This document shows positions 1 through 64,000 of a stretch of DNA of 64,000 nt, piece after piece; positions within the stretch are counted from its first letter, which is position 1, and the number at the start of each line of letters is the position of its first letter. Under the pieces are notes generated by a model, which worked only from the letters and a program-made list of their open reading frames with translations, had not been told where the DNA came from and searched no databases. The position numbers and the translations under genes were made by a program. The stretch comes from Polaromonas naphthalenivorans CJ2 (lineage in GTDB: Bacteria > Pseudomonadota > Gammaproteobacteria > Burkholderiales > Burkholderiaceae_C): NCBI RefSeq assembly GCF_000015505.1, contig NC_008757.1:124001-188000 (forward strand), given 5' to 3'.

Positions 1-26
1 CCACAAGCGCTGTGCGTTCGCCATCT

Positions 27-65
27 AACTCCCGAGCCTGCGGTGGCGGATTTCTCGGGAGTTTT
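27..65. terminator. Bidirectional intrinsic terminator
   Basis: A perfect 10-bp inverted repeat, AACTCCCGAG at 27-36 and CTCGGGAGTT at 54-63, has a 17-base loop and runs into TTTT at 62-65. It lies seven bases beyond the stop of the leftward integrase gene, so it can end that transcript; the opening AA on the other strand gives a weaker T-run, so it may also serve a gene coming from outside the left edge. Confidence 0.65.
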
Positions 66-71
66 GATGAT

Positions 72-1946
72 TTATGTAAAAGCTTTGCTTAGCTCTTCAG
101 CACGCCGTTTAAGCGGCGCACGCCCATAGATCGACATGGTTGTTTCAATGCTGGCATGGCCCATCTGCGCCTGGATCGCATCCATGGCTACGTCCCTTGC
201 GACTGATCGGGCGCCGAACGTATGTCTGAGCCAGTGGGGTGAGGCCCGTTCGAGCTGGGTTCGTTCTTTGGCGGGAAGTGTCGAGTATTGAATTGCGCGC
301 AGCGTCCACGATTTGACATGCTGGTAAAACGGCCGGTAGCCTACTGGCTCCATCGAATCAAGCGTACTGGATATTAAGGGTGCTTTCGGGTCGGCAGTTT
401 CTATGCCGCCAAGCCCCCGGAATTGCAAATAGCGTTGCAGAGCTTCAAATGCCTGATTCGGGATAAAAACATAGCGGTTTTTTGCGCCCTTGCCATGCAC
501 ATACAAAACCCAGCCCTCGGGCTGTTTGTCAAAATCCTTGAGCCGTGCATGTAGAAATTCCATGGAACGCAGTCCGACTGCTTCGAGGAACTTGAAAATA
601 AACCGAATCCGTTCACTGGCCGCAGTTGGTGGTTGTGCATCTATATAACGGATTATTTCGGAATAGCCGAATTCGCTGATGGATTTGCTTTCCTTGACTA
701 TTCGGTTTTTATCATCGCCTGTTTTTCTATTAACCAAAACCCAGGGATTCTGGTTAATGTAAGAGGCTGAGTGAAGCCAGAGGAATAATGCTGAAACCAC
801 AATGACCGACTGGCGGTGGCTGTCGTGGCTGAGCTGGCCACGAAATGGAGCCCACCCCGCTTCAAAGGGCTTGGCTTTGCGCCGAGAAATCCAGCTCGGG
901 GGTATGTTCTGCAAGAAGGCCATATACGCCAAACAGTCCTCGACCGTCATGTCCTTGAATCCAATTGCGTGACGCTCCTGCTGCAGCCACAGCATTAAGC
1001 GCACAGCTTCACGCAAGTAAACAGTCGCGGTGAGTTTGGAGCCAGAGCGCGCTGCTATCCAGGCATTAACTGCGTCCATATCGTTATCGGCCTTGAGAAC
1101 CGAACTGCCGGACAAAATAGGCGTTGACCCGCATGCAGGACTTTCAATGGTTTGGATTTCGCGGTAGGGCGTGTATTGCGAGGGCATCATTGCGAGGGCG
1201 AAGGCCGGCCGGGTGCTCGCTGCTGTGGCGGGCATGATCGAGCCGAGGAACTGCGCGATCCGCTCCGCCTTGAGTTTGCCGACACCGGGCATGAATCTGT
1301 ACCAGCGGCCTGCCGAGTCGATGGCCTGGCGCAGCATGCCCAGGTTGATCAAGCCCGCTGTGACCAGCTTGGAGGCAGTCACGTCATCGAACCAGCCGGC
1401 CACGGGATCACTTTCGGTGGGAACTTCAGCGCTCAATGCTTCAAGCTTGGACAGCAGAGCGAGCTGGCGCTGGCGCAAGCGGTTCCGCCTGGTACTGGAT
1501 GCGACGCCTTTTTCCGACGCTGGGTAGGCATCCCTGTACATCTCCAGCACTTCTGCCGCGCCCCAATCGTCCAGATCGTGCTCTTCAATGTATTGCTCAA
1601 GAGAAGGCATTCGCGCCTTGTCGATATTGACGAAGCCATCTTCGACGGACTTCAAAAACGCCACCGTCTTCGGCTTGACGGTCAGCCCGATGAGCCGCCA
1701 GGCCGATTTCTCGCCATGACGCCTTGCTATGGACCTGACTGCTTCAATGGTCTGTCGGCTTGCGGTAATCGCTTCGTGTCCGTGCTCGACCCCGAGGTAC
1801 AGCTTGCCGGCCTCCCGCGCATCGACGCCTTCGGCAATCGCACGCAAATGAGCGAAGTGATGAAGACCGATTTTCATCACGTACTTGGTGGGCGCAAAAA
1901 AGGGCGTTGATTTCATTGGAGATTTCCGAATAGGGCAGGTTTCCAT
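72..1946 (-). CDS. Tyrosine recombinase / integrase of a mobile island
   Basis: This 624-residue protein is a site-specific tyrosine recombinase, probably the integrase of the island. The N-terminal ~200 residues (PSLEQYIEEHDLDDWGAAEVLEMY region) resemble the extra DUF3701-type phage-integrase N-domain. A SAM-like core-binding domain follows, and the C-terminal ~200 residues are catalytic: the first Arg is in 'VGLRSMEF', then 'HWLRHTFG' and 'GHASIETTMSIYG', with Tyr as nucleophile near residue 606. All key residues are present, so it looks functional. It reads out of the window to the left, which suggests an attachment site beyond base 1. The start used (METCPIRK) is the longest; the internal Met at residue 11 (MKSTPFF) is an equally possible start. 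No excisionase is seen beside it. Confidence 0.9.
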   Translation of the reverse strand: METCPIRKSPMKSTPFFAPTKYVMKIGLHHFAHLRAIAEGVDAREAGKLYLGVEHGHEAITASRQTIEAVRSIARRHGEKSAWRLIGLTVKPKTVAFLKSVEDGFVNIDKARMPSLEQYIEEHDLDDWGAAEVLEMYRDAYPASEKGVASSTRRNRLRQRQLALLSKLEALSAEVPTESDPVAGWFDDVTASKLVTAGLINLGMLRQAIDSAGRWYRFMPGVGKLKAERIAQFLGSIMPATAASTRPAFALAMMPSQYTPYREIQTIESPACGSTPILSGSSVLKADNDMDAVNAWIAARSGSKLTATVYLREAVRLMLWLQQERHAIGFKDMTVEDCLAYMAFLQNIPPSWISRRKAKPFEAGWAPFRGQLSHDSHRQSVIVVSALFLWLHSASYINQNPWVLVNRKTGDDKNRIVKESKSISEFGYSEIIRYIDAQPPTAASERIRFIFKFLEAVGLRSMEFLHARLKDFDKQPEGWVLYVHGKGAKNRYVFIPNQAFEALQRYLQFRGLGGIETADPKAPLISSTLDSMEPVGYRPFYQHVKSWTLRAIQYSTLPAKERTQLERASPHWLRHTFGARSVARDVAMDAIQAQMGHASIETTMSIYGRAPLKRRAEELSKAFT

Positions 1947-2035
1947 TTTGCACCATTCAAATATGAAAGCAAAAAATTGCAGTCAGATAATGCGGCTAAT
2001 CTGATGCCTATCGCCAAAAAAAAAGTGCCAAGCGC

Positions 2036-2289
2036 CGTTCATTCACATAAAACCGTACCTGGTTTTCACATAAAACTGTACCTGCGTGCCTGAAGCGTCC
2101 GCTACCCCGCTCGGCGGCGCTCATCCCCGACTGATTTCGTTCAGCCCGGGAACGGTTTCAGGTGAAATTCCATGCGGGGAACATTTTTGTGTGAAAGGAC
2201 TTCACACAATTTTGGTACTGGATTTTTGAAAATGCAAGGAAATCAACGGCCAGTGCTTGCTGCGATGAGAACAGTTTTATGTGAATGGA
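2036..2289. repeat. Insertion-sequence-like ends flanking a 0.2-kb stretch
   Basis: Two near-identical 20-base direct copies beginning TTCACATAAAAC lie at 2042-2061 and 2065-2084 (one mismatch). An inverted copy of the CATTCACATAAAAC core is at 2274-2287. Tandem copies at one end facing an inverted copy at the other are typical of the ends of IS21-type elements. No transposase lies between them, so this is either a decayed element or a small non-autonomous one. No target duplication was identified. Confidence 0.4.
2188..2208. other. Hairpin beyond the AcrVA2-like fragment
   Basis: A perfect 8-bp inverted repeat, TGTGTGAA at 2188-2195 and TTCACACA at 2201-2208, has a 5-base loop. It lies 35 bases past the stop of the leftward AcrVA2-like fragment. 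There is no clean T-run on the minus side, so it is a weak terminator at best; it could equally be an operator or part of the surrounding insertion-sequence remnant. Confidence 0.3.
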
Positions 2290-2839
2290 CGACCGGCCTG
2301 ACGACAGCCGGCAGGCCATCAATATCGCCCACGTTGATAAGGGTTGGCGGCAGCCAGCGAAAATAAAGTTTGCGCGCGTCAAGAGAGATTTCAGTACCGT
2401 CCTCACGCTTGCGTGGTCCCAATCGAAAGCCATGCCAGTGCGCGCGCCGGAAGTGCCCGCGCGGGCTGCTGTGTTCGCCTCCTGCGCCGCTGGTTTGCTC
2501 CGCCTGATATGCCGCCCGCAGCTTGGCGCCCAGGCGAACGCCAACGTCCCACTTTGTAGGGCCAGCAGCCGGGAACAAGCGCCAGCCGTCGCGCCGTGTG
2601 CGCGTGAGTTCGGGATTGGCCGGATGTCCGGGCTTGCCGCGCCGGGTGTACTCGACATCAGCGCACAGGTACAGCAGCAGGTTGAGGACCGGCCGCAGCC
2701 AGCTGTACTGGGCTGCAATGACCTCATTTTCGGACTGGGCGATATAGTTGCCTCCAGCTTTGACCCACTCGGCCAGCGCAGAACGCAGGCTGTCGTCCAG
2801 CGAGCCTACACCCAGCTCAAGGTACTGTGACTTCGGCAT
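2243..2839 (-). pseudogene. AcrVA2-like protein fragment (5'-truncated)
   Basis: The 198-residue frame matches the C-terminal part of the widespread AcrVA2-like family as I know it. It has a 'VLNLLLYLCADVEY' helix, 'GWRLFPAAGPTKWDVGVRLG', 'FRRAHWHGFRLGP' and 'LYFRWLPPTLINVGDIDGLPAVVRPV'. Full-length relatives, including the type V-A anti-CRISPR AcrVA2 (about 320 residues), have an additional N-terminal part. Here an in-frame TAG lies about 11 codons before the Met, so the N-terminal 100 or more residues are missing. It is divergent from the CARF-sigma-54 regulator. Most relatives sit on mobile elements and have no proven anti-CRISPR function; the family call is good, but activity is doubtful because of the truncation. 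Confidence 0.65.
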
Positions 2840-2921
2840 GAGCTGGTCGCCCGTGTCGGTACCCGTAGTGGTCTAAAGCGTTTATTGAAGTCAACGCGAA
2901 AAATCCATTGCTAGCTCCACT

Positions 2922-2957
2922 TTTACCAAGCATGTAACTGGTTACATGCTTGGTAAA
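2922..2957. promoter_or_regulatory. Perfect 36-bp palindrome upstream of the CARF regulator
   Basis: A 17-bp arm (TTTACCAAGCATGTAAC, 2922-2938), two bases (TG) and the exact reverse complement (2941-2957) lie 18 bases before the GTG start of the sigma-54 activator and 83 bases from the divergent AcrVA2-like fragment. There is no following T-run, so a DNA-binding site fits better than a terminator. A related half (TTTTACCAA then TATGTGTAC) recurs at 4608-4626 upstream of the target operon, which suggests that both are bound by the same regulator. Confidence 0.6.
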
Positions 2958-2974
2958 GCACTTATCATTCGTAG

Positions 2975-4513
2975 GTGAAAAAAACAACGTGGCTGGTTGC
3001 CTGGATCGGCAAAACCGACCATGAGGCCGCAGAAGGTCTCTCCAGTGCCAACCAAGGGCCGATTGCTGGTGCGTTGCTGGGTGCCCAGAGGTTCGACAAG
3101 GTTTACCTGCTGACGAATTACCCGCATGCGCGCAGCGTGGTTTTTTGCACATGGCTGGAGGCCACCACAGGCTATTTACCTGATCAGGTCGAGCTTTACG
3201 ACATCGATTTGCCCAGTCCCATCGACTACGCTGCGATCTATTCAGCGGTCTGCAGCAACCTCCTGGCGGCGCGTCTTCCCCGCGACGAGGTGCAACTCAC
3301 GTTCCATCTCAGCCCTGGCACACCGGCCATGGCGGCGATCTGGATCATCCTGTCGAAGACACGTTTTCCTGCTCGCCTGATCCAGACTTCACGCGAGCGC
3401 GGTATCGAGCCAGTTGATTTCGAATTCGATCTGGCAAGTGACTTTTTGCCCGAGTTTCTCGAACGTGGCAGCGCGCGGATCGAGCGCCTGTCCGCCAGTC
3501 CCGTGGGCGCGGTTGCGCAAGAGTTTGTCGCCATCGTTCACCAGAGCACGGTCATGCGCGAGCAGATCGAATTGGCTCGCCGCGTGGCGGTGTATGACGT
3601 GCCCGTGTTGATTCTGGGTGAGTCAGGCACGGGCAAGGAGCTGTTTGCCCAAGCCCTTCATGCCGCCAATCCGAAACGCAAGAATGCCCTCTTTGTTCCG
3701 GTCAACTGCGGGGCCATTCCGACTGAGCTGGCGAACTCCGAGCTGTTCGGCCACGCCAAGGGCGCGTTCACGGGCGCGGTCAAATCGCATGATGGTTATT
3801 TCACCCAGGCCGATGGCGGAACGCTGTTTCTCGATGAAATTGGCGATCTACCGCTGGATGCCCAGGTGCGCCTGCTCCGCGTGCTGCAGAACAAGGAAGT
3901 CACGCCAGTGGGATCAGGTACGGCCCGCAAGGTCGATGTTCGCATTGTTGCTGCGACACATCGTGACCTGGCGGCCGATGTTGCCGTAGGGCGTTTTCGG
4001 GAAGACCTTTTTCACCGACTGGCCGTGGGCATTCTTCGGCTGCCCCCGCTTCGCGAGCGTCGCGGCGATCTGGATGTACTGATCGACCTCTTTTTGAGCG
4101 CCTTCAATGACGATGCCCGTGATCGCCCCGAGGCGCAGCATAAAGTGCTTTCCGAGTCAGCCAGAAAACTTTTGCACACGCATGAGTGGCCGGGCAATGT
4201 ACGGGAATTGCAGCACACCTTGTTGCGAGCTGCCATTTGGTCGCCTGGCGAGTCCATCGATACGCGCGATGTCGAATCGGCCATCTTTCAGGTGCGCCGA
4301 ATCAGCGATGCCGTCCTGAATCAGCCAATTTCGCAGGGCATCGAGCTCCAGCAGCTTCTTGATCGGGTGGCTCGTCACTACATGGAGCGTGCGCTCGAGC
4401 ACACGGGTCATCGGAAAGCGGCTGCAGCCAAGCTGCTGGGTTTTTCAAATCACCAGACACTGCTCAACTGGGAAAAGCGGCTTGGCGTCGGGAAGGGGGA
4501 ATCCGATGATTGA
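2975..4513 (+). CDS. CARF-domain sigma-54-dependent transcriptional activator
   Basis: A 512-residue RtcR-type regulator. Residues 1-170 form a Rossmann-like CARF domain: beta strand 'TWLVAWIG', '[19 protein letters not shown]', and the diagnostic ligand loop 'HLSPGTPAM' followed by a helix. Known CARF domains sense cyclic oligonucleotides or, in RtcR, RNA ends with 2',3'-cyclic phosphate. Residues ~190-425 are the sigma-54-interacting AAA+ domain with Walker A 'GESGTGKE' (~214), the sigma-54 contact loop GAFTGA (~263) and Walker B '[12 protein letters not shown]'. The C-terminus (~455-505) is a Fis-type helix-turn-helix ('[25 protein letters not shown]'). It begins with GTG at 2975 after a weak ribosome site. 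The next gene downstream has a sigma-54 promoter, so this is very probably its dedicated activator. The ligand is unknown. Confidence 0.9.
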
Positions 4514-4580
4514 CCGCAAAGGGTCTCGAACGGTTCGTCGTTCACAAAACATCCTTTGTGGGATGAAAAAATGAATGTTC

Positions 4581-4626
4581 GCAAGATAACTTGCATAAAG
4601 GTAATTATTTTTACCAATATGTGTAC
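4581..4626. promoter_or_regulatory. Probable upstream activator sites for the CARF regulator
   Basis: Two short palindromes lie about 80-125 bases before the expected transcription start: GCAAG-ATAA-CTTGC (4581-4594) and GGTAA-N6-TTACC (4600-4615). The second runs into TTTTACCAA and TATGTGTAC (4608-4626), which resembles half of the perfect palindrome at 2922-2957. This distance is normal for enhancer sites of sigma-54 activators. The assignment to the regulator at 2975 is inferred. Confidence 0.5.
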
Positions 4627-4677
4627 TGACGCGCGCTTAAGTCGTTGATTTTTAATGAAGATCACTTCCGCCTTGTG

Positions 4678-4693
4678 TCGGCACGGTTCTCGC
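4678..4693 (+). promoter_or_regulatory. Sigma-54 (-24/-12) promoter
   Basis: The sequence TCGGCACGGTTCTCGC has GG at 4680-4681 and GC at 4692-4693 with exactly 10 bases between them, and matches the strong -24 half GGCACG. The -12 half, TCGC, is one base from TTGC. Transcription would begin near 4704-4705, 20 bases before the ATG at 4725, which rules out the upstream ATG at 4695 as the start. It lies directly downstream of a gene for a sigma-54 activator. Confidence 0.75.
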
Positions 4694-4724
4694 GATGACT
4701 CTTGTATCCCATCAGGAGTCATTC

Positions 4725-5060
4725 ATGTTCAACAGCATCACGTCACTTCCTCCGCCTTTGTTCCCCTTGAGCCTCACGAACCACGCGGCCATTCGCATGC
4801 AGCAGCGCGGTATCAGCAGGGCAGCATTGCAGGCGGTCCTGGACTTTGGGCGCCGCATACATGCCAAAGGGCTGACCTTCTATGTGGTGGGGCGCAAGGA
4901 AGTGGCTCTTTATGCCGATCGTGGTGTGAACCTGGCCAATTTCGAGGGGCTGCAGGTGCTGGTCGCGGCTGACGGGGCGGTAGTCACCACATACCGCAGC
5001 CGCGATCTGCATGCCATCAAGGTGCAGGCACGCGGTCGCCCTTCCAAACAGCATCACTAA
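4725..5060 (+). CDS. Small DUF4258-like protein, first gene of the TerY-P operon
   Basis: This 111-residue protein has the pattern 'NHAAIRMQQRGIS..ALQAVLDFGRRI' followed by 'YVVGRKEVALYADRGVNLANFEGLQVLVAADGAVVTTYRS', which resembles DUF4258-type proteins, a small alpha/beta fold related to RelE/BrnT-like toxins. No catalytic residues are proven. The start at 4725 is chosen because of an AGGAG site at 4714-4718 and because the sigma-54 promoter would start transcripts near 4705. It is the first product of the operon and is followed 26 bases later by the VWA gene. It might be a sensor or a small toxin-like component; the function is unknown. Confidence 0.7.
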   Translation: MFNSITSLPPPLFPLSLTNHAAIRMQQRGISRAALQAVLDFGRRIHAKGLTFYVVGRKEVALYADRGVNLANFEGLQVLVAADGAVVTTYRSRDLHAIKVQARGRPSKQHH

Positions 5061-5086
5061 ATTTCATCCAACAAAAGGAGTCCTCC

Positions 5087-5890
5087 ATGGGCTGGGCCAG
5101 TTACCAAGAAGACAACGAGAGTCGTTTTCACCAAGCAACCATTATTCGCAACAAGGAACACGAAGCCATGAAATCCGCACCGTCAGATTCAGCGAAAACC
5201 ACGCCAGCCGCAACCCGGCTTAAAGCCTTTGCCGCACCGCAGGCACGTCCGCTGCCCGTTATCGTGCTGGCCGATGTGAGCGGCAGCATGAGTGAAAACG
5301 GCAAGATCGATGCCCTGAATGTGGCCCTGAAGGAGATGATTCTCAGTTTTGGCAAGGAGTCTGGTCTTCGCGCCGAGATTCAGGTCGGCTTGATTACCTT
5401 TGGCGGGCGTGAAGCACACGAGCACCTGCCGCTGGTAGCAGCGAAAGTTATCGGCGGTGTGGAAGCGTTCAAGGCCAATGGGGGTACGCCGATGGGCTCG
5501 GCTTTTGCGCTTGCGCGCAAGCTGCTCGAAGACAAGGAGCAGATTCCGTCACGCGCCTACCGGCCGGTCTTGATCCTCGTCTCAGATGGTGCACCGACCG
5601 ATGCCTGGGAGGCACCCCTGGCAGACCTGAAGGCCAGCGAGCGGGGCCAGAAAGCCACGCGCTTTGCCATGGCCATTGGCGCCGATGCCGATCTGGACAT
5701 GCTGGCCCAGTTCCCCAATGACAGAGAAGCCCCCGTGTTTAAAACCCACGAAGCACGAGACATCGGGCGCTTTTTTCGCGCCGTCACGATGAGTGTGGTG
5801 TCTCGCTCCACCAGTGCCGCGCCGGATCAGCCGGTGACGCTGGATATGGAGGATGGCTTGACGGACGATCTCGATCTGGACACGCTGTAA
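5087..5890 (+). CDS. TerY-like von Willebrand factor A (VWA) protein
   Basis: A 267-residue cytoplasmic VWA protein. After a ~60-residue leader comes 'PVIVLADVSGSMSENGK', the DxSxS metal-ion-dependent adhesion site. The third-position Thr is in 'GGTPMGSA' and the Asp in 'LVSDGAPTD', so the metal site is complete. It matches TerY of the TerY-phosphorylation triad, in which a VWA protein is coupled to a PP2C phosphatase and a protein kinase. The start follows AAAGGAGT. The next gene begins with GTG immediately after the stop, so translation is coupled. It probably scaffolds or is the substrate of the kinase/phosphatase pair. Confidence 0.85.
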   Translation: MGWASYQEDNESRFHQATIIRNKEHEAMKSAPSDSAKTTPAATRLKAFAAPQARPLPVIVLADVSGSMSENGKIDALNVALKEMILSFGKESGLRAEIQVGLITFGGREAHEHLPLVAAKVIGGVEAFKANGGTPMGSAFALARKLLEDKEQIPSRAYRPVLILVSDGAPTDAWEAPLADLKASERGQKATRFAMAIGADADLDMLAQFPNDREAPVFKTHEARDIGRFFRAVTMSVVSRSTSAAPDQPVTLDMEDGLTDDLDLDTL

Positions 5891-6607
5891 GTGTTGCGTG
5901 CTGCAGGGGCGTGTGTCACCGGGCCGGCCCACCTGAGCGACGGGCAAGACGGGCAGGACGCCCTTGCGCTGCGGGGATGGCGTGGCGGCTGGATCGCGGC
6001 GGTGGCCGATGGTTTGGGGTCACGCACCAACAGCAGGACAGGTGCCCGGCTGGCCGTGCAGGCTGCCCAGCAGGTCGCTCGGCAGTTGCCATTACAGGCA
6101 GGCGCCTGGCGCGACGTACCAGCTCGGGAAGTGGCTACTCGCATCTATCGTCGCTGGCTGGCCACTGTGCCCTGGACGGAAAAATCAAGCGCGGCCACGA
6201 CGCTGCTACTGCTGGCCTGTGATGCGCAAGGATACGCGCGCATCTGGCAGATCGGCGATGGCCTGGTGCTGTGCCGCCTCCGGGGGGAAGTGCAGGTGAT
6301 CACACCGGAGCGCACGGGGTTTGGCAACCAGACCCGGGCGCTGGGGGTCCAGCGTGCCTGGTCGGACTGGAACACAGCCAGCTTCAGGCTGGAAAAACCG
6401 GATGACCTGGTGATGCTGATGACCGATGGCGTGGCTGATGATTTGCCAGCGCCAACGCTGGACGGTTTTACCGCCGTGGTGCATCGCGAGCTGGCGCAGC
6501 GCAGCCGGCGCCAGGCTCGCCGGTGGCTGACGCACGAGCTGACACATTGGGCCACGCCGCAGCACGCCGATGACAAAACGGTGGCCGTGGTATTCAAGGA
6601 TAAATAA
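5891..6607 (+). CDS. PP2C-family serine/threonine phosphatase
   Basis: A 238-residue PPM/PP2C phosphatase. Metal-binding motifs are visible in order: 'AAVADGLGS' near residue 38, 'IWQIGDGLVLC' near 120, 'LVMLMTDGVADD' near 178 and a terminal 'ADDKTVAVV' near 226. It starts with GTG directly after the TAA of the VWA gene and ends 6 bases before the kinase, making the middle member of the VWA-phosphatase-kinase triad. It most likely reverses phosphorylation by the neighbouring kinase. Confidence 0.88.
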   Translation: MLRAAGACVTGPAHLSDGQDGQDALALRGWRGGWIAAVADGLGSRTNSRTGARLAVQAAQQVARQLPLQAGAWRDVPAREVATRIYRRWLATVPWTEKSSAATTLLLLACDAQGYARIWQIGDGLVLCRLRGEVQVITPERTGFGNQTRALGVQRAWSDWNTASFRLEKPDDLVMLMTDGVADDLPAPTLDGFTAVVHRELAQRSRRQARRWLTHELTHWATPQHADDKTVAVVFKDK

Positions 6608-6613
6608 ATTCTC

Positions 6614-8041
6614 ATGAACACAAGCAATAACAAAAATCAGGGCAGCGCGGTCAAGAAACAACGCGTGCAGGACGACCGGGGCACGGTGTACGAATTGAGT
6701 GAAAAGCTGGCAGAAGGCGGGCAAGGTGTCGTTTTGCGTACCCGACACGACAGCCGCCTGCTCGTCAAAGTCAGCAAATGGCCTGACAGCGATCCACGCA
6801 CCCAGGCCTGGCAGCGCCAGATCCAAGTGGTGCATCGCATGCCCATTGTTGAAAATGAACTGCCCATTGCCATGCCCATGGCACTCATCGTCAAGCCGCG
6901 AGCGGGTTATGTGATGGAGTTGATGGAAGGCTTGGTGCCTTTGGAAGATCTTTTGATCCAGGCGCAGGAGGCTTTTAACCAAGGCAACGGCTTGCAGGGC
7001 TTCGTGGCATCGGGCGGGCTGGACCGCAGGCTGAGACTGCTGGCACGCCTTGCCAGAGTGATGGCCAAAGTGCATGGACTGGCCATTGCCCATGGGGATC
7101 TTTCCCCAAAAAACGTATTTGTCTCCAGTTCCCATGAGCATGCCCAGGTGTGGCTGATTGACTGCGACAACCTGAGCTACGCGGTGCGCAACAGCAGCTT
7201 GCAGCTCTACACCCCCGACTACGGTGCGCCTGAACTCCTGCGGGGAGAAGCGGGCATCAGCACCTACACCGATGTCTGGAGCTTTGCAGTGATGGCCTTT
7301 CAATTGCTGGCGGCGCTTCACCCCCTCAAGGGTGGCGAAATGGTGGATCAGGACAGCGAGCTGGAGACGCCGGCATTGCGAGGTGAACTGCCCTGGGTGG
7401 ATCATCCGGACGATGAACGCAACCGGGCCTCCATGGGCGTTTCTCGCGATCTGGTTTGCACCCCGGCGCTTCAGCAGTTGTTTGACCGCTGTTTTCGTGT
7501 CGGTCTGATCAACGCTGAAGAGCGTCCCGTGATGTCCGAATGGGCCGAGGTGCTCGAAGCTGCCGCTGCGCAGCAGGTGCTTTGCAGTACGGCCAGTGAG
7601 GGCTGTGGCAGCACTTTCCTGTGGAACGCAGCGCTGGTTTGCCCGTTCTGCGACACCCGGCATGCAGCCGGCACGGCTCTGCGCCTGAGCCACTTTGTGG
7701 TGGCGCCGCTCAGCGAGCTGGGTGAGGATGCCAAGCCGCCAGATCGCTGGATACCAACTTATTTCCATCAGGTCATTGCACTGCAGCCAGTCGAGCTGAG
7801 GGCGGCTCCTCCGGGAACCGCAAATTATTCAGAGAGCGAACTTGTCGCAACAGTCTGGATCGATGGTGATGAATTGGTGATGCGGCCTGCCAGCGGTGCC
7901 AATGTGCTGTTTCAGGCGTCTGGCAGTTCCAAGCTCGTGCCTGTGCCCAGACGTTTCTCACTGCCACGCAATTCGGTTCCGCATGCCTTGCATTTCGGCG
8001 GGTCAGCACACATTCATGACGCCTGGCGTTTCAAGTGGTGA
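6614..8041 (+). CDS. Protein kinase of the TerY-P triad with C-terminal zinc-binding segment
   Basis: A 475-residue eukaryotic-type kinase. The glycine loop is 'LAEGGQGVV' (~36), the ATP lysine is in 'RLLVKVSK', the catalytic loop is 'HGDLSPKNV' (~160), and the metal motif usually written DFG reads DCD ('WLIDCDNL'). 'YGAPELL' and 'DVWSFAVMAFQLL' mark the activation segment and helix F. After the kinase domain a Cys cluster ('CSTASEGCGSTF' and 'CPFCDTRH', ~320-350) looks like a zinc ribbon, followed by ~110 residues with no recognised domain, possibly a beta-rich (FHA-like) fold. It is 6 bases after the phosphatase and 7 bases before the helicase. The DCD variant is unusual but keeps the metal-binding Asp, so activity is expected. 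Confidence 0.87.
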   Translation: MNTSNNKNQGSAVKKQRVQDDRGTVYELSEKLAEGGQGVVLRTRHDSRLLVKVSKWPDSDPRTQAWQRQIQVVHRMPIVENELPIAMPMALIVKPRAGYVMELMEGLVPLEDLLIQAQEAFNQGNGLQGFVASGGLDRRLRLLARLARVMAKVHGLAIAHGDLSPKNVFVSSSHEHAQVWLIDCDNLSYAVRNSSLQLYTPDYGAPELLRGEAGISTYTDVWSFAVMAFQLLAALHPLKGGEMVDQDSELETPALRGELPWVDHPDDERNRASMGVSRDLVCTPALQQLFDRCFRVGLINAEERPVMSEWAEVLEAAAAQQVLCSTASEGCGSTFLWNAALVCPFCDTRHAAGTALRLSHFVVAPLSELGEDAKPPDRWIPTYFHQVIALQPVELRAAPPGTANYSESELVATVWIDGDELVMRPASGANVLFQASGSSKLVPVPRRFSLPRNSVPHALHFGGSAHIHDAWRFKW

Positions 8042-8048
8042 GATACGC

Positions 8049-11000
8049 ATGAAACTTCAGGAAACTCCTTTCATGCTCAAGGACCTGCTCGGCGCCCGCG
8101 TGACGGCCAGGGATTTCGACCCGACCCAGTGGCAAGTCGGCCAGGAAGTGGTGCTGCGGCTGCGACAGGACGAATTGCTGCTACGGCAAAACGATCAGGT
8201 GACGGCCCTGGCACTGACATCGGAGTCTGGATCGATGGACTTTCATGCCCAGAACCTCGATGCCTTGTGGCTGCTGGTGCGTGTCAAGCCCGGCATGGTC
8301 TGGCTTCAATGCCTGGTGCCGATGCAGACCTGCCAGTGCGAGCCTGGCTTGGACTTCGGTGCGGATCAACGCACGGCAGACAGCCTGCATCAGCAGCAGC
8401 TCATCGGGCAGCCCGACATCGCCGAAGCAATGCGCTGGCTGATGGAGGAATTTGTCTGCACGACAGAAGATGGCTCGTCCAGCCGCGTGTTCATGGCCAT
8501 CCATGCTCGGCAGGATCAGCGGCAGATGCAATTGGTCGGGCGCCGTTACGTGGTGGACTTGAAGCGCGATGCCGAGCAGGCGCTCTGGGTGGAGCGCATT
8601 GCTAAGCGTCGACGTGAAAGTGACGAACCTTTTGCCCTGCTCAACGGCCATAACCGATTCGTCGATGCCAGCCAGGGCATGCAGGCGCAAACCGGTGCGC
8701 AGCGGGCAATACTCGATGCAGCAGTCAACAGTTTCGGCACTTATTTGGAACTATGGCATCTCTACGGCCAGAAAGAATGGGACAAGGATGTGCAGCGAGC
8801 ATCCGAGCTCAAGGCGTTGCGCTACAGCGCCTGCCAGCCTGCCAGCGAGGAAGGCGGCGGATGGCGGCTGAGCGTGCAGCGTGATGAATTGAAAGAGTTT
8901 TCCCAGCGTTGGCGCACTCTGGCTGGTGATGATGACCAGCTTGAAATCGATGAAGACGCGCCGGACTGGAGCAGCGAGCATTACACCGATCTGAGTGTGC
9001 GCGACAAGCGGCGCCTGTTTCGCGGCAAACCGCAGTGGCGTGCCGAGCACCTGATTCTGGAGGGAGAATCCGGAACACGACCGCCACAGGCTGGGTACGT
9101 GTACCTGTCGCTGGCGGGAAACCGCACGCAGCAGGAACGGCGCCAGCATGCACGGCGCGCCATCGAGGCCGGGCTGGGCGTACCGGCCCTGCGCAATCTT
9201 CTGCAGGACTTGCCCACGCCAACCCAGCGCCCATCTCGTCTTCCGGGACTCACTGTCTACGCACGCCAGAGTTTTAAGAGCGGCCGTGCCACGGACAAGC
9301 AGGAAGAAGCGATCCGCGTGGCGCTGAACACACCGGACGTCGCGCTGATCATCGGCCCGCCAGGCACGGGCAAGACCCAGGTGATCGCGGCACTGGAGCG
9401 AAGACTCGCTGAACTCAATGAGGGTCAGGTGATTGCGCAAGAAGTGCTAATTTCCAGCTTTCAGCATGATGCCGTCGAAAACGCGTTGGACCGCACCGAT
9501 GTCTACGGTCTGCCAGCGGTGAAAGTAGGGCGATCGAGCCGACAAGAAGGAGTCGACCCAGTACAGGCGTGGTGTCACAAACACGAGGTGATTCTCGATA
9601 AACGCCTCGATGAACTTAGTAGCCAGGAGCCCACGCAGGCCCTTTTGCAGCAATTGGGCAAACTGCTCAACAGTCTGCTGATCCTGGGCACGCCTTCATC
9701 TCGGCGCGAGGAATCCTTTCTGGCCTTGGAAGGCTTGCTGGCCCGACTCGCGACCGAGGCCCGCATCCGGCCATCATCGCGCTGGCAGACGGACTGGGAG
9801 GCATACCGCGAGCATGCAGCCGACCAGCCGACCAGCGGTCACGACCTGATGCCGGGGCGGCGCAGGCAGTTGACGCGCCTGGTGCGCGGATTGCGCACCC
9901 TGGCGAGCTCGTTCGAAGACGATGGGCCGCAGCGCGCCCGCATTGCACTGGGGCTGCTCCAGGAAGTGCCTGGCCTGCTGACCCAGCAAGACAAGGCGCT
10001 GCTGCAACGTGCCTCCAGCCTGAACGCCGTGGAGCCAACACTGCTGGCAGAACTTGCCGTCCTGCGTGACCAGTTGCTCGATCGGCTGCGCCCTGACTCG
10101 CGTTCTGCGACTGTTCGTTCGCAGTTCGACGCATCAACTCTCGCGCTGCTGCAACGCTTGCACACAGAACTGGCTGACAAGGTGGCGGCCACGCGCCACC
10201 ATCAGTACGGGGTACTGGAACGCTACCGAGATGCCTTTCGTTCCCACCCAGGCTGGGTGCGCAAGGCGATCGAAAACTACAGCAGCATCGTGGGGGCCAC
10301 CTGCCAGCAGTCAGCCAGCCGCCAGATGAGCGAGCTGAAAAATACGGCTGGCGACTCCATGGCCGGCATGCAGTTCACCAGCGTGGTGATCGACGAGGCG
10401 GCCAGGGCCAATCCACTGGATCTGTTTATTCCGATGGCTTTGGCCAAGCGACGCATCGTGCTGGTGGGGGACCACCGCCAGCTCCCGCACCTGCTCGATA
10501 CGGACATCGAGGAAGACATCCGTGCCGAGCGGGGCGATCAGGTGCACAGCAACACCTACAAGGACAGCTTGTTTGAGCGCCTGTGGCGCCAGTTCAAGCA
10601 GCGCGAAGCGGCCGATGGTTTTTCGCGTGTGGTGATGCTCGACACCCAGTTTCGCATGCATCCCAGGCTGGGAGATTTCGTCAGTCAGCAGTTCTACGAG
10701 AACGCCGGCTTGGGCAAAGTGCACTCTGGGCGCAAAGCCGAAGACTTCATCGCAGAAGTACCTGGCTTTGGCGGGGCCGTGTGTGCCTGGAGGGATGTGT
10801 CTGCAGAGGCAGGCCGCGAGGAGTCTCATGGCACCAGCCGGCGCCGCCGGCCAGAGGCGAAGCAGGTCGCCCGGGAGGTCCAGCGCCTACTGACGGTATT
10901 GCAGCAGGACATGAGCGTGGGGGTTATCACCTTTTATGCAGCCCAGCGCGACTGCATTTTCGAGGAACTCGCTGGGCTTGGCATCTCCGAAAAAGGGGAG

Positions 11001-11375
11001 GGTGGCTGGCGGGTGCGTCCCGAGCATGCGGCCAATGTGCAGTGCGCCGAGCGGCTGCGCATCGGCACGGTGGATGCCTTCCAGGGCAAGGAGTTCGATG
11101 TGGTGGTGCTGTCAGTGGTACGCAGCAATCCACTGCCTCTGGGCTTGCGTGAAGAGGCGGACAGCGAAGAGGCTTATGAAAAGCCAGCCAGCCGCAAGTA
11201 CGGCCACCTGCGCACCTCGAATCGCCTGAACGTGGCCATGAGCCGCCAGCGTCGGCTGCTGGTGGCTGTGGGTGATCAGGCCATGTTCAGCGGCAAGGCG
11301 GCCTGCCAGGCCGTCCCCGAAATGAACGCCTTTCTGGAACTTTGCCAACAGGAGGCTCAGCATGTCAGCGCCTGA
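8049..11375 (+). CDS. Upf1/DNA2-like superfamily 1 helicase
   Basis: An 1108-residue protein. A large N-terminal part (~1-410) without recognised motifs precedes an SF1 helicase core: motif I 'GPPGTGKTQ' (~437), motif II 'VVIDEAARA' (~780), motif III 'LVGDHRQLPH', 'LDTQFRMHP', motif V 'TVDAFQGKEFD' (~1007) and motif VI 'NRLNVAMSRQR'. A long insertion between motifs I and II (~480-740) is alpha-helical. ATG 8049 is preferred over earlier in-frame codons because those lie inside the kinase gene, and it follows that stop by 7 bases. Upf1-like helicases act on RNA or DNA; together with McrB/McrC-like neighbours a nucleic-acid-processing complex is likely. Confidence 0.88.
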   Translation: MKLQETPFMLKDLLGARVTARDFDPTQWQVGQEVVLRLRQDELLLRQNDQVTALALTSESGSMDFHAQNLDALWLLVRVKPGMVWLQCLVPMQTCQCEPGLDFGADQRTADSLHQQQLIGQPDIAEAMRWLMEEFVCTTEDGSSSRVFMAIHARQDQRQMQLVGRRYVVDLKRDAEQALWVERIAKRRRESDEPFALLNGHNRFVDASQGMQAQTGAQRAILDAAVNSFGTYLELWHLYGQKEWDKDVQRASELKALRYSACQPASEEGGGWRLSVQRDELKEFSQRWRTLAGDDDQLEIDEDAPDWSSEHYTDLSVRDKRRLFRGKPQWRAEHLILEGESGTRPPQAGYVYLSLAGNRTQQERRQHARRAIEAGLGVPALRNLLQDLPTPTQRPSRLPGLTVYARQSFKSGRATDKQEEAIRVALNTPDVALIIGPPGTGKTQVIAALERRLAELNEGQVIAQEVLISSFQHDAVENALDRTDVYGLPAVKVGRSSRQEGVDPVQAWCHKHEVILDKRLDELSSQEPTQALLQQLGKLLNSLLILGTPSSRREESFLALEGLLARLATEARIRPSSRWQTDWEAYREHAADQPTSGHDLMPGRRRQLTRLVRGLRTLASSFEDDGPQRARIALGLLQEVPGLLTQQDKALLQRASSLNAVEPTLLAELAVLRDQLLDRLRPDSRSATVRSQFDASTLALLQRLHTELADKVAATRHHQYGVLERYRDAFRSHPGWVRKAIENYSSIVGATCQQSASRQMSELKNTAGDSMAGMQFTSVVIDEAARANPLDLFIPMALAKRRIVLVGDHRQLPHLLDTDIEEDIRAERGDQVHSNTYKDSLFERLWRQFKQREAADGFSRVVMLDTQFRMHPRLGDFVSQQFYENAGLGKVHSGRKAEDFIAEVPGFGGAVCAWRDVSAEAGREESHGTSRRRRPEAKQVAREVQRLLTVLQQDMSVGVITFYAAQRDCIFEELAGLGISEKGEGGWRVRPEHAANVQCAERLRIGTVDAFQGKEFDVVVLSVVRSNPLPLGLREEADSEEAYEKPASRKYGHLRTSNRLNVAMSRQRRLLVAVGDQAMFSGKAACQAVPEMNAFLELCQQEAQHVSA

Positions 11376-12801
11376 GCGTTATTTGCGCTGGAACGGGCGT
11401 TCCCCACGTGGAAAGAAGCTGCCCCTGCTCTGGCCGGTGCTGGTCTGGACGGTGCTGGCACCGCAGGCATCGTTGCGTCTGAATGTCTTTCAGGAAGCCA
11501 TCCTGGGTTTGCTGCATGCAGGCGAACGCGACCTGAATCGGCTGGCAAGCCTGCTGGAGTTGGCGCCGGAATTGGTGGCCTACATCATCGCCAAGGAACT
11601 GCAGCCAATGCGTTTTGTGGATTCGCGGCAGCACGTTACCCCGGAAGGCGTGAAGTTGCTCAAGGGCGAGACTGGCCGCGAACCGCGTTTGACCTTGCAG
11701 TATGCATTTCAAGACGCCGTGTTTGGCCAATGGCTTCCCCGCCTGAGTACAAACTTGCCAGAGGTGATGCCGCGCGAGGGCGGCAGGGCCGAGCGCCCGG
11801 AGTTTATGTTCAACCGTGACAGCGGCTGGGTGGATCGGCCATTCCTGCTGCCTCGCAGAGATTGGGCGGGCCCACCTGAGAAGAAACTGGTGCTGCAAGC
11901 CTGGCGGCAATGCCAGCGGGCACAGGCGCAATCCAGCCAGGACGATACCGGCTTCGTGGCGGATTTCAGCAGCGAGGACATCGATTTCGTCGGTGACCAG
12001 CCGATGCAGGCTAGGGTCTGGTGCGACCTGTATATCAATCCGGATGACCCGCAGCCCTGGCTGGTCAGCGACCCATGGCATTTAACTGGGGCTGCAAAAT
12101 GGTTGCGCGAGCCTTTGCAAAAGGAATTGCCCAGGTTTGCACAGCTGGCCGAGCGCATTGGAAAGCTTTTGCCTGAAGTCGGCGCCAGCGATAAGGAGAC
12201 CGAACTTCAGGTTGAGCTAAAGCTGGCCGCGATGCCCCACCTGACCAAGCCCGAGCATGCACTTCTGCGTGAGCATTTGGGCCGTGTGATGCGTCAACGT
12301 GGCCGGCTGGAGCAGCAGGAGAGGACTCACCAGGAAGAACTGAACAGCCTGGCGCAGGAATGCGCATCGTTGCTGGAGGCCATTGTGAAATGGTTGCTGG
12401 AGCGCTGGCCGGTGGATGCCAGTGACTGGCCCCGTACGCATTGGAGCCGCCAACACGGGAGCGAGTTGTTGAGCCAGTTGCCTTTGCGGGCTGATTTGAG
12501 CCGCCAAGTGATCGCCATCTTGTGTGGTCAAGAAGCCAAAGTGGTCCGGCTGGCGGTGATGCTCAAAGACCGCCCTTTCAAGGCTCTGCTGTTCGGCGCC
12601 TTGCTGTGTACGCATGAGCATGCCGACCACCCCTTGCGCCACCTTCCGGCAAACAGCCTCCAATGGGATCGGGTGCTTGAATTGGTGGACAAGCGCAACA
12701 AGGGCAGCCACGCCAGCGGCCAGAGCATGGAGCGCCACGAAATGCTTGAATGGGCGGACTTCACCCTGGCATGGCACGAGCAATTCAAACCTTATTTCTA
12801 A
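11362..12801 (+). CDS. Winged-helix protein with possible C-terminal HEPN-like domain
   Basis: A 479-residue protein with no recognised family. Residues ~35-85 look like a winged helix ('FQEAILGLLHAGERDLNRLASLLELAPELVAYIIAKEL', then a beta-rich wing). The middle has a coiled-coil stretch (~300-345). The last 70 residues are helical and contain 'LVDKRNKGSHASG', an R-x4-H pattern with Asn after Arg, as in HEPN ribonucleases. The start has an excellent AGGAGG site and overlaps the helicase stop by 14 bases. If the HEPN call is right, this could be the toxic effector of the operon; otherwise it is a structural component of the McrBC-like assembly. Confidence 0.6.
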   Translation: MSAPERYLRWNGRSPRGKKLPLLWPVLVWTVLAPQASLRLNVFQEAILGLLHAGERDLNRLASLLELAPELVAYIIAKELQPMRFVDSRQHVTPEGVKLLKGETGREPRLTLQYAFQDAVFGQWLPRLSTNLPEVMPREGGRAERPEFMFNRDSGWVDRPFLLPRRDWAGPPEKKLVLQAWRQCQRAQAQSSQDDTGFVADFSSEDIDFVGDQPMQARVWCDLYINPDDPQPWLVSDPWHLTGAAKWLREPLQKELPRFAQLAERIGKLLPEVGASDKETELQVELKLAAMPHLTKPEHALLREHLGRVMRQRGRLEQQERTHQEELNSLAQECASLLEAIVKWLLERWPVDASDWPRTHWSRQHGSELLSQLPLRADLSRQVIAILCGQEAKVVRLAVMLKDRPFKALLFGALLCTHEHADHPLRHLPANSLQWDRVLELVDKRNKGSHASGQSMERHEMLEWADFTLAWHEQFKPYF

Positions 12802-12825
12802 TAAAAAAGCTAAATATCACACCTC

Positions 12826-15267
12826 ATGGCAAAAAAGAATAAACCGAATTATCCGAACCAAAAAGCTTACGCTGCGGGTACGACACCCGCACCTGCATCT
12901 TCATCTGCGCCGAGTGGGTTGTTCGGGCGAATGTTTGCGACGGTTAAACAGGCCGCCCCTGTGCTGAAAATGGATGCGCCACATTGGGATGAAGATCAGG
13001 TCAAGGATTTATGGGGAAAACTGCCCACACCAGAGCAGCTTCGGTTCCAGGTCTTTACTGATCAGTTCACACAACTTGGAACTCAGATGAAGGAAGCGCA
13101 TGAGCGCTTCGTCGCTGCGGAATCGGATTTCAACGCGCAGCAGCAGGCTGGGGACGCCAAACTGGCGCAGGAAATTTCCCGACTTGGCGCCGAACACCAA
13201 GCGATCAGCGATGGCCATGCTGCGTTGAGTGCAGAGCGTGAACACTTGCGCACCACCCAGGCAGCGTTGGAGAACGAGCGAGCCGGACTGCAGCAACACC
13301 GTCTGGCCATCACCCGCCAGGAAGAACACCTTACCGTTCGGGAGGCCGAACTGCGTGGTGGCCTGGTGGCCGAGCGTGAGCAGTCGCTCGCAGAGCTGCG
13401 CAAGCAGGTGTCCGATCTGGAAACGCTGAGAAACCGCCTTCCTGCCGACATGGACAAGGAGCGCCAGACATTGCTGGCCCAAGCCCGGCTGGATGCACAA
13501 GCCTTGATGGCCAGTGCCGAGCAACATGCCGCCACGCTGCACGGACGGGAAATCAGGCTCAATACGCTGGAGCTGGAGCTGGACAAGCGCAATGAGCGCC
13601 AGCAGATGAACGAGGAGTTGCTCCAGGTAAGGTGCGCGTCGCTCACCAAGGAGATTGAGGAAGGCTTTCAACGCCAATTGGATGACAAAGAGGAACAACT
13701 CCAGCGCAGGCTCAAGGATCTGGACAAGCTGCACAACAGGATAGACCAGCAGCAGTCAGAACTCGATGGCTTGGAGAGTCTGCGTGATCAGGTGGGAGAC
13801 GATCCGCAGCGCATGCTGGATGAACTTGATGCCTTGCGGCAGGACAAGCGCGCTCTGGATCGGGAAGTGCAGGCACTGCGCGCCAATCGCTCGGAAGATG
13901 ACGCCAATGAACTGCGCAGCCAGCGTGACCGGCTTCAAGAGCGGCTGACGAAAGATGAAAATGAACTGTTCGATTTACGTCATCGCGAGTCGGTGTGGCG
14001 CAGCAGTGTCACAGAACAGCAAGACTGGCAAAAGGCACGCAAGGTCTTAGAAAAAAATCGGGAACTGCTGCACGATGTCGTTGATCGCTTGCAGAGCGAT
14101 GTGGATGGAATGCTCAGCAAGCAAAAGGAAAATACTGTATTTCCTGAACTGACCCGCATGGACCTGGAACTCATCAAGCCGGTTCACACCGATCCAGTGC
14201 CAGAGCTGAAGCACCTCGTGGGCGATTTGCAAGCGCGCATTCTGTATGCCGAGCCGGGCAAAGAGTTGCACTTTCGCAAGGAGGAGTTGCAGCTCTTCGT
14301 GGGCGGCCTGGCCATGAGCCAGCTGCACATTTTTCAGGGTATCAGCGGCACTGGAAAGACCAGCTTGGCGACGGCCTTTGCCAAGGCGGTGGGCGGGGAA
14401 TGCACGATTGTGCCGGTGCAGGCGGGCTGGCGTGAGCGCGCCGACCTGCTGGGCCACTTCAACTCTTTCGAGAAGCGCTACTACGAGCGCAACACGCTGC
14501 AAGCCCTCTACCGCGCACAGACCGAAGCTGATCAGGATCGCCTTCACATCGTGCTGCTGGACGAGATGAACCTGTCGCGACCCGAGCAATATTTTGCCGA
14601 GTTCCTCTCGGCGATGGAACTGAGCGAGCGGGATCGCTGGATCAACCTGATGGAGGCACGACCTGCACATGGTGCACCGACCAAGCTGAGAAATGGACGC
14701 GACATCTTGCTTCCGCCCAATCTCTGGTTCATTGGCACGGCCAACCACGATGAAACCACTAATGCATTTGCCGATAAGACGCATGACCGGGCCTTTGTGC
14801 TGGAATTGCCCAAGCAGGACACCGTGAAAGAAAAGATCGCCAAGCCGCAGTCGCGTGCGAGCTGGAGCTTTGAGAGCCTGAACCGGCAGTTCAACAAGGC
14901 TCGCGATAAATACAAGGATCAGATTGCCGAGCTACAGACGCTCATCAACCAAAGCAGCCTGACTACTTTGCTCAGCGAAACATTCAGACTGGGCTGGGGC
15001 AATCGGCTGGAGTCGCAGATGCAGCGCTTCGTGCCGGTGGTGTTGGAAGCGGGCGGCTCTGAAGCGCTGGCCGTGGACCATCTGCTGGCCAGCCGCATGT
15101 TTCGCGATGGCAAGGTGATCGGCCGGCATGACGTGGATGCAAACAAACTGCATCAGGTGGAAGATGCACTGAGAGTGATGTGGGAGGACTGCGAGCTCAC
15201 GGGCGAACCCACCCGTTGCCTGGCCGCACTCGAAAGCGACATCGAGCGCCTGGACTCGGGCAGATGA
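12826..15267 (+). CDS. Coiled-coil McrB-like AAA+ ATPase
   Basis: An 813-residue protein. A lysine-rich, low-complexity head (1-40) is followed by a long coiled coil (~70-420, Glu/Arg/Gln-rich heptads) and a C-terminal AAA+ domain of the McrB/MoxR type: Walker A 'GISGTGKTS' (~505), Walker B 'HIVLLDEMNLSRPEQYF' (~574) and sensor 'LWFIGTANHDETT'. McrB itself uses GTP through an MNxxD motif, which is absent here, so the nucleotide preference is unknown. Its stop overlaps the ATG of the DUF2357 gene by four bases (ATGA), as in mcrBC operons. It is expected to form hexamers that drive the downstream partner. Confidence 0.85.
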   Translation: MAKKNKPNYPNQKAYAAGTTPAPASSSAPSGLFGRMFATVKQAAPVLKMDAPHWDEDQVKDLWGKLPTPEQLRFQVFTDQFTQLGTQMKEAHERFVAAESDFNAQQQAGDAKLAQEISRLGAEHQAISDGHAALSAEREHLRTTQAALENERAGLQQHRLAITRQEEHLTVREAELRGGLVAEREQSLAELRKQVSDLETLRNRLPADMDKERQTLLAQARLDAQALMASAEQHAATLHGREIRLNTLELELDKRNERQQMNEELLQVRCASLTKEIEEGFQRQLDDKEEQLQRRLKDLDKLHNRIDQQQSELDGLESLRDQVGDDPQRMLDELDALRQDKRALDREVQALRANRSEDDANELRSQRDRLQERLTKDENELFDLRHRESVWRSSVTEQQDWQKARKVLEKNRELLHDVVDRLQSDVDGMLSKQKENTVFPELTRMDLELIKPVHTDPVPELKHLVGDLQARILYAEPGKELHFRKEELQLFVGGLAMSQLHIFQGISGTGKTSLATAFAKAVGGECTIVPVQAGWRERADLLGHFNSFEKRYYERNTLQALYRAQTEADQDRLHIVLLDEMNLSRPEQYFAEFLSAMELSERDRWINLMEARPAHGAPTKLRNGRDILLPPNLWFIGTANHDETTNAFADKTHDRAFVLELPKQDTVKEKIAKPQSRASWSFESLNRQFNKARDKYKDQIAELQTLINQSSLTTLLSETFRLGWGNRLESQMQRFVPVVLEAGGSEALAVDHLLASRMFRDGKVIGRHDVDANKLHQVEDALRVMWEDCELTGEPTRCLAALESDIERLDSGR

Positions 15268-17159
15268 AGGTCTTTGACCGCTATGTCGGCGCCGATGTGG
15301 AGTTGCCTGCCGAAGTGGATCCCGGGCGCTACCGCTTGCTTGCACCGGTGTGTCTTAACGGGACCCTCCTATTGCAGGCGGGTGAAGTGTTGTGGAGCGA
15401 CGGCGGCAGCCGCTGCCTGCTGACGGAAAGTCTGTCCGATGAGCAGGTCCGCAGTTTCAGGACTTCTCCCGCTGAGCAGGACGGGCAGACGCCTGGTTCT
15501 GTCATTGACGCGGCCGTGCTGGCTGTGGCCGAGCAAGTGGAATCGATGAACCCGGGGGACAGTCTGCCATCGCCAGTGATGCCAACGAAGCTGGGAGAGT
15601 TGGCGCAGATGTACCCCTTGGAGCGACTGCTGGAAACAACCCTGTCGGCAGGACATCTGCAAACCATCGCCAAGCGCCCGCGCATGGACATGCGTTACGA
15701 CACCGAAATGCTGCCCGTGTCCCGCGTCCAGCGGATGGCGGTGGATGCGGTGACGCGTCTGGCCTCGCATTCCGAGGACTGGATCCGCCGCGAGATCACG
15801 GGCGTCGTGCCAGGACGGCTCAAGGCGGAGATCAGCCAGGACGAACTGGTAATTTATGAGAACATTGTCTTCGCTCGACTGCTTGATCGTCTTCGTAAAA
15901 CGCTGCGCAAGCGTCTGCGCGATCTCGATGCCTTATTGTCCAAGCAGGCTGAAGCTGGAAAGCTGGAGAATGCCCAGCACTTTGACCACCGTCTAAGGCA
16001 TGACTTGTGTGAACTCTGGGGTCGGTCTTTTGCCGATCAACCTGGAGCCGGCAAATCGGTGCATGTCACGCGCGACCAAATCAGCGCACTTTTGGGCAAG
16101 GTGACGCAGCTTCAGCGAAGCACGGTAGTTCAGGCAATTCCCCCGATGCAGCAGGTGCCGCTGTCTTTGCGCAGCACCAATATTTTGCAGCATGACCCCC
16201 ATTACCGCCATCTGCGGCCTTTGTGGTTGCTCGCCCATTCCACCTTGCTTCAGCAAGCACGCAGCCCGCAAGACTGGCTCAACGATCAGCGGCAACGGGC
16301 TCAACGCTACAGCGCTTATACCGGGTTGCTGGTTCGCCATGCCTTGCATGCCAGCAAGATGGTTGATCCGCAGGGTGAAGGGGCATCCTGGCGCTTCGGC
16401 CCATCGACACTGACACTGCGCAGCGAGCGCGGGGACTGGATCTTGCAACTGCGCACCGGTACGGGGTCAGTTGAGCAGCTGACCGTGGTACCTGCTTGGC
16501 GTGGTTGCCGTGACTGGGAGGGTCAAAAGCTTGATCGCTGTGTGTTGTTTTGCCATCCAGACGAGACGGAGGCAGATGACAGCGCAACAGGCAGCGACAG
16601 TGTGCTCAATCCGTTGCAGTTCTATGGTGTTGAGCGTGTGCGGCAGGCGATCGAGCGATGGCTGCTGGCTCAACTGCTGATTCGGTATCCGTTCCACGTC
16701 AAGAATGTGCCAGCAGCCTTAGCCAACGATTGCAAAAATGCTGCGCCTAATTTCATCAAGGTTGACGGGCGATCACTCAGCATCATCGGCGCACCAGACG
16801 CGCAAGTCAGAGCGAAACTGGAAGAGTTCATGCGTGCCGGCAAGACCAGCCAGGAAACCACTCATGCAATCACTAATGCGCTGGATCAGGCCAAACTGCT
16901 GGCCAAATGCCGGCTTTGTGGTCAATCCGTAGCACCCAGTGACTTTAAAAAATCTGCACATGGATTCAAGGCCAGTTGTGGCTGTGGTCACACCTGGACG
17001 TTTCAGCGATCAGGCGATGGTACCCTGCAGGCAGCGTACCGGCTTGGCGCTCAACAGCGTCCGTTTTCTGAGATCGGGAGTCGAGAACTTTTGATTGGGC
17101 CGGCTTCTTTTGCGCAACTTCCTCCACAGTCCACACAGAAAAAGCAGTGGGTTTCGTAG
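15264..17159 (+). CDS. DUF2357 / McrC-like partner protein with zinc ribbon
   Basis: A 631-residue protein starting at the ATGA overlap. The central 'MRYDTEMLPVSRVQRMAVDAVTRLASHSEDWIRREITGVVPGRLKAEISQDELVIYENIVFARLLDRL' region resembles DUF2357, the domain paired with McrB-like ATPases and McrC-type nucleases. The C-terminus has a four-Cys zinc ribbon ('CRLCGQ' ~548 and 'SCGCGH' ~570). I cannot pick out a certain PD-(D/E)xK nuclease signature, so cleavage activity is not claimed. It is the last gene of the plus-strand operon and ends 6 bases from the convergent phospholipase-D gene. Confidence 0.65.
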   Translation: MKVFDRYVGADVELPAEVDPGRYRLLAPVCLNGTLLLQAGEVLWSDGGSRCLLTESLSDEQVRSFRTSPAEQDGQTPGSVIDAAVLAVAEQVESMNPGDSLPSPVMPTKLGELAQMYPLERLLETTLSAGHLQTIAKRPRMDMRYDTEMLPVSRVQRMAVDAVTRLASHSEDWIRREITGVVPGRLKAEISQDELVIYENIVFARLLDRLRKTLRKRLRDLDALLSKQAEAGKLENAQHFDHRLRHDLCELWGRSFADQPGAGKSVHVTRDQISALLGKVTQLQRSTVVQAIPPMQQVPLSLRSTNILQHDPHYRHLRPLWLLAHSTLLQQARSPQDWLNDQRQRAQRYSAYTGLLVRHALHASKMVDPQGEGASWRFGPSTLTLRSERGDWILQLRTGTGSVEQLTVVPAWRGCRDWEGQKLDRCVLFCHPDETEADDSATGSDSVLNPLQFYGVERVRQAIERWLLAQLLIRYPFHVKNVPAALANDCKNAAPNFIKVDGRSLSIIGAPDAQVRAKLEEFMRAGKTSQETTHAITNALDQAKLLAKCRLCGQSVAPSDFKKSAHGFKASCGCGHTWTFQRSGDGTLQAAYRLGAQQRPFSEIGSRELLIGPASFAQLPPQSTQKKQWVS

Positions 17160-17165
17160 AGGCCG

Positions 17166-19667
17166 TCAGGCCTGAATGAAAAGGCCGTGCAGACGAAGGA
17201 GTTCGTTTCCATCGACGCCAAGCCGAGCAGCATAGCGTTCATTGAGCCGCGTCAGCATCGACAGGACAATCTCTCCGCGCAATTCGTCCGGGCGCAACGC
17301 CGTGAGTCGGTAGACCAGGTCGGCGAATTTCCTGGCCTGCTCATCCAATCCGCCTGTTTTGCCGTCTACGGTGGCCAGGCTGCGCGCGATCGCAACCCAA
17401 AAGCACGTGGCCCATACTTCGAGAAAGTCATCCGGAACTTGCTCCAGGCTTGCGTCGAGCTGGAACGCTCGGGCCAACGGCCGGGATTGTCCGAAAAAGG
17501 TGAAAAGCAGGATGCCGATCAGCCGCATCCATCCCTCATCGCCATCGGCAGGAAGTATCTGGTGCTTGTGCAGGCCTTTGCGGTCCTTGGCCAGTGTGCG
17601 CTCGCTGCGAGACGTGCCCGCACCGGCGATGACTGACAACAGGATGCGCAGTTTCAGCGCCTGGGCGGACCCCAAGCCTTGGGAATCCGCCAGCTTTTTG
17701 CAAAGTTCGGTGAACTTCATGACCGACCTTGCGTAATCCTGCGGCGTGTCTGTCTTTCGGATTTGCTTTTTCTCCGGTTCGCGTTCAGCGTCGGGTTCGG
17801 GGATGCTCTTGGATCCGATCATGGGGGTGGTGGATGCAGGCAACGAAGCCAGTTGGTCCTCATCGCCTTCGCGGTCGGTCTGGCTCTTGTCTGTCAAGGA
17901 CGTCTCCAGCGCCTGGTTGTCTTCCGTTTTGTCGAAGAACACCTCTTGGTGTGACTTCAGCAGGCGGTTCAGGAAGATTCGGGCGGCACTTAGCTCGCTG
18001 CCACCAAGCGAACTCCGGGTCACCTTGAACTCGTCGGCGTGAGCCCGGCGGCCAGCGATGAACAGGTCGTACGCAACCGCTGCGGTGGAGGCAGGAAGGT
18101 CTTCTTCCTTGGGCTTGTGTCGAGCCATGCTTCGTGCCGTGGCGGTATCCAGGCTCTCTTCAACTGGACGAGCGTCGTTGCGCTCGGCGCGCTCTGCCGC
18201 TTCCAGCGTATCGATGACGTCCAATAACCAGAGTCCTTCGTCCTCTTCCCCGTCCAGGTCTTGCAACGCTCGCTCGGTTGGTCCCCGCCGAACCTCACGC
18301 GCGGCTTGCTGCAACTGGTCGGCCCAATTTATGACAGCCAAGCCGGATATCGTTCCGTCCAGTCGATGCACTGCGGCGAACCGCGGCGGGTGAGAGAAAG
18401 CGCCGAGCCGAAAGCGCTTGGGCACGGTGCCAGTGCTGCCTGGAAGGGCCAAAAGTGCAATGGCAAGCGGCTGACCATCGATGTCGAAGAGCTGCAGCAG
18501 GGAAGGCTCGACGTCAGCATCCTGATCCTTGGTGGGCCACCAGAAGAGCGTCATCTGGTCCAGTTCGAAGCGCCCAGGATTGAGGCGCTCACCTTCGTCG
18601 AGCGCGATCTCATTTGTCATAACGCACTGGCAGTTGGCCAGTTCGTCAGAGGACATTGCTTGCGCCGACATCGCAGCTTGCAGACCGAGGGACTCGATCA
18701 TGGAGCCGGCCGGAAGGAGCTGGTACAGGCTGGCCTCCTCGTTGGTCCCCGCAAACGTTGAGTTGCCCATGGCGGCCACGGTGCAGTTGGCGCTGCCAGC
18801 GAGCACGTGGTCCGCGTCGGCCGTCTGCGCGATGATGATCTTGGCATGGACAAACCGGTCCTTGGCGGGTTTCACCCCGGCGCTTGCAAGGTCGATGACA
18901 CGCAAGCCCGGGATGCGTCCGGCTTGGGGCCCAGGGAACAATTGCATGTCTTTCTGGATGAGCGTGATGACCGATTCGGGCTGCAGAATACCGACGAGAT
19001 GGTCGAGCGCCTGAAGCGTGGAGTCCCAATAGGGACTGACAACGATGAGCTGCTTTACACGGGCTGGCCCGATGGCCTCGGCGAAGCGGGTGGCAATTCC
19101 CGCTCCAGAGCCTGTGGAGAAGAACCGGGGCGTTGCAGGACCGTCGGCATGGGGGCGGTTGAGCGCAGTCTTCAACCAGTGCGCGCGATCAAGGGTCCAG
19201 CTTATCTGGCGTTCGATGCCCGACTGTGCCCGGTCGGCATGCCGCAGCACGAAGCGCCAGGCAGCCACGAGGGCCGCTTGCTCTGGCGATTCGCTCTCGT
19301 CACAAATGATTTCGCTCGTCACCTCTAGGTTGCCGGAAAGACCCGCGGCGGTCATGTTGGCGGAACCGATGACAAGTCGGCCCTGCGTCCGGCCGATTTG
19401 CAGCAGGATTTTCGGGTGGTAGACCCCCGATCCCTCGGGACGAACTCCCGTCAGGCTGTAGAAGCGACCAGCCAAGCGAGGCAGTGCCACAGGGTTCTCA
19501 AGGGCCAGCGCGAGCATCCTGTGGTCGGCCAGCAGGAGGTTGTTCGTGCACCCATTCCCACGCAGGCGCGCAAGGGCCACGTTTTCGTACGTATCGAAGT
19601 CGATACCGAATGTGGTGACGACGCTGGTGTGATAACCCCGAGCCGCAAATGCCTCATACAGCTTCAT
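17166..19667 (-). CDS. Phospholipase-D-family protein with two HKD motifs, possible nuclease
   Basis: An 833-residue protein. The N-terminal 350 residues contain two HKD half-sites: 'HPKILLQIG' with 'GSANMTAAG' (~84-105), and 'VHAKIIIAQ' with 'GSANCTVAA' (~265-285). PLD-family enzymes use both halves for phosphodiester cleavage. In defence loci (for example DrmC of DISARM) they are thought to be nucleases. The C-terminal 450 residues are helical and charged, without known motifs. Its ATG overlaps the stop of the 520-residue gene upstream (4 bases), so the two form a translationally coupled pair. It is convergent with the TerY-P operon. Confidence 0.75.
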   Translation of the reverse strand: MKLYEAFAARGYHTSVVTTFGIDFDTYENVALARLRGNGCTNNLLLADHRMLALALENPVALPRLAGRFYSLTGVRPEGSGVYHPKILLQIGRTQGRLVIGSANMTAAGLSGNLEVTSEIICDESESPEQAALVAAWRFVLRHADRAQSGIERQISWTLDRAHWLKTALNRPHADGPATPRFFSTGSGAGIATRFAEAIGPARVKQLIVVSPYWDSTLQALDHLVGILQPESVITLIQKDMQLFPGPQAGRIPGLRVIDLASAGVKPAKDRFVHAKIIIAQTADADHVLAGSANCTVAAMGNSTFAGTNEEASLYQLLPAGSMIESLGLQAAMSAQAMSSDELANCQCVMTNEIALDEGERLNPGRFELDQMTLFWWPTKDQDADVEPSLLQLFDIDGQPLAIALLALPGSTGTVPKRFRLGAFSHPPRFAAVHRLDGTISGLAVINWADQLQQAAREVRRGPTERALQDLDGEEDEGLWLLDVIDTLEAAERAERNDARPVEESLDTATARSMARHKPKEEDLPASTAAVAYDLFIAGRRAHADEFKVTRSSLGGSELSAARIFLNRLLKSHQEVFFDKTEDNQALETSLTDKSQTDREGDEDQLASLPASTTPMIGSKSIPEPDAEREPEKKQIRKTDTPQDYARSVMKFTELCKKLADSQGLGSAQALKLRILLSVIAGAGTSRSERTLAKDRKGLHKHQILPADGDEGWMRLIGILLFTFFGQSRPLARAFQLDASLEQVPDDFLEVWATCFWVAIARSLATVDGKTGGLDEQARKFADLVYRLTALRPDELRGEIVLSMLTRLNERYAARLGVDGNELLRLHGLFIQA

Positions 19668-21226
19668 TGGATGAGTCGACGCCCAAGGTCCGTGATGCTT
19701 TTTGAGTCCAGCAGGTGAATGTCTTTCAGGAAGTCGATCGAGGTGTCCAGGCGCGGCGTGGTCTGCACCGGGCCGTCCTTGCGGCGCAGGCGAACACGGC
19801 CCTCATCGGTCTCGACAAGGAAGGTGTATTCGCCTTGGTACCGCAGCTTGCGCAGCGCGACCCACAGGTGCCGGTGCAGCACTCGGTCGCGAATCAGACT
19901 GGCAACGACTTCTTTGAAAGGGCGCTGTGCAACGCTGTCGAGGAAGGCCATCTCGGTATGGATGGAGCGTGCGCCATCGTTGTCGGACTTCGCGGTTTGA
20001 GTTACGAACCCAGCGCTGTCGGCTTTCGCCCGTTGGCTCAGGACAACCAGCAGTTCCAGGCTGTTCAATGCATCACCTGCCTGGACGCTTGCATTCGGGC
20101 GTGCTGAACGGAGCAGCCGCTCGAGGCGGTGGTATTCGGTGGCTGGTTCGCTGGAACTTCCCCATCCGACGGCTGACGCCGTGCCTGTGGTGAACTGGGC
20201 CCAGCTGTCTACAGGTGCTTGCCGTTCATCGGCAATGCGTTGCGTCGCCTCCGCGATCAACTCGCGCATTGACAGGCCGATGGGATACCCCTCGAGGATG
20301 TCAAGCGTGTATTTGAGCAGCGACTCCAGGCACATGTGGCACAGGTCGTCGAGCTGGTACAGCCACCAGCGGTCTCGATGGGCGCGCAAGGCAGGGTCGT
20401 GCAGTTGCAATGGCTGCCCATCGGCGAGCTGGCCAGTGTAGAGGCTCCATCGCACATCGGTCGAAGTCGGACAGGAGCCCATCTGGTTGGCCAGCTGCAG
20501 CAGCAGGATCAGCGTCATCTTCCGGTTCTGGTCACCGGCCGGCGTGTTTGCCATGCGGCAAAACAACAGATCCTCGTAAGCGGCGCGTTCCTGGCTGTCC
20601 GGCGGGATCGCTGACGGGGCCAGCGGGGCCAGTCGTGTCAGCTCCTCGTGTGTGACGCTGCCGCGCGTCAGAACGTCGAAGAAGGTTTCTCCCAGCTCGG
20701 CTCGTGCGTCACCGAAGAGCCGTGCCAGTCGATCGCCTGAGGCCTCGCTCGGCACCGGCACCGGGTGTCCATCGGCCTTGGTGAGCACCCCGGTGGCGAC
20801 CAGCTGGCTGTAATAGGCACCCCCATACGCGCCCCATTCCTGCCTCAGGTACGGATTGGGAGCCATGGGATCTGCACCGGCGGCAAAGTCGACGGTACCT
20901 GTCGGTTGATTCAGTGCGACATGGGCCCAGTTGGTGCCAGCCACGCCCCTTTCCCCAGTCTTTTTTTGAGCCACGAGTGCGTACAGCAACTCGGCCCGCC
21001 TAACATGCCACTTCCATGTCTCGATGTTTCCGACGCCCACCTGGCGGGCGTAGCGGTCCGACAGCCAGGCGTACAGGCCGTAGTAACGCATTCGCAGCGT
21101 CACATTACTGATGCCCGGGACCAGATCCTGGTACTTCGATACGCTGGCGTTCTGCATGCCCAGCGGGTCAACGCCATTCTTCACGGTCGAATCGGTCCAT
21201 TCAGGAGGCAGGCTGCGGGCGTTCAC
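19664..21226 (-). CDS. Uncharacterised partner of the phospholipase-D-family protein
   Basis: A 520-residue soluble, mostly helical protein. The N-terminus has 'VDPLGMQNASVSKYQDLVPGISNVTLRMRYYGLYAWL', a pattern that looks family-specific, and the middle has 'DDLCHMCLESLLKYTLDILEG'. No catalytic motifs, membrane segments or known domains are recognised. It is the first gene of a two-gene unit with the HKD protein (ATGA overlap). The gene begins 347 bases after the zorD stop, on the same strand. It may recognise a target or regulate the nuclease; that is inference only. Confidence 0.7.
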   Translation of the reverse strand: MNARSLPPEWTDSTVKNGVDPLGMQNASVSKYQDLVPGISNVTLRMRYYGLYAWLSDRYARQVGVGNIETWKWHVRRAELLYALVAQKKTGERGVAGTNWAHVALNQPTGTVDFAAGADPMAPNPYLRQEWGAYGGAYYSQLVATGVLTKADGHPVPVPSEASGDRLARLFGDARAELGETFFDVLTRGSVTHEELTRLAPLAPSAIPPDSQERAAYEDLLFCRMANTPAGDQNRKMTLILLLQLANQMGSCPTSTDVRWSLYTGQLADGQPLQLHDPALRAHRDRWWLYQLDDLCHMCLESLLKYTLDILEGYPIGLSMRELIAEATQRIADERQAPVDSWAQFTTGTASAVGWGSSSEPATEYHRLERLLRSARPNASVQAGDALNSLELLVVLSQRAKADSAGFVTQTAKSDNDGARSIHTEMAFLDSVAQRPFKEVVASLIRDRVLHRHLWVALRKLRYQGEYTFLVETDEGRVRLRRKDGPVQTTPRLDTSIDFLKDIHLLDSKSITDLGRRLIQ

Positions 21227-21573
21227 GTGTTCATGGTCTATGTGGGGAGTCGGTTTGTATCACCGTGTAAAAGTATACGTGGCGTCGAAGCTTTCGCGCA
21301 CCGGAATCTTCGGCAAATGAGGTCGAAGTCTTAACGCATTCCGGGCAAGTGGTTGGCCCGTGTACGGAGGAATTCATGTGGAAGGTCGTCACGCATGTTG
21401 GCTCCGATGCGCTTTTGATCCAGGTGCCGGCATTGCACTGTCTTCGGACATCACCTTGCAATCCCAATGCAGGCAACGGTTTGCCTAGCCATGCATGGGT
21501 CAACGAGTACGGCACCTGGGTCAATTCCTGGGTAGCCGCACCAAGGGTTTGATGGAAGGGTTTTGGCGCTGAG
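21227..21573. other. Intergenic region between zorD and the PLD pair
   Basis: 347 bases hold no convincing gene. An AT-rich patch around 21260-21280 ('gtgtaaaagtatac') could carry the promoter of the leftward PLD pair. A plus-strand reading frame (ATG at 21375, preceded by GGAGG) would encode about 58 residues with no recognisable features. No strong terminator for zorD is visible. Confidence 0.4.
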
Positions 21574-24500
21574 TTAAAACGCATGAAGGTCGGCATCGGA
21601 CCATTCGGTATAGAGCAAACGCTCGACATCAAGCATCGTCACCGGGTACTTTTCCAGCATTTCACCCAGATGGCGCCTTTCCATCAGATCGACCCCGTTG
21701 AGTACGGCGCTTTCATGCGCCTGGACGTTGAAATGCTGGTTCGTCAAGCCGACTTTCTTGAAGGTGACGCCTGGATGGCGGCGGCGGTAAAAAGCTTCGC
21801 CGGCCACCACTTCCTTGACCGTGTCCCAGTTCAAACTTCGATCGTCCGCAGCTGAGGTCTTGGTCTGAACCAGTTCGCCCAGGTTCCCGCGGATGCCCAC
21901 CACATCCACGCCGTTGTCGCTCGATCCAGGCGTGCAATAGACGGTTTCGAAGCCGCGTTTACACAGCAAAGCGGCAGCCAGGCCCTCGAAATGGCGCCAG
22001 TCCATGCGCAAGGCCAGGTCCAGGGTCACGCGCTCATCGATCGAGCCGACGTCCGCATCCGGAATAACGTCCTCGATCTTGAACTCCGCCAGCGAGATGT
22101 CCGGCGAGCCGTTGAGCATGTCGCCGGCGAGCGAGCGCTTTCTCTCGAGCAACTGGTCGAGCTTGACGTCAAAGGTGGTGAAGTCCTGAGCCGCGACCAC
22201 CGGGCAGTAGACGTAGACGTCCCTGGTCTGGCCGATGCGCCAGGCCCGGTCGGATGCCTGGTCTTCTTTGGCCGGGTTCCAGGTGCGTGTGTAATGGACC
22301 ACATGGTTGGCGGCCTGGATGTTCACGCCAAAGCCGACCGCAACCGGTGACAAGATGATGACGCCGAAGCCCGGCTTTGCCTGAAAGGCCTTGATGCGCT
22401 TTTGACGACTTGCCGAGTGGCTGGCAGACGCCGAGGTATCGCCGTTGATGATGTCGGCCTGCAAGGCGAACACCTCTTCGATATAGTGCTGCAGCAAGCG
22501 CTGGATGTTGCGAAACTCGCAAAAGATGATGGCTTTTTCGCCCTGAGACTGAATCAGTCCGAGCTGATTGAGCAGCCAGTCGAGCTTGGGCGCTGAGGCA
22601 CGGTATTGCGAGATGGGCTCGGGCTTGAAGATACTCAAGCCATGACGCCTCGGGTCAGTGCAGACCAGCCGCAGGTAGTGCAGCAGCCCAAGGTGATTCT
22701 TAAAGGGTGTGCGAAACGAGGGATCGGCCCGTTTCTTGAAGTCGCCAATCGCCTTGGCGTACAAGTTCCTCTGCGTGGATGAAAGCGGCAAGCGCCTGCA
22801 AGTGTCGACCACGATTTTCCTGGGCAGGTTCTTGGCCACCTCCAGCTTGGTGCGCCGCAGGATCTGCGGCTCGATCAGGCTGCGCAACTCCTCGATGCGT
22901 GTCTGGCCTTCCTTGTCACGTGCATCGATCTCGATGGGACGCCGGTACTTGCGACCAAAGTCGTTGAGCGCACCGAGCAGGCCAGGTTGTACAAAATCAA
23001 AGAGACACCACAAATCAGCCAGCGTGTTCTCGACCGGCGTGCCGGTGCATGCAATCTTGAACTGGGCATTTTGCTTCTTGGCAGCGCGCGTGACCATGGC
23101 GGCCGGGTTCTTGATGCGCTGGGCCTCGTCGCAAACCATCAGCGACCAGTGCTGCGTAGCGAACGAGAATTCCAGGTCGCGCAAGGTTTCGTAGGTGGTC
23201 AGTACCAGTTGGGCATTGCCCACCCAGTCGGGCTTGAGGAAGCGGACCAGGCCGTCTTCGTTCCTGAGCCGCTCCTCAATGCTTTCCCGCGGTACGCGAA
23301 GGGGTGAGAGCGCATCGCCATAGGCGGTCAGGATGCGCAGGGCTCCAGGAAAGAACTTGTGGGCTTCTTCGAGCCAGTTCTCCAGCAAGGAAACCGGTGC
23401 GATCACCAGCATGGGCGCTGCATTGGAATCGCTTTCTACGATGGACACCATCAGCGATAAAAGCTGCAGCGTCTTTCCCAGTCCCATGTCATCGGCCAGC
23501 ACCATGCCTCGAACCTGAAATGTGTGCCGCAAGCTGTAGAGGTGCTGCAGCTTGGCCACGCCTTCTTCCTGGTGCCCGAGCAGACGGTGGTCCTTGCTCA
23601 GGGAGTTCGAAATCGTGGGTTCGCCCAGCGCGACGATCATGGCCTGCCGCCGTTTTTCCTCGTAATCGACCGTCTCGATGTTGGCGCGCAGCATCAAGGT
23701 CTTGCGTGCGGACGGCTTGGTCGCCCCTTTGCGGTCCGGGTCGAATTTTCCTTTTTTGACGTCTTCCAGAACTTCATCGAAGGTTTGGGTGATTCTCTGG
23801 GCTTCTGCCAGTGGCATTGGTTTGGGAAGCCAGGGCAGCTCCACCGCGCTCTTGCCTGCGGCTTGGGCTTTTTGCGTCTGGTCTCGCAGTTCTTCCAGGG
23901 CATGGTTGTTCACGGGAACCGTCACTGCTTCATGCTCGCCTTCAGGGGTGAAGGCGATGACCGGAAAGACGTTCTCTGGGAACCAGCTGTCCTCTTCCTT
24001 TTTCTTGGCAATGTAGGGCGAGTAGTAGGGTGGCTCGACGCCAATGCCTTCGACACGAGAGGAATAATGGGACAGGTCATGCACCTGTGCATGGGTCACC
24101 AGCAGGCGGGGCTCGGTGCGTTGCGCCAGGGCCTGCTTGAGCGCATGGAGGTGGTCGGGCGTGTCGCCCAGGATTTCGAGTTCGCTGCCTTGCCAGAATG
24201 CCAGCTGAAGGCCGCGGCTGATCGCCTGCTCCACGCTGGCGATGAAGGCCCTCAGTTCTGCGTCGTCCAGATACTGCGTGTTCGAGCCGGTGGGACCACT
24301 GGAGGACGCCGACTCGATGAGGATGCCGACCTTCTGCGCAAAGCCTGCACCATCACGCTCGATGACAGGGGTGAAGCGCTCGAATTCGAGCCCCGCATCT
24401 TCGCGGGCCTGCTCGAATTGCGCTTCGTCGATGACCTCGCTGGCCGCTTCACCAAGGGTTGCGAACGGATTGAGCAAAAAGGCCTGTGCACGGGAGCCGG

Positions 24501-25353
24501 CCACGCGGCGCGCCGGAAACCGTTTGATCTGCTGCAGGACCGTCTTGACCTGCGGGGAGAGAACGATCTGCACCAGGCCGCCGTCGTCCATGGGCAGGTC
24601 GTAGCGGTCCAGGGTGGTGTCAAACCGGTCGAACTGCTCCAGCCAGTTGGGCGGAGCCCCTTCGAATCCGGGGATCACTTCGACCACGGTGTCTTTGCCC
24701 GTGGCGTCGGACTTGCGAAAGGCCATTTTCAGCCGCTCTGGCGTCAGCACGACGGTCTTGACCAGGAAGTCGCTCATGTGAGCGCTCGCAGCCAGCGCTG
24801 ATCTGCGGATTTGGCCCCAGGCCTGACGCTGCCGATGATCGGTGTGGTCTTCAGGAAAGCGCTCGGCGAACGCCACCACGCGCTTGAACAGATCCCACTG
24901 CGGCGCACTCATCAGCTCTGCCTTGCCATTGAGTTGCAGCACGGGGCCGACATGATGGGGCGACACCGCCTTGCCACTGGCATCCCGCCAGGCACCCAGC
25001 GAGATCGAAAAATCGCTGTCGGTCAACGCATGGCGGCTGCTCAGGGTCGGACGCAGGCCGGTGGTCGCCGGTAAATCGAGGGCTTGCGACAACTCCGCAT
25101 AGCCGGGCAGGTCCATCGCCTCGTAAAGCGAGTCCCAGGCCAGGAAATAGCGGCCGTGCTCATCCTCCTGGGTCAGTCCGTCATCCGAAAGCTGGGTCAT
25201 CAAGCCAGTCAGCGTGGGGAAAGACAAGGAATGATCGCCAGCACGCTTGTCCCGATGGACATGAATGCCCGAGGCATCCAGGCTGCGCAGCCAACCGGGC
25301 GCTTGAGCTGCCTGTGGGGCAGGCGCCTTCTTGAAGAGTGACAGGATATTCAT
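21574..25353 (-). CDS. zorD: ZorD: Snf2-type helicase fused to an Mrr-like nuclease
   Basis: A 1259-residue protein. The N-terminal half (1-600) has no known domain. The SF2/Snf2 core follows: Walker A 'LADDMGLGKTLQL' (~645), 'VCDEAQRIKN', 'CTGTPVENTL' and the C-terminal motif 'QASDRAWRIGQTRDV' (~1010). Residues ~1110-1250 are an Mrr-like nuclease ('WRHFEGLAAALLCKRGFETV', 'DNGVDVVGIRGNLGELVQTK', with D and QxK). ZorD is the effector of type I Zorya and is thought to unwind and cut phage DNA after ZorAB signals injection. The start at 25353 (MNILSLF) is chosen for its ATGA overlap with zorC; a start 15 bases upstream is possible. Confidence 0.88.
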   Translation of the reverse strand: MNILSLFKKAPAPQAAQAPGWLRSLDASGIHVHRDKRAGDHSLSFPTLTGLMTQLSDDGLTQEDEHGRYFLAWDSLYEAMDLPGYAELSQALDLPATTGLRPTLSSRHALTDSDFSISLGAWRDASGKAVSPHHVGPVLQLNGKAELMSAPQWDLFKRVVAFAERFPEDHTDHRQRQAWGQIRRSALAASAHMSDFLVKTVVLTPERLKMAFRKSDATGKDTVVEVIPGFEGAPPNWLEQFDRFDTTLDRYDLPMDDGGLVQIVLSPQVKTVLQQIKRFPARRVAGSRAQAFLLNPFATLGEAASEVIDEAQFEQAREDAGLEFERFTPVIERDGAGFAQKVGILIESASSSGPTGSNTQYLDDAELRAFIASVEQAISRGLQLAFWQGSELEILGDTPDHLHALKQALAQRTEPRLLVTHAQVHDLSHYSSRVEGIGVEPPYYSPYIAKKKEEDSWFPENVFPVIAFTPEGEHEAVTVPVNNHALEELRDQTQKAQAAGKSAVELPWLPKPMPLAEAQRITQTFDEVLEDVKKGKFDPDRKGATKPSARKTLMLRANIETVDYEEKRRQAMIVALGEPTISNSLSKDHRLLGHQEEGVAKLQHLYSLRHTFQVRGMVLADDMGLGKTLQLLSLMVSIVESDSNAAPMLVIAPVSLLENWLEEAHKFFPGALRILTAYGDALSPLRVPRESIEERLRNEDGLVRFLKPDWVGNAQLVLTTYETLRDLEFSFATQHWSLMVCDEAQRIKNPAAMVTRAAKKQNAQFKIACTGTPVENTLADLWCLFDFVQPGLLGALNDFGRKYRRPIEIDARDKEGQTRIEELRSLIEPQILRRTKLEVAKNLPRKIVVDTCRRLPLSSTQRNLYAKAIGDFKKRADPSFRTPFKNHLGLLHYLRLVCTDPRRHGLSIFKPEPISQYRASAPKLDWLLNQLGLIQSQGEKAIIFCEFRNIQRLLQHYIEEVFALQADIINGDTSASASHSASRQKRIKAFQAKPGFGVIILSPVAVGFGVNIQAANHVVHYTRTWNPAKEDQASDRAWRIGQTRDVYVYCPVVAAQDFTTFDVKLDQLLERKRSLAGDMLNGSPDISLAEFKIEDVIPDADVGSIDERVTLDLALRMDWRHFEGLAAALLCKRGFETVYCTPGSSDNGVDVVGIRGNLGELVQTKTSAADDRSLNWDTVKEVVAGEAFYRRRHPGVTFKKVGLTNQHFNVQAHESAVLNGVDLMERRHLGEMLEKYPVTMLDVERLLYTEWSDADLHAF

Positions 25354-27170
25354 TCGATTTTTTTCCACCAGCCCTTGCCGATGGTGAATTTGAAACCCCA
25401 GTTCGTCAGCAGCTCCCGGATATGCGGTATGTGGGCCGGCGCCATCACCCAGAGGGCGCCACCTCTGTCGGAGCGGTCCTGCACCGAGGCCCCGATTCGC
25501 ATGCAGACTTCACGCAGGTTGTCCATGGTGAAAGGCAGATCGGGGGCAAAAGGGGCAGACTGATCAGTGGCGAAGGCCGGAGCCGTCGATTTTGGAACTG
25601 GAGCTGGTGTTGTGAAGGTGCGTGGCATGGGCCGCGTTGAGGCAGCAGGAGCCAAGGTGCGTGCGGCGAAGAGCGGTGTCTGCGGTGATTTGGGATGCGG
25701 CGGCGCTGGCGCATCATTCCATTGACGTTCAACCACGACCCGCTGCGGCGATGTCACCCCGGGGCGGATGTTGAACTTCGTCCTCAACTCGTCCTGGAAG
25801 CGACCTTCCCAGCCATTGAAGCCTAAAACATTGTCCTGATGACGCAGATAAAGTGCTCTGGAGCTGTTTTTTAAGGAATTTTGACCATTGACAGGCGTGC
25901 GTACCGGCTGCGTCAGATCAAACGGCATGCGGTTTTTCACGTTGTAGCCGTAAAAGGCATTCGACGCCCCGCTGAACTCCACTGCGACCAAATCGCCCAT
26001 CGTCATGATGAACGCGTTGTTGGCGGCGATGTTGTCTTGTAAGGGGACGATCAGTCCCTTGAGCTTGTCCCTGAGCTCGACAAAGTCGCGCTCCCGTGAG
26101 TACATCGCGTGAGGACCCAGTGCGAAGTGGATTTCCTCAATGGCAGGCACGTATTTGGCCCAGAATTTCACGCGTCGGGTATCGCTCAGCCCATCCTGGG
26201 CGAGCTTGGTGAAAAACAGTTCAATGAACTCCAGCTTGAGCCAGTTCGACACCATCTGGCGCGCAGCCGTTTGCACGCCGCCCCAGCGGTCCTGGTTGGA
26301 AGGCAACCAGGGGTTGCCCCAACAGGTGACCGCATAGTCCCTTAGGGACGGGTGTTGGGGGGGCTGTGGAATCAGGGCATAACGGTCAAGAAGGATTTGC
26401 AGGCCACGGTCGCGCAAAACCTCATTGCCGCCGAGCAGGCGCAACAATCCGCTCACGGCAGCATGGAATGCCTGATCGCCCAGTTGCGTTGCTTGACGGA
26501 TCTGCGCGATGATGAGCTCGCGCGTGAACCACGAGCCGTCGCTGATGCCCAGCAGCTTGCGGATGTCACCGACAAGGTCGCTGTTGCCTGCCAGCAAGTC
26601 TGGGCCATAAGCAGCGCAGGGCTCCTCGGTGAAGAGGCCCGTGTTCGACAAGGTACAGCTCACCCAGTCCGGATTCAGGCTGGCATCGCGAATGCTGGCT
26701 GCGTTGCTGTTCAAATAATCACGCAGCTGGCGCCAGTTCACCTTTCCAACGTCGGGCGTGCTCCGGCCCATGCCGTCGTAGTCGAAGTAGCTGCGCACCA
26801 GTCCTTGAAAACATTTTCGGTACTGTCTCGGCGCACCCTGCCAGGCATCGACGGCATCAAGCGCGGATCCGAACAGGCGCTTGTCTTCCATCAGGCTGCG
26901 CCGGTCATCCCAGGGTGTCACCGCCAGGCCAAAGGCCACCAGGCGGGCCTCGCGCAAGGTTTCGACGTGTCCTGTCTTCCAGAAGCGGCGAACCGCCTCG
27001 ATCTGCAGGTCCTTGGGTTCGTCGTTTCGTCCTCCGGACTTGACCTGCTTTTCCAATGCCAGGAGCACCTTGTCAATGTCGTCGCTGGCACGCACATCCA
27101 CCGGCGAGTTGAGCGCCGCTTGGTTCAGCATCGAGGAAAAGAGGTTGAGCAGGTCCATCAGATGGCGCAT
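25350..27170 (-). CDS. zorC: ZorC: Zorya DNA-associated component
   Basis: A 606-residue protein in the zorC position. It matches the EH_Signature-type ZorC proteins in size and place; it has no enzymatic motif. Features seen include 'FVELRDKLKGLIVPLQDNIAANNAFIMTMGDLVAVEF', a Pro/Ala/Thr-rich linker (~500-555) and a C-terminal 'GASVQDRSDRGGALWVMAPAHIPHIRELLTNWGFKFTIGKGWWKKIE'. The start could be 27170, or 27158 (ATG in a TGATG junction with the zorB stop). In studied Zorya systems ZorC binds DNA and works with ZorD near the ZorAB channel. Confidence 0.82.
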   Translation of the reverse strand: MRHLMDLLNLFSSMLNQAALNSPVDVRASDDIDKVLLALEKQVKSGGRNDEPKDLQIEAVRRFWKTGHVETLREARLVAFGLAVTPWDDRRSLMEDKRLFGSALDAVDAWQGAPRQYRKCFQGLVRSYFDYDGMGRSTPDVGKVNWRQLRDYLNSNAASIRDASLNPDWVSCTLSNTGLFTEEPCAAYGPDLLAGNSDLVGDIRKLLGISDGSWFTRELIIAQIRQATQLGDQAFHAAVSGLLRLLGGNEVLRDRGLQILLDRYALIPQPPQHPSLRDYAVTCWGNPWLPSNQDRWGGVQTAARQMVSNWLKLEFIELFFTKLAQDGLSDTRRVKFWAKYVPAIEEIHFALGPHAMYSRERDFVELRDKLKGLIVPLQDNIAANNAFIMTMGDLVAVEFSGASNAFYGYNVKNRMPFDLTQPVRTPVNGQNSLKNSSRALYLRHQDNVLGFNGWEGRFQDELRTKFNIRPGVTSPQRVVVERQWNDAPAPPHPKSPQTPLFAARTLAPAASTRPMPRTFTTPAPVPKSTAPAFATDQSAPFAPDLPFTMDNLREVCMRIGASVQDRSDRGGALWVMAPAHIPHIRELLTNWGFKFTIGKGWWKKIE

Positions 27171-27865
27171 GCCCCGAAGTTGCCTGAGGTGGCAGGAGAC
27201 GCAATCGGTTTTTCCTCGACGCCAAGGAATTCCAGACGCATTTCGACGCGCCGGCTTTCCTCTGCCGTGTCCTTGGAGGAATTGAAGGCAAAGCCGCCCA
27301 CCAGGAACACATCGCGCACGGCATCTTTCTGAGCCTCAGTCAACGCATCAGCGCCGCTGGTGGTGAACATGGCGCACAGGACACGCTGGCTGCGCATCAG
27401 GCTGAGGTTGAGATTGCCCAGGTAGGTGCCGGCACGGTCCGTGTAGCCTTCGACGACAACGCGCTTGAGTACGCGTTTGCAGCTCGGTGTCTGCGCCATC
27501 GAAAGCAGTTCGGGAACGAAGCGGCGCAAGACCGCCTCCTGCTCCGGCGCCAGCACCGAGCTGCCAAAAGCGAAGCGCGCCCGGTCGCCGAAGTCGATTA
27601 CGCGGCGGTCGAGATCAACCTTCACCCCCTTGTGCCGCTCGGCCGCGGTGACAGCCTGCGCCATGCAATTGTCCACGTCTTTCTTGTGCTGAGCCTCGAG
27701 CGCTTCCCGCGCAGAAACGGTACGGGTCACCGCCAGCAGCGCCACGGCCATCACCACCAGGAACAACACCATCAGTGCCGTCATCAGGTCGGCAAAGGAA
27801 ATCCAGAAGGGTTTTTCGGCTTCGCCCTGCGAGCCTCGCCGGGTGCGAGCGCGTGAGCCGATCAT
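27158..27865 (-). CDS. zorB: ZorB: MotB/OmpA-like peptidoglycan-anchored subunit
   Basis: A 235-residue inner-membrane protein. A short cytoplasmic head is followed by one membrane helix with the conserved ion-coordinating Asp ('WISFADLMTALMVLFLVVMAVAL', ~22-44), a periplasmic linker and an OmpA-like domain ('VVVEGYTDRAGTYLGNLNLSLMRSQRV', ~155-185) that should bind peptidoglycan. It pairs with ZorA as a proton-driven motor of the MotAB/ExbBD class. The ATG overlaps the zorA stop (ATGA). Confidence 0.9.
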   Translation of the reverse strand: MIGSRARTRRGSQGEAEKPFWISFADLMTALMVLFLVVMAVALLAVTRTVSAREALEAQHKKDVDNCMAQAVTAAERHKGVKVDLDRRVIDFGDRARFAFGSSVLAPEQEAVLRRFVPELLSMAQTPSCKRVLKRVVVEGYTDRAGTYLGNLNLSLMRSQRVLCAMFTTSGADALTEAQKDAVRDVFLVGGFAFNSSKDTAEESRRVEMRLEFLGVEEKPIASPATSGNFGACAI

Positions 27866-30312
27866 GCGATGGCTTTCTTCTTGGGCGTTGCGGTCACCAG
27901 CACGTCATCGAGCTCCTTGATGGAGCTGCCGAGCATGCCGACAGCGGCCGAGAGCTTCTGCTGGAACTCATGGTTAGCTTTGCCCAGGCTGGTGGTGACG
28001 GAAACGCGAAACTCCTCATGGGCCTTGGCCAGCACGGTCGCGACGCCCATCATGAATTTTTCAGTCTCAAAATGAGCCGAGGCAAGCTTGTCGCTGGCCT
28101 GCTCAATGCGCTGCAGAACGTTCGACGTGATGCTGACGTCTGACTTGGCGTTGTTCACCAAACCATTGAGTTCTGCCACCATCGCGGCGACCGCTTCGCG
28201 GTGCGATCGGTAGTCCTGGATGCCTTGTTGCAGCGCCGTGGAGGAGGCCGTCAGATGTGTTGTCAGGTCCGACAGCTGTCCGGTAACGCTGGACACCTGG
28301 TGGATGGTGCCGGCGGCCTTGTCACTGGCCGCGGCAAAGTTTCGCGCGGCCGAGTTGACCTGGTCGGCGCCATCGCTGAGTCGGGAAATGGCCGAAGTCG
28401 TCGTCGTGGTCAGTGCGGCCACGCTCTCCTGCATCCGGGCGGAAGCCTGGGCGATCTGCTGGACGAGACTTTCCACCGAGCCCACCATGGCGCTGACGAG
28501 TTCCTGGGTTTTTTGGGCGTTTTGCTCTTCTCGCTGGCGTCCGGACTCCAATGCAGATTGTTGGGCGCCCTGAAACTCCTGCAGCATGCTTCCTACCTGC
28601 CCGCCAAGGGCCTGCATGGTGGATCGAACGCCGGCGTCGGTAGCGGCCTGGCTCCTGGAGAGCAGCTGGCCCACCTCGTCAACGAATGTCTGGCTGCGCG
28701 CAGCAAGCGCGGCCACGGCCGACTCGGTCTTGCTGGCATTGTCTGCCTCGCGTTGCTGGCCGGTGGCCAGAGCGGCCTGCTGCGCCGCCTGGAACTGGTT
28801 GAGCATGTCGCCCACCTGGTCTCCGATGGCCTGGAGCGTGCTTTGCACCTTGGTACCGGTCTCGTTTTGGGAACTTGAAACCACTGCCTTGATTTGCTCG
28901 ACGAATTCGCGCGTGCGCTCGTTGATGCTGTCTTGGCGCTGCTCCATTTTTTCGATTGATTCGGCCATTCGACGGGCCATCTCGTCGCTGGAGTTCTGCA
29001 CGCCGGCAGATGTCGCCGTATGGCTTTGCTCGATGGCCAGCTTGAGTTCAGCCACCAGTTGCTGGGTCGACTGCGTGATGGCCGCTTGCCTGGCTTCCAT
29101 GTCGCTCAAGGCCCTGGCCATTTGTTCGCCCATCGAAGCGCTCGAACTGCGGCCGGCTTCCTGCAGGTTGGCGACCAGCTCGTTGAGCTTGGTGACGGCA
29201 TTTTGCATGGTCTCGGCCGTTTTATGGTTGAGTTCGTTGATGCCATTGATCTGACCGCCGAAGAGGTCGTTGAGCTTCTGGCTGAAGCTCACCATCACGT
29301 CCTGGAGCATCTTGATGGCAGTCGCCGACTGATCGCCCGATGCCTGCTTGACGGCCGCCTTGATTTCTTCAAGGGGCCCGGACAGTCCATTGGTGATGGC
29401 GCCTGAGATCGTGTCGGCCATGGCCGTGGTGTTGTCCCGCGAGGCTTCAATCTGGTTGTGCGATGCTTCGCTCATCCGCTCCTGAAAGGAGCCCGCCAGC
29501 CGCTCGAGCATCTTGGACTGTTTGTCGCTCAACTCGTGAAGGATGGGCGTGAGGTCCTTGATTAATTCGCCCTTGAGCTGCTTGAGTTGGGTGGCCGATT
29601 CCTCGGTGTAGGACGCGGTCTGCTCCAGGAATTTTTCCGCGGAAGCGGCTGCAAACTTATCGTCAAGCAACTGGGCAATGTAGTCGACCTTGGCGTAAAG
29701 GGAGTTGAGCAGCAGCTTTTCAAGAAAGGTCGCCAGCATGGCCAAGCTGATGGCCGCTGCCGAGATGAGAAATGCATCGCCCACAGAGTGCATGAGCGAT
29801 TCAAGGCTTTTTTGCGCTGTTTGCGCGACCGAGTCCTGGGTGGCGGCATCTCCGCCTTGCGTCAAGGCACTCACCTTGAAGTTGCGCAGGCCCTCGATCA
29901 GGCCAAGAAATGTCCCGATGATCCCCAGGCCCGTAAAGATGCCCGGCACGTGCTTGAAAAACTCGGCGTGCACCCGGGATTCCACCACCAGTTGCCCGTT
30001 CCAGAAATTCTCGGCCGCCACCGTGGAGCGCCACTGCGGCGCCACCACGCCGCCCGATGTGGGCATGGCGTCGTACAGCGTCTTGCGGTATTCATTCCAG
30101 AGGTGCGCCAAGTGAGCGTCTTTCTCGAACACCTGCGACAGCTGGTCGGGATTGCGCTCGTCCTTGAGGGCAGGGCTTCGCAAGGTCCGCAGTAACTCAG
30201 ACAGTCTTCTCCCATGCTTGAAGGCGGGAACGAGAAAGTAGATGACGAAGGACAGTGCCAGCAGGAGCACTAATGCGCCTGAAATCAAAAGGTGCGGCGC
30301 AATGGAGGGCAT
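27862..30312 (-). CDS. zorA: ZorA: MotA/ExbB-like channel with long cytoplasmic tail
   Basis: An 816-residue protein. Membrane helices are seen at ~8-30 ('LLISGALVLLLALSFVIYFLV'), ~125-150 ('GIFTGLGIIGTFLGLIEGL') and ~185-215 ('AFLISAAAISLAMLATFLEKLLL'). The remaining ~590 residues form a Gln/Ala/Glu-rich coiled-coil tail with methyl-accepting-chemotaxis-like repeats. Such tails project into the cytoplasm in Zorya and are needed to transmit phage-sensing to the effectors. It is the first zor gene, 104 bases after the small ribbon-helix-helix-like gene. Confidence 0.9.
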   Translation of the reverse strand: MPSIAPHLLISGALVLLLALSFVIYFLVPAFKHGRRLSELLRTLRSPALKDERNPDQLSQVFEKDAHLAHLWNEYRKTLYDAMPTSGGVVAPQWRSTVAAENFWNGQLVVESRVHAEFFKHVPGIFTGLGIIGTFLGLIEGLRNFKVSALTQGGDAATQDSVAQTAQKSLESLMHSVGDAFLISAAAISLAMLATFLEKLLLNSLYAKVDYIAQLLDDKFAAASAEKFLEQTASYTEESATQLKQLKGELIKDLTPILHELSDKQSKMLERLAGSFQERMSEASHNQIEASRDNTTAMADTISGAITNGLSGPLEEIKAAVKQASGDQSATAIKMLQDVMVSFSQKLNDLFGGQINGINELNHKTAETMQNAVTKLNELVANLQEAGRSSSASMGEQMARALSDMEARQAAITQSTQQLVAELKLAIEQSHTATSAGVQNSSDEMARRMAESIEKMEQRQDSINERTREFVEQIKAVVSSSQNETGTKVQSTLQAIGDQVGDMLNQFQAAQQAALATGQQREADNASKTESAVAALAARSQTFVDEVGQLLSRSQAATDAGVRSTMQALGGQVGSMLQEFQGAQQSALESGRQREEQNAQKTQELVSAMVGSVESLVQQIAQASARMQESVAALTTTTTSAISRLSDGADQVNSAARNFAAASDKAAGTIHQVSSVTGQLSDLTTHLTASSTALQQGIQDYRSHREAVAAMVAELNGLVNNAKSDVSITSNVLQRIEQASDKLASAHFETEKFMMGVATVLAKAHEEFRVSVTTSLGKANHEFQQKLSAAVGMLGSSIKELDDVLVTATPKKKAIA

Positions 30313-30416
30313 GAGGTGAGAGCCTGTGGGATATCTTGATGTTGTGGAGGGCGTGCTGTGATTACGGTGACCGAGACCAACGGGCGCAGCCTGGTAATGC
30401 CTGACGGGCTACTGCT

Positions 30417-30617
30417 TCAGCCTTGCTGGACGTCCGGGCCGGGTGCCGAGGCTGAATCAAGGCGGACGTTGATTTGCCTGGCGTATTGCCTGACCATGAC
30501 CTCGAACATGTTGGTCAGACTGCGGCACTCCTGGGCGGCAGATCTTTGCCAGAGATCGCGCACTTCGGGGGTCATCTTCAGGGTGGTGGTGGATGTTTTT
30601 GTCTTGGGCCGTGGCAT
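30417..30617 (-). CDS. Small ribbon-helix-helix-like protein upstream of Zorya
   Basis: A 66-residue protein. 'TSTTTLKMTPEVRDLWQRSAAQECRSLTNMFEVMVRQYARQINV' fits a CopG/Arc-type ribbon-helix-helix fold: a basic beta strand, then two helices split by 'RSLTNM'. Such proteins are dimeric DNA-binding repressors. It lies on the same strand, 104 bases upstream of zorA, so it could share the transcript and regulate the system. The tail (~55-66) is disordered. No toxin partner is adjacent. A promoter is likely in the AT-rich stretch at 30640-30710. Confidence 0.65.
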   Translation of the reverse strand: MPRPKTKTSTTTLKMTPEVRDLWQRSAAQECRSLTNMFEVMVRQYARQINVRLDSASAPGPDVQQG

Positions 30618-31090
30618 GGTGCAGGGTGAAAGTTAGATCGCGTATACCAAACGTAAATACGTTATCACGTTTGTAATCAAATGCAGTGATTTTTACCAAA
30701 TAAGCGAGTGTGTGACCCAGTGAAAAGTTAGGTGGTTAACCCCCTCTCGGTTTGCTCCACCGCGGTGTTACCTGTTGAACCCGTCTCAACCACTTTGCTT
30801 TGCCCGGTTTTGATGGTGTCGTTGCGCCGGTCCAAGACTGGCTCAGCATGATGTCCCTCGCAAATCGCCATCATGCGTAATCGCATGGGGTTGTGCCCGA
30901 GAATGCCGTGTCAGTTGGTAGTGCAAAAACAGCGCTGAGCCAGCGGCAACCGATCAGGCCGGGTTGGCGTCTTGTGGTACCAATGACAAAGCGCAACCCC
31001 CCGGCGCCCGCGCGCCCGAAACAAACTCATCGTGAACGGCACTGTGCTGGTCCTGGCGACCGGCTTGTCCCTGCATGCTTGCCTCACGCT
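30618..31090. other. Intergenic region between the RHH-like gene and umuC remnant
   Basis: About 470 bases. The first 100 are AT-rich (30640-30720) and probably hold the leftward promoter for the ribbon-helix-helix-like gene and Zorya. From 30730 on, GC-rich sequence without a supported gene follows; it may be a decayed coding region, but I recognise nothing in it. Confidence 0.35.
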
Positions 31091-32293
31091 TCAAGCCCGC
31101 GCCACCGGCATATCCGCCCAGCACGTGATGTAGCCCGGCGTGCGCCGCTCCTGTTTCATCGTCCAGGCCCTCCTGTCGCCCGCCAGCCCGGCGCTGGCCA
31201 TCTGCACGGTGCTCGGGCCGTAGCGCTGGTTGATGTCATCCAGCGTTGTCATCAGCCTGCGTCTGTCTGGTGCTTCGTCGCGTTGCAAATCCAGCTCGGC
31301 CTGCAGCACCGTGGTGGGCTGGAGGTCGAACAGCATGACCCCGGCCTTGGCCAGCTGGTAGCCAGGCCGGTAAATGGCGTGCAGGCCCCTGAGCGCTGCC
31401 GAAACGATCACACCGGTATCGGCGCTGGGACGGCGCAGCGGCATGCTGATCGAGCGGCTGAACTGCGCTTCTGGCCGAAACGGGCTGGTGCGGATAAACA
31501 CCAGCACCTGGCCGGCCAGGCTGCCTTGCTGGCGCAGTTTGTGCGCCGCCCGGCTGGCGAACTCTGTGACCGCTTCATTGAGGTCCGCTAGACGAGTGAC
31601 CGGCTGCCCGAACGAGCGGGTGCAGGCAATTTCGTGCTTACGCGCCGGGGCCAATTCCAATGCAATGCACGCCATCCCCTGCAGCTCGCGCACCGTGCGC
31701 TCGAGCACCACCGACCAGCGCCGGCGCACCATCGCGGGGTCGAGCCCAGCCAAATCTTGCGCAGTGTGGATGCCGCATTCGCTGAGCTGGGCCGTCAGGC
31801 GCCGCCCGACGCCCCAGACCTCATTCACGGCCGTGGCGGCCAGCACTTCTTGCAGCGCTTCCGGCGCCAGGGCCGACAGGTCGCACACCTGCGCCATGGT
31901 CGCGGGATAGCTTCCCGGCTTGCGCTCGGCAGTTTTCGCGATGTGGTTGGCCAGCTTGGCCAGGGTTTTTGTCGCGCCGATGCCGATGCCGCAGGGGATG
32001 CCCGTCCACTGCAGGATGCGCTCGCGCACCTTGAGGCCGCGCTGCACCAGGTCACCGAGCACGCCAGCCAGGTCGATGAACGATTCGTCGATCGAGTAGA
32101 TTTCCTGCGCCGGCCCGAGGCCGGCGGCCAGGCTCATCATGCGGTCGCTCATGTCGCCGTACAGCGCGAAGTTGGCCGACAGCGCCACCAGCCCGCTTGA
32201 CTCGGCCAGGTGCTCGATCTCGAACCAGGGCGCGCCCATGGCGATCCCGAGCGCCCGGGCTTCGTTGCTGCGGGCGATCGCGCAGCCGTTGTT
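31091..32293 (-). pseudogene. umuC: UmuC-like DNA polymerase V catalytic subunit, 5'-truncated
   Basis: A 382-residue frame from the internal Met (MGAPWFEIEHL) plus a few more homologous codons upstream. 'LSANFALYGDMSDRMM', 'EIYSIDESFIDLAG' with the catalytic SIDE residues, 'GIGATKTLAKLANHIAK', 'VWGVGRRL' and the little-finger/C-terminal region are typical of the Y-family subunit UmuC (usually ~420-440 residues). Homology starts abruptly near 32293: reading upstream gives 'NNGCAIARSNEARALGIAMGAPW', with the usual SNNDGC motif damaged, and the first ~35 residues, including the first catalytic Asp, are absent. No umuD is next to it. It is therefore a remnant, probably cut by an insertion or recombination at 32290. 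Confidence 0.85.
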
Positions 32294-32790
32294 TCTGAAT
32301 GACCCTAACAGTTAGTAGGAAATAAGTCCGCAATTTCACTTGCTGAGTCGGGACTAACATTTTTAACGAAAAACACCAATCAAGAAACCCAAATGTGCGC
32401 CTGGTTTAGGCCACAAAGCTGCTATTCACGCCATGCCGTTGTAAGTCAGGTTGCCGATTGCTGACGTTCCTGCTCCCAAGCGTTAAGGCGGCCGTGGGCC
32501 ATATGCAGTCACTTGCGACTGTCCGCTCCCAAGTCTCTCACTTGTCAGACTGAGACGGAAGCAATCAAGGAACTCACGGTAGTCGAGTGAATTCAGAAAT
32601 CGAAACGCTTGCCTCAATGGACTTCACCCGCTTCCGTAGACATATTTCAACTTCCATTCGACCTTAACAGGTGTCTATTGAAGCGGGTGAAGTCCACAAC
32701 GCTCGACGAGGCTGCTGAACATCTGCATGCATCTGGTTGTTGTTGAAGGTATGACGTGAGAAATATGCTGGCGTAGCGCTCGTGCACAAA
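32294..32790. other. Non-coding gap between umuC remnant and the SH3 gene
   Basis: About 500 bases without a supportable gene. The part nearest umuC is the breakpoint of that gene. The stretch 32440-32560 resembles decayed repetitive DNA. The hairpin at 32618-32696 is the only clear structure. Confidence 0.45.
32618..32696. repeat. Long-armed hairpin (17-bp perfect inverted repeat)
   Basis: TGGACTTCACCCGCTTC at 32618-32634 is perfectly inverted at 32680-32696. Inside it, after a 2-base bulge, TAGACA (32637-32642) pairs with TGTCTA (32672-32677), so the whole forms a two-step stem with a ~29-base loop. It lies 95 bases beyond the stop of the leftward SH3 gene. No T-run follows, so it may be the end of a mobile element or a folded RNA rather than a plain terminator. 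Confidence 0.6.
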
Positions 32791-34065
32791 TCAAAATCCG
32801 AAAACGGACGGATTTTTAGACTCTTCATCTAACGCTTCGTTCAGCAGTTTCTTAAGATGGATGTTGTCGGATTTGTTGCTCATTTCCAAAAAATATTTTC
32901 TAGTTACGTCGGGATTTTTTGATAACTTGATCGCCAAAACAAATGCTCCGATGGCAAAGGTGTCATACTTTATTTCATTGTCTAAAGTGGCAACAGATAG
33001 GCCAAAGATCATCCATGCGTTAGTGCTCTTTGGCGCCAATATCGGCAGCATTGTCGCGCCCATGTTGAGTCCATTGAGGTAGCCAATTTTGTAGCTGGAA
33101 AGCCCCATGGCAACATAATAGTCAGGGTTGAGTGGGGCGGCTTCTACGGCTGCTCGCGCATTTAGGACGGCATCTTCGAATTGAGCCGAATTTGCTGCCG
33201 CTCTTGCCGCCAGCGAATACCAAATCCCCGCTGCTTCATCCGAAGCAATGCCAACATGCCTTCCCTCATCTATCGTTTGCAACGATGCCTTGATAGACGG
33301 AGATCTCGACGAAATTGCGGAAATAGCTTCAGAAACAGCGTCGTCCATCGGCTTGATTTGAGCTTGAACACTGTCTAAACGCTTTTCATCTGATCTTTGA
33401 TCAACATACTGGCGAGCAGATAGGTTTTTCAATCGCTGAAAATCGTCCTCAGGAATGAGGAGCTCTGATGCGATGAAGCCCAGAGTTGAATCGAGGAGCT
33501 TGACCCTTGTAAACGATCCAGTCACTTCGATAAATTCAAGGATTTCCCCCTGCTTTAAAACTCTTAGCTGACGTGATCGTGCGGTAGGTTTTTCACGGAC
33601 GTTTGCGGAAAGGGACGCGACAGCGAAAGTGATCTTTGGAACCGTCGCTTTTGGGGGGACGGAGACTTCAACATAAGTGCTGGCAGAGTTCGCATCATTT
33701 TCAGCAGGCCTTGTGGCATCGTTGGATTTGCTTGCAATTATCGAAACGATGATGACGCAGACAGTCAATGCACCCACTATGAACACTTTCGATGACCCTA
33801 CATAGGTTACAGGTGGAGGGCTGGAACTAGTCTTCTGAGCTTGTGGGCGCACTGATTGAGTTGCAGGAATAGAAGCCAACGTGCTCGGGGAGGATGGCGC
33901 TGATGCCCCCGATGCGGCTTTCGTCGAAGTATTGGTGCGATCCGGCTGAGTCGGAGAAGCTGAAAGCGCGGACGGGGAGGGTGGATTCTTTTCTGTTACA
34001 TCAACATTGGACTCCAAGGAAGAAAGGCCGGCAAACCCTGTTTTGTTTTTTTCTGGAGCCGTCAT
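32791..34065 (-). CDS. Membrane-anchored protein with SH3-like domain
   Basis: A 424-residue protein. A Ser/Pro/Thr-rich cytoplasmic tail (1-90) leads to one membrane helix ('KVFIVGALTVCVIIVSIIA', ~95-115). A bacterial SH3 domain follows (~150-215: 'ASLSANVREKPTARSRQLRVLKQGEILEFIEVTGSFTRVKL', 'LGFIASELL'), then a helical tetratricopeptide-like region (~285-400: 'AAGIWYSLAARAAANSAQFEDAVLNARAAVEAAPLNPDYYVAMGLSSYKIGYLNG'). The SH3 and repeats would face the periplasm. It is divergent from the chaperone operon across a 268-base shared control region and has the same low GC, so it probably belongs to the same system. Confidence 0.7.
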   Translation of the reverse strand: MTAPEKNKTGFAGLSSLESNVDVTEKNPPSPSALSASPTQPDRTNTSTKAASGASAPSSPSTLASIPATQSVRPQAQKTSSSPPPVTYVGSSKVFIVGALTVCVIIVSIIASKSNDATRPAENDANSASTYVEVSVPPKATVPKITFAVASLSANVREKPTARSRQLRVLKQGEILEFIEVTGSFTRVKLLDSTLGFIASELLIPEDDFQRLKNLSARQYVDQRSDEKRLDSVQAQIKPMDDAVSEAISAISSRSPSIKASLQTIDEGRHVGIASDEAAGIWYSLAARAAANSAQFEDAVLNARAAVEAAPLNPDYYVAMGLSSYKIGYLNGLNMGATMLPILAPKSTNAWMIFGLSVATLDNEIKYDTFAIGAFVLAIKLSKNPDVTRKYFLEMSNKSDNIHLKKLLNEALDEESKNPSVFGF

Positions 34066-34333
34066 TACGCTGCTTTAGCCATGTAAATACTCGCAAAGGT
34101 TGTTAAGGCTTATATTTTCCCTCAAACGATCACGACGTTCAGCCTCCAACCGGTTGCCCGTTGGTGAAACCAGTCACCTCCCAAAAAAAATAAAATTTTG
34201 TGTTTTTGGCATCTCGTCCTGAACGCAACGACCCTATTCCGCCTGATAGACTAAGCCGTAAAAAAAGCAACTAAATGTAGGTATTTAGCTCGCTCTAAGG
34301 AGTGGGTGGCCATTGACGTCTATCAGGGGAAAT
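34066..34333. promoter_or_regulatory. Divergent control region of the chaperone module
   Basis: 268 AT-rich bases between the leftward SH3 gene and the rightward GrpE-like gene. It contains A/T tracts (34176-34210) and an inverted repeat CTAAAT-N6-ATTTAG (34271-34288) 46 bases before the start at 34334, which could be an operator. An AGGGGA ribosome site is at 34325-34330. No heat-shock (CIRCE) element is seen. Confidence 0.45.
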
Positions 34334-34705
34334 ATGGAAGAAAACGCCATCATGACTGCAAACAATTTGCGTCAGCCGTTCATCGATCTCGTCATCGAAA
34401 GTTGGCGTTTTTCAAAGCTTTTCAGCCGCGTGCTTGGCAAGATCGAAAACACAGAGGCCACCAGATACGCAAATCAACTGCGCTACTTTCAAAAGAAACT
34501 GGACGACAGCCTTGAAGCAGCCAACCTCCGCTTAGTAAGCCTTGAGGGTCAAGCGTTTGACCCCGGTATGGCTGCAACTCCCTTGAATATCGGCGATTTT
34601 GGGCCAGAAGACAACTTGATCGTCGAACAGATGATGGAGCCCATCCTCATGGGTCCAGATGGCATCGTCAAGTCCGGAACAATCTTACTTAAGCGAGCAG
34701 ACTGA
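34334..34705 (+). CDS. GrpE-like nucleotide exchange factor
   Basis: A 123-residue protein. A helical N-terminus is followed by 'ANLRLVSLEGQAFDPGMAATPLNIGDFGPEDNLIVEQMMEPILMGPDGIVKSGTILL', which parallels the beta-domain pattern of GrpE-type cofactors ('G..FDP....P....' and 'V..M..P.I...G.V...G.V.L'). The start at 34334 (MEENAIM) is chosen because AGGGGA precedes it by 4 bases. It ends 2 bases before the Hsp70-like gene, and GrpE is the natural exchange factor for DnaK. It is shorter than housekeeping GrpE (~180-200), lacking most of the long N-terminal helix. Confidence 0.65.
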   Translation: MEENAIMTANNLRQPFIDLVIESWRFSKLFSRVLGKIENTEATRYANQLRYFQKKLDDSLEAANLRLVSLEGQAFDPGMAATPLNIGDFGPEDNLIVEQMMEPILMGPDGIVKSGTILLKRAD

Positions 34706-34707
34706 TC

Positions 34708-37203
34708 ATGAAGAACTACGTAGGCATTGACCTGGGGACTACCAACAGTGCGATCTCAACCTTTGATGGTGCGGATATTCGTCTCTACAAAAGTCCCGAA
34801 CAAAATGACGTGACGCCCTCAGCGATTTTCATTGACAAGCGTGGCAACAAATATGTGGGTCAGAGGGCCTACAACAGTGCGGCTCAAAGCCCACTAAACG
34901 CTGCGACTGGCTTCAAACGGTTCATGGGCACAAGTACACCAATCAAACTTCCTGCCGTAAACATCGTCATGACACCCGAAGAGTGCTCTGCTGAAATACT
35001 TCGGGTCCTCTACAGCTATCTGCCAGAATCTATCCGCAACGATCCTGAAACCGGAACTGTCATCACGGTCCCTGCTGCGTTCAATCAAATGCAGAAGGAT
35101 GCCACGATGGCTGCTGCTGAGAGTGCAGGCCTCGGGAAAGTAGCCCTTATGCAAGAGCCCGTGGCTGCAGTGATGAGCGTGATGCGTCAACGTAAAACTG
35201 ATGGCATGTTCCTCATCTATGACCTTGGTGGCGGCACGCTGGACGTTGCCATTGCTGAGAGCACCAATGGACGGGTGAGTCTTTTGGCTCACGGTGGCAT
35301 CGCCATGTGCGGCGGGCGTGACTTTGACCGCATCTTGATGGACAACGTGATCAAGCCTTGGTTGCTGGAGCACTTCGATCTGCCGGAAGATTTTTCCATC
35401 GGCAAGGACTACACCACCTTGCGCCAGATGGCCGGGTGGGCGACGGAACGAGCAAAGATCGAGCTCTCTGCCAAAGAAGATTCAGTGATCAGCCTCGATG
35501 ACACCGAACTCCGTGTAAAAGACCGCTCGGGTGCCGACGTTTATCTCGATATTCCGATTACACGCAAGCAGTATGACGACCTGATTGCTGAGAAGGTCCT
35601 CGAATCTATCGTCTCAGCACGGGAGACCATGGAGAAGGTCGGCCTAAGCCCGCATGACATTGGGCGCGTGGTGTTCGTGGGAGGACCTACCCAATACAAA
35701 CCCCTTCGGGATAAAGTCGCCTTCGAATTAGGGATTGCAGCATCGACCGACGTAAACCCCATGACCGCAGTGTCTGAGGGAGCCGCTGTGTTCGCCGAAT
35801 CCATTGATTGGTCCATGGAAAGTCGTGGACGCAAGAGTGGACGTGGTACTTTGGCAGCCAGTGGAAGCCTAAATGTTGGTTTTAACTATGTGGCACGCAC
35901 CCCCGACATCAAAGCCAAGGTGGTAGCCAAGATTGACGGCAAACCCGTTGCTGGATTAAGTTTTCAGATCGATAGCATTGATACCGGGTGGTCTTCCGGA
36001 AAAGTGACCCTAAATGATGGCGCTTCAATGGAGGTAGCGCTGACCAAGCCAGGAGAGAATCTTTTCAAGATTTTTGTGTTTGATGCGGCCGGTGGCCCTA
36101 TCACCATCGCCGAAAACAAGATCATCATCACCCGAACTGCTGCGCAAATTGATGCGATTCCGGCCTCTCACTCCATTGCTGTGCAGGCACGTCTAAAACT
36201 TGATGGTCCATATATCTTGGACTACTTGGTAAAAGAGGGAGACCAACTACCAAAAACCGGGAAAAAATCATATCGTACCGAAGAGTTGCTCAGGGCGGGG
36301 TCCACAAATTCCATCAAATTCAAGCTGTGGGAAGGATCCATCGAAGACATCGTGACTGACAATCGATTCATCGGTGTTTTCGAAATTAGTGGAGCGGACT
36401 TCTCTGATGGTGTGATTGCCAAAGGTGCTGAACTTCTGGTTGACTACAAAGTGTTGGATTCGGGAAACATCGATCTTGAAATTACGATCCCCTCAATTGG
36501 TGGAAAATTCAACAGTGGTCGCAATTTTTACTCGCGCCAAATCGGTCAGATTGACTACAGTAATGCCGCCAGGCGGATTGAGGAAGAGTCTGAGATGCTC
36601 TCGTCACGGATTGACGCTGTCGCCTCCAGAGTGGATGACCCTAAACTTGATCAGGCCCGCGAGCGTCTGAGCAGAACAACCGATTCACGAAAAATTGAAT
36701 CTGACAATGTAGCCGCCAGCCAAGCCATGTCGGATATTCAAGAAGCAAAAAAACTATTGGCTCAATCGCGTAAGGACAACCTCAAAGTCATTCGTCAAAT
36801 GGACCTAGATAGTTGTGTCGATGCATTCAATGAAGTGGTCCGCAAGCATGCACGCCCCATTGAAGCCACTGCATTCGACAAGCTGGCTATAACTGCACAA
36901 AGTGCAATCGACAACAACAAAGACGACTTCGAGAGCCACCTGCAAGGCCTGCGCGGCAAGAACTGGGAAATCATATTCAAACAAGATTGGTTTGTCATCG
37001 ACCGATTCAATCGTATTATGAATACCCCCCATCTTTTTTTGGATACCAATGAGTTCAATGAACTGGTGAAACAGGGTAAGCAATCTCTTGCTGCCGATGA
37101 CATAGACAAGCTGCGCCAAGTCGTCGACCATTTGGAAAACGTGCGTATCCGCATGGGTGGTGAAGAACAAATGCTTTCGGGTTCCAACATTTTAATGGGG
37201 TAA
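34708..37203 (+). CDS. Large Hsp70/DnaK-like chaperone
   Basis: An 831-residue Hsp70-like ATPase. The actin-fold ATPase domain has phosphate-1 'VGIDLGTTNSAIS' (~4-16), phosphate-2 'LIYDLGGGTLDVAIAES' (~170-186) and the adenosine loop 'VVFVGGPTQYKPLR' (~321). After residue ~385 it departs from DnaK: instead of a standard beta-sandwich lid there are ~200 residues of beta-rich repeats (390-620), then a helical C-terminal half (630-830). DnaK is ~640 residues. It is the core of a four-gene operon with GrpE-like, AAA and J-like partners. It may hold or unfold a phage-derived or toxic client; its role is not known to me. Confidence 0.85.
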   Translation: MKNYVGIDLGTTNSAISTFDGADIRLYKSPEQNDVTPSAIFIDKRGNKYVGQRAYNSAAQSPLNAATGFKRFMGTSTPIKLPAVNIVMTPEECSAEILRVLYSYLPESIRNDPETGTVITVPAAFNQMQKDATMAAAESAGLGKVALMQEPVAAVMSVMRQRKTDGMFLIYDLGGGTLDVAIAESTNGRVSLLAHGGIAMCGGRDFDRILMDNVIKPWLLEHFDLPEDFSIGKDYTTLRQMAGWATERAKIELSAKEDSVISLDDTELRVKDRSGADVYLDIPITRKQYDDLIAEKVLESIVSARETMEKVGLSPHDIGRVVFVGGPTQYKPLRDKVAFELGIAASTDVNPMTAVSEGAAVFAESIDWSMESRGRKSGRGTLAASGSLNVGFNYVARTPDIKAKVVAKIDGKPVAGLSFQIDSIDTGWSSGKVTLNDGASMEVALTKPGENLFKIFVFDAAGGPITIAENKIIITRTAAQIDAIPASHSIAVQARLKLDGPYILDYLVKEGDQLPKTGKKSYRTEELLRAGSTNSIKFKLWEGSIEDIVTDNRFIGVFEISGADFSDGVIAKGAELLVDYKVLDSGNIDLEITIPSIGGKFNSGRNFYSRQIGQIDYSNAARRIEEESEMLSSRIDAVASRVDDPKLDQARERLSRTTDSRKIESDNVAASQAMSDIQEAKKLLAQSRKDNLKVIRQMDLDSCVDAFNEVVRKHARPIEATAFDKLAITAQSAIDNNKDDFESHLQGLRGKNWEIIFKQDWFVIDRFNRIMNTPHLFLDTNEFNELVKQGKQSLAADDIDKLRQVVDHLENVRIRMGGEEQMLSGSNILMG

Positions 37204-37206
37204 TAC

Positions 37207-38655
37207 ATGGCCATTGAAAGCTGGTTTCCCGTCGGCTACTCCATGCCTGATGGTGCTACTTGCAGACGTGCAGTCTTTGGTGAGGCCCAGTGGCAAATTA
37301 TCAAGACTGATGGTGCCGGCACCGTCCTCATTGTCCGTAGTGAATTGATGGATCGGTGGAAGGCGCTGGGCTTGATCGAAGTAGGTGTATTCAACACCTT
37401 TAAATTTGGGCCAGACACCTTTCATGAAATTTCTTGTGGACCTAGTGAAATTATTGCACCAGTTGATCAATCCAACTCGCCTGACTCCAGAAACGAAGCG
37501 ATTGCGTTCGCGATGGCTTTGAAGGCCACGCGTGAAATTGACCCAGAATCGCCTTTGCAAGATGCAATTTATGCCGAAGGCTTGGGTCGACTCCTCCCGA
37601 TCTTCTCGGTTTCTCCGAGAGCAGATGATGACGTGATCCTTGGCTATTGGCTTACTGGAGGTGCGCAGGTTTCAGCCAAATCGTTCAGGCGACTGAATCA
37701 GATGATGAGCTGGATCACACCCTCCGGCCTCAAAGATGTGGTGTCCGCTGCTGGGATGACACAACTCACCAAAGATGCGCCCAGAGACGACCATTTCCAA
37801 GATGAAGCTGAACTGGAAAAGATCGACTCCTCCAAAATAGAATGTTCCTGCGACGATGAAGTCTCCAGCCTTGAGAGCGGGGTGCCATTCGTTCTTGCAG
37901 GCCGCCCTTTGCTGGAAGACTTTTTCAACGAGCACGTCATCGACATTGTTCGAAACAAGGAACGCTACGCAGCTTTGGGTATTGGGTTTCCCTCCGCAAT
38001 CGTCCTGCATGGTCCACCCGGTTGCGGAAAAACCTTCGCGGTGGAGCAGCTCATTGAATACTTGGGGTGGCCCAGCTTTCAAGTGGATGCTTCCAGTGTC
38101 GCTAGCCCCTTCATTCACGAGACTAGTAAGAAGGTCGCCGAGGTCTTTGATAAAGCCATGGTAAACGCTCCTTCTATCTTGGTTATAGACGAAATGGAAG
38201 CTTTTTTGGCCGACCGCGAGTCAGGCAGTGGATCGAGCATGCACCGCGTCGAAGAAGTAGCTGAGTTCTTGCGCCGAATTCCTGAGGCTACCAAGAACGA
38301 AGTTCTCGTTGTAGGTATGACCAATCGGGTGGAGATGATCGATTCGGCCATCATGCGCAGAGGGCGTTTTGATCACGTGATCCAAGTGGATCCTGCCACC
38401 GAGGTTGAAGTTAAAGCTCTGCTCGATAAATTGCTTGCGAAACTACCTTGCGACAAGGACATTGAAACTGGTCCTTTGTCCAGGCGCCTCTCGGGACGTC
38501 CTCTGTCCGATGTGACATTTGTGATCCGCGAAGGTGCTCGCCTGTGTGCCCGCTCCGGCTCCAACAAGATCGCCCAACGATTCCTGGTCGAAGCACTGGA
38601 TTCCACACCGGAAAGGACAGGAAGCGGCACGCATCGCAGCATCGGATTCGTTTGA
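37207..38655 (+). CDS. AAA ATPase of Cdc48/FtsH type in the chaperone module
   Basis: A 482-residue protein. An N-terminal ~225 residues of unknown fold are followed by a single classical AAA domain: Walker A 'VLHGPPGCGKTF' (~268), Walker B 'SILVIDEMEAFLADRE' (~324), sensor 'VVGMTNRVEMID' and the arginine finger region 'MRRGRFDHVIQV' (~383). There is no protease or second AAA domain, so it resembles an unfoldase or remodelling ATPase. It starts 3 bases after the Hsp70 stop and is followed 58 bases later by the J-like gene. It probably works on the same client as the Hsp70. Confidence 0.82.
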   Translation: MAIESWFPVGYSMPDGATCRRAVFGEAQWQIIKTDGAGTVLIVRSELMDRWKALGLIEVGVFNTFKFGPDTFHEISCGPSEIIAPVDQSNSPDSRNEAIAFAMALKATREIDPESPLQDAIYAEGLGRLLPIFSVSPRADDDVILGYWLTGGAQVSAKSFRRLNQMMSWITPSGLKDVVSAAGMTQLTKDAPRDDHFQDEAELEKIDSSKIECSCDDEVSSLESGVPFVLAGRPLLEDFFNEHVIDIVRNKERYAALGIGFPSAIVLHGPPGCGKTFAVEQLIEYLGWPSFQVDASSVASPFIHETSKKVAEVFDKAMVNAPSILVIDEMEAFLADRESGSGSSMHRVEEVAEFLRRIPEATKNEVLVVGMTNRVEMIDSAIMRRGRFDHVIQVDPATEVEVKALLDKLLAKLPCDKDIETGPLSRRLSGRPLSDVTFVIREGARLCARSGSNKIAQRFLVEALDSTPERTGSGTHRSIGFV

Positions 38656-38713
38656 TCACGAACTTTCAAAAGATAAGACTCAAGGCATTTTCGGACCGAA
38701 CAACTCACACCTG

Positions 38714-40369
38714 ATGAACGATCAACCTACTTGCTCAATTTACAACAATGCATTCTGGCTGTTGGGCGCCACTACACGCGATGCACGCTTGAGCATCATT
38801 GAGAAGTCCGAGGAGCGTTCCTTACACGAAGATCCAGATAAATGCCAAAAGGCCAAGTCGGATCTAACCAATCCAAGAGCACGGATTGCGGCTGAAGTTT
38901 CTTGGCTTCCTGGTGTGTCACCGCGCATGGCTGGGAAATTAGTCTCTGATCTGGCATCGAATCCCCTTGAAATCGCCTCACAGACGGGTCTACCCGAACT
39001 TGCCAGAGCGAACCTGATGTCCTCAGCCCTGGAGTTGGCACACTCCGATTCGTTAACGTCCAAAACGATGGCTCGCTTCATGCGCGAGTTAGGTGAAGTC
39101 GCCGATGACATCGACACGGATGCTGTATTGCGAGACATCAACGAGGATCGCTCTGTTGCAGGATTCCCTGAAGTGCGGGATCTTGGAGTTCTTGAAGACG
39201 AACTAGAACAGCAAAAGAAAAAATATAAATCCGCTCTCAAAAATGCTCTAAACAACATGCCATCAGCCCTGTTGGTGGAGACCATGTTTCTGCTCGTCAA
39301 TGAAACGACAGGAAACGGTGAACAGGCGGCCCCGCCACTAATTGATGATCTGGTCGATAGCTATGAAGTCGAAACCCAAGGATTTCTAACCAAAGAAGAA
39401 GAGAAAATTGATAAGCTCGTCGAGGGTGCTTTAACTGCAGCACCATCCGGCGCGCGATCAGTCGACCCGTTCCTAGAGAAAGTGGAACTGGTTGTTCACA
39501 GTTGGTCGCAGGTGATTAAACCCATTCAAGTAAGCATGAAATCCCGCGGACTTGAGCACAAAAACAGCTTGAAAATTGGTTACACAATTCGTAACTTAGG
39601 CCTTGAACTCTACAACACTCATAACTTGTTGCCGCAATCTCAGCGAACGACTGCACTGCTTTTGAAATTTTTTGGCGATATGCCAGAGTTCAAAGAGCAG
39701 GTTCAAACTGATGCTAACACTTTGGCCCGGTTCAAGAATGAAGCTGCCAAATCTGAACTTGAAGATGCTGAGCGTCGCCGATTAATTACGTTCAAAGCAC
39801 AAGTAGGCCTTGTTTTTAAGGACGAACTGAGCATTTCTCCTGATGGTATCAGGTGGAAGGACAAACATTACGATCTTGAGGCCATCAACGGTATTCGTTG
39901 GGGGGCGATTAAGAAATCCGTCAATGGCATTCCGACTGGGACGGACTACACAATTGCATTTGGTGATGAACGTGGCTCCTCTGAAGTCAGTATTTCAAAA
40001 GAGGCCACTTATTCACAATTTGTCAATTGCCTCTGGCGTGGGGTAGGAGTTAGGCTTCTATTTGAAATGGCTAAAGGTCTTAAGGACGGACGGACGTTCA
40101 GCTTTGGAGATATTGAAGTCGAAGACGTCGCTGTGAAGATCGAACGACACAAGTTTCTGGGTTTCGCCGAGACTGTGCGACTTCCCATATCTCAGATAAA
40201 AATTTGGTCTTCGGATGGCAAATTTATTGTCGGAGCTTCCAACGACAGCAAGGTGTATAGCAGTGCGTCCTATATGCATCACTGGAACACCCATGTCCTG
40301 GAGCACTTAATGCGAACTTCACTTGAAAAAGGTTCTCGTGGCGGCCTGAGTTCCTGTTTTCTGAGCTGA
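38714..40369 (+). CDS. J-like protein lacking the HPD motif, chaperone module
   Basis: A 551-residue protein. The N-terminus (~8-70: 'NNAFWLLGATTRDARLSIIEKSEERSLHEDPDKCQKAKSDLTNPRARIAAEVSWL') has the spacing of a J-like domain, with 'NAFWLLG' as in 'NPFRLLG' and 'L.NPRARIAAEV' as in 'L.DPRRRLAAEL'. The HPD tripeptide that stimulates Hsp70 is not present. The centre is helical with a Lys/Glu stretch (~155-175). A C-terminal beta-rich part (~360-540) contains 'ISPDGIRWKDKHYDLEAINGIRWG' and could be PH-like. The start is ATG 38714; upstream in-frame codons lie inside the AAA gene. It is the last gene of the operon. Confidence 0.7.
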   Translation: MNDQPTCSIYNNAFWLLGATTRDARLSIIEKSEERSLHEDPDKCQKAKSDLTNPRARIAAEVSWLPGVSPRMAGKLVSDLASNPLEIASQTGLPELARANLMSSALELAHSDSLTSKTMARFMRELGEVADDIDTDAVLRDINEDRSVAGFPEVRDLGVLEDELEQQKKKYKSALKNALNNMPSALLVETMFLLVNETTGNGEQAAPPLIDDLVDSYEVETQGFLTKEEEKIDKLVEGALTAAPSGARSVDPFLEKVELVVHSWSQVIKPIQVSMKSRGLEHKNSLKIGYTIRNLGLELYNTHNLLPQSQRTTALLLKFFGDMPEFKEQVQTDANTLARFKNEAAKSELEDAERRRLITFKAQVGLVFKDELSISPDGIRWKDKHYDLEAINGIRWGAIKKSVNGIPTGTDYTIAFGDERGSSEVSISKEATYSQFVNCLWRGVGVRLLFEMAKGLKDGRTFSFGDIEVEDVAVKIERHKFLGFAETVRLPISQIKIWSSDGKFIVGASNDSKVYSSASYMHHWNTHVLEHLMRTSLEKGSRGGLSSCFLS

Positions 40370-40411
40370 TTAGGCTTATTAACTTACGCAGCCGCCCGCC
40401 ACTGTAGAAGT

Positions 40412-40670
40412 TCAGCATAGGCGATGCGCGATGCGTTGATAAGAAGTGTGAGCCTCAGGGCAAACGGGTTGATTCTGGTCTTGATGGCTCAGGCACTGGA
40501 GCTTGAACACGGCGTAAATGGCCGTGAAGACGTGGTTGCTTTGGATTCTGAGGGTTTGCGTCGGTGACCTGGCCAGGCTAGCGTTGGACTTTAATGATTT
40601 TTGAAAAACACCTCCATTTGCCACCGTTTTTTGTGGCTTGTGGTGGCGGTTGAGGGAGTAATTCCTCACC
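40412..40670 (-). pseudogene. Remnant of an IS4/IS701-like transposase 3' end
   Basis: The frame contains 'VFQKSLKSNASLARSPTQTLRIQSNHVFTAIYAVFKLQCL', which matches the C-terminal part of DDE transposases ('VFHKSLKSNAALAKSPT..QSNHVF..IYA..KLE'). Just upstream the homologous 'HKKRWQMEVF' is read in another frame ('HKPQKTVANGGVF'), so there is a frameshift in the poly-T/A stretch near 40610. Only about 80 residues of a ~350-residue protein remain. Confidence 0.7.
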
Positions 40671-40825
40671 CTATGTTGGCGCCAACGCGGTTTTGATCCA
40701 GGCTGCCGATTTCAACTGACCCATGCGAAACCAGCCAGATGCCGCTCTTCGCCTGGGTTTTTCGGGTGTGTGGATGGGTCAACGATTTCCGGCCGCCTGG
40801 GGGTGCGGACAAAAACTTGGACTGG

Positions 40826-41773
40826 TTATGCTGTAAGTCCGAGGCTCTCTCGGTACTCGAGGGGACTGAGTGAGCCAAGGGAGATCTTGATTCGCTTTTC
40901 GTTATACCAGTGGATGTAGGAGTCAACGACCTGAATGAATTGTTCAATGGTTGTGGTCTGCCAGTTTCGAGGGTAAAACAGCTCCGTTTTCAGCCGCCCG
41001 AAGAAGCCTTCACAGGCCGCATTATCGGGCGAGCACCCCTTGCGCGACATCGAGCGAATGAGCTTCGCATCGCCCATCCGGGTGAGCCAGCCAGGCCAGC
41101 GATAGTGCGCACCGCGATCGGAGTGGACGACGGGCCGGTCATTGCTGTTGGCTACCCTCTCGATGGCAGCGTCCAACATGGTGTTCACAAGATCGGCGTC
41201 TGGACGCGTGCCGATTGTCCAGCTGATCACCAGCCCATCGAAGCAGTCGATCATGGGCGACAGGTACACCTTGCCAGCCGGGATCTGGAACTCCGTGATG
41301 TCGGTGAGCCACTTCTCATTCGGGGTTGCAGCCTGGAAGTCGCGGTTGATGAGATTGTCTGGCGCAGGGCTGATTTCTCCCAGGTAGGAGCCGTACTTAC
41401 GCCGCTTCTTAGCGGCAACGACCAGGCATTCCTGCCTCATCAAACGTCGTACGACCTTCTCCGAGATGAACACGTGCTGCCTGCCCAGTGACGCCCGTAT
41501 CCGGCGATAGCCGTAGCAACGGTGATTGAGCTCGAAGATGTCAGCGATGGTGCCGCGCACTACAACATACTTGTCAGCGCATCGTAGCCGTGCCCGATGA
41601 TAAAAGTAGGAGCTGCGGGGAAGGCCCAGCGCGGCAAAGAGTTCTGATAGCGAATAGAGCTGTCTCAGGGCATCAACCAGCCGCGTCTTCTCCTGATTGC
41701 TCAGGAGAGGCAGGTCGACGCCCAGGCCTTTTTTTAGCAGTTCATTGGCCTTCTTCAAGATTGTCGTGTTCAA
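40826..41773 (-). CDS. IS3-family transposase OrfB (DDE integrase)
   Basis: A 315-residue catalytic transposase. The DDE triad is visible in 'WLTDITEF' (first D), 'PVVHSDRGAHY' (second D) and 'NAACEGFFGRLKTELF' (E), the last typical of IS3-family rve domains. The HTH_21-type 'CYGYRRIRASLGRQ' precedes it. Its start overlaps orfA by 32 bases in a different frame, as expected for an OrfAB fusion made by programmed frameshifting; a slippery A-tract inside the overlap is not obvious, though one follows just downstream (41728-41735). Confidence 0.92.
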   Translation of the reverse strand: MNTTILKKANELLKKGLGVDLPLLSNQEKTRLVDALRQLYSLSELFAALGLPRSSYFYHRARLRCADKYVVVRGTIADIFELNHRCYGYRRIRASLGRQHVFISEKVVRRLMRQECLVVAAKKRRKYGSYLGEISPAPDNLINRDFQAATPNEKWLTDITEFQIPAGKVYLSPMIDCFDGLVISWTIGTRPDADLVNTMLDAAIERVANSNDRPVVHSDRGAHYRWPGWLTRMGDAKLIRSMSRKGCSPDNAACEGFFGRLKTELFYPRNWQTTTIEQFIQVVDSYIHWYNEKRIKISLGSLSPLEYRESLGLTA

Positions 41774-42365
41774 GCTGCAGTTGCCGGACGTCGCGTCGAA
41801 GCGATTCGACTTGCCGCTCCAGCTCCGCCCGCTCAGGATCTGAGGGTGAATCGTTGTTGGGTTTCATGGATGCGGGAGCCTCAGGACCCAGTAATTGATT
41901 TTTCCATTGGTACAGCGTCGGCCTGCTCACGGCCAGCTTTTGTGCAATGGCTTGCGCACTTGTCTGCCGGATGCACAACTCGATGACGGCTGCCTGCTTT
42001 AGCGCTTGAGGGCGCGGCACGCTGCGCGCTTTGCCGACAACGCGTTTCCTCGTTTTGGGATGCAACTCATCGACCCAGGCTGCGAGCGTATCGCGGCACG
42101 GGTATCCCAGTGCCTTCAGGGTTCCAGCCAGGCAGCGATCATGGTCCAGGTAGTGCTGGGCGGCCACTTTTTTCTGCTCATCTGAATACTTTGGCCTCGA
42201 ACGCGCATAGCCCACCGGCAAATCGCGGCCTTGTTCGTATTCTCGATGCCAGCTCTTGAGCGCGTTCTTGGTCGGGTACCCCAGCTTGCGAATGGTCGCT
42301 CCAGTGCGTTTGCCGAGTTTGATATAGAGCTTGACGGCTCGAATGCGGTCTTCGTAAGAATACAT
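41742..42365 (-). CDS. IS3-family transposase OrfA (helix-turn-helix)
   Basis: A 207-residue protein with tandem helix-turn-helix regions ('YSYEDRIRAVKLYIKLGKRTGATIRKLGYPTKNALKSWHREYEQG' and 'QTSAQAIAQKLAVSRPTLYQWKNQLLG') and a C-terminal leucine zipper ('ERAELERQVESLRRDVRQLQLEHDNLE'). These are typical of IS3 OrfA, which binds the ends of the element. It starts 37 bases inside the right inverted repeat. Confidence 0.9.
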   Translation of the reverse strand: MYSYEDRIRAVKLYIKLGKRTGATIRKLGYPTKNALKSWHREYEQGRDLPVGYARSRPKYSDEQKKVAAQHYLDHDRCLAGTLKALGYPCRDTLAAWVDELHPKTRKRVVGKARSVPRPQALKQAAVIELCIRQTSAQAIAQKLAVSRPTLYQWKNQLLGPEAPASMKPNNDSPSDPERAELERQVESLRRDVRQLQLEHDNLEEGQ

Positions 42366-42407
42366 GAACTATCTTCCCAAGTAGTCCAAGATTTCCGCCG
42401 CACCCCC

Positions 42408-42678
42408 CCTGGGTCAATTTGGCATCGGCACCAACATGCTCAGCCACTTCAACTGACAGACCGGAACTGGATAAATGCCCGGTGCATTCCTGCCATCCAC
42501 CTCGGTGCTCCTGTTCAATGCGCCGACCTTGCACTCAAGGATGGATTTCAGCTCTCTCGCTAATTTGGTGAGTGATGCCAAAAATGGCAACACGCATTTA
42601 TTTTTGGCAAAAGTGCCGCAGTTCTCCGATTGAAGGCAGTCGCTTTCGTCGCTGGAGCAAGAACATTGGTCGGCCTCA
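42408..42678. other. Gap between IS3 element and gajB
   Basis: About 270 bases. A leftward frame (ATG 42719, 101 residues) overlaps the end of gajB by 41 bases and has a Cys-rich start ('QCSCSSDESDCLQSENCGTFAKNKC'); it has no known family and no ribosome site I can defend, so I do not call it a gene. The part next to the IS element (42411-42460), read leftwards, resembles the ends of IS21-type elements and is paralleled by 40680-40720 on the other side of the IS3 element. Confidence 0.35.
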
Positions 42679-44343
42679 TCAGCCGACAGACGAGGTGGCA
42701 TACCCGATGTATTCGTCATGGGGCCTCCTCACAATATCCCATCGATTCTGTGCTTCTGTAGGCCGTTGTCTCTGGTCGGCTACGGTCAGGTAAAGCCGAC
42801 TCTTGGCGCGCGAGATGCCCACGAAAAACGCGGATCGTTGTTCATCCCTGTCACCCCAAAACGTCTGCTGTTCCACTCCCAGTATCACAACCGTATCGAA
42901 CTCCAGACCTTTGCACTTGTGGATCGTCATGATGCGTACGGCACTGTCCTCGGAGAAGTGCGACAAGGCACGGACAGGATCGGCTTCGCCTCCGAGAAGT
43001 TCCGTGAGTCGGTCAAAAGTTTGCGCTACAACCTCGGTCAGCCGGTCTCCGCGCTCGTAGTCAGATGAGAGCGCCACAACCGCTTCCCGGCCGAGCATTT
43101 TTAAGAACGTCATCGCATTCGCCCGCAAGGAAATCGCATTCAGCGGCTGGGCTTGGCCGCCGCGCATGGCCCGACGTGACTGCTCAAGGAAGCGCAGCCA
43201 TCGAGACCTCTGTTCATAAGCCGTTTCTTCGTCAATTCCTGTTGCAATCAGAACATCCATCAGCCGACCGAACGCAGCCGACTGACGCTCGCCGGCAACG
43301 ACTGTCAGGAAGTCGACAATCAGCCGTGCAGCAGGTTCCACCGACAAGTCCTGCAGGAGCTGTTCGTTACGAAACGCGATACCGCGCCGTTTAAATTCGT
43401 TCATCAACAATTCGGCATAAAGATCCGGTTGCCTGGAGAGGAGTACGGCGATCTCCGATGGTGGAATGCTTTCAATGCCGATCCAGTGCTGCACCAGGTC
43501 GGCGATTTCGCGCGCTTCTTCGGCGCTGTCGCTAAAGTGCAGCACGTCCACTGAGCCGCCAGGACCCATCAGCATGTCGTCCGGCACCGCAGCCGCAGGG
43601 TCCATGACCCGAACCATGGCGTTTTGCATACGGCGCAAGCGCGGTTTCGATCGAAAATTCTGGTACAGGTTGAGCGGTACCGCCTGGAAGTCGGTGGCGA
43701 AGGTCAAAAACACGCCTTCCAGTGCGCCAGCCCAGCCCATGATTCGCTGCTTTGTGTCCCCGACCGCTGTCAGGCGTGCTGACGAGCCGAGGAATGCCAC
43801 CTTGATGAGTTGGTATTGCTCATCGGTACAGTCCTGGAACTCGTCGAGGAACACATGGCTGTAGGTTTGACGCACGGCATTGCAGGCGATCGGGCAAGCC
43901 TTAAGGATTTGCACGGCCAGCGGCACCAGGTTCCCAAAGTCCAACTGTTGACCCTGCACGCGCCCGACCCCGATCGTGTAATCGGGGTTGAGTGCATCCC
44001 TGCCGGTCAGAATAGGCCTGAAGCGGTCGATGATGCGCTTGGCAAAGGCATGGAAGGTATGGCTGTCCAGACGGGCCGCCAGCTCGGCACCACAGCGCTT
44101 GCGCACCCGGTCCTTGAGATTGCGGCTGGCGTCCACCTTGAAGGAAATGGCCAAGATGCGTTGTGGATACCGACTGGTTCCGGTTCGCAGCAGAAAGTCG
44201 GCGCGCTGCGCAAGCATCTCGGTTTTGCCGGCTCCCGGGCCGGCGGTCAAGGCCAAGCTGCGCAGGACCTCCTGGGCTGCCAGCAGCGCATTGGGCTCGA
44301 GTGTCAGTCCGTCGGACGGAAGCCAGGCTTGCGGTTTGATCAC
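42679..44343 (-). CDS. gajB: GajB: UvrD-like helicase of Gabija
   Basis: A 554-residue superfamily 1A helicase. Walker A is 'AGPGAGKTEMLAQRA' (~37), motif II 'FLDEFQDCTDEQ' (~170), motif III 'LTAVGDTKQRIMGWAGA', motif V 'IMTIHKCKGLEFDTVVI' (~490) and motif VI 'FFVGISRAKSRLYLTVAD'. Gabija GajB proteins are ~500 residues and need GajA; in known systems GajB senses DNA ends and activates the GajA nuclease. Its ATG overlaps the gajA stop (ATGA). Confidence 0.88.
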   Translation of the reverse strand: MIKPQAWLPSDGLTLEPNALLAAQEVLRSLALTAGPGAGKTEMLAQRADFLLRTGTSRYPQRILAISFKVDASRNLKDRVRKRCGAELAARLDSHTFHAFAKRIIDRFRPILTGRDALNPDYTIGVGRVQGQQLDFGNLVPLAVQILKACPIACNAVRQTYSHVFLDEFQDCTDEQYQLIKVAFLGSSARLTAVGDTKQRIMGWAGALEGVFLTFATDFQAVPLNLYQNFRSKPRLRRMQNAMVRVMDPAAAVPDDMLMGPGGSVDVLHFSDSAEEAREIADLVQHWIGIESIPPSEIAVLLSRQPDLYAELLMNEFKRRGIAFRNEQLLQDLSVEPAARLIVDFLTVVAGERQSAAFGRLMDVLIATGIDEETAYEQRSRWLRFLEQSRRAMRGGQAQPLNAISLRANAMTFLKMLGREAVVALSSDYERGDRLTEVVAQTFDRLTELLGGEADPVRALSHFSEDSAVRIMTIHKCKGLEFDTVVILGVEQQTFWGDRDEQRSAFFVGISRAKSRLYLTVADQRQRPTEAQNRWDIVRRPHDEYIGYATSSVG

Positions 44344-46277
44344 TCAGGTAGGTCCGCAAGTTTTTTCTCGACCAAGGCGATCAGTCTTGCGATCGGCGGC
44401 GGCATGCCTGCAGTCAAGGCCGCATCATCGAGTTTGGCAAGCGCCTCGAGATGCGCCGCAGGCTTGCTTCCGAGCTTGAACCGCGCGTGGTAGGCAGAAA
44501 AGTAGCTTTGCTGGTCAGTGCTGTACTGATCGGGACCGAGGCCGCTTTTGCCGAGTACGGACTTGACAGTCGGGTCGTCTGCCGCCACCAGTTCCGCCTG
44601 TGATACGCCATAGGCCCCAGGAAAGGCCTGAATCATTGAGAAGTCGAGATCGAGCGGCGACGAGAAAAACACCCCTTGCTTCTCAAGCCAACTCAGCAAT
44701 TTCGCACCTTGCGACGAGGACAGAATCTGGTCGGGCCCGTTCCATGCAGGCAGCGCCTCGATGGCTTCCAGTGTCAGGTTAGGAGTCGACTGCCAGAGCG
44801 CCAAAATCTGCTTGGCTGCGTAGCGAATCCGGCCCCACCCAGCCTGATGGCGTCCAACATCCAGGTCCAGCAGGGTCACGTAAGGAATCTGAAGGCCGCT
44901 TAATAAGCGCCAAAAGTGGTTGACGTGACGCCCGCCCAACGGTGCGATTACGATTGATGTGTCGTCGTCGGCAAGCCCCATGGCTCGGAACAGGCGCGGT
45001 AGCACGATCTCCTCGCTGTCGCCTTCGCCAAGAATCACCAGTCGCGAGAAGTAGAGTTCCGGAAATGCCTGCACCGCCTCCCTGACGAACTTGTGGGCTT
45101 CGTCGGTCTTTGCAGGCATGACAATTGTCTTGACCGTCGTGCATCGCGCAGCATCGAGCCGCAGGTAGCGGATGCTTTCGGGCGGCACCCTTCGCAGCAG
45201 GGATGGCGCATGCGTGGCGACCACCGCTTGCGCGTCATGGTGGCCTGCGAAGTCAGTGAGGGCCTTGATGACGCGGCCGAGGTAATGCGGCGAGAGGCTG
45301 TTTTCCGGTTCTTCCATCGCCATCAGCGTGAAGACGGCTGGCCGCAACCTGTCGATGTCGAAGGCATCAAGTTGACCGGCGAGCACGCGCCGCCCGATGC
45401 CCTGAATGGACAGCACGAGCGAGACATACAGCAGCGACTGCTGACCATCGCTTAGGCGGGAAAAATCCACCATTGATGCCTCGTGCCCAGGTGTGAAGCC
45501 AATCGTCAAATGCCTGAGCAAGTTGTCGATCTCATTGTGTTCGAACGAAACAGAAGGACTCGCGTAGTAGCTGCCCTTGTGTAGCTTCAGCCAGTGCCCA
45601 GCCATCTGCTCGCCGATGCCTTGGACACCCGCATTGGAAGCGAGCGCGGCGCTGATGCCCTGTGTGAGGCCTGCAACTGTGGCGCGTTCCGCATGCCAGT
45701 TGGCTGCGCGCAAAGTGCGTCCGAGCAGCGAGCTTGCCGTGTAAGAGATGTGGTCGGTCGGATCGCGACGCGCGGGTAGGTAGTGGACCTGGATCGAGTT
45801 GCGATCGTGCTTTGGCACCACCATGGGATTGACGGGCTCGTCATTGGCATCGACATGGATCACGTAATGCATCTTCTCCTCGATGTCACCGTCCTCGTCC
45901 AAGATCGCTGTCAAGCGAAAACGCACTCTGGGTACGCCATCGGCGGAGTCAAGCTGCATGTGCGAGAAGTGGCCCGGGATGGTGGCATGCTGGCCGTTCG
46001 CATCCAGCAGTTCGGGGAACTCAAACTGCGCCTCTATCCACAAGTTCAGGGTGCCGGCGTTGCCTGCAGCCAAGGTTGCTGGGGAGATGTGAAAATCAGA
46101 ACGGCGCACCCGTCGCAGCGACGGGTCGAATCCGAAGAGCCTCGCCAGCGCCTGGAGCACAACGGTCTTGCCGGCACCGTTCGGTCCGAGCAGGAAGGTC
46201 ATCGCCTCGAAATCGATGGGGGTTGGCACGGGCCCGAAAGATTGAAAGTTGCTGATCCGCAGCCGAGTAAGTTTCAT
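44340..46277 (-). CDS. gajA: GajA: OLD-family ATPase/TOPRIM nuclease of Gabija
   Basis: A 645-residue protein. An ABC-type ATPase is split by insertions: 'LGPNGAGKTVVLQAL' (~31), signature 'LSDGQQSLLYVSLVL', Walker B 'FTLMAMEEPENSLSPHYL' and 'VVATHAPSLLRRV'. A C-terminal TOPRIM domain has 'LVILGEGDSEEIVLPRLF' and 'VTLLDLDVGRHQAGW'. GajA cuts DNA and is inhibited by nucleotides, so depletion of NTPs during infection triggers it. It is first in the two-gene operon, and the order gajA-gajB is canonical. It is slightly longer than the B. cereus protein (~580). Confidence 0.88.
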   Translation of the reverse strand: MKLTRLRISNFQSFGPVPTPIDFEAMTFLLGPNGAGKTVVLQALARLFGFDPSLRRVRRSDFHISPATLAAGNAGTLNLWIEAQFEFPELLDANGQHATIPGHFSHMQLDSADGVPRVRFRLTAILDEDGDIEEKMHYVIHVDANDEPVNPMVVPKHDRNSIQVHYLPARRDPTDHISYTASSLLGRTLRAANWHAERATVAGLTQGISAALASNAGVQGIGEQMAGHWLKLHKGSYYASPSVSFEHNEIDNLLRHLTIGFTPGHEASMVDFSRLSDGQQSLLYVSLVLSIQGIGRRVLAGQLDAFDIDRLRPAVFTLMAMEEPENSLSPHYLGRVIKALTDFAGHHDAQAVVATHAPSLLRRVPPESIRYLRLDAARCTTVKTIVMPAKTDEAHKFVREAVQAFPELYFSRLVILGEGDSEEIVLPRLFRAMGLADDDTSIVIAPLGGRHVNHFWRLLSGLQIPYVTLLDLDVGRHQAGWGRIRYAAKQILALWQSTPNLTLEAIEALPAWNGPDQILSSSQGAKLLSWLEKQGVFFSSPLDLDFSMIQAFPGAYGVSQAELVAADDPTVKSVLGKSGLGPDQYSTDQQSYFSAYHARFKLGSKPAAHLEALAKLDDAALTAGMPPPIARLIALVEKKLADLPE

Positions 46278-46792
46278 CCTGAGCCCCTGTTGTTTTTATT
46301 GGAAATTGCATTCCGTTGCGCGTTCCTTGAAAGACTTCTTACAGGGATCAGAAGCCTTCAGGTCAACGTTGCAGACTGCTCGATTAAAACACTGCAGCAA
46401 CTGATTGGAGGGCATGCATTAAACCCGCGACCATGAATAAAAGTTATGGTGGGTGTGGCGATCAGGAACCGACTGTTGCGATGCGGAAAAAGTTGAATTC
46501 GGTTTCCGTTTCACTGCAACTCAGAATTGGTAAACCCCCCTTGAAATCTCAACGCCATCGAAGATGCAACGGCGGCGGTAGAGATTTCGGCGCTGTTATT
46601 TTTTTCGGCATCGTCAACCTTTTGCATCGAAATAGGTGCATTGCTCGGGGCCGTTGGGGCTGTTCGGGTGGGTATCATCAACTGTGTTTTGATGCTGCGC
46701 GCCCGAAATCCGTGCGCGTCACCTAACCTGCAGGATAAGGGGGAAAGCCTCATCCTCAGGGAGGATTTATGCAACGCCCAGTTTTCTAACGT
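46278..46792. other. Gap between gajA and brxHI
   Basis: 515 bases containing the upstream region of the leftward gajA and the downstream end of the BREX operon. Both strands have short frames (for example 46433-46726 plus, 46511-46774 minus) but none has a recognisable family or ribosome site. No strong hairpin was found. Confidence 0.4.
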
Positions 46793-48820
46793 CTAAAGTC
46801 CAAACTGTCTTTTTCGAATAATCTGAAGCAGCAATGTGGCAGGCAGGCACTCCGAGAACTTGATCGGCTTGGCAAGCTCCTTCACTTCCTCGGGCGAAAA
46901 CGCAAGCGCCGTGGACAACAGTTCGGCGCTCAGATCGCTTAGGTCAACGGGCGTTTTCAGGTCAATGCCCATCGCATCAATGCGCCTGCTTTCGGCCAGC
47001 GATTGAATCTGCCTGGCGAGGGTGCGGTTCGCGCGCGTGCCAGCAAAAGTCCACAGACGGGCCGCACCCGCTTCATTCCTGGTGACTGACAGGGCGCCGT
47101 CATTGCCAGTTTCGGGCAGGTCTTGAGTGACCTGCTCGATTTCAAGCCGGGCGCGTTTGGAAATCACGGTGTGTTCGCCTGCACCCTGGCGCAATGCGCG
47201 CAGGATGCCCTGGGCGATCTCACGGCTCAGGGTCCGTCCGCTGCCGTTCCAGCGCGCCGTGCCGCCTTCCTTGGCGGGCTCGAGCCACACCGTTTGCCGC
47301 TTCCAGTCGATCTCCGTGATGCGCCAGCTTTTTCCGGCCAGCAGGATCAAGCGAACCGGTTTGTCGCCGGCCAGCATCGTGGGGTCGATGTAGCCCACTT
47401 CGGCGCTGCCGCAACGCCCCAGCAGCAACTGCGTCCCGGAAAACGAGGCCAGAAGGTCCTTGTAATGCGCCCGCCCGAACTGCTTTTCAGTCGCGGGGCC
47501 AATTTGCAGCACGCCGTGCGTGTCCATCAGGTAGCTTGAGGCCACCATATGGTCGATCACGTCCGTGATGCCTGGCCTGCTTGACTCCGGAAACGCTCCG
47601 CACAGCAGCGCGATCAATTCTCGCCGTGGCCATTGCGCGCGCTCCAAGGTAGCCACCATGGCCTGCTGGGCCACCAGCGCCCAGGGTTCCGGGGGCGGGT
47701 AAGCGGCTTCCACCCAGGCCTCACCCCACAGCCGGCAGATACCAATGGCCAGCATGAGCGAATCGTCATTGGTGCACAGGAACAGGCAGCTGCGCCTGGC
47801 GCCCTCCCGCCGTCCGGTGCGGCCCATGCGCTGCAAAAAAGACGACACCGTCGCTGGCGCATCGATCTGGATCACGTGATCAAGGTCCCCGACGTCGATG
47901 CCCAGCTCCAGCGTGGAAGTCGCCACGATCACGCAATCCTTTTCCTCGGCAAAAGCGGTTTCCGCCAGCTTTCGCTCCGAGTGGCTCAGGGACGCATGGC
48001 TTAAAAAGGTGCGCACCTCCTGCGCGCGTAGCATGCTGGTGAGCTGCTCGGCACTGCTGCGCGAGTCGCTAAAAACCAGGCGCTTGCTGCCCCGATGCAG
48101 ACGAGCAATGACGGTGGCGGCATTGGCCAGAGAGCCGACAAAATCCACGGTGACATCGGCATCGGTGCTCACGCTGGCGCTTCCGACGACCTGCTTGATG
48201 CCAGTGGGCGCAAACCAATCGAGCAGTTCGGCCGGGTTGCTCACGGTCGCCGACAGGCCCAGCCGCTGCATCTCCTGGGGCACGTACTGCTGCAGGCGGT
48301 GCAGCACGGCCCGCATGTGCCAGCCGCGGTCATCGGCGGCAAACGCATGCAGCTCATCGGCAATCACCACGCGCAAGTTTCCAAACCAGACTTTGCGGTC
48401 AATGCGCGTGGAGACCAGCATGCCTTCGAGCGACTCGGGCGTGGTCAGGAGGATGTCGGGGGCATCCTTTAACGCATGCCCTTTTTTCGACTGCGAAACG
48501 TCGCCGTGCCAAACCGCCACGCGCCGGCCCACCAGCCTGGCGTAATGCGAGAGCCGCTGCTCCAGGTTGTTGAGCAGTGCCTTGATCGGGCAGACATAGA
48601 TCACGCTCACGCCGGGCCAGGCATGGGTCAGCATGCGCGAGAGCACCGGAATGATGGCCGCTTCGGTCTTGCCGCCGGCCGTGGGCGCCAGCAGCAGGCA
48701 ATGCACGCCCGAGAGAATCGGCTCGATCGCCTGCAACTGGGTGGGCCGCAGGCTGCTCCAGCCCAGCGAATTGACGACGTGGTACTGCAGCGCCGGGTGC
48801 AGCTTGTCGAACTCGCTCAC
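46793..48820 (-). CDS. brxHI: BrxHI: Lhr-type DEAD/DEAH helicase of BREX
   Basis: A 675-residue SF2 helicase. Q-like motif 'LGWSSLRPTQLQAI' (~18), Walker A 'LLAPTAGGKTEAA' (~44), motif II 'VVIADELHAFAADDRG' (~153), 'LGLSATVSNP', 'VATSTLELGIDVGDLD' and motif VI 'QRMGRTGRREGARR' (~340), then a ~300-residue C-terminal extension as in Lhr-like helicases. BrxHI is a standard component of type 2 BREX. Its ATG overlaps the brxD stop by 4 bases; it is the last gene of the operon. Confidence 0.85.
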   Translation of the reverse strand: MSEFDKLHPALQYHVVNSLGWSSLRPTQLQAIEPILSGVHCLLLAPTAGGKTEAAIIPVLSRMLTHAWPGVSVIYVCPIKALLNNLEQRLSHYARLVGRRVAVWHGDVSQSKKGHALKDAPDILLTTPESLEGMLVSTRIDRKVWFGNLRVVIADELHAFAADDRGWHMRAVLHRLQQYVPQEMQRLGLSATVSNPAELLDWFAPTGIKQVVGSASVSTDADVTVDFVGSLANAATVIARLHRGSKRLVFSDSRSSAEQLTSMLRAQEVRTFLSHASLSHSERKLAETAFAEEKDCVIVATSTLELGIDVGDLDHVIQIDAPATVSSFLQRMGRTGRREGARRSCLFLCTNDDSLMLAIGICRLWGEAWVEAAYPPPEPWALVAQQAMVATLERAQWPRRELIALLCGAFPESSRPGITDVIDHMVASSYLMDTHGVLQIGPATEKQFGRAHYKDLLASFSGTQLLLGRCGSAEVGYIDPTMLAGDKPVRLILLAGKSWRITEIDWKRQTVWLEPAKEGGTARWNGSGRTLSREIAQGILRALRQGAGEHTVISKRARLEIEQVTQDLPETGNDGALSVTRNEAGAARLWTFAGTRANRTLARQIQSLAESRRIDAMGIDLKTPVDLSDLSAELLSTALAFSPEEVKELAKPIKFSECLPATLLLQIIRKRQFGL

Positions 48821-50127
48821 AACTCGATGTCGTCCACGCTGGCCGCGCCCGCTGCAGCGCGTTCGTTGACCGTCATTTCGTTGTCGGCCAGCGTCAGCTT
48901 GTAATGCAGGCGCGGCTCAAAGCTCGCATGCAAATCCACCCGGTCCAGCACATCGGCCACCAGTTTTTTCAGGAACAGCCTGGGCGCCACGCCGACCTTG
49001 CCGCCCAGCCCGCCCGCCACGGCGCGGGCCAGCACTTCGATATACGCGTCATCGACCACGCTGCGCAAACGAGGTTCGTTAGCCTGCAGTTGCGCATAAA
49101 TATCGCGCACCCGCTGGCCCACCGCCACGAGCGAGCCTTGATCAAACGGCGCCAGGCGAATCTGCACCGCGCGCGGATTGTCAAAGGTGCGCTCGGTGCC
49201 AAAGTCCACATGCAGGCGCTGCGCCAAAGGCGCCAGGCGCTGCACACCCTGGGCGCCATCGAAGAACGCCGGTGTGCCGGTGATGACCAGGTACAGCCCG
49301 GGAAAGCGTCCCGCGTCGATCTCGTCGATCAACTGGCGCAAGGCGTTCAGGCCGCGCTCTCGCGTGTCGGCGCGCATGCGCTGGAGCGTCTCGACTTCGT
49401 CGAGCACCAGGAGCAGGCCGGCAAAACCACTGTCGCGCAGGATGGTCAGCAGTCCGATCAGGAAGTTGGCCGCACCGAAATGGTCCAGTTCGCCCTTGAT
49501 GCCTGCTGCGCGCTTGACGCTGGCAGCGACGTTGGGCTGGCCGGCCAGCCAGCTGATCAAGCCTTCGGCCAGCTGGTGGTCGCCGCCTGCCAGGGCCCGG
49601 CGGTAGGTCCTCAGCACGGCGGAAAAAGCCGGCGCGGTTTTGCTGATACCCGCCAGCTGCGCTTCCATGAGCGTGTCGGTCCGCGCCAGCAGGGCCTGGG
49701 CGTCATCCGCATCGACCGAGCCGTCGGCCAGCACATCCTGCTCCAGGGCAAAAAACCAGCCGTCGATCACGCTGCGAAAGGCACCCGTGCTGCTGTCGGC
49801 CGTACCCAGCCGCTCGACCAGCCGGCGGTAAATCGTCTCCAGGCGATGCAGGGGTGTTTCGGTTTCGTTGATCTGCACTTCGCTGGTGGCAAAGCCTTTG
49901 GCGCGCGCGCGTTCCTGCAGCCAGCGGCCGAAGAAAGTCTTGCCCGTGCCGTACTCGCCGCGCACCGCCTTGAAGCCGCCGCGCCCTGTGGCAACCGTGG
50001 CCAGTTCGGCCTCCAGCGTGGGCGCGAACGACTCGATGCCAACGGCCAGCGCGTCCAGCCCGGCGCTGGGCACCGTGCCGCGGCGCAAGGCGCCAATGAT
50101 GTCATCCCGACGTGCCGCGCTGATCAT
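48817..50127 (-). CDS. brxD: BrxD: BREX ATP-binding protein
   Basis: A 436-residue ATPase with Walker A 'VRGEYGTGKTFFGRWLQ' (~58), Walker B 'GLLLVLDEVETLQRM' (~242) and 'LYLVITGTPAFFDGAQGVQRLAPLAQRL' (~285). The size, 'IISAARRDDIIGALRRGTVPSAGLDALAVG'-type N-terminus and position between pglZ and brxHI agree with BrxD of type 2 BREX. Four-base overlaps with both neighbours indicate translational coupling. Confidence 0.85.
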   Translation of the reverse strand: MISAARRDDIIGALRRGTVPSAGLDALAVGIESFAPTLEAELATVATGRGGFKAVRGEYGTGKTFFGRWLQERARAKGFATSEVQINETETPLHRLETIYRRLVERLGTADSSTGAFRSVIDGWFFALEQDVLADGSVDADDAQALLARTDTLMEAQLAGISKTAPAFSAVLRTYRRALAGGDHQLAEGLISWLAGQPNVAASVKRAAGIKGELDHFGAANFLIGLLTILRDSGFAGLLLVLDEVETLQRMRADTRERGLNALRQLIDEIDAGRFPGLYLVITGTPAFFDGAQGVQRLAPLAQRLHVDFGTERTFDNPRAVQIRLAPFDQGSLVAVGQRVRDIYAQLQANEPRLRSVVDDAYIEVLARAVAGGLGGKVGVAPRLFLKKLVADVLDRVDLHASFEPRLHYKLTLADNEMTVNERAAAGAASVDDIEL

Positions 50128-52850
50128 CGGCCGTCTCCCACCGAGGTGATGCGAAACTGCAGCAGCAGCAGCGTGCGGTTGAGTTCCACCGTGCCCGCCA
50201 CCTCATCGACCCCCAGCACCACGGCCTGATCGACATTGAGGATCCGGCGCACGGCGCTGAGCATCCCGCTGAGGCGAACCTCGGGCACCGACAGCCGCTG
50301 GGCGAGCGCGGCGCGCGAGAGTTTTCCGCCCCGCTCGCTCAGTGCCGACAGCAGCTTGCGCATCTGCTCATCGGGGGGCGCCACCCGCGCGGCCAGGGAT
50401 CGCTGCGATGCATACACCTGGCTTTGAAGCAGCGTGTCGATCCAGTCGGAGGCCGGTGCCAGTCCCAAGCTGGGTGCTGCCGAGGGCGCCGCCACTGGCG
50501 TCACGGAGGCGTCAAACAAGGGGGTCTGCGCTGACGCGGGTGCCGCCGGCTGGCGCGCCGTTGGCTTGCGCGCACTGGGTGAGCGCACTGTCGTTTGCAG
50601 CATGGCCGGCTGATTGGGCAGGTCCCACCATTCTGGCTGGGCGGGCAAGGCGGGCTGCCATCCGGACAGCGTCAGTCCCGTGGGCAGCAGCACGCTCAAC
50701 GGCACGGTCACTTCCTGCAGGGAAACGCCGCCGTGGTAACCATTCTTGCGGCCTGCGTAGCGCACGCTCTCACTCCACAAACATGCCACCGACGTGGCGC
50801 CGCTGGCGGTGCGAACGCGTCCTCCGGACAAAACAATCTCGCCGCTGTGAGCGGCCTCGGTGCCATATCGCCATCGATCGCTTTCGCCGCCGTTGATGTG
50901 CGCGCTGCCTTCTTCGAGCATGTGGCCATGGTCGGCCGTGATGACCACGACGCGGCGGGCAGCCCGGGCTTCGCGCAGGATGGGCAGCAGCAGCCGCAAG
51001 TCTTCCAGGCTCCAGCGTTGCAGCAGCTGATCGGGTCCGCTCAAGTGATCGTCCACCGCGTTGTAGACCAGGCCGACGACTTTTTGCTTCGGGTCGGCAA
51101 TGGCCGCGCGAACGCTGCTCGACAGGTTGGTCGCGTCACTGAGGTCGCCCTTGTGAAAAAGCTTGGGCGGCAGATTCGCATTCGAGTGGGCCAACAGCGC
51201 GGCGTGGCTGGAAAACCCCGTCTTTTCGAGGGACGACTGGCCCGTGGTGAGCTTGCCGCACAGCAAGGTGGCGCGGCTGACCTCGGTCACGGTCGGGAAC
51301 GCGGCCACGCCTGCCAGGGGCCGTGCCAGGCCAGCGGGCACCCATTCGCTCCAGCCCAGGCGCTCAGGCCGGGCAAACAGCTCCTGGAAAATGCTGGTGC
51401 TCAGGCCATCGACCACCAGCAGCAGCACGGGATGCAAGGCGGCCAGTGGCGTCACGACCCGGTCAAGCACCGATTCGAGCGGAACGATGCGCGCCTCAAC
51501 GCTGGGCGCTTGCGCATTCCAGCGCTGCAGAGCCAGCGCAAACTGCTGCCCCAGGGCATTGCGGCGCGCCATGACGGCCGCGCGCAGCGCTTCGAAAGCG
51601 TGGGACACCTCCACCAGCTCATCGCCGCCCAGCAAGCGAAAGCGCGCCCAATCGACAAAAGCGCCTTCGTCGGCCTGCCAGCACACCATGTCTGCCACCG
51701 TGGCGGCGCCAGTGGCGGGGCGCACCAGCCAGCGCGCCAGGCGCCTGGCCATTTCCACGCGGTCGGCCCGATGGGGTTGGGTGGTCGCCAGCTCGTGGGC
51801 CAGCGCGCGATTGGCCGCGTCCTCGACCGCGATCAAGGTCGCATCGGTGGGGGCCTGCACATGCTGGCTCAGCAGCATGGCAAATGCGCGCAGGCGCTGC
51901 TCCAAACCCAAGGGCAGCACCTCGCTCAGGTGCGCGAATTCGGCCACCCGCAGCTCGGCGAGCAACGCATCGGCCCGCTCCAGGGCCGGGCGATAAACCT
52001 CGGCGCCGCCGGGCTCACAAACCAGTTGTTGGGCCGCCTGCGCCCAGGCGCGGCCTTCGAGCACACCCACATGGGTGTCGCCCACAAACCGCTCCAGCCG
52101 GATGGCCGCGTGGCCCAGCGCCGCCTGGCCTTCGCCGGCCGCAGCGTACAGCGCCCCGCACACCAGGCCCAGCGCCATGGCGTCGCCGGTTCGCCCCGCT
52201 TCGATGCAGGCCAGCACCATCCGGCCCGCCGTGCCGGCCGACTCGGCCAGCCAGCGCAGGGCGTCTGCCCGGGCGTTGGCCGGCAGCAGCTTGAGCGAAG
52301 CATCGCTCAGCGGCTGCTGCGTCCACTGCAGCAGGCCGGCAGCATCGGGACGCGGCACATTCAATTGAAGAAAGCGCTGCAGCACCTCCTTCCAGGCCGT
52401 TTCCAGGTCCAGAAAACCATTGGCCACTGGGGCATAAGCCCCCTGCGCGGCACCATCGACCAGCGCCTGGGGCATCCAGCCAAAGCGCCCCAGGCGGGCA
52501 TCGATCTCCTTGGCGCCAAACAGCTGGCGAACCATCTCCCAGCCTTTGGGCTGCAAGACCTGGCGGAGCGCCAAGCGGGCCGCAATGTCTTCGGTGATCT
52601 CGTGGGAACCCAAGGGGGTCAGCACCACCAGGCCCGCATCAGCGGCATCCGCTTGCTCGACCTCGCACAGCGCTTCGCGTATCGCCAGCATCGAGTCGCA
52701 CCAGCGCAAGGTAAAGCGGCGGCCGCGCTGATTCACCGAGTCGGGCCACACCTGCCGGGAGGCGGCGCGAATCGCCACGGCCAGGGCGCCGGGCTCGCGC
52801 GCCAACACCGCATCGAGCTGGGCGGTGATCTGGGGCACGGAGACGCTCAT
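50124..52850 (-). CDS. pglZ: PglZ: alkaline-phosphatase-fold protein of BREX type 2
   Basis: A 908-residue protein. The PglZ domain contains 'LLLVVDGLSTSIFQELF' (~475; metal-binding Asp), 'AFPTVTEVSRATLLCGK' (Thr nucleophile position), 'VGLVYNAVDDHL' and 'VVVITADHGHMLEEGS' (~645; Asp-His metal site). Pro/Ala-rich linkers lie at ~745-790, and a ~110-residue C-terminal tail with a possible winged helix ('LRKLLSALSERGGKLSRAALAQRLSVPEVRLSGMLSAVRRIL') follows. PglZ is the signature of BREX and works with PglX in host DNA methylation. The overlap with pglY is 4 bases. Confidence 0.9.
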   Translation of the reverse strand: MSVSVPQITAQLDAVLAREPGALAVAIRAASRQVWPDSVNQRGRRFTLRWCDSMLAIREALCEVEQADAADAGLVVLTPLGSHEITEDIAARLALRQVLQPKGWEMVRQLFGAKEIDARLGRFGWMPQALVDGAAQGAYAPVANGFLDLETAWKEVLQRFLQLNVPRPDAAGLLQWTQQPLSDASLKLLPANARADALRWLAESAGTAGRMVLACIEAGRTGDAMALGLVCGALYAAAGEGQAALGHAAIRLERFVGDTHVGVLEGRAWAQAAQQLVCEPGGAEVYRPALERADALLAELRVAEFAHLSEVLPLGLEQRLRAFAMLLSQHVQAPTDATLIAVEDAANRALAHELATTQPHRADRVEMARRLARWLVRPATGAATVADMVCWQADEGAFVDWARFRLLGGDELVEVSHAFEALRAAVMARRNALGQQFALALQRWNAQAPSVEARIVPLESVLDRVVTPLAALHPVLLLVVDGLSTSIFQELFARPERLGWSEWVPAGLARPLAGVAAFPTVTEVSRATLLCGKLTTGQSSLEKTGFSSHAALLAHSNANLPPKLFHKGDLSDATNLSSSVRAAIADPKQKVVGLVYNAVDDHLSGPDQLLQRWSLEDLRLLLPILREARAARRVVVITADHGHMLEEGSAHINGGESDRWRYGTEAAHSGEIVLSGGRVRTASGATSVACLWSESVRYAGRKNGYHGGVSLQEVTVPLSVLLPTGLTLSGWQPALPAQPEWWDLPNQPAMLQTTVRSPSARKPTARQPAAPASAQTPLFDASVTPVAAPSAAPSLGLAPASDWIDTLLQSQVYASQRSLAARVAPPDEQMRKLLSALSERGGKLSRAALAQRLSVPEVRLSGMLSAVRRILNVDQAVVLGVDEVAGTVELNRTLLLLQFRITSVGDGR

Positions 52851-55800
52851 GGCTGCGCGCTCCGGCGCTCAAGCCGCCAGCTCAGACTCAGCTCGAGTCC
52901 AGGGTCGCCTTGAAGCCGTTCCTGCAAGTCTTTCAAGAGCGATGCGGCTTCGTCGGTACCGAGGCCCATTTTTTCATCGCCATCCACGAATTCGGCTGCT
53001 GAAGGCGGGGTTCCATTGCGGGTAAACGGCGCCGGGTCGGGAATGACCGGCAAGGGCACGGGCGAGATGATCGGCGGCTGCGGTGGCAGTGGCGGCACCG
53101 GCGGTGTGGGCGCCGCCATGGTCAGCAAATGCACCGCATCGCGTTCAATCTCTTCCAGCCGGGGCTTGAGCGCAATCACATGCTCATCGCTGCCAAGCAC
53201 CTCCGTCAGGCGGCTCAGGATCGACGCTGCTGCGGCTTGACGATGGTCTTGCAGGTTGCGCATCGAATCGAAAATGCTCCACTTGGCATTGCTCAAGGCC
53301 TGCGCCACCTGCGGGGCCTGCCCCATGCTGCGCCCGACGGCCGCTTCCGAGGTCTCGACGCTCGCGCTGGCCAGGGCCTGCACCAGTTCGGCGTCGCTGG
53401 CCGCCTGCAGTGTCGCCAGCAGCGCCTGGGCTGATTCGCTGGTGCGCACCCGTCCTGCCATCGAGGCACCGTAGCGCGTGGCGCGGTCCCGCACAGATGC
53501 CACCAGGGTGCCGACCGCTTCGCGTTTGGTGCCGGCCTCGCGGCGCACCTCGTCCACCAGGCGGCCTACGTTGCCGGCGTTGAGCGTTTGCGACACTATC
53601 AAGCCAAACAGCGAGGCGGCGCGTTTGACGGCCGTCGCCCAGTGGGCCGGATCGGGCAGGGCTTGCTCGCGCAACTCCAGCTCATCGGCCAGGCTGTCAA
53701 GGGTGGGCTCGACCGGGCCGCCGCGCAAAATGAAGCGGCGGTTCGTCATCGCGGCAAAACTCAGGATGATCAGGTTTTGCAGCTCCAGCGGCAGTCCCAT
53801 CGGCGTGGGCATGTCGATCCAGCGCCGCAATTGCGCTACCGTCATCGCGCCGCCGCCATCGCGCGCATGGCTTTGCGCAAAGCGGGCGCGCCAGTGGTCT
53901 TGCACCAGCAAATGCGTCTCGCCCATTTGTCCCAGCTGACACGGAAACACCACCGAGCGCACCAAACGGCGAGTGGCTGAATCGGGCACCAGCCCGCGGC
54001 GGTCAGGCGCTTCAATCGCGCGCTGCATCTCAGGCCAGATTTTTCGAATGACGCCTGGCTTGATCTCGGTGTCAAATTCTGGATGGCCAGGGTACTGGTG
54101 CGAAAACAGCTGACCGAGCAGGGCTTCGAACGCTTCCTTGAAGCTGGCGCCCACCGGCGGGCGCGGGGACAAGGTGGGGTCGAGCGAGCAGAACTGCTGA
54201 TCCGCGCTGAGCACCTGGGTCACCGCATCGCGCGGCTCGGTGCTGATGCCAAAGGCCACTTCCAGCTGGCTGCGCAGCTTGCTGCGCAAGGAGTCCAGCT
54301 GGTTCTTGGCCAGGGCCTTGGCCTGCACCCGGTCCACAAAGCTCAGGTGGGTGGCGTAACTCTCGAAGCGCTCGCCGGACAAAATGTGGTCCAGCACCAC
54401 CAGGCGGCCCAGGTCGGCCAGCGCCTTGTGGCTGAAAAACGAAGGCAGCCACACCAGCGTCTTGGTGTCGCCGCCGCAGTAGTCCCCCAGGCGGGCAATG
54501 TCGTCGTTGGAGGTGAAGTTGGGCTCGTCAAATGGAAAATCGAGCACCACGGTCCACGCGCCCGAGCGGCCGCGCAGGCGGTCGTCGGTCATCTCGCGCA
54601 CGTTTTCGTAAAGCAGCTCGACCTCGCGGTGCGTGCCGCGCCAGGTGAAACCGTAGGTCGTGAACAAGGCTCCGTCGTCGGGAATTCGCAGCTCGGCAAA
54701 CAGCGACTCGCGAATCTTCTTGCGCCGGTTGCCGGCATTGTCTATGGCTTCGGCGGCGCGCAGGATGGGCTCAATATCGACCCCCGTGACCTGGATCGAC
54801 ACCACCGGGTTCTGGTCGTCGGTGACCTTGATCTCGCCAATCTGCGACGACCAGTCCCGGCATTTGCGCAGCACGTCCTGCGCTTCACGCCCGGGAATCG
54901 GCGACTTGAAGGTGCCGTGGTTCAGGGCCGCCAGCCGGGCGCCGGTCAAGCCCTTGAGCGACTCGACCTCGGGCACCAGGGCCGCCAGCAGCAGCGTCTT
55001 CAGGAGCCGCGCATCGTTGCGCAGATTTCTGGCCGCCGTCGAGTCCGCCTGGCCGAGCTTCATGGCTTCGAGCGTTACCTGGTGCTGGGACTCCAGCATC
55101 GGCAGCAGCCGCTGGTTGTACAGCCGCTTGGCATTGTCAAAATGCAGTCGCATGCCTTCGGAAAAAGGCTCGTCGCCTTCGCTGATGGCGTCGTACAGGT
55201 CGCCCACCGGGATCAGCTGGCCCAGCTGCAAATCTTCGCGCCGATCGACCAGCAGCTGCATCATCAGTTTCAATGCCGTGCGTTCGCGCTGCAAAGCGGC
55301 CGAGACGGCAATGAGCGTTTGCACCAAGGCCGGGGTGAAGGGATAGACCTTCTGGAACATGTCCCGGTCAGCCGATGTGGTGAGCAGCGTGTCGAGCACG
55401 TCGCGGCGCACCGCCAGGATCTTCTCGAACTCGGCTTTTAGAATCTGGCGCGCCGCTTCGTTGAGGGGGCGCAGCACCCGCTTTTCGGCAATCGCCGGCA
55501 GGTTGCGGTCTTCGAGCGTGATGCGGTGAAAGCGCGCTTCCCAGTGGCGGAGCACATCGCTGAACTGCGACTGCACCGCGCCGGCCAGGTTCTCGCCCAC
55601 GAGGTCGCGCAGGTCGCGCTGACGGGCCACAAAGCTGACCAGCGGAATCGGCCGGTCGGCATTGGTCGCCTCCACCAGCTTGACCAGCTTGGTGCCTTCG
55701 CGGCTCACAAAGCCGACATCGGCGGCATGGCTGGCCAGCCACAGCACCAGCTCGTCGAGAAACAGGATCACGGCGTCGTAGCCCAAGGCTTGGGCATGCC

Positions 55801-56569
55801 GGGTCATGATGCTCAGGCCATCGTCGAGCGAGACAAACGACTCGCCCCCGCCGGCCAGGCTGCGGTACGCTGAAAAGAACTGGGTGATCAGGTCGCCCAC
55901 CAGGCGCGAGCGCTCTTCTCCATTGGGCGCTTCGAGTGTGGCCGCCTCAAAGCGGGTGGCATCCCAGCCGCTGTCGATGTCGCCCCAGCCCGCGTTGTCA
56001 CCGCCACTGTTGCCTCCAGCGCCGCCACCGGCTTCATTGAGTTTGGCAAAAAAGGCTGCATCCCCCATCTGCTCGCGCATGCGCTGGGCATCGCCAAACA
56101 GCCCTTCGGCCAGGTAAAAACCCGGCACCGGCGCGCTCGGGTGCAGCTTGCGCACAAACTCCGCGTATTGCCCCAGGATGGCGCTTTCCATGTCGCGCGC
56201 GCCGATCATGTGGTAGGGCACCAGGAGGAATTTCTTGCCGTTTGTCCAGCCGTGCTTGGCCACCACGCCGGCCAGTTCGGGGATGGAGCGCGCCTGCGTG
56301 TTGCCCGCCAGCAGCAGGTTCAGCACGGCCATGAAGTGGCTCTTGCCCGAGCCGAAACTGCCGTGCAGGTAAGCGGCCTTGCTGCCGCTGGACTCGACCG
56401 ACTGCTTGATGAAGCCCAGCGCGTTTTCAAAGGCATCGACCAGCTGCGGCGTCACCACGTAGTCACGAAGCGTGGCGTCCGCGTGGGTCACGCCTTCGGA
56501 CAGCTTGAGCACAAAGTCGCCTTGGTGCACGCGCTCGGGAATGTTGATCAGGTCTTTCAGCAGGGTCAT
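52847..56569 (-). CDS. pglY: PglY: large P-loop ATPase of BREX type 2
   Basis: A 1240-residue ATPase. 'AYLHGSFGSGKSHFMAVLNLLL' (~66) is Walker A and 'YDAVILFLDELVLWLASH' (~268) is Walker B, in the arrangement known for PglY/BrxC-like proteins. A Gly/Asn-rich loop (~190-205) separates them. The C-terminal region has a Pro-rich tract (~1168-1190) before a short terminal domain. An independent promoter is likely because a 123-base gap with a cluster of repeats precedes it. Confidence 0.9.
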   Translation of the reverse strand: MTLLKDLINIPERVHQGDFVLKLSEGVTHADATLRDYVVTPQLVDAFENALGFIKQSVESSGSKAAYLHGSFGSGKSHFMAVLNLLLAGNTQARSIPELAGVVAKHGWTNGKKFLLVPYHMIGARDMESAILGQYAEFVRKLHPSAPVPGFYLAEGLFGDAQRMREQMGDAAFFAKLNEAGGGAGGNSGGDNAGWGDIDSGWDATRFEAATLEAPNGEERSRLVGDLITQFFSAYRSLAGGGESFVSLDDGLSIMTRHAQALGYDAVILFLDELVLWLASHAADVGFVSREGTKLVKLVEATNADRPIPLVSFVARQRDLRDLVGENLAGAVQSQFSDVLRHWEARFHRITLEDRNLPAIAEKRVLRPLNEAARQILKAEFEKILAVRRDVLDTLLTTSADRDMFQKVYPFTPALVQTLIAVSAALQRERTALKLMMQLLVDRREDLQLGQLIPVGDLYDAISEGDEPFSEGMRLHFDNAKRLYNQRLLPMLESQHQVTLEAMKLGQADSTAARNLRNDARLLKTLLLAALVPEVESLKGLTGARLAALNHGTFKSPIPGREAQDVLRKCRDWSSQIGEIKVTDDQNPVVSIQVTGVDIEPILRAAEAIDNAGNRRKKIRESLFAELRIPDDGALFTTYGFTWRGTHREVELLYENVREMTDDRLRGRSGAWTVVLDFPFDEPNFTSNDDIARLGDYCGGDTKTLVWLPSFFSHKALADLGRLVVLDHILSGERFESYATHLSFVDRVQAKALAKNQLDSLRSKLRSQLEVAFGISTEPRDAVTQVLSADQQFCSLDPTLSPRPPVGASFKEAFEALLGQLFSHQYPGHPEFDTEIKPGVIRKIWPEMQRAIEAPDRRGLVPDSATRRLVRSVVFPCQLGQMGETHLLVQDHWRARFAQSHARDGGGAMTVAQLRRWIDMPTPMGLPLELQNLIILSFAAMTNRRFILRGGPVEPTLDSLADELELREQALPDPAHWATAVKRAASLFGLIVSQTLNAGNVGRLVDEVRREAGTKREAVGTLVASVRDRATRYGASMAGRVRTSESAQALLATLQAASDAELVQALASASVETSEAAVGRSMGQAPQVAQALSNAKWSIFDSMRNLQDHRQAAAASILSRLTEVLGSDEHVIALKPRLEEIERDAVHLLTMAAPTPPVPPLPPQPPIISPVPLPVIPDPAPFTRNGTPPSAAEFVDGDEKMGLGTDEAASLLKDLQERLQGDPGLELSLSWRLERRSAQP

Positions 56570-56614
56570 GGTGGTTTATCTCTGAGGGTCGTCGCACATC
56601 AATCGCTTCGGGCG

Positions 56615-56681
56615 CGACATGTTCGTTGTTTGTACATGTTGGAGCGACGTGTTAAAAAATGTCGTGAAAATTAACATGTCG
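56615..56681. promoter_or_regulatory. Cluster of CGACATGTT operator-like repeats upstream of pglY
   Basis: Within the 123-base gap before pglY, CGACATGTT occurs at 56615-56623, CGACGTGTT at 56645-56653 (exactly 30 bases on), the inverted form AAAATGTCG ends at 56664, and AACATGTCG lies at 56673-56681. A further ACATGTT is at 56634-56640. This arrangement of direct and inverted copies suggests several binding sites for a regulator of the pglY-pglZ-brxD-brxHI part of the operon. Confidence 0.6.
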
Positions 56682-56692
56682 TGGCTTGACGC

Positions 56693-57241
56693 CTAAACCT
56701 GCAACCGGATAAAGGCGCTGAACCTGGGGTCTGCCACCAGGCGCGCGTAATCGATCAACACCACGTTGCGCACATCGGCCAGCGCCATGCGGCCGCGCAG
56801 GCGCGCATTGAGGCTGTCCCGCAGGCCTTGCAGGTGAATGGCCAGCTTGGCCGGCAGGTCCACCGCAATGACCAGCTTCAGGGGCAAGCGGATTTTTGCG
56901 CCCTCGGGCAAACCTTCGCGCAGGGCTTGACCGCCGGCAGAGCCTGCCCAGGCCGCCAGCAGCATCAGCAACGAGTCGGTCACCTTGTCAATCAGCGCCT
57001 CGTAGCGAAATGGCGCCGGCTGGCCCTTGGCGGGGACGAAATGGGCACCCGTCAGGGTCTCGGTCACCTGGGCGTAGCTGCGCACTTCCAGCAGGAACAG
57101 CTTGCCGCCATCCAGCCAGGCAAAGTCCATTTCTTTGAGCCGATAGCTGCTGAGCGCCTGGTAGGCTGGCAGGTCGGCAAAACGAAAGTGCTGTCCGTCG
57201 GGCAGGTCTAGGCGCAGTCCGGATTCAAGGTAAGTCGCCAT
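56693..57241 (-). CDS. Small unknown protein, possible PD-(D/E)xK-like nuclease
   Basis: A 182-residue protein without a known family. 'FAWLDGGKLFLLEVRSYAQ' (~40-56) has a D...ExR arrangement on two strands that resembles a divergent PD-(D/E)xK core, and 'IRLPLKLVIAVDLP' and 'ADVRNVVLIDYARL' could be the following strands. The usual Lys of ExK is Arg here, so nuclease activity is only a guess. It starts 3 bases after the stop of the OLD-like ATPase gene, forming a pair, and the two are inserted between pglX and pglY. Confidence 0.5.
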   Translation of the reverse strand: MATYLESGLRLDLPDGQHFRFADLPAYQALSSYRLKEMDFAWLDGGKLFLLEVRSYAQVTETLTGAHFVPAKGQPAPFRYEALIDKVTDSLLMLLAAWAGSAGGQALREGLPEGAKIRLPLKLVIAVDLPAKLAIHLQGLRDSLNARLRGRMALADVRNVVLIDYARLVADPRFSAFIRLQV

Positions 57242-57244
57242 CGA

Positions 57245-58312
57245 TCAAGCGGCCAGGTCAAGCTGAACATCGAGGTCAAAAAGCCGCAGCGACTCCTCGA
57301 CAATCGGGTTTTGCGGCAGGCCATCGGCCAGATGCGTAACTGTGCCCACCACGCCCGCGCCGCTTTGCTTGCGCAGGTCCAGCAGCGAATAGTCGGTGTT
57401 TTTCTGGCGGGCCAGCTGCTCCAGGCGCTTGAGCAAAAAGTAGCTGTGCGTGGTCAGGTACACCTGAATGCCCGACTGGGCGAACTCGTGCAGCATCTCG
57501 GCAAACAGCACAATCGCCTTGGGGTGCAGGTTCACCTCGGGCTCATCGACGAACAGCATGCTGCCGCCCGCAGGGGTCAGGCGCCGGTTGCGCATCAGGC
57601 GCGACAAAATCCCGATTTTCTTGATGCCCTCGGCCGTCTGGTGCATGTTGAACACCTCCTTGCCGCGGCGAAAGACGATGCTGCCGTCTTTTTCCATCTC
57701 CACTTCGCCGCCCCCAGTGACCTCCTCCAGGTGCTTGAACACCTTTTTGATGTTGTCCTGCAGCTTGCCCGCCGTGGTGGGCTGGCGATAGTCCTGCACC
57801 AGGTCGTAGTAGGTGTCGTCAAAGGAGGCGATTTCCACGGTCTCGCGGGTGGCGACGATGGCGTCGAAAATCGACAAAATCTCTTTGGGCGGCAGAAAAG
57901 TCGCCTTATGCCCCTCCAGTTCGGGCAGGCCGTTGGCTTGCAGTTCAACGATCTTGCTCACCGTGTCCTTGCCAAAGCCGAATTTGAGATGGCCGTCCGT
58001 GTTCCAGCCCAGCTCGACGCTCAGGCGGTTGCCGGTGCCCCGCGACACCAGGCGCCCCAGCTCCAGCTTGGGCGGCAAAAAAGTCCAGCGCAGCTTTTGC
58101 GCCAGCAACTCGGTCAAATCCTTGGGCTCCGGGCCCGCCTTCTTTTTGGAATAGTCCTCGATGGCGCGGCCCATGGCGTAGAGCAGCTTGAGCAAGTGCG
58201 TCTTGCCGGTGTCGTTCTCTCCGATGATCACGTTCAGCGAGGCGTGCTGCCACACCAGCTTTTGCTGGAAGGCGACGAAATTTTCGACAACGAGTGACTT
58301 GAAGGCGGTCAT
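57245..58312 (-). CDS. OLD-like AAA ATPase inserted in the BREX locus
   Basis: A 355-residue ABC-type ATPase. 'VVENFVAFQQKLVWQHASLNVIIGENDTGKTHLLKLL' (~10-45) holds Walker A, 'AEGIKKIGILSRLM' stands in for the signature helix, and 'SMLFVDEPEVNLHPKAIVLF' is Walker B with 'YLTTHSYFLLKRL' after it. There is no TOPRIM domain, unlike GajA. The start at 58312 (MTAFKSL) follows CAGGAG by 7 bases; the longer frame would lie inside pglX. It pairs with the small downstream gene in the way many ATPase/nuclease defence pairs do, but I do not recognise a named system. Confidence 0.75.
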   Translation of the reverse strand: MTAFKSLVVENFVAFQQKLVWQHASLNVIIGENDTGKTHLLKLLYAMGRAIEDYSKKKAGPEPKDLTELLAQKLRWTFLPPKLELGRLVSRGTGNRLSVELGWNTDGHLKFGFGKDTVSKIVELQANGLPELEGHKATFLPPKEILSIFDAIVATRETVEIASFDDTYYDLVQDYRQPTTAGKLQDNIKKVFKHLEEVTGGGEVEMEKDGSIVFRRGKEVFNMHQTAEGIKKIGILSRLMRNRRLTPAGGSMLFVDEPEVNLHPKAIVLFAEMLHEFAQSGIQVYLTTHSYFLLKRLEQLARQKNTDYSLLDLRKQSGAGVVGTVTHLADGLPQNPIVEESLRLFDLDVQLDLAA

Positions 58313-58343
58313 CTGGGCGCTCCTGGGAAATAGCTGGCTATTG

Positions 58344-61300
58344 TCATTCGCTGGCGGCCGTGGCTTTGCGCCGTCCACGCGCTTTGACCGTGGCGGCAGG
58401 CGTCCAGGCCCGCAAGTCATCGAGCGTGAAGCCCTGGGCACGGGCTTCTTCGGCCACAAAACCCTGGTAATAGTCGCCCATGCGCTCGCCATAGACCGGA
58501 TCGACTTCGTTGTGCCACTGCGCCAGCCAGGGCACCAGCTCCAGCAGGCCGGCCAGCAGGGGTTGCAGGCGCTCGGGGGGCCAGCCTTCGCTGTCTTTCA
58601 TGTCTAGGTAAAAACCGGCCAGGGCGGTGGCTTGCTGCAGGTGGTCCCAGCCGGCCCAGGCAATGATCAGGCTGCCGTCGGCGCCGCGTTCGCAGCCGGG
58701 GTAGCTGACCCAGCGCTCCTTGGGCACGTCCAGGCCGCCGCGCAGGCGCCAGACATCGGTTTTCAGAAAATCAGTGCTTTTGAACTTGGGCGGAACCGGA
58801 ATGGCGCCGACGCTCGCCGTCAAGTCTTCCCCCGCATCCTCGCGCCGCTGCAAGGCCCAGGTGGCTTCCCACTGGGCGCGCTTGCGCAGGCCTGCTTCGG
58901 TGTAGCGCTGCACGGGCAGGAAAGGCGCGGCTTCGCTGGCGACCAGCTGGGCGACGAGCTGGCCGATGTCGAAATCGGCGTGGCCTGCGTAGAGCGTGGC
59001 CATCTGCATGAAGTCGGCGTCCATCCGGGCAGCGTCGGCCAGGCGGCTGGTCGAGGTGAGCTGGGGCGGCTGATCGGCGCTGGCGGGCCAGTAACGGGGC
59101 AGTTCGAGCCGGGCCAGCAGCCAGTCGCGCAGGGCGGCTTGCTCCAGATCGTTCCACTTGGGCGAGTTCCAGCGGCGCTTGTACTCGGGGCGCTCGATCA
59201 GGGCGATGTTGCGGTCGCTGGCAATGAGGTCGATGCGGCGCTGCACCACCTGGCGGTAATCCTCAGGCCAGTGGCCGGGAATGTCGGTGACGGGTGTCGA
59301 GCCGTGACGCTCGAACCAAGTGGTGGTTTCCGTGCCGGCAGCCACGCGGCGGGCCAGCACGATTTCAAAAGCGCGCTCGCCCAGCGCGACTTCGGGCGGC
59401 GCGGCGTGCTCGACATCGGCGGCTTGGCTGCTGGCTGGCAGCAGGCCGTAAAGGCGGTAGCAGCGCCAGTCCAGTTCTTCCTGACCGGCAATCATCTGGC
59501 GGCGCAGTTCAGTGGCATGGACGCGGGCGGCGTCCAGGCTGGCGCGGGTGGGGAGCGCTTCGGTGCCCGCGTGGGCGGCGGCCAGCAGCGCGGCGGGTTG
59601 TGAGGCGGCAAGCTGGTTGGCCAGATGGTCGAGGTGGGTGGCGAGGTCGAGGGGGCGATTTTCTACGACTGGAAAATCAACAAGCTGTGACGCGTTGTAC
59701 TCGTAACGCAACTCCCAATGCTCGTCCGATATTCCTCCACCAATCCCACCATTACCCTTGTTGAAACACACCTGCTTCAAGAAGAAACCTGCGGTTGACG
59801 AATTGAGCAACCCGAGCAAGCCCAAATGCGAGTCCTCGCTTGCCCCGGCGGGCAGCTTGATGACCGGCGCCGTGCGGTTGAACACCTTGCCGCCTCGGTC
59901 AAGGACGAAATGGTTGTAGGTGGCGACGAAGGCGAAAGTAATCGCAGTCCTGATCTTGAAACGCTCTGCAGGTATCTGTCCGTATGAATACCAAGCCTTT
60001 CCCGTTTCGCGATAGGTTTCACCACCAAAAATCTTTCGGTCGAGAAGGGATGTTCGGCATCGCCAAATAAAGCGCAATGCATTCGCAAGATCGCTCGCAG
60101 GTCGAAGTTCAGCCTTATCGCTGTAGGGAAACAGACAAATGTTTTCGCTGTTAACTGTCCAGTCGCGAACATCTTCACCTACTGCAAAAGCTTTCAGTAC
60201 CGCAGGCTCGCACCCTTTCCGAATTGCCGCCTCCAGTGGAAGCACAAAAACATCGTCAGCTTTCGTGATGCAGACAAATCCGAGATCAGTCGTGATTGAT
60301 GACAATGGGACGGTGTTTGCTTCAATCTGCTCTTTTACATCAGCCACACCGCCACCGCCAATGCTCCACGGATGTTTGGCCAAGCCCTTGCGCTCCATAT
60401 CGGCCACGCTAACAAACTCGCTTTCTGACCCGGCGCGGTCAATCTGCGACAAGATAGCCGACCACACCAGCCCGTGCGCCGGGTCGTTCGGCGCGCTGGG
60501 TTCGCCCTTGATGCCCATGACGGTGCGAATCGGGTTGTCGGGTTTCGGCGTCTGATGGCGGCCAAACAGGATCACCGTCGGCGTGCCGTGGCCGGGAATG
60601 TAGGCGCCCGAGGTGTCCACCACATGCGTCAGGTCCAGCCGAGGCAGCACCTGCTCTATCAGCTTGCTGCCGAACTCACGCTTCATGAAGGAGTTGGCGG
60701 TGATCAGGCCGACAAAGCCGGCCGAACCGGGGCCGCCCTCACCCCGGTCCTCTCCCTGAGGGAGAGGGAGTAAGGCAGGACGCCCGGTCACGGCCAGCTC
60801 AAAAAAACGTTCGGTGAACGGCACGCCCAGCGAATATTGCCGATGGCAACTGGCGTACTGGCTGCGGTAAGCGGCGTTCAGCGCCGCGTCCCTGACAACG
60901 ATGTAAGGCGGGTTGCCCACCACCGCGTGGTACTGGCGGCCCAGGATGCGCTGCACCAGTTTTAAATCTTCGCTGGCGTAGGCGTGGGCCAGGCCGCTGT
61001 CGGCGTGGCTTTCGGCCACGTCGAACAGGTCGTCGGACTGGATGCCCGATTGCCCCGACAGGCCAAAACGCTGCCCGTGCAGCAGGCTGTCGCCAATGGC
61101 GACATGGATCGTGAAATCCGGCGCGTCGCTCAAACGATGCACGTCGCTGGCCTGCAGCGCGGCCAGCAGCAGCCGAAAGCGAGAAATCGCCACCGCAAAC
61201 GGATTCAAATCCACGCCGGCCACGGCGTCGAGCGCCTTTTGCGCCACGTCGCGCCGGTTGTGGGCGGGCGCGGCGCGGGACCATTCACCCACCATGCGCT

Positions 61301-62045
61301 GAAAGCCGCCCAGCAAGAAGTGGCCCGAGCCGCAGGTCGGATCGATCATGCGCACCTCGCGGTAGCCAAACTCGCGGATGGCCGGGGTCAAGGTGCGGTC
61401 CAGGATGAATTCCTCGACGAACTCGGGCGTTTGCAGCAGGGCGTAGCGCTTGCGGGTGGCTTCGGACAAATCCTGGTACAGGTCGCCCAGAAAGCGGGTG
61501 TTCCAGCTGGCGTCGGTGAAGTCGTGCAGCAGCGCGCCGGTGTTGGGGTCTTGCTGCTGCCAGAACTGGCGCAGGCTCATGGCCGCGTCGCCGCTGATGC
61601 CGAGGCGAAACACCGGGTTGTGCGCGGCGTCAAAAAAGGTGTGCAGGCCGGGCAGCGTGCCGGCCTCCGTGAAGCAGGCCAGCAGGTAATCGCGGTCGCT
61701 CTCCAGCGGGCTGGCGCGAAAGTAGGTTTCATGCCGGTCACGCGCCAGGACCAGGCGTCCGCTGCCCGGCGTGCCGCCGATCCAGGGGCGCTCGACCAGG
61801 GTGTTGTCTTCAATGAAGCGCAGGAACACGCAGCTCAGCAGCCAATGCACGCCGGCCTGGGTGATGACCTGGTCGCTCCAGCTCTCCAGCGTTTCGGCCG
61901 TGCGGTTGGCATCGCGGGCGACTTGCCATTCGGCTTGCAGGCTGGCCTTGAGGTCGGGCAGCGTGTGGATGCGCTCGCGCAGGTCGCTTTCGAGCAGCGC
62001 GAGGCGGCGCTTGAGGTCGGTCAGAAGCTGGGGGGCGTTGATCAT
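58344..62045 (-). CDS. pglX: PglX: adenine-specific DNA methyltransferase of BREX type 2
   Basis: A 1233-residue methyltransferase. Motif I '[20 protein letters not shown]' (~237) and motif IV '[10 protein letters not shown]' (~380) mark an N6-adenine class enzyme that would methylate the host genome at the BREX site. Residues ~535-795 are probably the target-recognition region; the DNA there (59660-60440) is about 50% GC against ~68% on either side. A repeat-derived in-frame segment (residues ~425-437, '[14 protein letters not shown]') lies shortly before. The reading frame is intact throughout. Confidence 0.9.
60735..60770. repeat. Palindromic repeat element inside pglX
   Basis: A 36-base GC-rich element with a 7-bp stem (CTCTCCC at 60750-60756, GGGAGAG at 60760-60766) matches the dispersed intergenic palindromes that read 'LPLPQGEGRGEG' when translated. 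Here it is in frame in pglX and adds about 12 residues after the NPPY motif. Confidence 0.65.
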
Positions 62046-62061
62046 TTTGCAGGGCTTCTTT

Positions 62062-62126
62062 GATTTTTACTATTGTTTTAATAGCTGCTTGCGCACGTCT
62101 GTCATGCGCAGGCGGCTATTTTGATG
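62062..62126. repeat. Comamonad-type hairpin repeat, copy A
   Basis: TTTTAATAGCTGCTTGCGCA (62076-62095) is followed by a complementary arm (TGCGCAGGCGGCTAT, 62104-62118), giving a strong hairpin. The same 20 bases recur at 63431-63450. The copy lies between the stop of the orphan ATPase and the start of pglX. Confidence 0.75.
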
Positions 62127-62127
62127 C

Positions 62128-63297
62128 TTAATTTTGGCCTGTAGCGCCGCCAGCGCCGGGCAGCAGGCCCTCCTGCGCCATCAGCTCCTGCAGGCTGGCT
62201 TCTTCCAGCGCATAGACGCCGCGCGAGGCGCGCCAGACCAGGGCCTTTTCCTGCAGGGCGGCCAGGGCTTGCTGGACGTTGGGCACATCGGCCTTGACGG
62301 TGCTGTGCGGCGCCAGGGTGTCGAGCAGCCGCTGGTAGGCCAGGATGGTTTCGGTCTCAAAGGGTGCGTACTGCGCGCCCTTGCTGGCCAGCACCCGCAG
62401 CACCGCCGACTGCAAGGGCGTCAGGCTGTGGATGACGCGCAGCTGCTCGGCATAGCTGGCCTCGATCTGCTCTTGGACCGCCTGCGCAAAGCGGGCCGGC
62501 ACGTCTTCGGGCTGCAGCTCAAAATCAAAACGCAGCGCGTCGGCGGCGGCTCCGAGCATTTCGGGGCGGAACGAAGCGCGCACAAACAGCGCATGCACCA
62601 CCTCGACGCTCAGGGCGGCGGGCAGTCGGACCTGCTGGCAAAACCACGCGATGTAGTCTTTTCCGAGCGCCGGGAATTTCACCAGCGGAGCGCCGAAAAA
62701 AGCCTGCTCCTTGCCGTTGCGCAGCATGGCCAGCTTGTCCTGGTTGGAGCCGGTGGCGACCACGCGCAGTCCGTGGTGGCGGCTGCTGTTGAGTTCGTCG
62801 CGCGCCGCCTTCAGGGCAAACAGCGCGTCTGCGCCGCTTTCGGTGGTGATGGCGTGCTGGGCTTCGTCAATTACCAGCACGAGCGTCTGGCCGGTTTCAT
62901 CGGACAGCGCGGCCAGCGCGCTGGACAGGGACACGCCGCTGGCCAGGCCGATGCGGTCGAGCGAAAACGACAGGCCGCCGACGCTGACCTTGTCCATGCC
63001 CGAGGCGCGCGCTAGGCGGGCCACCACGCCTTCGTGCTGCGCCAGCGCCGCGCGCACGGCAGCAATGATCACGGCGCCGGGGTCGGCCTTGCGGTTTTCC
63101 CACAAGTCGGCATACAGCACCAGCGCGCCCTGGGCTTCAAGCTGGGGGCGCAGGTCTTCGCGCAGGAAGGTGGATTTGCCGGTGCGCCGGGGCGCGGCCA
63201 GAAACAGCCCGGAGCTGGAAGCCGATCCGGGCGCGGTCTGCAAAATCTTGTCGGCCATGTCGGCGGCGAGCCGCTGGCGGTGGAAAAAGTTTTTCAT
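62128..63297 (-). CDS. Orphan archaeal-type ATPase between pglW and pglX
   Basis: A 389-residue AAA ATPase with Walker A 'LFLAAPRRTGKSTFLRED' (~35), Walker B 'TLVLVIDEAQHAI' (~145) and a sensor 'RVVATGSNQDKLAML' (~180), followed by an alpha-helical C-terminal winged-helix region ('LTPLQSAVLRVLASKGAQYAPFE'). It resembles STAND/ORC-like ATPases of the 'ATP-binding protein' class. It is not one of the canonical BREX type 2 genes. It has its own promoter region (63352-63381) and is bracketed by two copies of a hairpin repeat, as if inserted as a cassette. Confidence 0.75.
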   Translation of the reverse strand: MKNFFHRQRLAADMADKILQTAPGSASSSGLFLAAPRRTGKSTFLREDLRPQLEAQGALVLYADLWENRKADPGAVIIAAVRAALAQHEGVVARLARASGMDKVSVGGLSFSLDRIGLASGVSLSSALAALSDETGQTLVLVIDEAQHAITTESGADALFALKAARDELNSSRHHGLRVVATGSNQDKLAMLRNGKEQAFFGAPLVKFPALGKDYIAWFCQQVRLPAALSVEVVHALFVRASFRPEMLGAAADALRFDFELQPEDVPARFAQAVQEQIEASYAEQLRVIHSLTPLQSAVLRVLASKGAQYAPFETETILAYQRLLDTLAPHSTVKADVPNVQQALAALQEKALVWRASRGVYALEEASLQELMAQEGLLPGAGGATGQN

Positions 63298-63351
63298 CGT
63301 GGAGCCGCGCGGAAGTTCGGTTTGCAGGCGGGAATACCTGCTTTATGCTGA

Positions 63352-63381
63352 ATTATAGTTTTCTATAGACGTTTATAGAAA
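63352..63381 (-). promoter_or_regulatory. Promoter with overlapping palindromic operator for the orphan ATPase
   Basis: On the minus strand a perfect TATAAT (63352-63357) lies 55 bases before the ATG at 63297. Directly upstream is TTTCTATA-N6-TATAGAAA (63360-63381), a 22-base palindrome covering the spacer and -35 region. That position is typical for a repressor site. The -35 match is poor, in keeping with regulated expression. Confidence 0.5.
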
Positions 63382-63414
63382 GGCTTGATGTATCCATCCT
63401 TGGTTTGATAAAAA

Positions 63415-63475
63415 AGCGTTATTGCTCTGTTTTTAATAGCTGCTTGCGCAAGCTGGACGTGCACAGCAGGCTGTT
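63415..63475. repeat. Comamonad-type hairpin repeat, copy B
   Basis: The second copy of TTTTAATAGCTGCTTGCGCA (63431-63450) with a partly complementary arm ending near GCAGGCTGTTTT (63465-63476). It lies 12 bases beyond the stop of pglW (63488) and 118 bases before the orphan ATPase start, in the same orientation as copy A. Confidence 0.7.
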
Positions 63476-63487
63476 TTTTCTGTAAAT

Positions 63488-64000
63488 TCAGGCTAGGGCC
63501 GATGCGCGGTGCTTGTTTTCAATCCAGGCGGGCGGCAGGGCAAAAGCCTGCGTGCTGTTGACCAGCGGCACGGGCACGCCATCAATGACGGGCAGGCCCT
63601 GCTTGTGCGAAGGCAGCAGCAGCCACACCGCCGGGGTGTGGCCGGGGCGGCCGGCGCTGGCTTCCATCTCGGTGACGAGTGCCATGAGGTCGTAGCGCGC
63701 CAGCAGGCCCACGTTGGTTAGCAGGGCAGGCGCCGGACTGTCGAGCAGCAGGGGTTTGAGGCTGGCCAGGGTGCGCTGCACCAGGCGCTGCAGGTTGGCC
63801 CAGTCGCGGCTGCCGGGCTCGGCGGTGTCGGCGCGCAGCACCATGGACCAGTCCACACGGGCACGGTCTGCTTCGGTGCGCAGGGCCTTGAGCAGCAGCG
63901 CGTCAAAGCTCATGCGTTGCAGTGCCGGTTGTGTTTGCGAGTCTGGCCCGAAGCGGCGCAGCAGTTCGGCTTCAGCATGGCGCGCCTGACGCGGTTCGAC
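63488..64000 (-). CDS. pglW: PglW serine/threonine kinase, C-terminal end (partial)
   Basis: The reading frame is open to the right edge (63914-64000 translate without a stop), so only the last ~170 residues are in the window. They include 'ALLLKALRTEADRARVDWSMVLRADTAEPGSRDWANLQRLVQRTL', 'LLTNVGLLARYDLMAL' and 'PAVWLLLPSHKQGLPVIDGVPVPLVNSTQAFALPPAWIENKHR', which are typical of the C-terminus of PglW of type 2 BREX. PglW is a kinase of ~1400 residues that heads this operon. The kinase domain is outside the window. Confidence 0.8.
   Translation of the reverse strand, partial: VEPRQARHAEAELLRRFGPDSQTQPALQRMSFDALLLKALRTEADRARVDWSMVLRADTAEPGSRDWANLQRLVQRTLASLKPLLLDSPAPALLTNVGLLARYDLMALVTEMEASAGRPGHTPAVWLLLPSHKQGLPVIDGVPVPLVNSTQAFALPPAWIENKHRASALA

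Follow-up and report, generated by a model that had tools for sequence, protein, structure and literature searches.

A Type II CoCoNuT operon of Polaromonas naphthalenivorans CJ2 with an RtcR-like regulator, probably antiviral and under transcriptional alarm control

The window, i.e., the whole stretch of 64 kb analysed here, carries a regulator gene, a short control region and eight consecutive genes with the following features:

2922..2957, no strand: 36-base perfect palindrome, each arm 17 bases, covering the -35 region of the rtcR-like gene, a possible operator
2941..2968, + strand: sigma-70-like promoter GTTACA-16-TATCAT of the rtcR-like gene
2975..4513, + strand: RtcR-like CARF-AAA(sigma-54 activator)-HTH regulator, PADLOC group RtcR_PspF2, 512 aa
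4581..4594, + strand: first dyad of the predicted enhancer (UAS), GCAAGATAACTTGC
4601..4614, + strand: second dyad of the predicted enhancer, GTAATTATTTTTAC, 20 bases from the first
4638..4650, - strand: IHF-type site by consensus (TAAGTCGTTGATT on the + strand), starting 41 bases before the -24/-12 16-mer
4679..4694, + strand: sigma-54-type -24/-12 promoter CGGCACGGTTCTCGCG, GG at 4680-4681 and GC at 4692-4693, predicted start at about 4705
4725..5060, + strand: DUF4258 protein, first operon gene, named BrnT-like after Bell et al. (putative kinship)
5087..5890, + strand: TerY-like VWA protein (PADLOC TerY weak, 25.2 bits)
5891..6607, + strand: PP2C phosphatase
6614..8041, + strand: Ser/Thr kinase with a candidate zinc-ribbon-like C-terminal part
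8049..11375, + strand: CnuH, Upf1-like SF1 helicase
11362..12801, + strand: CnuE, winged HTH and C-terminal HEPN-like bundle with RNKGSH
12826..15267, + strand: CnuB, long coiled coil and McrB-like AAA domain with NHDE (NxD)
15264..17159, + strand: CnuC, McrC/DUF2357-like

Genes of Zorya, Gabija and BREX are also located within the 64-kb window.

All genes named in the initial annotation lie on the + strand between 2975 and 17159 in the order given there, and from 4725 on they overlap or leave gaps of at most 26 bases. The title of that annotation leaves out the DUF4258 gene, which directly follows the promoter. The gene assignments were correct, and the unit described as "TerY-P plus McrBC-like" already carries a published name, Type II CoCoNuT. 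Our locus is of this kind, and its 5' end holds an RtcR-like regulator of CARF-AAA-HTH build together with a BrnT-like gene. It shows the gene content and order of Type II CoCoNuT in those parts of Bell et al. (2024, PMC11090510) considered here, with which it has in common the NxD McrB-like protein, the Upf1-like helicase, the single-HEPN effector and the TerY-P triad as well as the CARF regulator and the BrnT-like gene at the 5' end; a difference in gene content was not found in this comparison. The same parts already report the association of RtcR and a BrnT-like gene with Type II CoCoNuT, describe a regulator directly before CoCoNuT, and propose sigma-54 activation by analogy; an association of CARF-sigma-54 regulators with such operons was also proposed in the consulted part of Makarova et al. 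(2014). The gene association itself is thus known, and the new contribution is the control region. Its cis-elements are described here, while "promoter" and "upstream activating" each occur once in the main text of Bell et al. (2024), as far as consulted.

The DUF4258 match scores 25.8 bits against a cut-off of 25, and AGGAG precedes the ATG at 4725. VWA protein, phosphatase and kinase constitute a TerY-P triad; past its kinase domain, the kinase has a single CxxC pair, at 343, and additional cysteines. For CnuH, ATG 8049 is preferred as start over GTG 7896, which would overlap the kinase gene. The helicase comprises AAA_11 and AAA_12, with AAA_11 spread over 398 residues for 248 model positions, indicating an insert, putatively helical, after Walker A. 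The structure model of CnuE suggests a winged HTH and one HEPN-like bundle whose RNKGSH follows the RxxxxH pattern. VIA-align returned wHTH and HEPN rows for this model; Foldseek alone gave nothing significant (best E 0.28), and a sequence search in PDB one chance-level row. CnuB carries Walker A at 505 and NHDE at 640, in agreement with an NxD McrB-like protein, and SMC/JetC-like matches in its N-terminal half are the basis of the predicted coiled coil. One PD-(D/E)xK pattern was searched in CnuC, without a match. Pfam gives the window CnuC no DUF2357 score, so the DUF2357 label of the initial annotation holds only by way of a relative (L117), which is 31% identical, has the same place in the same gene order and passes the cut-off (24.9 bits vs 23.3).

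The regulator matches the PADLOC model RtcR_PspF2 in full length (632.7 bits, residues 5-505), as do, at 1e-20, 49 out of 49 members of group A2, the window included. With the NCBIfam RtcR equivalog NF038308 it reaches 359.5 bits against a cut-off of 650. Matches listed in the structure search span residues 181-441 only, outside the CARF part; the N-terminal profile of the regulator clade matches Csm6 6tug weakly (E=5.3e-4). P117 is invariant in the clade and located just past strand 4 of the structure model. According to the part of Makarova et al. (2014) considered, RtcR-type CARFs mostly do not have the usual positive charge behind strand 4 and might bind distinct ligands. The host genome holds rpoN and a separate rtcR-rtcB pair, and the two RtcR-like proteins are 30% identical over 391 aligned positions.

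The -10 box of the rtcR-like gene lies just 6 bases from its GTG start, a leaderless-like arrangement. This promoter is the one match of a sigma-70-like consensus scan of 2800-5100, against 0.9 expected by chance, and is weak alone. Of 56 loci, 11 have TATNAT 3-12 bases ahead of the rtcR start, where 0.8 would be expected; as a general feature, such a box was rejected on this count. The palindrome is kept only in part in the closest relative, L005, and long palindromes near rtcR common to most loci were not found.

Sites were scored with a general sigma-54 consensus matrix and a general IHF consensus. The initial annotation had called the sigma-54 promoter good. The site exists at 4679-4694, and "good" is too generous: it scores 10.4 of 19.5 (P=0.066 vs shuffles of its own 400-base region), departs from the consensus at three positions and is weak taken alone, and 36 sites with at least 10.3 occur on both strands of the window. 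A matrix derived from 33 further RtcR clusters gives it P=0.016. The sequence features of a sigma-54 enhancer-dependent promoter are all found, namely GG-N10-GC, an upstream candidate enhancer, an activator gene and rpoN in the genome. A consensus scan of 4514-4725 revealed no sigma-70-like promoter. The pattern TGGCACGGNNNTTGCW, which is too strict, had no match in the host genome, and Rfam gave nothing at gathering scores. Our case for the reality of the site rests on its conservation, the upstream dyads and IHF-type site, and the 33-cluster matrix.

Conservation was assessed from -60 to +450 of the rtcR stop. A -24/-12 site is found there for 51 of 56 RtcR-like genes, the window included, vs 16 of 221 control stretches; at 70% identity, 34 of 38 clusters have one, and among shuffled stretches 9.5% score as high. 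Among plasmid copies new to the analysis (the best 6 of 2464 records), all six carry the site, vs 1 of 24 controls. Two of them have the tandem described below; both are from Vibrio and kin of L107, itself among the 56. Among the 56, the regulators of L093, L103 and L107 lie on a different contig from CoCoNuT, and those of L098 and L100 on the CoCoNuT contig, tens of kb off and on the opposite strand; that of L108 follows the operon, and that of L029 neighbours a VWA gene with a partial PP2C match only. RtcR matches without a CARF part or below 100 bits were not counted, three loci on viral contigs were left out, and L040 (same gene as L110), L046 (near-copy of L045) and L071 (copy of L070) were dropped before the dyad, -24/-12 and IHF counts. 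A CnuE search in 274 genomes of the class gave three with a match, the window's genome included; in E. coli, the best 20 of 5375 records are other sigma-54 activators.

CoCoNuT loci with a linked RtcR have the site in 47 of 50 cases (window included), those with none found in 3 of 18. Fisher's test gives P = 1.3e-9, counting related loci as independent; the stretches scanned differed between the two groups, with two stretches per locus in the linked one. The 18 draft genomes were called regulator-less among the matches listed at 1e-60, nine having no match and nine a match to the AAA part only. From the 10-kb flank alone many loci had appeared regulator-less; this was corrected by a search of 41 genomes beyond that flank, which found the regulator upstream on the CoCoNuT contig in 17, elsewhere on the contig in 3 and on another contig in 3. 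Where the regulator is approximately 9-28 kb away from CoCoNuT, the site lies behind rtcR in 17 of 17 loci and before BrnT/VWA in 3 of 17. The three exceptional loci with a site and no regulator found are L013-L015; L014 and L015 end close to a contig edge, and L013 has BrnT-like and VWA genes with no PP2C, kinase, CnuE, CnuB or CnuC match. In six RtcR-less loci, ten proteins encoded close to the VWA gene belong to mixed families with none in common, so no replacement regulator emerged from this set.

Outside this comparison are 13 of 80 loci, among them the copies L046 and L071. Three have another arrangement, with site scores behind rtcR of 4.3 (L032), 13.2 (L034) and 16.0 (L038) and before BrnT/VWA of 13.2, 13.5 and 9.6, respectively; the regulator of L032 is 37 kb away on the other strand, and its site stands before BrnT, with none behind rtcR. 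Others have the regulator on another contig (L030 6.0, L068 7.6, L081 4.1), a partial gene (L006 14.0, L023 11.5) or another sigma-54 activator (L067 and L069, 14.7 each), and one genome was outside the regulator search (L044, 7.9).

Judged by these sequences, regulator and -24/-12 site are mostly present or absent together. Operons without both, the case named in the initial annotation as refuting, do exist: 15 of the 18 relatives with no regulator found show no site of at least 9.9 in the stretch scanned. The control is therefore common and not universal, and the joint absence leaves the coupling of regulator and operon standing, which the sites, dyads and IHF-type sites of relatives support.

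The tandem dyads of the window reach 16 of 16, equalled by none of 2000 shuffles (P=0.0005), with the motif defined on the same loci. Tandems with at least 14 of 16 occur in 17 of 56 loci vs 0 of 112 control stretches, a count made on the loci in which the motif was discovered; 39 of 56 have none at this threshold. Upstream of rtcR, the dyad is counted 6 times, which is also the maximum for any dyad in 100 shuffles; downstream, other dyads are over-counted too because the loci are related. Nine loci have the tandem behind rtcR, and in all of them the best -24 site is at least 84 bases from the stop, though it is weak in L045 and L050, which have clear tandems and yet a best -24/-12 site of just 7.7. 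Where the tandem precedes rtcR, the best -24 site lies at most 30 bases from the stop in seven of eight loci; the eighth has no site. In these sequences, the place of the tandem tracks that of the promoter. Exact IHF-type sites are found in 7 of 17 loci with at least 60 bases before the -24 element, vs 0 of 51 controls, and in 0 of 34 loci having -24 within 60 bases of the rtcR stop.

The RtcR/rtcBA circuit likewise employs a CARF-AAA-HTH activator. The host rtcB also has a sigma-54-type promoter, and an exact IHF-type site lies almost equally far from it, in the other orientation, whereas the regulators share 30% identity, the target genes differ, and no exact dyad of the window type occurs at 526300-526900 near the rtcB promoter. 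Similar, at 38-64% identity, are RtcR_PspF2-like regulators beside Type I restriction, known from the consulted part of Makarova et al. (2014) and found on plasmids H1 and H3-H5. There, the -24/-12 site stands directly behind the regulator gene as in the window, and the genes that follow are of HsdR/M/S type, without any CoCoNuT in the annotation of the stretches shown.

Taken together, we observe gene order, domain content and cis-elements that are conserved with the regulator, and we consider it probable that the locus is an RtcR-associated Type II CoCoNuT operon with an antiviral role under transcriptional alarm control. A sigma-70-type promoter of its own would supply low amounts of the RtcR-like protein, which its CARF domain would keep off. 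The CARF domain of Salmonella RtcR binds tRNA halves ending in cyclic phosphate (Hughes et al. 2020, in the part considered). CARF inhibition, ligand, oligomerisation and HEPN RNase activity are suggested for the window proteins by homology. Upon activation, IHF would bend the DNA and the AAA domain would open sigma-54 polymerase at 4679-4694, leading to joint transcription of the eight genes downstream; we infer such an induction of the operon. Expression solely upon a nucleotide or RNA-damage signal, as suggested in the initial annotation, is hypothetical. The VWA-phosphatase-kinase triad, the helicase-HEPN pair and the McrBC-like proteins would then degrade or block RNA. HEPN cleavage would yield more cyclic-phosphate ends, which could keep the switch on; this feedback, and phage defence by the operon, are conjectural.

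Other readings concern the identity of the unit and its promoter. In Mokosh, the kinase is fused to the helicase. Helicase and kinase of our locus are kin to those of Mokosh, PADLOC MkoA matching both CnuH (304.2 bits) and the kinase (48.5 bits) and MkoB matching CnuE weakly (18.2 bits), such that the unit might be a split Mokosh system and not a CoCoNuT. This is very improbable and was not adopted, since the separate kinase, the McrBC-like pair and the HEPN-like effector are unlike Mokosh; NxD McrB-like, DUF2357-like, VWA, PP2C and HEPN-like proteins fit the description of Type II CoCoNuT, and the shared matches may come from helicase and wHTH kinship. It is also unlikely, if somewhat less so, that a sigma-70 promoter mainly drives the operon with the RtcR-like gene as passenger or tuner. 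The many regulator-less loci without a sigma-54-type site and the weakness of the window site on its own would fit this, but the sigma-70 scan left 4514-4725 empty and its sole match precedes rtcR, the site is mostly present or absent along with the regulator, and many relatives retain the dyads and the IHF-type site.

A different signal within the same wiring deserves more weight, without being the likelier reading: the CARF domain could read a cyclic oligonucleotide or another phage-made nucleotide, and the operon would answer infection directly and not RNA damage. Cyclic oligoadenylates are ligands of Csm6-type CARF domains (Bell et al. 2024, PMC11090510; Hughes et al. 2020; both as far as consulted), the N-terminal profile of the clade has its weak Csm6 match, and a clade so distant from the host's other RtcR, with seemingly its own enhancer, may differ in its signal too. 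Against this, the closest characterised relative of the regulator is RtcR, and no cyclase or Cas10 family appeared for the 29 window proteins scanned, among the PADLOC matches listed (the best 25 in long lists).

Returning to the RtcR-type alarm, the switching-on of CoCoNuT was previously a proposal by analogy. The landing sites of the switch go together with the sensor gene, and the published guess thus becomes testable: the conserved promoter, with enhancer and IHF-type site in part of the relatives, occurs with the CARF regulator and offers exact DNA targets for such a test. These elements suggest that CARF signalling, beyond activating nucleases, controls defence via transcription. Beyond this, we tentatively propose that RtcR_PspF2 serves as a defence alarm of general use that has an enhancer code of its own, is set before varied weapons and acts as an infection-triggered, latching switch fed by HEPN. 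If so, the code would be a tandem of GYAA-N6-TTRC with a spacing of 19-21 bases, distinct from the rtcBA circuit by which the same cell repairs RNA; RtcR_PspF2 could precede CoCoNuT or Type I restriction, or the two in succession; and the operon's HEPN product would return the same RNA-end signal.

The operon order proposed in the initial annotation, a regulator followed by VWA, PP2C, kinase, Upf1-like helicase, wHTH-HEPN-like, coiled-coil McrB-like and DUF2357-like genes, is borne out on the plus strand, with one gene to be added. The Type II CoCoNuT locus comprises nine genes, of which the RtcR-like regulator and the added DUF4258 gene come first. The tight spacing from 4725 on holds as well, with overlaps or gaps of at most 26 bases. 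The helicase start at 8049 is preferable to that of the longest frame, and so is the start at 15264 for the last gene (DUF2357-like).

Features of the operon and its neighbourhood (window coordinates)
72-1946, phage-type integrase with DUF3701, adjoining the operon
2975-4513, plus strand, RtcR-like CARF-AAA-HTH regulator
4581-4614, tandem dyads
4638-4650, IHF-type site
4679-4694, -24/-12 site
4725-5060, plus strand, DUF4258 gene (termed BrnT-like by Bell et al.)
17166-21226, convergent pair behind the operon: PLD-like protein and 520-aa protein
21574-30312, minus strand, Zorya type I zorD, zorC, zorB and zorA
34708-40369, consecutive: Hsp70-like protein, IetA-like AAA ATPase and 611-aa protein
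42679-62045, minus strand, Gabija gajB and gajA, BREX brxHI, brxD, pglZ, brxC and pglX

The integrase, with defence genes following it, gives the window the appearance of a defence island carried by a mobile element. The PLD-like protein matches ZacB/DrmC weakly, and neither the 520-aa nor the 611-aa protein has a match in Pfam or PADLOC; the trio at 34708-40369 is possibly an uncharacterised unit.

The -24/-12 site, initially called a good sigma-54 promoter, is ordinary when judged alone, but such sites track a linked regulator. A search with an alignment of 23 VWA relatives (A1) gave 350 matches, and the top 80 of these, all loci from named genomes, were used. A CARF-containing RtcR-like gene lies inside the fetched stretch in 32 of them, and in 17 it lies upstream, separated from VWA by approximately 9 to 28 kb, on what equal length indicates to be the same contig. 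For 18 loci no such regulator was found in the genome; 13 were left out of the comparison. A site occurs in 47 of 50 loci with a linked regulator (window included) vs 3 of 18 without one found. These three are L013-L015; the fetched sequence of L014 and L015 stops close upstream, and that of L013 has no PP2C, kinase, CnuE (wHTH-HEPN-like), CnuB (McrB-like) or CnuC (DUF2357-like) match.

The scan covered -60 to +450 about the rtcR stop, using a sigma-54 matrix and a threshold of 9.9. Sites at or above it stand behind 51 of 56 RtcR-like genes (window included), or 34 of 38 when the genes are clustered at 70% identity; among length-matched control stretches 16 of 221 hold one, and 9.5% of shuffled sequences also attain this score. 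At a threshold of 13.5 the counts are 29/56 and 0/221. The five genes without a site in the scanned stretch belong to L016, L045, L050, L070 and L098; in L016 one is located further downstream, ahead of the BrnT-like gene. All 17 far-upstream regulators have a site behind rtcR, and three of these loci carry a second one ahead of BrnT/VWA.

The six top-ranking plasmid-borne regulators in a tblastn search, from previously unused records (one without annotation), all show the site behind rtcR (scores 13.5 to 16.7; controls 1/24 at 9.9 or more), although they are new records rather than new lineages and several are similar to loci among the 56. L117 (Rhodoferax antarcticus) repeats the CoCoNuT gene order, with the VWA gene adjoining the regulator. 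In the plasmid loci L116, L118, L119 and L120, a regulator of similar sequence lies immediately ahead of Type I restriction genes.

A predicted enhancer accompanies part of these sites. Among spaced dyads upstream of rtcR, GTAA-N6-TTAC ranks first (6/56, expected 0.15), but across 100 shuffles the commonest dyad reaches 6 as well. Downstream it is tied second (7/56, expected 0.10), and further dyads are over-counted there because the loci are kin. Copies are frequently paired at a spacing of 19-21 bases. We scored a tandem GYAA-N6-TTRC out of 16 before or behind rtcR; at 14 or more it occurs in 17/56 loci and 13/38 clusters, the very loci from which its definition was derived, vs 0/112 intragenic stretches and a shuffle expectation of about 0.5. 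More than two thirds of the loci lack it at this threshold. The window tandem scores 16/16, is equalled in 0 of 2000 shuffles and is unique within the 64 kb. Of the plasmid copies two carry it, both from Vibrio and kin of L107.

The tandem position is more telling than these counts. Where it lies behind rtcR (9 loci), the best -24/-12 site is at least 84 bases from the stop, with a best score of just 7.7 in L045 and L050. Where it lies before rtcR (8 loci), the best site is at most 30 bases from the stop in seven, and L098 has none in the scanned stretch; both Vibrio plasmid copies follow this pattern, which would mean activation across the gene length, or autoregulation. An exact IHF-type site is present in 7 of the 17 loci that have 60 bases or more ahead of -24, in 0 of 34 with fewer and in 0 of 51 controls. 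Separately, a perfect 36-base palindrome (2922-2957) spans the -35 box of the window's rtcR-like gene; it is conserved just in part in the related locus L005.

The host genome has rpoN and an rtcR divergent from rtcB, whose promoter stretch holds a sigma-54-type site (16.7) and an IHF-type site. The latter starts 40 bases ahead of the -24/-12 16-mer, vs 41 in the window, in the opposite orientation. A UAS and an IHF site are reported for E. coli rtcBA (Kotta-Loizou et al. 2022). The window protein shares 30% identity with host RtcR and falls below the RtcR cut-off, and around the rtcB promoter there is no exact dyad of the window's type, only one copy with a mismatch at the promoter's 3' end; thus, two separate circuits, the window regulator and RNA repair, likely exist within one cell. 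Salmonella RtcR is reported to bind tRNA halves with cyclic phosphate ends (Hughes et al. 2020). In a predicted model, the CARF domain of the window clade has an invariant proline directly after strand 4, and for this reason its ligand may differ.

Some relatives depart from this layout. In L019 (7520-9703) a single regulator stands between two outward sigma-54-type sites, one ahead of a BrnT-like gene and the other ahead of a 1147-aa frame, so that two operons may share one sensor. Where no RtcR was found, the CoCoNuT loci L055 (8142-9398), L054 (6789-8152) and L064 (7975-9296) have other neighbours: a Cas_NE0113 family protein in one and DarT-macro pairs in two. L067 and L069 carry a weakly matching sigma-54 activator on the opposite strand and a -24/-12 site of 14.7 ahead of CoCoNuT, which in L069 requires scanning 45 bases beyond the estimated start (otherwise 5.8); here the promoter may have been retained with a different activator.

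Among the papers listed, no title or abstract opening deals with a CoCoNuT promoter or enhancer, although one may already be in print. The finding is worth keeping since the control already proposed for CoCoNuT is now tied to concrete, testable, predicted DNA elements.
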